DNA of 24,556 nt, taken from the IMG/VR virus record IMGVR_UViG_3300023180_000383, positions 1 through 24,556 of that record; one strand, given 5' to 3'. Both the position numbers and the translations under genes were made by a program. This stretch comes from a virus. The first letter of the stretch is position 1. Each line of letters starts with the position of its first letter. Under the pieces are notes generated by a model. It saw only the letters and a program-made list of their open reading frames with translations, had not been told where the DNA came from and searched no databases. Shown piece after piece: positions 1-24,556 of the stretch.

Positions 1-3000
1 CAGAGACTGTTGAAGGCGTTCTAGCACCAGGTAAGTTTGATGCTGAACTTTATGAAGCAGACGGGTACGACACTGGAGAATACATAGTACAACCAGTAGA
101 AGGAGGTATCACTGGATTTACAGATGGAGAAAATATCTCTACGCTGTTTACAGATGGCGTAGAAGCCGCAACTGTTTATGTTGAAAAAGGTACTATTAAA
201 TTTACAGTTCCTTTGGATGCACCAGACAAGTTGTTTTATATTAGCAAAGACGATGTTAACACAAGTGGTTTGATTACTATCTATAACATCGAAGAGAATA
301 CAGAAATTAATGTAGAAGAGGAGATTTTACAAAAGAAAACTTATCAGACACGTACTGATGTTGAACTATCAAATGGTATGCTTGTTGAATTTTTAGGTGA
401 TGTAACTCCTACAAAATATAGTGAAGGGTTATGGTATGTTGAAGGAGTTGGTGATTCTATTAAACTAATCAATAAAGCAGACCTTGAAATTACTGGTCCT
501 TACAGTGCAAACGTGTATGTACCATTTGATAGTGAAAACTTTGATAGACTTCCTTTTGGACAAGCATTAAACTATCCAAAGGATAAAGACTATATTACAA
601 TTAACCGTGCGGCAATTGACGGAAACCAATGGTCAAGACATAATAGATGGTTCCATAGAGATATTGTTGAAAGAGTTGCAAAAGCAAACGATACAGTAGT
701 TGATCTTGATCAAAGTGCAAGAGCAACAAGGCCTATTATTGAATTTGATCCAGGATTAAGATTATACAATTATGGATCTAAGTTTAAATCAAATGTTGAC
801 CTTGTTGATACCCAAACATATGATGTGTTTTCAACTATTGAAGGATCGATAGGTTATAATGTTGACGGTATAGATCTTGCAGAAGGTTTGCGTGTTTTAT
901 TTACAGCAGACCCTGACCAACGTGTTAATGGTAGAATTTATAAAGTTACTTTTATTTCGTACAACGGACAAAGACAGATTGCATTAAAAGAAGAACCAGA
1001 TACAGAGCCGTTGTTAGATGAAACTGTACTAGTTACATCAGGAGTTCAAAACCAAGGACAGATTTATTGGTTTAACGGAACTAAGTGGGTAAAAGCACAA
1101 GAAAAGACAAAATCAAACCAAGCACCGAAGTTTAACTTATATGATGCAGACGATATCTCGTTTGACACATATAATAGTAACACGTTTACTGGAACAAAAA
1201 TATTTTCTTATAAACAAGGTACTGGTACAAATGACACAGTTTTAGGATTTCCATTAAGTTATAGAAATATTGAAAACAGTGGTGATATTGTTTTTAATTT
1301 TAACTTACTAACAGACAAATTCACATACCAAGAAAATCAAAAAGATTACACACAACAAACAGACGTTGCAACTTTAAGAAAGTATACAGACTTAACAACA
1401 TATGAAAATGTAAGTGGTTGGAAAACAGCATACCAAGAAAGCACACAAAAGGTTGTTAGACAATATATTGTTGAAGGTCAGCGTAATGACTTTGCTGTAG
1501 ACGTTTATGACCGTAGTGGTGATCTTAATGAGTTAAATGTCAAGGTGTTTGTTAATAATGATAGACGCACTGATTGGGAACTTAATAGAGAGAACGGCGT
1601 TGCATATGTTCATTTTACTTCTAATCTTGCAAATGGCGATATTTTAGTTTTACACTGTACTAGTGAAGCCGACAAGAACGAAAACGGAAAATACGAATTT
1701 CCTATTAACTTACAAAATAATCCACTGAACGAAAATGTTGTTGATTTTACATATGGTGAAGTTAATGACCATGTTGCATCTATTATCGAAAATGTTAATA
1801 ATTTCAGCGGCAAGTTTCCGGGTTTAAGCAATCTAAGAGATATTGGTGACTTATCAGAGTATGGTACTAAATTTGTACAACATAGTGGTGCTTTACCTCT
1901 TGCAATGTATCATATTACTAACAAAAACTTTAATATTATTAAAGCACTTCGCTATGCAAGAAAAGAATATGCAAAGTTCAAACGTTCGTTTATTGATATT
2001 GCAACGAACATTGGCATTGACGGAAATGCTAAAACAGTTGTAAACGAAATTATTAAACAATGGCAATCAGACAAATCTAAACAATCAGCATTTTATTGGA
2101 CTGACATGATAGGGTCGGGTGCTAATAAGACTAGAGAGTTCACTGTTGTTGATACCGGTAATAAATTTTACAGTTTAGAAACACCTTTTAATTTAGATAC
2201 AATTTCTGCTAAAGCAGTTTACGTTTATCTAAATGATACTCAGTTGTTACACAATAGAGATTATACATTTACTAGTGAAGGATTTATTAAAATTACTGAT
2301 AGTGTAGATCTACAACTAGAAGATACTATTTTAATATATGAATACGAGTCAACAGATGCTTCATATATTCCGCCTACTCCTACTAAATTAGGTTTATGGC
2401 CGTTACATATACCAAGAAAGTTTGTTGATAATTCTTATCAAACACCGCAAACAGTGATTAAGGGTCACGATGGCAGTATTACAAAAGCATACGGCGATTA
2501 CCGTGACGATCTTATTTTAGAATTAGAATTTAGAATCTATAATAATATTAAAGTAAAATATGATGTTAATATTCTTGATATTGATAGTTTTGTAGGACAT
2601 AAAAATAGAGATACAGGATTTACAAGACAAGATGTCAACGATATTATTATTACAGACTTTATTGAATGGTTATCAATTGCAGGTGATCCAGATTATTCTG
2701 CTGTAGATTTTTATGATAGAACAAATCAATTTACATGGAACTATTCTACTATGCAAGATCCAGATGGCAAAGCATTGCCTGGATTCTGGAGAGCAATTTA
2801 TAATGAATATCTAAGTACAGACACTCCTCATACAACACCTTGGAAAATTTTAGGTTATGTTGAAATGCCAAGTTGGTGGGAAGAAGTTTACGGTCCGGCA
2901 CCTTATACAAATAATAATGCAATTCTTTGGGAAGACTTAGAAGCAGGCAGAGTTAGAGAACCTAATAAGCCTATTAGATATCGTCCTAACTATGCAAGAA

Positions 3001-6000
3001 AAGGTCTTTCTAAAACTATTCCTGTAGATGATAGAGGAAATCTAGTAAGTCCTTATGAAAGCGGTTATGCTAGAGGACTTATTGTTCCAGAAACAAATAA
3101 ACAATTTGTATTTGGCGACGAAGCACCTGTAGAAACTGCATGGCGTAGAGGTAGCGAATATCCGTTCTCTATACTAACAGCATGGTTAATACATCAACCT
3201 GCAAAACTTATTGGACTTGGATTTGATAGAGCAAGAATAATCAGAAACACAGCAAATCAAGTTGTATATTCTACTACTTCTAAACGAGTTACACCAAGTA
3301 GTATTGTATTTCCAAACGGTACAGACGCAACAGTTAGAGTAACAACTGCTGGTCTTGTAAACTATTTGTTTAACTATATCAATGCTGATGTAACTAAACT
3401 AAATGAAACTTATAGCGAAGAAGTAACTAATATTAAGTGTCAATTAGGTTTCAAGGTTGGCGGATTTACGCAAAAATCTAAATTTAAATTACTACTTGAC
3501 AGTAGAACACCTAGCAATAAAGGTAATGTGTTTATTCCGGAAGAGAACTATGATATATTCTTTAATGTAAGTTCACCGGTTGAAACAGTTGCATACAGCG
3601 GTGTTATTGTTGAAAAAAGACCAAACGGTTATGTATTAAAAGGCTATGATAAAAGCAAACCTTATTTTACATACTTTAAACATTTAGAACGTGCGGCGGA
3701 TCCTGTAATTAACATTGGTGGTGTAAGTGCAAACTTCTTAGAGTGGGTTCCGGGAGAAAGATACCAGAAAGGACAAATTGTTCGCAATGGAGATACTTTC
3801 TTCAGGGTACAAGTATCCGGAACGTTTGATTCATTTAATACTAATAACTTTGTTAAACTTGCTGAACTACCAATTGACGGTGGTGCAGAGGGAATACTAA
3901 GAAGAACATTTGAACTTGGTGAATCTAAGTTATTATATGGAACTCTGTTACCAACTAGACAAGATGTAATTGATTTCTTATTAGGTTATGGAAAATATTT
4001 AGAAAAACAAGGATTTTCCTTTGAGAATTTTAATCAAGAAATTGAAACTATTGAAAACTGGGAACTTAGTGCAAGAGAATTTTTATTCTGGACAACTCAA
4101 GCATGGAATGACGGTTCATTAATTACACTGTCACCTAGTGCTATTAAATTGCAGTTTGCAAGAGATAATGCTATTGTAGATAATCTGTTTGACAACTTTT
4201 ATGATTATACATTGTTAAAAGCAGATGGTCGTAAGTTAAGAGAAGATTTTGCTAACACAATTAGAAGTAACAAAAACGAATTTGGCCTAACACTTAAAAA
4301 TACAGCAGATGGCATTTATTTTGTTAAGTTACCGTTAGTACAAAAAGAACACGTTGTCCTTATTGACAACAAAACTGTTTTCAATGACGTAATTTATAAT
4401 CCTGCTCCAGGATATAGACAAGCAAGGATTAAAGTTCTAGGTTATAGAAGCACCGGCTGGAACGGAAGTTTTGATATTCCAGGTTTTACATATGATAACG
4501 TTGTAATTAAAGACTGGGAGCCTAATACAGATTATGCTATTGCAACAGTAGTTAAACACAAAACATTCTATTACAGTGCCAAGTATAAAATTCCTGGCAC
4601 AACAGATTTCAATGACGAAGACTGGATTAGACTACCAGAAGAACCTAAGTCATACATGATTCCAAACTTTGATTATAAAGCAAATCAGTTTGCTGACTTT
4701 TATGATTTAGATACATCAAACTTTGATAGTGAGCAACAAAAGTTTGCCCAACATTTAATTGGTTATCAAAATAGAACATATTTAGAAAACGTTATTAATG
4801 ATGATGTATCTCAGTATAAGTTTTATCAAGGAATGATTCAAGACAAGGGAACAAAGAATAGTTTAATTAAGTTCTTTGATGCACTTTCGAATACTGATAA
4901 ATCAAGTTTAGAATTCTTTGAAGAGTGGGCATTTAAAGTAGGTCAATATGGCGCAAGTGAAGGATTTGATGAAGTAGAATTTAAGATTAACGAAGCAGAT
5001 CTTAGACTACAACCACAACCATTCCAGTTGGTTAATCAAATTGATCCATTAGCAACTGACTTAGTTTATAGATATATTCCAAGTGATGTTTATAGCAAAC
5101 CCACAAACTATAATCATGCACCGTTTCCTACTAAAACTTTAGACGAATCTAAGACTTATATTAAAACAGCAGGTTATGTAACAGAAGACGATATTGATTT
5201 TAAAGTTACTAATTACGATGATATCTTAGATCTAGATGTTAAATCTATTTCAGTGGGACAATATATTTGGGTTGCTAAACGTTTCCAAACATTTGATGTA
5301 TTGCGTCAAAGTGAAACAGATCTTAAAGTAACTAAAATTATTAATTCAGACAGTTCGCAATCTATTGAGATTACAACTAGAAAAACTCCTAAGTTAGAAA
5401 AAGACGACATTATAGGTGTTCTAGGAACAACACCAAGTACTAATAGATTCTATAAAGTTAAACGTGTTAGTTTGAATACAATTTATGCTGAGACTTCGGG
5501 CGAAATTGAAGATGCAGAAGAAACAAGCGGATTTATTGTGCGACTTGAAAGTGTTAGAGTGCCTAACTTGTCTAACATTAATGAGAAAGTAACAAGAAAT
5601 AATTACACACCCAATGAAAAGATTTGGATTGACTCAGACGAAAACGGAAGTTGGTCTGTAATTCAAAATTCTAATTCATACAGTGTACAAAAACAATCTT
5701 TTAATGCAACTTTAGCCGGAGTATTAGGAACAGACGAAAGAGGTTTTGGTACTAGCATTAGTGCAAACGAAATTAATTCGATCGTGGCTATTGGTGCTCC
5801 CGGAGTTACCCTTCCAGGAAGAGTTGATTTACACTTTAGAGCATCTGAGAATTTGCCTCTAGTGTTATCTCAAGAACTAGATTGTCCACCTAACTTATTC
5901 ACAGGCGAGGAAAGTTTCGGTCAGTCTACAGCAGTTACTACTGACGGTAAGTTTATATTCGTTGGTATTCCATATGCATCAAATGCAAAAACTAATTACA

Positions 6001-9000
6001 AAGGTAATTTTAATCCTGGAGCAACATACGAAGACGGATCTATTGTAAAATATACAAATCAATTTTGGAGAGCAAAAGCAACAGTAGAACCTGAAGATCC
6101 AAGTTTAGATTTTAATAGTTTTAGTTCCCATGTAGAACAACAAGTTACTACATATGACGGTGAAAACTACGATGACTTCTATTTTATTCTTAGAGGTAAT
6201 CATACATTTGTTGAGGATTTAGCAGACCACGTATTAATTAGAGCACCTAAATTACAATACGACGGAACACAAATCGGTGACACATTACATTTAAAATGGA
6301 ATGACAAAAATACACGGTATCCTTCAGGAGTACAGCCGTTTAATGGTAATCAAACTCTAAGCGGAGATTTCTTTACAGGCGAACATTTAATTACTGAAAA
6401 AGTTGACGACATTTTATTAATCGACAATACACAGGCAATACCGAGTGTAAATGAAACTGTGTCTAGTGATGTTGCAGTGGGTAAAGTTGCGTATGCTTAT
6501 ACAACAGGTGATAATCGAACTATTATATACCTTAAAGAAACTAACGGTGACTTTGCAAACACAGGAACATTAGAACTTGGGGATATTGTCGTTGGTGATT
6601 ACGAAAGACCCGTACAACAAGATGACCCAGCATTTGGTGGTTGGTGGAGAATTGATGTAGGATCATCGTTTGTATCAACTATAACAATTGAATCAAAACC
6701 ATTTTTAGTTATAAAAGACATTGTTACGGCAAGTCAACCTAGAACACCGAACTCGTATGCAAACACATATGATAGTGTTGATGACTTACTTGATCCAGGT
6801 GTTCCGTCTTATGTTGAAACATTAACCTTTAATGGAGATTCTGGTTTTGAGATCTCTGACAGATGGGCGTTTAGATTACCTAAATCAATTGAAACAGATT
6901 TTGCAGTTGGCGATACATTTAAATTCTGGTTTAACGAATTAAGAGGACTAGACAATAGTTTACAACAACCTACAGTTTTAAGTCCCGAACTAACATTTGC
7001 TTATCTAAACAGAACAGATCATGTTGTTGATGACATTTGGAATGGTTGGATTGAAATTAATCTTACTAACTTTGATAACAGCGGATCACCGACTGAAGGC
7101 GACCAAGATTATAACCCTAATTATGGTAATCCATATATTCCTGTTGTAGGAGATATTGTTAGAGATAATGATACACTAGCAACAGCAGAAGTTACATATG
7201 TTGAAAAGGTGTTTAACGATTTAAGACTATGGCTTAAAAATGTTTCAGGAACCTTTAAGAAGGGAAGCGAATTCGGTAATATCTCAAGTATTAGTATTGT
7301 TGAAGGTTCACAAGGTGCAGGAGTCATTAGACTTGTAGGTACAACTAAAGCACGTTACTTTAACAGTAACAGCCTAGGACCGATTATTGTAGTAAACAGA
7401 GGTGAAAACCTAACTGTAGGTACTGCTAGAACTTTACAAAACTTTGAATATTGGGTTTATAAGACAGATATATTACAAGGTATTCCACGTAGTGCAAATC
7501 CGCCTTCGGCAACAAATAATGATTGGGCTCGTGTTTATAATGTTACCGCTACTTCAGTGGGAACAGCAAGTAATTACACACGTCAAGGTGCAGTTGCAAT
7601 TTATGAAAAGAATAACAGTAATTTTTATAATTTGTTAGAAGTTTTAATTACTCCTGATGCAGATAACTACAGACATTTTGGTAGCAAAATTGATCTAGTT
7701 ACAAATGCAGACGGAACATATTCTGCTTATATTTCAAGCAGAGGAAACAGCACGTTTGTTCAACCAGGACGAATTAACACATACAATTATAGTAGTTCAA
7801 AAGGTTGGGTATTAGGTGTTGATGAAAATTATAGAGGTGATTTTAATACTACAGTTTCTTATTTTGAAGGAGAGTACACAAAATATGCTGATAAGATTTA
7901 TCAAGCCAATACTAACTTAATCCCCGGAGCATTTGACTCAAATGATTGGACAGAAATTCAAACAGGTGTAGACCTCAACGGATTTATTCCTAACAATACT
8001 GGATTTATTGTTGGGGAAGATAGTGCTATTGATTCGACAAACTTATATGAGTTTGGCGTAAACTACGATGTAAGTGATAATGGTCAAGTATTAGCAACTA
8101 TTGTAAAATATGGAGATACAATTGATAGTTCCATTGCTACACCTAAATTAGCAATATACAGAAAGTTAAACGGACATTTCTTGTTTGATCAATTAATTGA
8201 TGCTCCAAATGCTGGAATCGGTTTTGGTGAGTGTGTAAGTGTTTCTAAAAATGGAAGATGGGTTGTTGTTGGTGCACCTAGATATAGTGAAGAATATACC
8301 AACCAAGGCGCTGTTTTTGTTTATCAATCAATCAATGGTAGATTCCAACAAGTTCAAATATTAACTGGTCCGAAAGGCTTATCTAATGAGAAGTTTGGAT
8401 CAACAGTTGTATACGATACAGACAGATTAGTTATTAGTTCTGCAGGCGGTGATTTAACAAGTGTAACAGAGTTTGACGACAATACCACTGTATTTGATAA
8501 TGGAACAACTTTGTTTAACACAACATTAACTGATACTGGAGAAGTTTTTGTATTTGAATTAACTGGTGATAGATATGTTTACGGCGACAAATTAGAATTA
8601 TCTGATCCGAGAGCATTATATTTTGGTAAGATTCTTTATGCTAAAGGAAATCACATATATGCAGGACTTCCTAGTTATGTAAGAGCAGAAACTACAGTTC
8701 CTGGCAGTGTAATTGATTTTAGATCAAGTCCAAATGCAAGATTGTGGGAAAAGATTAGACAAGATAGACAGGTTGTAGATCTAGACAAGTTTAAGGGTAT
8801 TCTTCTTTATGACGAAACTACTAAACAAACAGATGAATATATTGACTTTATTGATCCATTACAAGGAAAAATTGCAGGTCCTGCAGAAGTTGAATTATCG
8901 TTTAAAACAACATACGACCCTGCATCATATAATGTTGCGACAACAAATGCTGTTGTTAAAGACGCAACAACATACAATACTACTAACTTAGTTGGAAAAT

Positions 9001-12000
9001 TATGGTGGGACATTGATGCTGTTAGATTTATTAATCCTTATGCAAATACAGGAAGTATCTTTAGCGTAAGTAACACCTTTAACACAGTTTTCCCAGGAAC
9101 AGAAGTAGAAATTTATGAATGGGTAGAAACAGAACTAACACCTGAGCAATGGGACGAACAAGCAGATTCCGAAGAAGGATTAACACAAGGAATCAGCGGC
9201 AAGTCTAAGTATGGAATGGAAGCATATTCAACTAGACGTGTTTATGACGAACCAGCACAAAAGTTTACAACTTATAATTATTTCTGGGTAAGAAATAAAG
9301 TTACAGTGCCAAATGTTCCTGGAAGAACATTAAGCGCCGCAAGTGTACAACAATTAATCAGTAATCCTTCCGGTGCTGGATATAAGTTTGCTACAATGTT
9401 GAAAAACAACGAGTGGACACTACATAATTTACAAAGTTCTATTAAAGGTGACAGTACTATTCTTAAATTTAGTTACTGGACAATTCCATACACAGATAGA
9501 AACGTCCATAACCAATATAGGATTCTTACAGATGGTTTAGAAACTAGCAGACCTAAGTCAGATTTAGAACTTAAATGGTTTGACAGTTTAATTGGTTTTG
9601 ACGGCCAAGGCCGTGAAGTTCCAGATAGATTCCTAAGTCTTAAAGACAAATACGGTATTTTGAATAATCCAAGACAAGGAATGTTTGTAAACAGAATTGA
9701 AGCATTAAAGCAGTTTATTGAAAGAGTAAACTCTGTAATGTTAAAATACATTTTAATTGATGAATTTGATTTATCACCATTAACATCTAGTGATCCTAAA
9801 CCAACACTAGCATCAAGAAGATATGATCTTGAAATCGACTCTGAAAAAGAATTAGATTATGTTTCAGTAGGTAAAGTTCAACCTGCTGTACTAAGTGCAA
9901 CAATTCAAGACGGCAGAGTTTTACGAGTTGATATTATTAGTAGTGGTAGAGGATATAAAACAGTACCTACAGTAGAACTTGTATCTGCAACTGGCGAGGG
10001 TGCTGATATTAGATTAACTATTAATAATGTTGGTGCTGTAACAGAAGCAGAAGTTATTAATCAAGGACAAAATTATCTTCAAACAGATAGAATTTCAGTA
10101 AGGAAATTTACAGTCTTAGTAACATCAGATTCAACATATTCTAACAGATGGTCTTTATATGAATATGTAGGAGGAACTATTCCTTGGAACAGAATTGTAA
10201 GTCAAAGTTTCGACGTAGATCCTTATTGGTATTATACTGATTGGTATGCAGAAAATTGGAATGCACTTACAAAAACAGACTTTGTAATTGATAATCCTTA
10301 CGAACTAGAATCAATAAATGATACTTTTGGTGATATTGTTAAGATTAATAATGTTGGATCGGGCGGTTGGTTAATGTTGCGTAAAATAGATGATCAACCT
10401 AATGTTGATTATACTGTTAACTATCAAACAATTGGTAGAGAAAATGCAACTATTCAATTTAGTAAAGCATTATATGATTTTAGTGAAGACCTAGTTGGTT
10501 ATGATTCGTTTGGTTATGACGATAGTGCGTTTGATTTAATACCTGTACAAGAATTAAGAATTATCCTTCAAACTATTAGAGATAATATTTTTATTGATAA
10601 TCTAGCAATTCATTATAACGAATTGTTCTTTGCTCAAATGCGTTATGTTTTAACTGAGCAAAACTTTGTTGATTGGATGTTTAAAACAAGTTTCATCAAG
10701 GCAAAACATAATGTTGGAAAGTTAAGAAAAGATATTACATTTAACAATGACTGGTTACCAAGTTATGAAGCATACGTTGAAGAAGTTAAACCTTACAAAA
10801 CTAAGATTAGAGAATACCTATCAACATACGAAAGTTTGGAAGAAACAGGTACTACTGTAACTGACTTTGATCTTGCACCATTTTACAGTGATGTTAAAGG
10901 AAGAATTATTCCAAGAACTGAAAAAGTAATTGATGATACTATTCAAGGAACAGCAATTACTGATTACCCTGCTAAACATTGGTTAGATAATGCAAGTTTC
11001 AAGATTAAAGATATCGACATTGCTGATGCAGGCAGTGGCTACGAAAATGCTCCAGGTGTTGAATTTGTCGGCGGCGGTGGATCAGGAGCAAAAGCAATAG
11101 CATATGTTGGCGGCGGAAAAATTACTGAAATTAAAATTACAAATCCAGGAACAGGTTATTTAAGTGCTCCAGAGATTATTCTAAATGGCAGTGTTGCAGA
11201 TGGCGGCAAAGTAGGTAGAGCAGTAGCAATTATTGGCGACACTAATCTACGTACAACTCATATGACTGTTAAGTTTGATAGAGTTACCGGAACGTTCTTT
11301 ATTACATCGTTAGAAGAAACAGAATCATTTGTAGGCACAGGCGGCAAGTACAGTTTTAAACTTAAATGGCCTATTGATGTAAGAACAGACAAGGTCACAG
11401 TAACAGTGGCTGGCGATGAAGTATTATCAGGCGAATATAATGTTACTAACATTGACGACAGTAACGGAAGAACACACTCTCGTAAAATTGGACAACTTAC
11501 ATTTGATGCTCCTCCAGCAAACAATAAATCAATTGTAATTGAATACCGTAAAGATATTAACCTATTAACAGCCGCAGATAGAATTAATTTATTCTACGAT
11601 CCACAAACAGGCCAACTTGCCAATGATTTAGGTCAGTTATTAGATGGTATTGATTATGGTGGTGTACAAGTTAAGAGTTTTGACTTTGGTGGCGGCTCTG
11701 GTTGGAGTGCAGATGCTTGGTTTACGTCAGCATACGACACATACGATAATACATTCGAAGACGAAGTATTCCGTATTGGCGATGATAGCACTAGAGTTTA
11801 CGACTTTTCTAACCCATTAGAAACTGGTATTGAATACAATGTTTATCTAAATGGAACACGTATTGACGATCCAAACTTTAACACAGTTAATCAAACTAAT
11901 CCTAATGCACTTATTCCAAGTATTACTGGAGCAGGACAAACCGGATTTATTTTAATAGATGACGGAACACAAGTTGAGTCAACTGTTATTAAATTTGACG

Positions 12001-14168
12001 AAGAAATCGTTACAGTTCAAAGCAGTGATGTACTAGTTATTCGTAAAAATACATCAGATGGTTCTTTTGTTCCTGATCCAAGAGCATATGATACTATTAT
12101 AACAGGCGGCGATTTAGCATACTCAACTGCAAGTGGTATTAATCCAGAAGATATTAATATTGACGGTGACGGTTTTGTTACTCCAACAACTTCTAAAGGT
12201 CCTGAGGAATTAATTCCAGGACAGGTGTTAGACACACTTGATATTAAAGTATTTGATAGAGTCGGTGAAGGTGGTAGTATTATTGAAAGTGTTTCCTACG
12301 TAGGAAACGGAACTAAGAAAGTTTATGACTTTTTAGGCTTGCCACAAAGCAAGGATGCTGTTTTTGTAAAAGTTAATAACATTATAATTTACAACTATAC
12401 AGTAGATTATAAAAACAAACAAATTACATTTGCAACTGCACCTGCATTGAACGACGAAGTTAATATCGTTACAATGAGTGGTAACGGTAACTTAATTCTT
12501 GATATGGATGTGTTTGAGGGCGACGGATCAACTATTCAGTTTGTAACAAGGGTTGATTGGAAAGAAAATCTTAATAGTATAGTAACTGTTAATGGCGAAA
12601 GAGTCAACTATGTATTAGAAACAACAGACAGTTCTTATGATACTGCAAATAAAGTTGTTATTAGTTTTGGTGCGCCACCTGCAGAAGGTTCGGTAATTAA
12701 TTACGCTGTTTATGCAAGTAACGCACAAACATTTAGTGAAATTAAAACTGATGTTCTCGAAGCAGACGGTAGTACAGCAACTTATAATCTAAGTATTACT
12801 CCGTTTAGTTCTTTACCATCAAGTCATAACTTAATTGTTAAAGTTGGTGATAAAATTCTTAACGCAGGATATAACGAATCATTTATTGTTGATAATAGAG
12901 TTGAATATCCATTACGTAACTGGCAACAGCCAGGTGGTACATTAGGTGCTAACGATATCTTAGTATTACTTAACGGTGTAGAACTTACATACACTTCAGA
13001 CTATATTTTCCGTCCAGCAAACTCTAGTATTGAAATTTTTGAAAATGTTAAGATACCTGGAGCAAAATTAGATATCTATGTAACTACAGATGGCGAATAC
13101 ACTGTAAGTGGAAATGCAGTTACACTCAACGATGTACCTGCAGAGTTTACACCTATTAGAGTTACGCATTTTAGTAAACATGATGTACAACAGATTAATC
13201 GTAAAAATTATGATATTGTAACAAGAACTACACTTAACTTTGAAAGTGCAGGAGAAATTGAGTATAATCATTTACTAGCAGGTTTAATTAGACTTGAAAG
13301 ACAAACAATTGATGCTGAATATGTTTGGATTGTTGTAAATGGTGTACTACAAACTCCGAGTGTTGATTACAAAGTTACTAATGACAGACTATTTGTACGT
13401 ATGGCTCAACCATTAAACGAAAATGATGTAGTTGAAGTTATCCAATTTGCAGAAGATGGTCCAACGGTTGCTAAGTTTGGATTTAGACAATTTAAAGATA
13501 TGTTAAATAGAGTAGTTTACAAGCGTTTAGGCGATGTTAACAAATACAGATTACTAAGAGATCTTGCACCATTGGACAAAGAAATTATTGTAGAAAATGG
13601 TGATAGTATGTTTATTCCTGATAAAACTAACAATGTTCCAGGGGTAGTGTTTATTAATGGCGAGCGTATTGAATATCTTGTAAAAGATGGCAATTCTCTA
13701 CAGCAATTACGTAGAGGAACGTTAGGTACTGGTGTTAAGGACATTCATAATATAGGTGATGAGTTATTTGACCAAGGATTCCAACAGACAGTGCCATATC
13801 AAGATAAGACTCTTGTTAACACATTTAATGGTGATGGCGTAACAACAGACTTTAACTTAGATTGGATGCCACGATCAGTAAATGAATTTGAAGTGTTTGT
13901 GGGCGGTAAACGATTAAGAAAAGCGGCAATACCAATGTTTGATGCTACACTTAATCAAGACTCGCCAGAAGGTGACGTAACAGCACCGGCAGAATTTAGT
14001 GTCAGCACAGGTGTATTGACACTAGTAACAGCACCAAGTGACGGTGTAAGAATAACAGTGGTTAGAAGGGTTGGTAAAGTATGGAATGACCCTGGAAAAA
14101 CACTAGGTAAGACAGAAAATGCTATTGCACAGTTCTTAAGAGCAGAAGAGGTTGACTTACCTAAATAA
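1..14168 (+). CDS. Giant phage virion (tail/baseplate-associated) structural protein, 5' partial
   Basis: The frame is open from the left edge (first full codon at base 3) to TAA at 14166-14168, giving at least 4,721 residues; the true start lies outside the window. A TTG at 213 lies in the same frame but has uninterrupted coding sequence before it, so it is not the start. No catalytic signature is evident; the sequence is beta-rich and modular. Modules in order: conserved-looking N-terminal part rich in aromatic and Asn/Asp residues; carbohydrate-binding-like modules near 3740, 4506, 5997 and 7829; seven FG-GAP-like blades between 5741 and 8682; a more alpha-helical section around 9600-9760 and 10550-10830; GxGY modules near 9876 and 11003; and beta-sandwich repeats from about 11330 to the end. 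It resembles the giant structural proteins of marine T4-like phages (family recognised by sequence style, not by search). Likely an extended tail, fibre or baseplate component contacting the host surface. Confidence 0.85.
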   Translation, partial: ETVEGVLAPGKFDAELYEADGYDTGEYIVQPVEGGITGFTDGENISTLFTDGVEAATVYVEKGTIKFTVPLDAPDKLFYISKDDVNTSGLITIYNIEENTEINVEEEILQKKTYQTRTDVELSNGMLVEFLGDVTPTKYSEGLWYVEGVGDSIKLINKADLEITGPYSANVYVPFDSENFDRLPFGQALNYPKDKDYITINRAAIDGNQWSRHNRWFHRDIVERVAKANDTVVDLDQSARATRPIIEFDPGLRLYNYGSKFKSNVDLVDTQTYDVFSTIEGSIGYNVDGIDLAEGLRVLFTADPDQRVNGRIYKVTFISYNGQRQIALKEEPDTEPLLDETVLVTSGVQNQGQIYWFNGTKWVKAQEKTKSNQAPKFNLYDADDISFDTYNSNTFTGTKIFSYKQGTGTNDTVLGFPLSYRNIENSGDIVFNFNLLTDKFTYQENQKDYTQQTDVATLRKYTDLTTYENVSGWKTAYQESTQKVVRQYIVEGQRNDFAVDVYDRSGDLNELNVKVFVNNDRRTDWELNRENGVAYVHFTSNLANGDILVLHCTSEADKNENGKYEFPINLQNNPLNENVVDFTYGEVNDHVASIIENVNNFSGKFPGLSNLRDIGDLSEYGTKFVQHSGALPLAMYHITNKNFNIIKALRYARKEYAKFKRSFIDIATNIGIDGNAKTVVNEIIKQWQSDKSKQSAFYWTDMIGSGANKTREFTVVDTGNKFYSLETPFNLDTISAKAVYVYLNDTQLLHNRDYTFTSEGFIKITDSVDLQLEDTILIYEYESTDASYIPPTPTKLGLWPLHIPRKFVDNSYQTPQTVIKGHDGSITKAYGDYRDDLILELEFRIYNNIKVKYDVNILDIDSFVGHKNRDTGFTRQDVNDIIITDFIEWLSIAGDPDYSAVDFYDRTNQFTWNYSTMQDPDGKALPGFWRAIYNEYLSTDTPHTTPWKILGYVEMPSWWEEVYGPAPYTNNNAILWEDLEAGRVREPNKPIRYRPNYARKGLSKTIPVDDRGNLVSPYESGYARGLIVPETNKQFVFGDEAPVETAWRRGSEYPFSILTAWLIHQPAKLIGLGFDRARIIRNTANQVVYSTTSKRVTPSSIVFPNGTDATVRVTTAGLVNYLFNYINADVTKLNETYSEEVTNIKCQLGFKVGGFTQKSKFKLLLDSRTPSNKGNVFIPEENYDIFFNVSSPVETVAYSGVIVEKRPNGYVLKGYDKSKPYFTYFKHLERAADPVINIGGVSANFLEWVPGERYQKGQIVRNGDTFFRVQVSGTFDSFNTNNFVKLAELPIDGGAEGILRRTFELGESKLLYGTLLPTRQDVIDFLLGYGKYLEKQGFSFENFNQEIETIENWELSAREFLFWTTQAWNDGSLITLSPSAIKLQFARDNAIVDNLFDNFYDYTLLKADGRKLREDFANTIRSNKNEFGLTLKNTADGIYFVKLPLVQKEHVVLIDNKTVFNDVIYNPAPGYRQARIKVLGYRSTGWNGSFDIPGFTYDNVVIKDWEPNTDYAIATVVKHKTFYYSAKYKIPGTTDFNDEDWIRLPEEPKSYMIPNFDYKANQFADFYDLDTSNFDSEQQKFAQHLIGYQNRTYLENVINDDVSQYKFYQGMIQDKGTKNSLIKFFDALSNTDKSSLEFFEEWAFKVGQYGASEGFDEVEFKINEADLRLQPQPFQLVNQIDPLATDLVYRYIPSDVYSKPTNYNHAPFPTKTLDESKTYIKTAGYVTEDDIDFKVTNYDDILDLDVKSISVGQYIWVAKRFQTFDVLRQSETDLKVTKIINSDSSQSIEITTRKTPKLEKDDIIGVLGTTPSTNRFYKVKRVSLNTIYAETSGEIEDAEETSGFIVRLESVRVPNLSNINEKVTRNNYTPNEKIWIDSDENGSWSVIQNSNSYSVQKQSFNATLAGVLGTDERGFGTSISANEINSIVAIGAPGVTLPGRVDLHFRASENLPLVLSQELDCPPNLFTGEESFGQSTAVTTDGKFIFVGIPYASNAKTNYKGNFNPGATYEDGSIVKYTNQFWRAKATVEPEDPSLDFNSFSSHVEQQVTTYDGENYDDFYFILRGNHTFVEDLADHVLIRAPKLQYDGTQIGDTLHLKWNDKNTRYPSGVQPFNGNQTLSGDFFTGEHLITEKVDDILLIDNTQAIPSVNETVSSDVAVGKVAYAYTTGDNRTIIYLKETNGDFANTGTLELGDIVVGDYERPVQQDDPAFGGWWRIDVGSSFVSTITIESKPFLVIKDIVTASQPRTPNSYANTYDSVDDLLDPGVPSYVETLTFNGDSGFEISDRWAFRLPKSIETDFAVGDTFKFWFNELRGLDNSLQQPTVLSPELTFAYLNRTDHVVDDIWNGWIEINLTNFDNSGSPTEGDQDYNPNYGNPYIPVVGDIVRDNDTLATAEVTYVEKVFNDLRLWLKNVSGTFKKGSEFGNISSISIVEGSQGAGVIRLVGTTKARYFNSNSLGPIIVVNRGENLTVGTARTLQNFEYWVYKTDILQGIPRSANPPSATNNDWARVYNVTATSVGTASNYTRQGAVAIYEKNNSNFYNLLEVLITPDADNYRHFGSKIDLVTNADGTYSAYISSRGNSTFVQPGRINTYNYSSSKGWVLGVDENYRGDFNTTVSYFEGEYTKYADKIYQANTNLIPGAFDSNDWTEIQTGVDLNGFIPNNTGFIVGEDSAIDSTNLYEFGVNYDVSDNGQVLATIVKYGDTIDSSIATPKLAIYRKLNGHFLFDQLIDAPNAGIGFGECVSVSKNGRWVVVGAPRYSEEYTNQGAVFVYQSINGRFQQVQILTGPKGLSNEKFGSTVVYDTDRLVISSAGGDLTSVTEFDDNTTVFDNGTTLFNTTLTDTGEVFVFELTGDRYVYGDKLELSDPRALYFGKILYAKGNHIYAGLPSYVRAETTVPGSVIDFRSSPNARLWEKIRQDRQVVDLDKFKGILLYDETTKQTDEYIDFIDPLQGKIAGPAEVELSFKTTYDPASYNVATTNAVVKDATTYNTTNLVGKLWWDIDAVRFINPYANTGSIFSVSNTFNTVFPGTEVEIYEWVETELTPEQWDEQADSEEGLTQGISGKSKYGMEAYSTRRVYDEPAQKFTTYNYFWVRNKVTVPNVPGRTLSAASVQQLISNPSGAGYKFATMLKNNEWTLHNLQSSIKGDSTILKFSYWTIPYTDRNVHNQYRILTDGLETSRPKSDLELKWFDSLIGFDGQGREVPDRFLSLKDKYGILNNPRQGMFVNRIEALKQFIERVNSVMLKYILIDEFDLSPLTSSDPKPTLASRRYDLEIDSEKELDYVSVGKVQPAVLSATIQDGRVLRVDIISSGRGYKTVPTVELVSATGEGADIRLTINNVGAVTEAEVINQGQNYLQTDRISVRKFTVLVTSDSTYSNRWSLYEYVGGTIPWNRIVSQSFDVDPYWYYTDWYAENWNALTKTDFVIDNPYELESINDTFGDIVKINNVGSGGWLMLRKIDDQPNVDYTVNYQTIGRENATIQFSKALYDFSEDLVGYDSFGYDDSAFDLIPVQELRIILQTIRDNIFIDNLAIHYNELFFAQMRYVLTEQNFVDWMFKTSFIKAKHNVGKLRKDITFNNDWLPSYEAYVEEVKPYKTKIREYLSTYESLEETGTTVTDFDLAPFYSDVKGRIIPRTEKVIDDTIQGTAITDYPAKHWLDNASFKIKDIDIADAGSGYENAPGVEFVGGGGSGAKAIAYVGGGKITEIKITNPGTGYLSAPEIILNGSVADGGKVGRAVAIIGDTNLRTTHMTVKFDRVTGTFFITSLEETESFVGTGGKYSFKLKWPIDVRTDKVTVTVAGDEVLSGEYNVTNIDDSNGRTHSRKIGQLTFDAPPANNKSIVIEYRKDINLLTAADRINLFYDPQTGQLANDLGQLLDGIDYGGVQVKSFDFGGGSGWSADAWFTSAYDTYDNTFEDEVFRIGDDSTRVYDFSNPLETGIEYNVYLNGTRIDDPNFNTVNQTNPNALIPSITGAGQTGFILIDDGTQVESTVIKFDEEIVTVQSSDVLVIRKNTSDGSFVPDPRAYDTIITGGDLAYSTASGINPEDINIDGDGFVTPTTSKGPEELIPGQVLDTLDIKVFDRVGEGGSIIESVSYVGNGTKKVYDFLGLPQSKDAVFVKVNNIIIYNYTVDYKNKQITFATAPALNDEVNIVTMSGNGNLILDMDVFEGDGSTIQFVTRVDWKENLNSIVTVNGERVNYVLETTDSSYDTANKVVISFGAPPAEGSVINYAVYASNAQTFSEIKTDVLEADGSTATYNLSITPFSSLPSSHNLIVKVGDKILNAGYNESFIVDNRVEYPLRNWQQPGGTLGANDILVLLNGVELTYTSDYIFRPANSSIEIFENVKIPGAKLDIYVTTDGEYTVSGNAVTLNDVPAEFTPIRVTHFSKHDVQQINRKNYDIVTRTTLNFESAGEIEYNHLLAGLIRLERQTIDAEYVWIVVNGVLQTPSVDYKVTNDRLFVRMAQPLNENDVVEVIQFAEDGPTVAKFGFRQFKDMLNRVVYKRLGDVNKYRLLRDLAPLDKEIIVENGDSMFIPDKTNNVPGVVFINGERIEYLVKDGNSLQQLRRGTLGTGVKDIHNIGDELFDQGFQQTVPYQDKTLVNTFNGDGVTTDFNLDWMPRSVNEFEVFVGGKRLRKAAIPMFDATLNQDSPEGDVTAPAEFSVSTGVLTLVTAPSDGVRITVVRRVGKVWNDPGKTLGKTENAIAQFLRAEEVDLPK
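3740..3862 (+). repeat. Carbohydrate-binding-like module 1 (CBM5/12 style) in the giant protein
   Basis: About 41 residues with the pattern W-x-x-G-x-x-Y-x-x-G-x-x-V-x-x-x-G-x-x-F/Y, followed by a short loop and a closing hydrophobic strand. This is the layout of CBM5/12 (chitin-binding type 3-like) modules, where exposed aromatics stack on sugars. Three further copies occur in the same protein. Sugar binding is inference. Confidence 0.5.
4506..4637 (+). repeat. Carbohydrate-binding-like module 2 in the giant protein
   Basis: It begins KDWEPNTDY, continues with a V-V-K-H-K-x-F-Y-Y-S-A core and closes with D-x-D-W-I-R-L. The opening Trp, central aromatic strand and closing D-W-x-x-L match the CBM5/12-like layout of module 1. 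The G of the usual Y-x-x-G turn is replaced by A. Divergent copy. Confidence 0.5.
5997..6126 (+). repeat. Carbohydrate-binding-like module 3, inserted after propeller blade 2
   Basis: It begins YKGNFNPGATYEDGSIVKY and continues N-Q-F-W-R-A-K, with acidic loops and a P-S-L-D-F end. It has the same Y-x-x-G-x-x-V-x-Y-x-x-x-x-W-x-A scaffold as the other copies. It sits at the start of the long insertion that separates FG-GAP-like blades 2 and 3. Confidence 0.5.
7829..7959 (+). repeat. Carbohydrate-binding-like module 4, inserted between propeller blades 3 and 4
   Basis: It begins YRGDFNTTVSYFEGEYTKY and continues D-K-I-Y-Q-A-N, ending F-D-S-N-D-W-T-E-I. The Y-x-x-G-x-x-x-x-Y-x-x-x-x-Y-x-A core and closing D-W match modules 1-3, and the opening (Y-K/R-G-N/D-F-N) is closest to module 3. 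Modules 3 and 4 thus decorate the propeller, while 1 and 2 lie N-terminal to it. Confidence 0.5.
9876..10100 (+). repeat. Gly-rich GxGY module 1 in the giant protein
   Basis: Two tandem half-repeats follow the pattern I/V-x-S/N-x-G-x-G/N-Y-x-x-x-P/D-x-V/I. The first centres on SSGRGYKTVPTVEL and the second on NQGQNYLQTDRISV. A related copy lies about 1.1 kb downstream. Likely a small beta domain; function unknown. Confidence 0.5.
11003..11190 (+). repeat. Gly-rich GxGY module 2 in the giant protein
   Basis: Two half-repeats, ADAGSGYENAPGVEF and TNPGTGYLSAPEIIL, flank a Gly-rich loop. This is a cleaner version of the module near 9876, with both GxGY-x-x-x-P turns intact. Probably structural. 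Confidence 0.55.
11330..14090 (+). repeat. C-terminal array of degenerate beta-sandwich repeats in the giant protein
   Basis: Several repeats of about 65-90 residues follow the pattern G-x-G-S/T-x-x-x-F/Y-x-L, then V-x-V-N-G-x-x-x-x-x-x-D/N-Y-x-V, then I-x-F-x-x-A-P-x-x-x-x-x-I-x-V. Clear copies start near 12295 (YVGNGTKKVYDF), 12504 (FEGDGSTIQFV), 12755 (LEADGSTATYNL) and 13822 (FNGDGVTTDFNL); weaker copies lie near 11330 and 13290. Such chains usually form elongated stalks in phage tail proteins. The array ends about 25 residues before the stop. Confidence 0.55.
12291..12308. repeat. Perfect 18-bp palindrome inside the giant gene
   Basis: GTTTCCTACGTAGGAAAC reads identically on both strands, and the next base pair outward breaks the symmetry. 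It lies in coding sequence at the start of one beta-sandwich repeat. It could be coincidence; no function is assigned. Confidence 0.6.
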
Positions 14169-14171
14169 ATA
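14164..14171 (+). promoter_or_regulatory. T4-late-promoter-like box AATAAATA
   Basis: AATAAATA matches the NATAAATA form of the T4-like late promoter (-10 element). It overlaps the stop codon of the giant gene and sits 18 bases before the next ATG (14190). Transcription starting a few bases downstream would give a very short leader with just room for the AGGA ribosome site. Promoter use is inferred. Confidence 0.45.
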
Positions 14172-14189
14172 CAATGTAGGAAAACAAAA

Positions 14190-14804
14190 ATGACAGATAA
14201 TTTACTAGACAAAAACGGAGTGTTAGTGCAAGGGCATATTAAGATTTTTAACCCCGAAACTAACGAAGTTTATATTGATAAACGCAATGCTATTCATTAT
14301 GAGAATATGAGTATTGCTCTTGCTGAATCGCTAGCCAATGCAGGCCAGGGATTTGTGTACGAAATGGCTTTTGGTAACGGGGGTACTAGTGTTGATCCTA
14401 CAGGCATTATTACTTACTTGACACCAAACAGCACAGGTACAAACGCTAGTTTATACAACCAAACTTACAAAAAGATCGTTGATGATCAGTCAGTAAATAA
14501 CGTCGATCCTAACAGAAACAAAATTGAAACACGCCACGTAAGTGGTACTAACTACACAGATATTTTAGTACAGTGTTTGCTAGATTACGGCGAGCCAAAT
14601 GGCCAAGAAGCAAACGATACTGCTACTGATACAGAAAGTGCATTTGTGTTTGACGAACTAGGACTTTTAAGTTATTCACCTACAGGGCAAGGCAGACTAC
14701 TTACACACGTTATTTTCCACCCTGTACAGAAATCTTTAAACAGACTTATTCAAATTGATTACACAGTAAGAGTACAAAGTTTAACAGGTTTTAACGAGGG
14801 GTAA
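14190..14804 (+). CDS. Probable virion structural protein, 204 aa
   Basis: The 204-residue protein starts at ATG 14190, preceded by AGGA at 14178-14181 (8-base spacing) and a late-promoter-like box. It begins MTDNLLDKNGVLVQGHIKIF and carries a Gly/Asn-rich stretch around residues 50-75 (FGNGGTSVDPTG). It ends in beta-rich sequence with a hydrophobic strand pattern (LLTHVIFHPVQKSLNRLIQI). There is no signal peptide, membrane segment or recognised catalytic motif. It lies 21 bases after the giant structural gene and 4 bases before the fibre genes, so a structural role such as baseplate component, connector or fibre-attachment protein is likely. I do not recognise a T4 gene number for it; a fibre-assembly chaperone is an alternative, though the sequence is not typical of one. 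Confidence 0.6.
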   Translation: MTDNLLDKNGVLVQGHIKIFNPETNEVYIDKRNAIHYENMSIALAESLANAGQGFVYEMAFGNGGTSVDPTGIITYLTPNSTGTNASLYNQTYKKIVDDQSVNNVDPNRNKIETRHVSGTNYTDILVQCLLDYGEPNGQEANDTATDTESAFVFDELGLLSYSPTGQGRLLTHVIFHPVQKSLNRLIQIDYTVRVQSLTGFNEG

Positions 14805-14808
14805 TTAG

Positions 14809-16884
14809 ATGGCATATACTATTAATTACACGGATATAACTAACAAGGGTAGTATTGTCATTGAAGATAACACAGTTGACACTACAACAAGTTTAAATAT
14901 TCCGGGTAGATTTACAACAGATTACGGAACTCTAATAGGACAAAACTTTTTACAACTATTAGAAAATTTCGCTAACAGTTCAGCACCCCCAAGACCAATT
15001 GAAGGTCAGTTATGGTATGATACAAACGTTGGTGTTAACTTACTTAAATTATATGATGGCACCAACTGGATCGAAGCCGGCGGCTTAAAGCGTGGAGATG
15101 TTGCTCCTAATGTTGCTAATTCAGTAGCAGGTGACCTTTGGGCAGATACTGATAACCAACAACTTTATTTGTTTACTGGTTCGGGTTGGATTTTAGTAGG
15201 ACCAGAATTTAGTGAAGGACTAGCGGCTGGTGTTAAACCTACAACATTGACAGGCACTGACAACGTAAACTATACTGCATTACAAGTTGAGATTGGTGGT
15301 AAAGTTCTTGCAATTTATACTTCAAGTGCGTTTACACCTAAAGCAACTATTCAAGGATTTAGTTCATTAAAACCAGGTTTTAACATGAGCACCGTAAACA
15401 TTACAGGTGCAGGTGTTCCTAAGTATTATGGTATTGCAGAGAAAGCAGAATCACTAATTGTTTCAGGTGAATCAGAGCCTGTACTTGCTTCTAACTTTTT
15501 AAGAGGCGACAAAGCATCAACATCAAATCAATCTTTAACAATTAAAAATAATACAGGTGTATTAGTTGGTAGTGATGCCGTTATGCAAATTGGTATCGAA
15601 GGCCAGAACGCTATTATTTCAAATAACACTTCGGGTGCAAATATTGATTTAAGAGTTAATAATGCAGGCGACTTACAGCCGGTAGTTAGAATTGACTCAA
15701 CACAAAAAGTTGGTATTAACAATTTATCACCAGCAGAAGCACTTGATGTTAATGGTAATGCTATTATTTCAAACAATTTAATTGTTAATGGTATTGCAGA
15801 AGCAGTAAACATCGGAACAGGTTCTATTATTGCTAAAGGTGGTTTAGGTGTTGCCAAGAGTGTTAGAATTGGAAACGCATTAGAAGTTAATGGACCAACA
15901 ACTATTGGTGATAATGTATTGCCAGATGTTACAAACTCTATTAGTATTGGCTCAACAGATTTTAAATTTGCAGAAATTAACGCAAACACATTTAGAGGTA
16001 ACCTAGTTGGTAACGTAACAGGTACAGTTACAGGACGTTCAGGTAGTTCAGATAAACTAGCAAGTAGAACAACATTTACGGTTAGTGGTGATGTTACAGC
16101 ACCAAACATTATTTTTGATGGTCAATATACAGCACCAGGCGAAACAACACTTGTAAAGAATTTTGAAATTAGTGTAAACAGTACTTTTGTTACAAATAAA
16201 CCTAGTGTTCCAACATCAAGATTTGATGACGAATTTTTAATTAACAGACTTAATGACGAAAATGGTAGCGGTACAGGTCTTAAAAAGATTTCACGCAGTA
16301 ACTTGTTTTCAGCATTACCAGTTAATCCGGTAGGTATTATTACACCTTACGCAGGTGATGTATCAAACGAAGATACACTTGAAATTGCAGGTTGGTTATT
16401 CTGCGATGGTAGAGAATTGTTTATTACAGAATGGCCTGAATTATATGCTGTCATTGGTACTAAGTATAAAGCAAACCCTGCATTAGGTAAATTTGCTTTA
16501 CCCGACTTGCGTGGTAGATTCCCACTAGGTCAAGATAACATGGGTACAACCCAAGGACCGGCAAATAGAGTAACAGACGAAAACGCTGATACACTAGGCG
16601 GTACAGCAGGTGTTGAAGCAAAACCAATTGAAGTTAAAAACTTACCAGAACACGAACACGATTTACGTGGACCAAGCGGAACACAATATTATGTTTCACG
16701 AGATGTATCAGGTGCAACACAAGATGCAGATGCAACAGTTTCAGATGCACCAACTGGTACTAATGCAGGACAGAAATTCCCATTCTCAGGCGGCGTGGTA
16801 AGTAACACAGCAGTAGGACAAGATTTTAATATTATGAATCCTTACTTGGCTGTTAACTATCTAATTTACGCGGGGGCAAAATAA
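14809..16884 (+). CDS. Tail fibre-like protein with C-terminal phage tail collar domain, 691 aa
   Basis: ATG 14809 follows GAGGGG (14796-14801), spacing 7. The N-terminal ~170 residues (MAYTINYTD; EGQLWYDT near residue 65; GDLWADTDNQQLYLF; WILVGPEF) are shared with the next two genes and probably anchor the fibre to the virion. A middle section carries the fibre motif KVGINNLSPAEALDVNG (near residues 300-316) and a strand-rich repeat region. Residues ~508-580 form a phage tail collar domain: GIITPYAGD, then GWLFCDGRELFITEWPELYA, then PDLRGRFPLGQDNMG. The C-terminus has PEHEHDLRG and ends IMNPYLAVNYLIYAGAK, also typical of collar-domain fibres. The stop overlaps the next ATG by one base (TAATG), suggesting translational coupling. 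Likely a trimeric receptor-binding fibre; the receptor is unknown. Confidence 0.8.
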   Translation: MAYTINYTDITNKGSIVIEDNTVDTTTSLNIPGRFTTDYGTLIGQNFLQLLENFANSSAPPRPIEGQLWYDTNVGVNLLKLYDGTNWIEAGGLKRGDVAPNVANSVAGDLWADTDNQQLYLFTGSGWILVGPEFSEGLAAGVKPTTLTGTDNVNYTALQVEIGGKVLAIYTSSAFTPKATIQGFSSLKPGFNMSTVNITGAGVPKYYGIAEKAESLIVSGESEPVLASNFLRGDKASTSNQSLTIKNNTGVLVGSDAVMQIGIEGQNAIISNNTSGANIDLRVNNAGDLQPVVRIDSTQKVGINNLSPAEALDVNGNAIISNNLIVNGIAEAVNIGTGSIIAKGGLGVAKSVRIGNALEVNGPTTIGDNVLPDVTNSISIGSTDFKFAEINANTFRGNLVGNVTGTVTGRSGSSDKLASRTTFTVSGDVTAPNIIFDGQYTAPGETTLVKNFEISVNSTFVTNKPSVPTSRFDDEFLINRLNDENGSGTGLKKISRSNLFSALPVNPVGIITPYAGDVSNEDTLEIAGWLFCDGRELFITEWPELYAVIGTKYKANPALGKFALPDLRGRFPLGQDNMGTTQGPANRVTDENADTLGGTAGVEAKPIEVKNLPEHEHDLRGPSGTQYYVSRDVSGATQDADATVSDAPTGTNAGQKFPFSGGVVSNTAVGQDFNIMNPYLAVNYLIYAGAK

Positions 16885-19001
16885 TGGCATATCAGATTAA
16901 TAAGACAGACGGCGACTTACTAGTAGAATTAGTTGATGGACAACTTAATACACAAACTACTGACATTTCACTAATTGGTCGTAACTACTCTGGTTTTGGT
17001 GAGCCTATTAATGAAAACTTTGTTAAAATATTAGAAAACTTTTCTAATTCACAAGCACCTGCTAATCCACTTACAGGTCAACTTTGGTATGACACAGGTG
17101 AAGCAAGACTTAAAATTTTTAACGGTAGCCAATTTAAAAGTGCAGGCGGACCAATTGTTAGTCCAACACAACCTCAATTAGTTGCTGGAGACCTTTGGAT
17201 TGACAATCAAAACAACAAATTATATTTTTACGATGGAACTGATTTAGTATTAGTTGGTCCGGACTTTGCAACTTCTGAAGGCACAAGTGGTTTCACAACA
17301 GAAACAATTTTAGATACTACACAAACTAACAGAACTATTGTTAAATTAAATGTTGGCGGACAAGTAGAAGCAGTCCTTTCTAATATTAGATTTACACCAA
17401 ACACAAGTAATCCTATTAACGGTATTACTGGTGTTGTAGAAAAAGGTATTAATATCCTTGATAGTGATTTTAAATTACACGGTACAGCAACATCGGCAGA
17501 TACAATTATTAACGCACAAGGCGTTAAGAAAAATGCATCACAGTTTATGGCCACTGATGCTAACTCAACTACCAATGGTACTATCACTACAATTAACAAT
17601 GGCGGTATTACAGTAGGACCAGAAGACAACGTTGCTCTTAAGATTGTAAACAACCAAACAGTGTTATCAAATGCTGTACGTGATAGAAACTTTGAATTAA
17701 CAGTAAGAAAATCAAGCGGTACAACAAGTGCAATTAAAGTTAATACTGCTCAAAGTTACTTAGGTATTTTTAATTCAAGTCCACAAGCAACACTAGATGT
17801 TGGTGGTGATGTTATTATTTCAGGTAACTTGTCAGTACAAGGTGAAACATTTAATACAGATGTTGAAAACTTAAGAATTAAAGATATTAATATTGAACTT
17901 GCACTAGCATCTGATAGTACATTGTTAACAGATGCTCAAGTTGATAACGCAGGTATTATTGTTCGTTCAACACCTAATGATAAAGAGTTTTTATGGAAGA
18001 ATGCAACAAACGCATTTACAACAAATACATATTATGATTCAACACAAGGTTACAAGTTTAACGGTAACACAATGGTTTCAATGGCAGGTAGTCCTGCTGT
18101 TCCAACACTTAATCATATTATTGACGCACCTGATTTACAAACAGTTGGAACACTAACAGAACTACAAGTTGACAATGTTAATATTAACGGACCAACAATT
18201 AGTACAACTACTAATGAACTTCAATTAACAAGTTCAACAAATGAAATTAGTGTATTAAACAATAGAATTACAAATCTAGGCACACCAACAGTTGATGCTG
18301 ATGCGGCAACTAAAAAATATGTTGACGATTCGATTGATAACGAAGGTGTTGTTATGGCATTGAATATCACTGGATTAGGTTATGATCCTAATCAAAATGG
18401 TGGTACCACATTTGCAAATAATATTACTACATTGCTAGAAGAAATTGTTCCAGCAAGTACTAAGAAAAATGGAAGCCAAGCAAAGATTCATGCTACAGAC
18501 CAAACGGCGGCAGTAGCAACTCTATCGGCGGCAGACATGAATAATGCACTAGAAGAAAGTACAGTATCAGTTGATAAAACTGTTACAGTATCAACAAGAA
18601 CAATTATAGGTGTAACAACAGGTGTTACAACTATTTTACAATTAGATGCAGTTCACGGATATGATGCAGGCCGTAGCGTAATTATCGCAGGAGCAACATA
18701 TAATACAGGAACAGCATGGGCAAACTTAAATGGAACATGGAATATTGACAGAATTGTTAGTTCAACTGAAATAGAAGTGTCAGCAAACACTAGTACTGAT
18801 GGTGCATTTGCTTACGATGCTTCAAGTGGTACTACGCAACGTGTTACAGAAGTCGGCCAAGAAAACGAAGATGTGCTAAAAGACGTAGAATTTAGTGATG
18901 TAACTGGATCGGTAACACTAACAGTTAACAGATATGTCGTTACTTGCACAGTAAACGGGGGTGCTTGGACATTTACAAGCGGTGCAAACTCAGCGGTATG
19001 A
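16884..19001 (+). CDS. Tail fibre-like protein, paralogue 2, 705 aa
   Basis: ATG 16884 shares one base with the previous stop, and GGGGG at 16872-16876 is the ribosome site. The N-terminus (MAYQINKTD; TGQLWYDTGEARLKIFNG; GDLWIDNQNNKLYFYDG; LVLVGPDF) is paralogous to the genes on either side. The centre has SSPQATLDVGGDVIISGNL (near 17775-17830), a fibre motif also present in the preceding gene. Near residues 463-484, RITNLGTPTVDADAATKKYV matches the ritNLgxPxxxxDAatKkYVD linker common in long-tail-fibre proteins. The C-terminal ~200 residues differ from both paralogues and are Thr/Val/Ser-rich. They include two stretches (near 18590-18820 and 18900-18990) that look like beta domains; I do not recognise a family. 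It ends 34 bases before the third paralogue, with a late-promoter-like box in the gap. Confidence 0.75.
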   Translation: MAYQINKTDGDLLVELVDGQLNTQTTDISLIGRNYSGFGEPINENFVKILENFSNSQAPANPLTGQLWYDTGEARLKIFNGSQFKSAGGPIVSPTQPQLVAGDLWIDNQNNKLYFYDGTDLVLVGPDFATSEGTSGFTTETILDTTQTNRTIVKLNVGGQVEAVLSNIRFTPNTSNPINGITGVVEKGINILDSDFKLHGTATSADTIINAQGVKKNASQFMATDANSTTNGTITTINNGGITVGPEDNVALKIVNNQTVLSNAVRDRNFELTVRKSSGTTSAIKVNTAQSYLGIFNSSPQATLDVGGDVIISGNLSVQGETFNTDVENLRIKDINIELALASDSTLLTDAQVDNAGIIVRSTPNDKEFLWKNATNAFTTNTYYDSTQGYKFNGNTMVSMAGSPAVPTLNHIIDAPDLQTVGTLTELQVDNVNINGPTISTTTNELQLTSSTNEISVLNNRITNLGTPTVDADAATKKYVDDSIDNEGVVMALNITGLGYDPNQNGGTTFANNITTLLEEIVPASTKKNGSQAKIHATDQTAAVATLSAADMNNALEESTVSVDKTVTVSTRTIIGVTTGVTTILQLDAVHGYDAGRSVIIAGATYNTGTAWANLNGTWNIDRIVSSTEIEVSANTSTDGAFAYDASSGTTQRVTEVGQENEDVLKDVEFSDVTGSVTLTVNRYVVTCTVNGGAWTFTSGANSAV

Positions 19002-19002
19002 C

Positions 19003-19010
19003 GATAAATA
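19003..19010 (+). promoter_or_regulatory. T4-late-promoter-like box GATAAATA
   Basis: GATAAATA matches NATAAATA and lies in a 34-base intergenic gap directly after a TGA stop. It is 25 bases upstream of the next ATG (19036), with the ribosome site AAGGGG (19021-19026) between. This position fits a late promoter giving separate transcription of the third fibre gene and the genes after it. Confidence 0.5.
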
Positions 19011-19035
19011 CAAACAATAAAAGGGGTTTTTAACT

Positions 19036-20514
19036 ATGGCATACATTATTAACAAAACCGACGGTTCGCAGATTTCAGTAGTCGAAGACGGTACTATCGA
19101 CCAGACTACCGACCTTAAACTAGTTGGTAAAAACTACGCTGGTTACGGTGAAATACAAAACGAAAACTTTGTTCACCTACTAGAAAACTTTTCTAGTGCT
19201 AATCAGCCAAGCAGAGCAATCCGAGGTCAAATTTGGTTTGACGCCGGTACTAGCAAATTAAAATTTTATGACGGTACTAAGTTCCGTACAACAGGTGGTG
19301 CAGAAGTAAGTGCTACACAGCCTTCGGGTTTAACAGAAGGTGATTTTTGGTGGGATAATCAAAACAATCAGTTGTATGCAAACACTGGTGCAGGATTTAT
19401 ATTAATTGGTCCACAATCTCAAGGTAGCACAGTTACATCGTGGATCACTGATACTATTAGAGATATTGCTCAAACGCAAAGAACAGTTATCAAAGGTACT
19501 GTTAACGACGAAGTAGTTGTTGTACTTTCGGCTTCAGACTTTACTATTGACTCATCCGACCCCGACAATGCCATTACAGGATTTGACGTAGTACATAGAG
19601 GTATGACCCTAAAGAATACAACTAATGCACAGCAAGGTGTTACATCCACTGCACACAGATGGTGGGGTACTGCTACAGACTCTGATAAACTTGGTGGTAG
19701 AGATGCTAGTGAGTATGTTGTATCAATTCCAGGACAAGAATCATCATTTACTGAAATTGTAAGATTTTCAGATGCAGGCTTTACAGTTGGTAACTCAAAC
19801 GATTTAAAAGTTGCTATTGAAAACGACAACCAAGCAGTTATTTCAAACGAAGTTGGTACAGTAATTAGATTTAAAGTTGATAATGCACAAGCACAATCAA
19901 CAGAGTCAGTACAAATTAAAGCAGAAGGTATTTTACCAGGTGCTAACAATACCTACAATTTAGGTAGTGCAAACACTAAATGGGCAAATATTCATGCTAC
20001 TACATTTAACGGTACAGCAACATCAGCCAACGCAATGGTTGTTGGACAAAACAATAGAACTGCAAGTACAAGTGCTACTAATGACACAGTAGCAGTTCGT
20101 GACAGTTCAGGTAACTTATCGGCAAACCTATTCCAAGGTGTTGCTACAGAAGCACGTTACGCTGACTTAGCAGAAAAATATACTACTGGCGAAGAATTAC
20201 CAGTTGGTACTATTGTTTCAGTTTGCAATCACGATGCACACGAAGTTGATGCTTGTGGTATTGATGACACACCAATTGGTGTTATTTCTGGCAAACCTGC
20301 ATTCTTAATGAATGCTGAGGCAGAAGGCCAAGCAGTTGCACTAAAAGGTCGAGTTCCTGTAAGAGTAATTGGTCCAGTTAATAAAGGTGACAAGTTATAT
20401 GCAGGTCCTAATGGTACAGCACAAAAAGCCAATGAAGGTGATTTAATTGGTGTTGCATTAGAGTCAAACGATAGACATGAAGAAAAACTAGTAGAAGCAG
20501 TTCTAAAAGTATAA
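19036..20514 (+). CDS. Tail fibre-like protein, paralogue 3, with a C-terminal DLAEKY-type domain, 492 aa
   Basis: ATG 19036 follows AAGGGG with 9-base spacing. The N-terminus (MAYIINKTDGSQISVVEDG; RGQIWFDAGTSKLKFYDG; GDFWWDNQNNQLYANTG; FILIGPQ) is the shared attachment-like domain. The middle (ISNEVGTVIRFKVDN; LPGANNTYNLGSANTKWANI; ATTFNGTATSANAM) parallels the middle of the first fibre gene. From about residue 375 (ARYADLAEKYTTGEELPVG) to the end there is a compact beta domain with GVISGKPAFLMN, VALKGRVPVRVIGPVNKGDK and DLIGVALES motifs. This kind of C-terminal domain recurs in marine phage fibres and resembles the Peptidase_G2-like autocleaving chaperone module, but I cannot assign a cleavage site or confirm catalysis. 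It probably acts in trimerisation or tip formation. Confidence 0.75.
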   Translation: MAYIINKTDGSQISVVEDGTIDQTTDLKLVGKNYAGYGEIQNENFVHLLENFSSANQPSRAIRGQIWFDAGTSKLKFYDGTKFRTTGGAEVSATQPSGLTEGDFWWDNQNNQLYANTGAGFILIGPQSQGSTVTSWITDTIRDIAQTQRTVIKGTVNDEVVVVLSASDFTIDSSDPDNAITGFDVVHRGMTLKNTTNAQQGVTSTAHRWWGTATDSDKLGGRDASEYVVSIPGQESSFTEIVRFSDAGFTVGNSNDLKVAIENDNQAVISNEVGTVIRFKVDNAQAQSTESVQIKAEGILPGANNTYNLGSANTKWANIHATTFNGTATSANAMVVGQNNRTASTSATNDTVAVRDSSGNLSANLFQGVATEARYADLAEKYTTGEELPVGTIVSVCNHDAHEVDACGIDDTPIGVISGKPAFLMNAEAEGQAVALKGRVPVRVIGPVNKGDKLYAGPNGTAQKANEGDLIGVALESNDRHEEKLVEAVLKV

Positions 20515-20528
20515 GGAAGAAGTAGAAA

Positions 20529-21461
20529 ATGGCAATTATTACAGCGGCAAGATATAACGATTTACAAGCCAAAGTTGCTAATATTTTAGGCAACGGTAGT
20601 GGCGAACAAGGTTATGGACAAACTTTAACAAGTTCTCAAGTAGCCGCTGAAACTGTTATTGACTCTCAACATATGTCAGACTTATATACTGACATGGTCA
20701 AATGTAGAGTACACCAAGTTGGTAGTGTTCCTCAATCAATTGCTACTGTTTCTGTAGGTAACGTAATTGAAGAAGACAGTTCCGATACAGGTACAGCACG
20801 TGGTATTGTACAGTACGAAGCACTTGCTGATACTATTGTTGACGACAAAGACTTAATTTATACTGCTGATACATCACAGAGCACAATTACTGCTTCAAAA
20901 GTAGCATCAACAAGAACTGCATCATGGGCAGGTGTTGTTGACCATATTGTTACAGTAACATGGCCAAGTGCAGATGCACGTAGACACTTTTTTAATGCCG
21001 GCGGCGAAATTCGTTTTACAGCAGATTTAGATCCAGATGTTTCAAACGGTAAAAACAATGACTGGAATAACTTACTTTCTCAAATGGGAGTAGTAAGTTT
21101 TAAAGCACAAACTTGTACATCAAATGGTACTTCACCAGGCACAAGTTTCAATCTTGGAAATTTTGATATAACTAGTACAGATCAATTAGTATTCCAAAAA
21201 GACGGTTCGGGCGTATATGCAGAAAACGATTACAACATTAAAGTTAAAGAACTTAGTGCCCTACAACTACAATTTACAATTCAATTCCGTGATGATGACG
21301 CAGGCGATGACGCAGGCGACTCAAACAATGACGGTGCAATTAACCCAATTGACGAAAGCGTAACAGGTACACTAGAAAGTGTTGTAGGCGAAAGACTGCC
21401 TACTGGTGCTAATGTTTCTCTTTCTACTCCAGCATACGCAACCACAAACAACCTAGCATAA
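20529..21461 (+). CDS. Probable virion structural protein with a dockerin/EF-hand-like loop, 310 aa
   Basis: ATG 20529 is preceded by AAGGAAG (20513-20519), 9-base spacing, and lies 14 bases after the third fibre gene, so it is probably co-transcribed. The protein begins MAIITAARYNDLQAKVANIL, a short helical start followed by beta-rich sequence. Near residues 256-276 it has two DDAG units followed by DSNNDGAINPIDE. This matches the D-x-N-x-D-G-x-I-N-x-x-D calcium-binding loop of dockerin/EF-hand type. There is no signal peptide or membrane segment. Its position at the end of the virion block suggests a structural role such as a fibre-associated or tail protein. I recognise the type from marine T4-like phages but cannot name a characterised homologue. 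Confidence 0.6.
   Translation: MAIITAARYNDLQAKVANILGNGSGEQGYGQTLTSSQVAAETVIDSQHMSDLYTDMVKCRVHQVGSVPQSIATVSVGNVIEEDSSDTGTARGIVQYEALADTIVDDKDLIYTADTSQSTITASKVASTRTASWAGVVDHIVTVTWPSADARRHFFNAGGEIRFTADLDPDVSNGKNNDWNNLLSQMGVVSFKAQTCTSNGTSPGTSFNLGNFDITSTDQLVFQKDGSGVYAENDYNIKVKELSALQLQFTIQFRDDDAGDDAGDSNNDGAINPIDESVTGTLESVVGERLPTGANVSLSTPAYATTNNLA
21294..21317 (+). repeat. Perfect 12-bp tandem repeat (two copies) encoding DDAG-DDAG
   Basis: GATGACGCAGGC occurs twice in direct succession, in frame, immediately upstream of the codons for the D-x-N-x-D-G loop. In-frame units of this kind can expand or contract by slippage without breaking the gene. Confidence 0.8.
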
Positions 21462-21484
21462 CTTAAAACATAGTAAATATTGCT

Positions 21485-21829
21485 ATGGATGAGAAGTTAG
21501 AAAAAGCCTTGGAATTTGGCAATTATTCTGCCACGTTAGATAACCAAAAACGTATGTTACACGAAAAGTTTGTAACAGACTCTATCTATTTTACCAACGG
21601 CGGCCAATTCACTATATCAAAAGAACTTATTAACTATGTTAACATTTTGGTTAACACTGGGCAAGAGTCATCTGTTTTGATTGACGACAACGATATTCCG
21701 ATTGAGATAGCAGATGTTGAAGACTTCTATTCAAACATCACAAACAAATACTTTGTTGCTCTAAACGATTATCATATAGCATATAAAAAGTTAGAGTCAA
21801 GCAGAACGGTTGACGGCTTAGTAGAATGA
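21485..21829 (+). CDS. Small conserved-looking phage protein of unknown function, 114 aa
   Basis: ATG 21485 is the only plausible start: the next in-frame ATG (residue 24) would remove much of the first helix. No Shine-Dalgarno sequence precedes it (AGTAAATATTGCT only). The protein begins MDEKLEKALEFGNYSATLDN and is acidic. It has a helical N-terminus, a central segment QFTISKELINYVNILVNTG, then SSVLIDDNDIPIEIADVEDF and a helical C-terminus. No catalytic motif, signal or membrane segment is visible. It resembles small conserved proteins next to fibre genes in marine T4-like phages, of unknown role. Its stop overlaps the following start (ATGA), so the two genes are likely translationally coupled. 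Confidence 0.6.
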   Translation: MDEKLEKALEFGNYSATLDNQKRMLHEKFVTDSIYFTNGGQFTISKELINYVNILVNTGQESSVLIDDNDIPIEIADVEDFYSNITNKYFVALNDYHIAYKKLESSRTVDGLVE

Positions 21830-22644
21830 CAAATGGTGTACTTTTATTTGCATACAACAATGCTCAAATAGATTATGTTGCACAGGCTTGCTTTTTAGCA
21901 AAGCGTGTAACACAGTACCTTAACCTTCCTACAACTCTTGTTACTGACGATAAAAAACGTGTAGAAGAATACTACGACTCTAGTGTATTTGACAATATTG
22001 TTGTACTAGATAACAAACGCTGGAATAAAAAAACATATGCTGATGGTAGTTTATCTAAAAAAACACTAGACTTTAAAAATTATAATCGTACAGATGCATA
22101 CGATGTAACACCATATGATAATACGCTAATACTTGATACAGATTATATTATTTCAAACAGTTTATTAGCAAACTGTTTTGACAGTGTAAACGATTTAATG
22201 ATGTATTCAAGTGCAGTTGATATTACAGGCTGGCGCAATACAGACGAATTTAAATTAATTAGTGAAACAAGTATAAAATTTTATTGGGCAACTTGTGTAT
22301 TTTTTAGAAAAAACAACAAAAATAAGATTTTCTTTAACTTATTAAAACACATTAAAGAAAACTATCAACACTATCGTAACCTATATCAAATTACAAGCAC
22401 AGTGTATCGCAATGACTATGCGTTTAGTATTGCGGCACACATTGTTGGTGGTGTAAAAGAGTTACCAGGAAGAATGATTTATAGTACACATAACGATGTA
22501 CTGAATAAAATTGATAACGAAAACATAAAGTTGCTTGTTGAAAAACAAAATAGAACAGGCGAATATACATTATTAAAAACAAGTGGCATTAATATTCACG
22601 TTATGAACAAGTTTAGTTTAAACAGGGAAATAGCCAATGCCTAA
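21826..22644 (+). CDS. Putative GT-A-fold glycosyltransferase, 272 aa (tandem copy 1)
   Basis: ATG 21826 overlaps the preceding stop by four bases (ATGA), consistent with coupling. The N-terminal half has the alternating strand/helix look of a nucleotide-sugar-binding domain: GVLLFAYNN, then QACFLAKRV, then PTTLVTDDKK. A DxD motif follows at residues 104-106 (LILDTDYII). In GT-A enzymes this Asp pair coordinates the metal bound to the sugar nucleotide. Downstream are WATCVFFRKNN and YRNDYAFSIAAHIVGG, placed where acceptor-binding residues of GT8-like enzymes lie. There is no signal peptide or membrane segment, so a cytoplasmic enzyme is expected. It shares length and layout with the next gene. 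Donor and acceptor are unknown; virion proteins or host glycans are possible targets. Confidence 0.6.
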   Translation: MTNGVLLFAYNNAQIDYVAQACFLAKRVTQYLNLPTTLVTDDKKRVEEYYDSSVFDNIVVLDNKRWNKKTYADGSLSKKTLDFKNYNRTDAYDVTPYDNTLILDTDYIISNSLLANCFDSVNDLMMYSSAVDITGWRNTDEFKLISETSIKFYWATCVFFRKNNKNKIFFNLLKHIKENYQHYRNLYQITSTVYRNDYAFSIAAHIVGGVKELPGRMIYSTHNDVLNKIDNENIKLLVEKQNRTGEYTLLKTSGINIHVMNKFSLNREIANA

Positions 22645-23455
22645 TTTTACAGTCCTTGCACAAAATAACGAAGACAATTACATACGTCAAGCAGAATTAC
22701 TAGCAATGAGTATTAGGAATACTAACCCTAAAAGTAAAATATGCCTAATTACAAATGATGTAGTAGAAAACAAAGAACTGTTTGACGACATTGTACCTAT
22801 TCCTTGGGAAGATGCCGGCGAAGAACACAAATGGAAAGTACAAAACCGTTGGAAGATATATCATGCTTGTCCATATGACGCAACTTTTGTGCTAGATACT
22901 GATATGTTAGTACAACAAGATCTGTCAAACTGGTGGAACTTGATGCAAAATTATGATGTGTTCTATACAACAGCAGTTACAGACTACAAGTTTGAAAAAC
23001 CTGACACAAGTTACTATAGAAAAATGTTTATAGAAAACAAATTACCAGACACTTATGTAGCATTGCACTACTTTAAGAAGTCAGACTTTGCAAAAAAGTT
23101 TTATACTTGCTTAGAAGAAGTAATGAAGAACTGGGAATACTATTATGAAAAGTATGCTCCTAAGAAAATGCAAAAGTTTTTAAGTGTAGATGTATGTACA
23201 GCAATTACTATTAGAGTTTTAGACTGTGAACATTTAGTTACTAACAAAAAGTTACCGTTTCCTACTTTTGTACACATGAAGCCATACTTACAAAGTTGGA
23301 AAACACAAACAAAGAAATGGCAAGACAGAATTACTTGTTTTGTTGATGACGATTTAAATTTAAGAGTTGGTGGTTGGTTACAAAACACAGTGTTCCACTA
23401 TACAGAAAAAGATTTTACAGGAAAGTTTTATGACAGATTTAAAAGATTGGACTGA
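22637..23455 (+). CDS. Putative GT-A-fold glycosyltransferase, 272 aa (tandem copy 2)
   Basis: ATG 22637 lies inside the end of the previous gene (8-base overlap), with AGGGA at 22623-22627 as ribosome site. The protein begins MPNFTVLAQNNEDNYIRQAE, continues KICLITNDV, then has a DxD motif at residues 87-89 (FVLDTDMLV) followed by WWNLMQNYDVFYTT. This is the same strand order as the preceding 272-residue protein, so the pair looks like an old tandem duplication. The C-terminal half is richer in aromatics and Lys (VALHYFKKSDFAKKFY; FVHMKPYLQSW; NTVFHYTEKDF), and His/Lys near the end could serve in phosphate binding, as in GT8-like enzymes. Substrates are unknown. Confidence 0.65.
   Translation: MPNFTVLAQNNEDNYIRQAELLAMSIRNTNPKSKICLITNDVVENKELFDDIVPIPWEDAGEEHKWKVQNRWKIYHACPYDATFVLDTDMLVQQDLSNWWNLMQNYDVFYTTAVTDYKFEKPDTSYYRKMFIENKLPDTYVALHYFKKSDFAKKFYTCLEEVMKNWEYYYEKYAPKKMQKFLSVDVCTAITIRVLDCEHLVTNKKLPFPTFVHMKPYLQSWKTQTKKWQDRITCFVDDDLNLRVGGWLQNTVFHYTEKDFTGKFYDRFKRLD
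23419..23425 (+). promoter_or_regulatory. Ribosome-binding site that fixes the start at 23430
   Basis: AGGAAAG lies four bases before ATG 23430. No such site precedes the in-frame ATG at 23367, so the shorter protein is preferred. Confidence 0.65.
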
Positions 23456-24011
23456 AGTTCCTATAAAACCAGCACCAACATATGCTAACTTTAATGTAAC
23501 TACTGGTTACATTGATAGTTTTAGCGACTCGCCTCTTGGCGAACATAGTATTGAAGTTGAATACGATAGTGTTAGAGATATTATCGAAGGCAAAGCATTT
23601 TACAAACACTACAAAGTATTGTTTAATCCTGCATCAACTATGTATGAACTTGTAAATGTACACGAAGAAAAAGCATACGAGTACAATGTTAATAATAGTT
23701 TTTACAAAGTACAAGAAAATGATAGTGCAGATATTATTTTAGTTAAAAATTACATAACGCAACAATGGGAATTAACATTTGGTAAATTGTTTCAAAAAAC
23801 ACTAGATAAAAACAATGTAACATTACAAACTAAAAAACAATTTAGTATTGTAAAGAAAAATGACCCATATGTTCTATATAGAGAATTAAATTTTGATTTA
23901 AGTTCAAACGATTTAGTCTTGCAATTTAATGAAAATGATAGTATAATAGAGTTTGACGTTTACACTACTAAAGTCTTTAACAGTTACGGAGTACAAGTTG
24001 TCAAAAATTAA
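23430..24011 (+). CDS. Beta-rich protein of unknown function, 193 aa
   Basis: The frame extends upstream to an ATG at 23367, but ATG 23430 is preferred. It has AGGAAAG just upstream, and the first 21 residues of the longer version lie entirely over the end of the previous gene. Even so there is a 26-base overlap with that gene. The protein begins MTDLKDWTEVPIKPAPTYAN and is rich in alternating hydrophobic/polar strands (SIEVEYDSVRDI; HYKVLFNPASTMYELVNV; LVLQFNENDSIIEFDVY). It has no Cys, no membrane segment and no catalytic signature I can recognise. It is sandwiched between glycosyltransferase-like genes and overlaps both, so it is likely made with them. An acceptor, binding partner or accessory subunit is a guess from position only. 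Confidence 0.6.
   Translation: MTDLKDWTEVPIKPAPTYANFNVTTGYIDSFSDSPLGEHSIEVEYDSVRDIIEGKAFYKHYKVLFNPASTMYELVNVHEEKAYEYNVNNSFYKVQENDSADIILVKNYITQQWELTFGKLFQKTLDKNNVTLQTKKQFSIVKKNDPYVLYRELNFDLSSNDLVLQFNENDSIIEFDVYTTKVFNSYGVQVVKN
23988..23991 (+). promoter_or_regulatory. Ribosome-binding site GGAG for a TTG start
   Basis: GGAG lies six bases before TTG 23998, the best-supported start of the last gene. An earlier in-frame TTG at 23953 has no comparable site. Confidence 0.55.
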
Positions 24012-24556
24012 AATACAAGATGTTGATATTATCTTTTTAAGTTATGACGAGCCTAATGCTGAAGAAAATTGGGCAGACTTAAAACGTAAAGTGCCTTGGG
24101 CAAAAAGAGTACACGGTGTTGAAGGCAGTGATGCCGCACATAAAGCCTGTGCCGATTTATCAGATACAAAACATTTTGTAACAGTTGACGGTGACACTAT
24201 TGTTGATCCTCGATTTATGCAAGTTGAATTAGACTTAGACAAACTAGGTGTAGATGACGACTATCAATTTAGTTGGTGCGGTAAAATTGATGTTAACGGA
24301 CTTATGTACGGTAACGGAAGTTTGAAGATGTGGACAAAAGAGTTTGTAAAGAATATGCGTACACACGAAAATACAGACGGTACAAACGAAACTAGTATTG
24401 AGTTTTGTTATTTTGACAACTATTATCAACTAAACGAAAACTATAGTAGCAGTATTATTACAGGCAGTCCTTTACAAGCATGGAGAGCAGGCTTTCGTGA
24501 AGGTGTAAAGATGTCATTAGATAGGGGTACTAAGGTAACTGATATTGAAGAACAGT
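23998..24556 (+). CDS. Putative family-2-like glycosyltransferase, TTG start, 3' partial
   Basis: An open frame runs from stops at 23944-23949 to the right edge, with no early ATG; TTG 23998 with GGAG six bases upstream is the likely start. The visible 186 residues begin (M)SKIKIQDVDIIFLSYDEPNA. They continue EENWADLKRKVPWAKRVHGV, then a short helix (AAHKACADL), then FVTVDGDTIVDPRF with D-G-D at residues 64-66. This order of an opening strand with SYDEP, a helix, V-x-G-V-x-G, an A-rich helix and a DxD-like motif matches GT2-type GT-A domains. Later segments (FSWCGKIDVNGLMYGNGSLKMW; GSPLQAWRAGFREGVKM) could form the acceptor side. It overlaps the previous gene by 14 bases. The C-terminus lies beyond the window. 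Confidence 0.65.
   Translation, partial: MSKIKIQDVDIIFLSYDEPNAEENWADLKRKVPWAKRVHGVEGSDAAHKACADLSDTKHFVTVDGDTIVDPRFMQVELDLDKLGVDDDYQFSWCGKIDVNGLMYGNGSLKMWTKEFVKNMRTHENTDGTNETSIEFCYFDNYYQLNENYSSSIITGSPLQAWRAGFREGVKMSLDRGTKVTDIEEQ

Follow-up and report, generated by a model that had tools for sequence, protein, structure and literature searches.

A conserved predicted glycosyltransferase unit behind the tail fibre genes of uncultured T4-type jumbo phages

The window analysed here is the whole of IMG/VR record IMGVR_UViG_3300023180_000383 (24,556 bases), which represents part of a phage genome. A block of tail fibre genes is followed by a series of overlapping genes, and the features that concern this study are:

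14809–16884, + strand: f1, MAYxINxTD-type fibre/collar protein (Pfam Collar, weak Gp10_C)
16884–19001, + strand: f2, MAYxINxTD-type fibre protein
19003–19010, + strand: GATAAATA, T4-late-promoter-like motif before f3
19036–20514, + strand: f3, fibre with a C-terminal Peptidase_G2/intramolecular-chaperone-like domain
20529–21461, + strand: g310, homologue of PA5oct gp360
21472–21479, + strand: AGTAAATA, late-type motif before g114
21485–21829, + strand: g114, 114-aa protein, first gene of the unit, no assigned function
21826–22644, + strand: GTA1 (272 aa), predicted GT-A/GT8-type glycosyltransferase paralogue, D104/D106 invariant in 52/52 relatives
22637–23455, + strand: GTA2 (272 aa), predicted GT-A/GT8-type glycosyltransferase, D87/D89 invariant in 54/54 relatives, family profile matching glycogenin
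23430–24011, + strand: U193 (193 aa), beta-rich, fast-evolving partner; rare long homologues with CBM5/12-like repeats
23998–24556, + strand: GT2, third predicted GT-A-type enzyme, TTG start, open at the contig end; D64/D66 invariant in 51/51 relatives

The initial annotation had described the last four genes as a cassette, and its open reading frames, DTD motifs and overlaps (4, 8, 26 and 14 bases from g114 through to GT2) are all present in the sequence. The unit seems, however, to begin one gene earlier, at the 114-aa gene (21485), and to possess its own promoter-like element, a new reading based on a sequence motif. Its gene order is promoter-like element, g114, GTA1, GTA2, U193, GT2 and, usually, a twitch radical SAM gene, into which the unit runs on in relatives; in the window that position is past the contig end. 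No hydrophobic or membrane segment is apparent from hydropathy in the window's cassette proteins, and the same is true of nearly all relatives. None of the four cassette proteins matched a named family in Pfam, PHROGs or NCBIfam, and the only database matches with weight were to the function-less phrog_1903 (GTA2 relatives) and to the radical SAM family NF033640 (downstream gene). Ahead of the fibres, positions 3–14168 hold a giant open reading frame that runs in from beyond the contig start and encodes 4721 aa or more; it is presumably structural, with weak FG-GAP and CBM5/12 matches.

Scans of IMG/VR returned 224 relatives for GTA2 and at least 599 for GT2, and the best 80 per scan were examined, so that more distant fibre lineages lacking the unit may exist. 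The order fibre, g310, g114, GTA1, GTA2, U193, GT2 is maintained across relatives, the cassette order being conserved in about 160 IMG/VR loci. This conservation, the recurrence of the short −4/−8 overlaps, and a dN/dS of about 0.09–0.16 in the one pair of relatives computed, which indicates purifying selection in that pair, argue that the cassette is not a chance arrangement. As a guard against circularity, an independent scan was seeded with fibre f3, and contigs with at least 6.5 kb downstream were counted: GTA1, GTA2, U193 and GT2 are all present in 49 of these 50 contigs. Co-occurrence with fibres, proposed in the initial annotation as a check, is therefore borne out, and the functional grouping of these genes is supported. 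The sole exception, L221, holds the first three genes with an extra g310 copy ahead of them; its fourth gene may have been cut off by an enlarged g310, and other copies of this contig type do contain an enlarged g310 that would shift the last gene past the contig end. GTA1 and GTA2 each occur once per record in 13/13 phage records. The region is thus very probably a conserved glycosyltransferase unit of this lineage. The sugar genes downstream of it vary among relatives, while the enzyme set itself is nearly invariant. In L087 (10465–16483), for instance, an opposite-strand cluster lies past the radical SAM gene, with a DegT-type aminotransferase followed by a UDP-sugar dehydrogenase, and this too varies among relatives. 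In two close relatives, L005 (8794–9357) and L007, GTA2 and U193 are separated by an inserted 2OG-Fe(II) oxygenase-like gene.

GTA1 and GTA2 carry the motif LDTD at residues 103–106 and 86–89, respectively. Judged by sequence the two are paralogues, with 27% identity over the middle and an hhalign probability of 99.8%. Neither matched a Pfam family, and a search of the PDB with the GTA2 profile identified glycogenin (E = 4.6e-5) across the DxD-bearing region; the likeness is confined to about 100 residues and comprises the N-terminal GT-A region with its DxD, common to both. The aspartates of this motif are invariant in all relatives aligned, as listed above, and so are those of GT2; a loss of DxD among homologues, named in the initial annotation as counter-evidence, was thus not seen. 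Assignment of both proteins as GT-A/GT8-type glycosyltransferases, with a predicted role in sugar transfer, is thereby supported, as had been suggested for the tandem pair from its DTD motifs.

GT2 belongs to a separate family, with VDGD as its DxD motif. The gene is complete in relatives, encoding 296 aa in L087 (8001–8891). Sequence searches of Pfam and the PDB gave no significant match. A structure model (pLDDT 93.3) has its best PDB matches in SunS/ThuS, WrtF and TarP, with E-values of about 1e-4 to 1e-3 and a TM-score of only about 0.3, and sugar nucleotidyltransferases are also among the matches. The model suggests that GT2 is likely a GT-A-type nucleotide-sugar enzyme. For the tandem pair, the GT-A fold originally proposed is accordingly backed by the sequence profile; for this fourth gene the backing comes from a model and is weaker.

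The capsid protein gp23 was found in seven of the 13 larger relatives. In one of them it is nearest to that of Vibrio phage 2.275.O (71%), followed by Phosso, PA5oct and Serratia BF, and by this marker the lineage is one of uncultured, mostly marine T4-type jumbo phages near PA5oct and Vibrio 2.275.O. The block is present on a 335-kb contig from a Neomarinimicrobiota bin, which fits a jumbo size. Such MAG bins (Neomarinimicrobiota, Rickettsiales and others) were set aside as host evidence, since they appear to combine phage contigs with genomes unrelated to them. A tblastn search of the phage collection returned no relative of any cassette protein tried. T4 glucosylates its own DNA, and a T4-type capsid protein raises the idea that the unit acts on phage DNA with hydroxymethylated or other hypermodified bases. 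This is very improbable: the unit is located between fibres and sugar genes and not with nucleotide metabolism, thymidylate-synthase-family proteins are found in just 2/13 phage contigs (fragments), and GTA2 matches glycogenin, not DNA glucosyltransferases.

In phage PA5oct, the f3 homologue carries the annotation of a virion protein found by mass spectrometry, and the record of PA5oct gp360, the g310 homologue, notes ESI-MS/MS detection. NTAAATA, the motif of T4 late promoters, is found in the gap before f3 in 48/48 non-redundant relatives, versus about 10% expected. The gap before g114 differs. A sigma70-type element (TTGAC(A/T)-N16-18-TATAAT-like, score of at least 10 of 12) is present there in 37/58 non-redundant loci, versus 3% expected, and the combination of a sigma70-type element before the unit with a late-type one before the fibre occurs in 36–37/58; NTAAATA is found before g114 in 20/58, the two types being nearly mutually exclusive. 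Score thresholds for these elements were chosen once the motif was already known from the gaps, which makes the precise counts descriptive; neighbouring gaps and simulated sequence differ from them by a wide margin. On the GTA2 tree, two promoter-type changes suffice as a minimum, with the late type marking two clades, including that of the window, and the sigma70 type spanning deeper branches. Since the unit appears to have its own element, and the fibre is always late-type, coupling to the fibres would be positional and not always transcriptional: the tight coupling that the initial annotation had proposed holds for position, and is weaker for transcription. Upstream of GT2, sigma70-like matches fall inside the U193 coding sequence and were disregarded as promoters. 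In the window (21462–21487), the late-type motif lies a few bases before the g114 ATG, with no clear ribosome-binding site visible, as in the window's clade; the g114 message might be leaderless.

A comparable arrangement has been described in pelagimyophages and cyanomyophages, T4-type marine phages whose host recognition cluster has fibres behind the conserved structural gene VrlC, along with GT8-type glycosyltransferases, sugar genes and radical SAM cassettes (PMC7029224). The two are alike in that fibres, glycosyltransferases, sugar genes and radical SAM genes follow a structural gene. However, the pelagimyophage region is hypervariable and non-syntenic (PMC7029224), whereas the unit described here is fixed and nearly invariant. 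The GTA2 and GT2 profiles gave no match in HTVC008M or P-SSM2, in searches run without a positive control inside either record. Moraphages, large aquatic phages that are mostly freshwater, count four glycosyltransferase orthologous groups among their core groups (PMC12619734); the likeness to the present lineage, also of large aquatic phages with core glycosyltransferases, is by description only. Mycobacteriophages likewise encode glycosyltransferases, and in that case glycans were observed on subunits of the capsid and of the tail tube (Freeman 2023, cited in PMC12619734), whereas an acceptor in the present system is only proposed. In gtrABC serotype-conversion modules there is a GtrA translocase and membrane-bound partners, in contrast to the cassette proteins with their lack of hydrophobic segments; the GtrA family had no match in 13 phage contigs (fragments), in a search in which positive controls were detected. 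Glycosyltransferases near phage fibres have so far been read as variable host-surface genes. Here they form a fixed core unit in a widespread uncultured lineage, with an unnamed partner family and a change from one promoter type to another, and whether the target is the virion or the host surface is thereby directly testable.

The explanation that I tentatively favour, whose chance as a whole falls somewhat short of even, is that the unit is a core glycosylation system of the cytosol whose acceptor the phage itself encodes. GTA1, GTA2 and GT2, as three soluble GT-A enzymes, would transfer sugars one after another to this acceptor, which would travel with the phage and would most likely be a tail or fibre protein, or U193 or g114, with U193 serving as an acceptor-binding partner or as a glycan-bearing protein. 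That the acceptor travels with the phage is suggested by the near-invariance of the enzyme set while the downstream sugar genes vary, an argument that assumes diverse hosts for the lineage. The single copies of GTA1 and GTA2, the solubility of the proteins, the lack of a GtrA match and the mass-spectrometric detection of g310 and fibre homologues point the same way, and virion glycosylation by the unit is plausible on these grounds. The late-type promoter motif in the window's clade also counts for a phage-encoded acceptor. Against it, the unit is sigma70-type and the fibre late-type in most loci, which would fit early, host-directed action; this timing is not decisive, and a sigma70-type element is no proof of an early, non-virion function, because such elements are also found ahead of second g310 copies. 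Related fibres are moreover encoded by jumbo-phage isolates, two of whose records also hold homologues of the preceding 204-aa gene, and the GTA2 and GT2 profiles had no match in five such isolates (with no positive control within the records), which would suggest that these fibres do not need the unit.

Nearly as likely is a role at the host surface, where the enzymes and the variable downstream sugar genes would alter the LPS or capsule of the infected cell; such an alteration could, for example, block superinfection or keep released virions off debris. This possibility is consistent with the GT8 type of the enzymes, with the downstream DegT-type aminotransferase and UDP-sugar dehydrogenase, and with the sigma70-type element, which most relatives have and which extends over the deeper branches of the GTA2 tree, where the minimum is two type changes. 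Homologues of GT2 occur on contigs of Alphaproteobacteria and Bdellovibrionota, next to radical SAM genes or further glycosyltransferase genes, and O-chain modification has been proposed for similarly placed pelagimyophage enzymes (PMC7029224). An enzyme acting on host glycans would nonetheless be expected to follow the host's acceptor, in contrast to the near-invariant set next to varying downstream genes, and both the lack of GtrA in the phage contigs tested (n = 13) and the late-type motif in the window's clade weigh against it. As a separate observation, in several Bdellovibrionota and related MAGs (L279, L282, L285, L287 and L290) GT2 homologues sit in clusters that also hold several radical SAM genes, some of them related to the gene for the phage twitch radical SAM protein.

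The initial annotation singled out U193 as the most interesting candidate partner. Direct matching with its sequence found four relatives only, while an iterated profile identified the family in 162 loci, and it is located between GTA2 and GT2 in 154/164 loci. Non-redundant relatives share a median of 24% identity with the window sequence; by sequence, U193 is a real, fast-evolving family in a constant slot. Its structure model is confident (pLDDT 89.9) and beta-rich, without a significant match in the PDB; Hsp90 and other PDB fold matches were rejected as not significant, and a BFVD search matched solely uncharacterised or unnamed proteins. A few longer forms (278–445 aa) have inserted repeats resembling CBM5/12 modules, with E-values that are individually weak but concordant (Pfam 0.009–0.05, best PDB 0.09, chitinase/chitin-deacetylase domains 0.26–0.7).

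These features bear on a special case of the phage-encoded acceptor, with which its likelihood overlaps: U193 (or g114) could itself be the primary acceptor, a glycoprotein or primer for the glycogenin-like enzymes and not a helper in fibre glycosylation. Glycogenin glycosylates its own tyrosine, and the resemblance of GTA2 to it, the slot filled in nearly every relative, the unmatched beta-rich fold, its rapid change and the CBM5/12-like repeats would all agree with such a role. It is unlikely, as only four positions of the U193 alignment reach 90% conservation, with no acceptor residue identified, and three distant relatives hold only a shorter, unrelated-looking protein of 100–116 aa in the slot. 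A broader proposal, still doubtful, is that a glycan is assembled by the paired glycogenin-like GT8 enzymes together with the third transferase, on either U193 or a fibre as the phage-encoded acceptor, with U193 representing a new glycan-bearing or glycan-binding family. This would amount to a dedicated phage protein-glycosylation machine across a whole jumbo-phage lineage.

A side observation concerns the genes behind the fibre of Agrobacterium phage Atu_ph07. The window's lineage was screened for a Cys-rich tail of the kind described below, and none turned up. In Atu_ph07 (L167:15388–22460), several radical SAM-like proteins are encoded behind the fibre, near a 296-aa protein that ends in CHSSCHASCHNSRSRR, and this ending looks like a tail modified by radical SAM enzymes.
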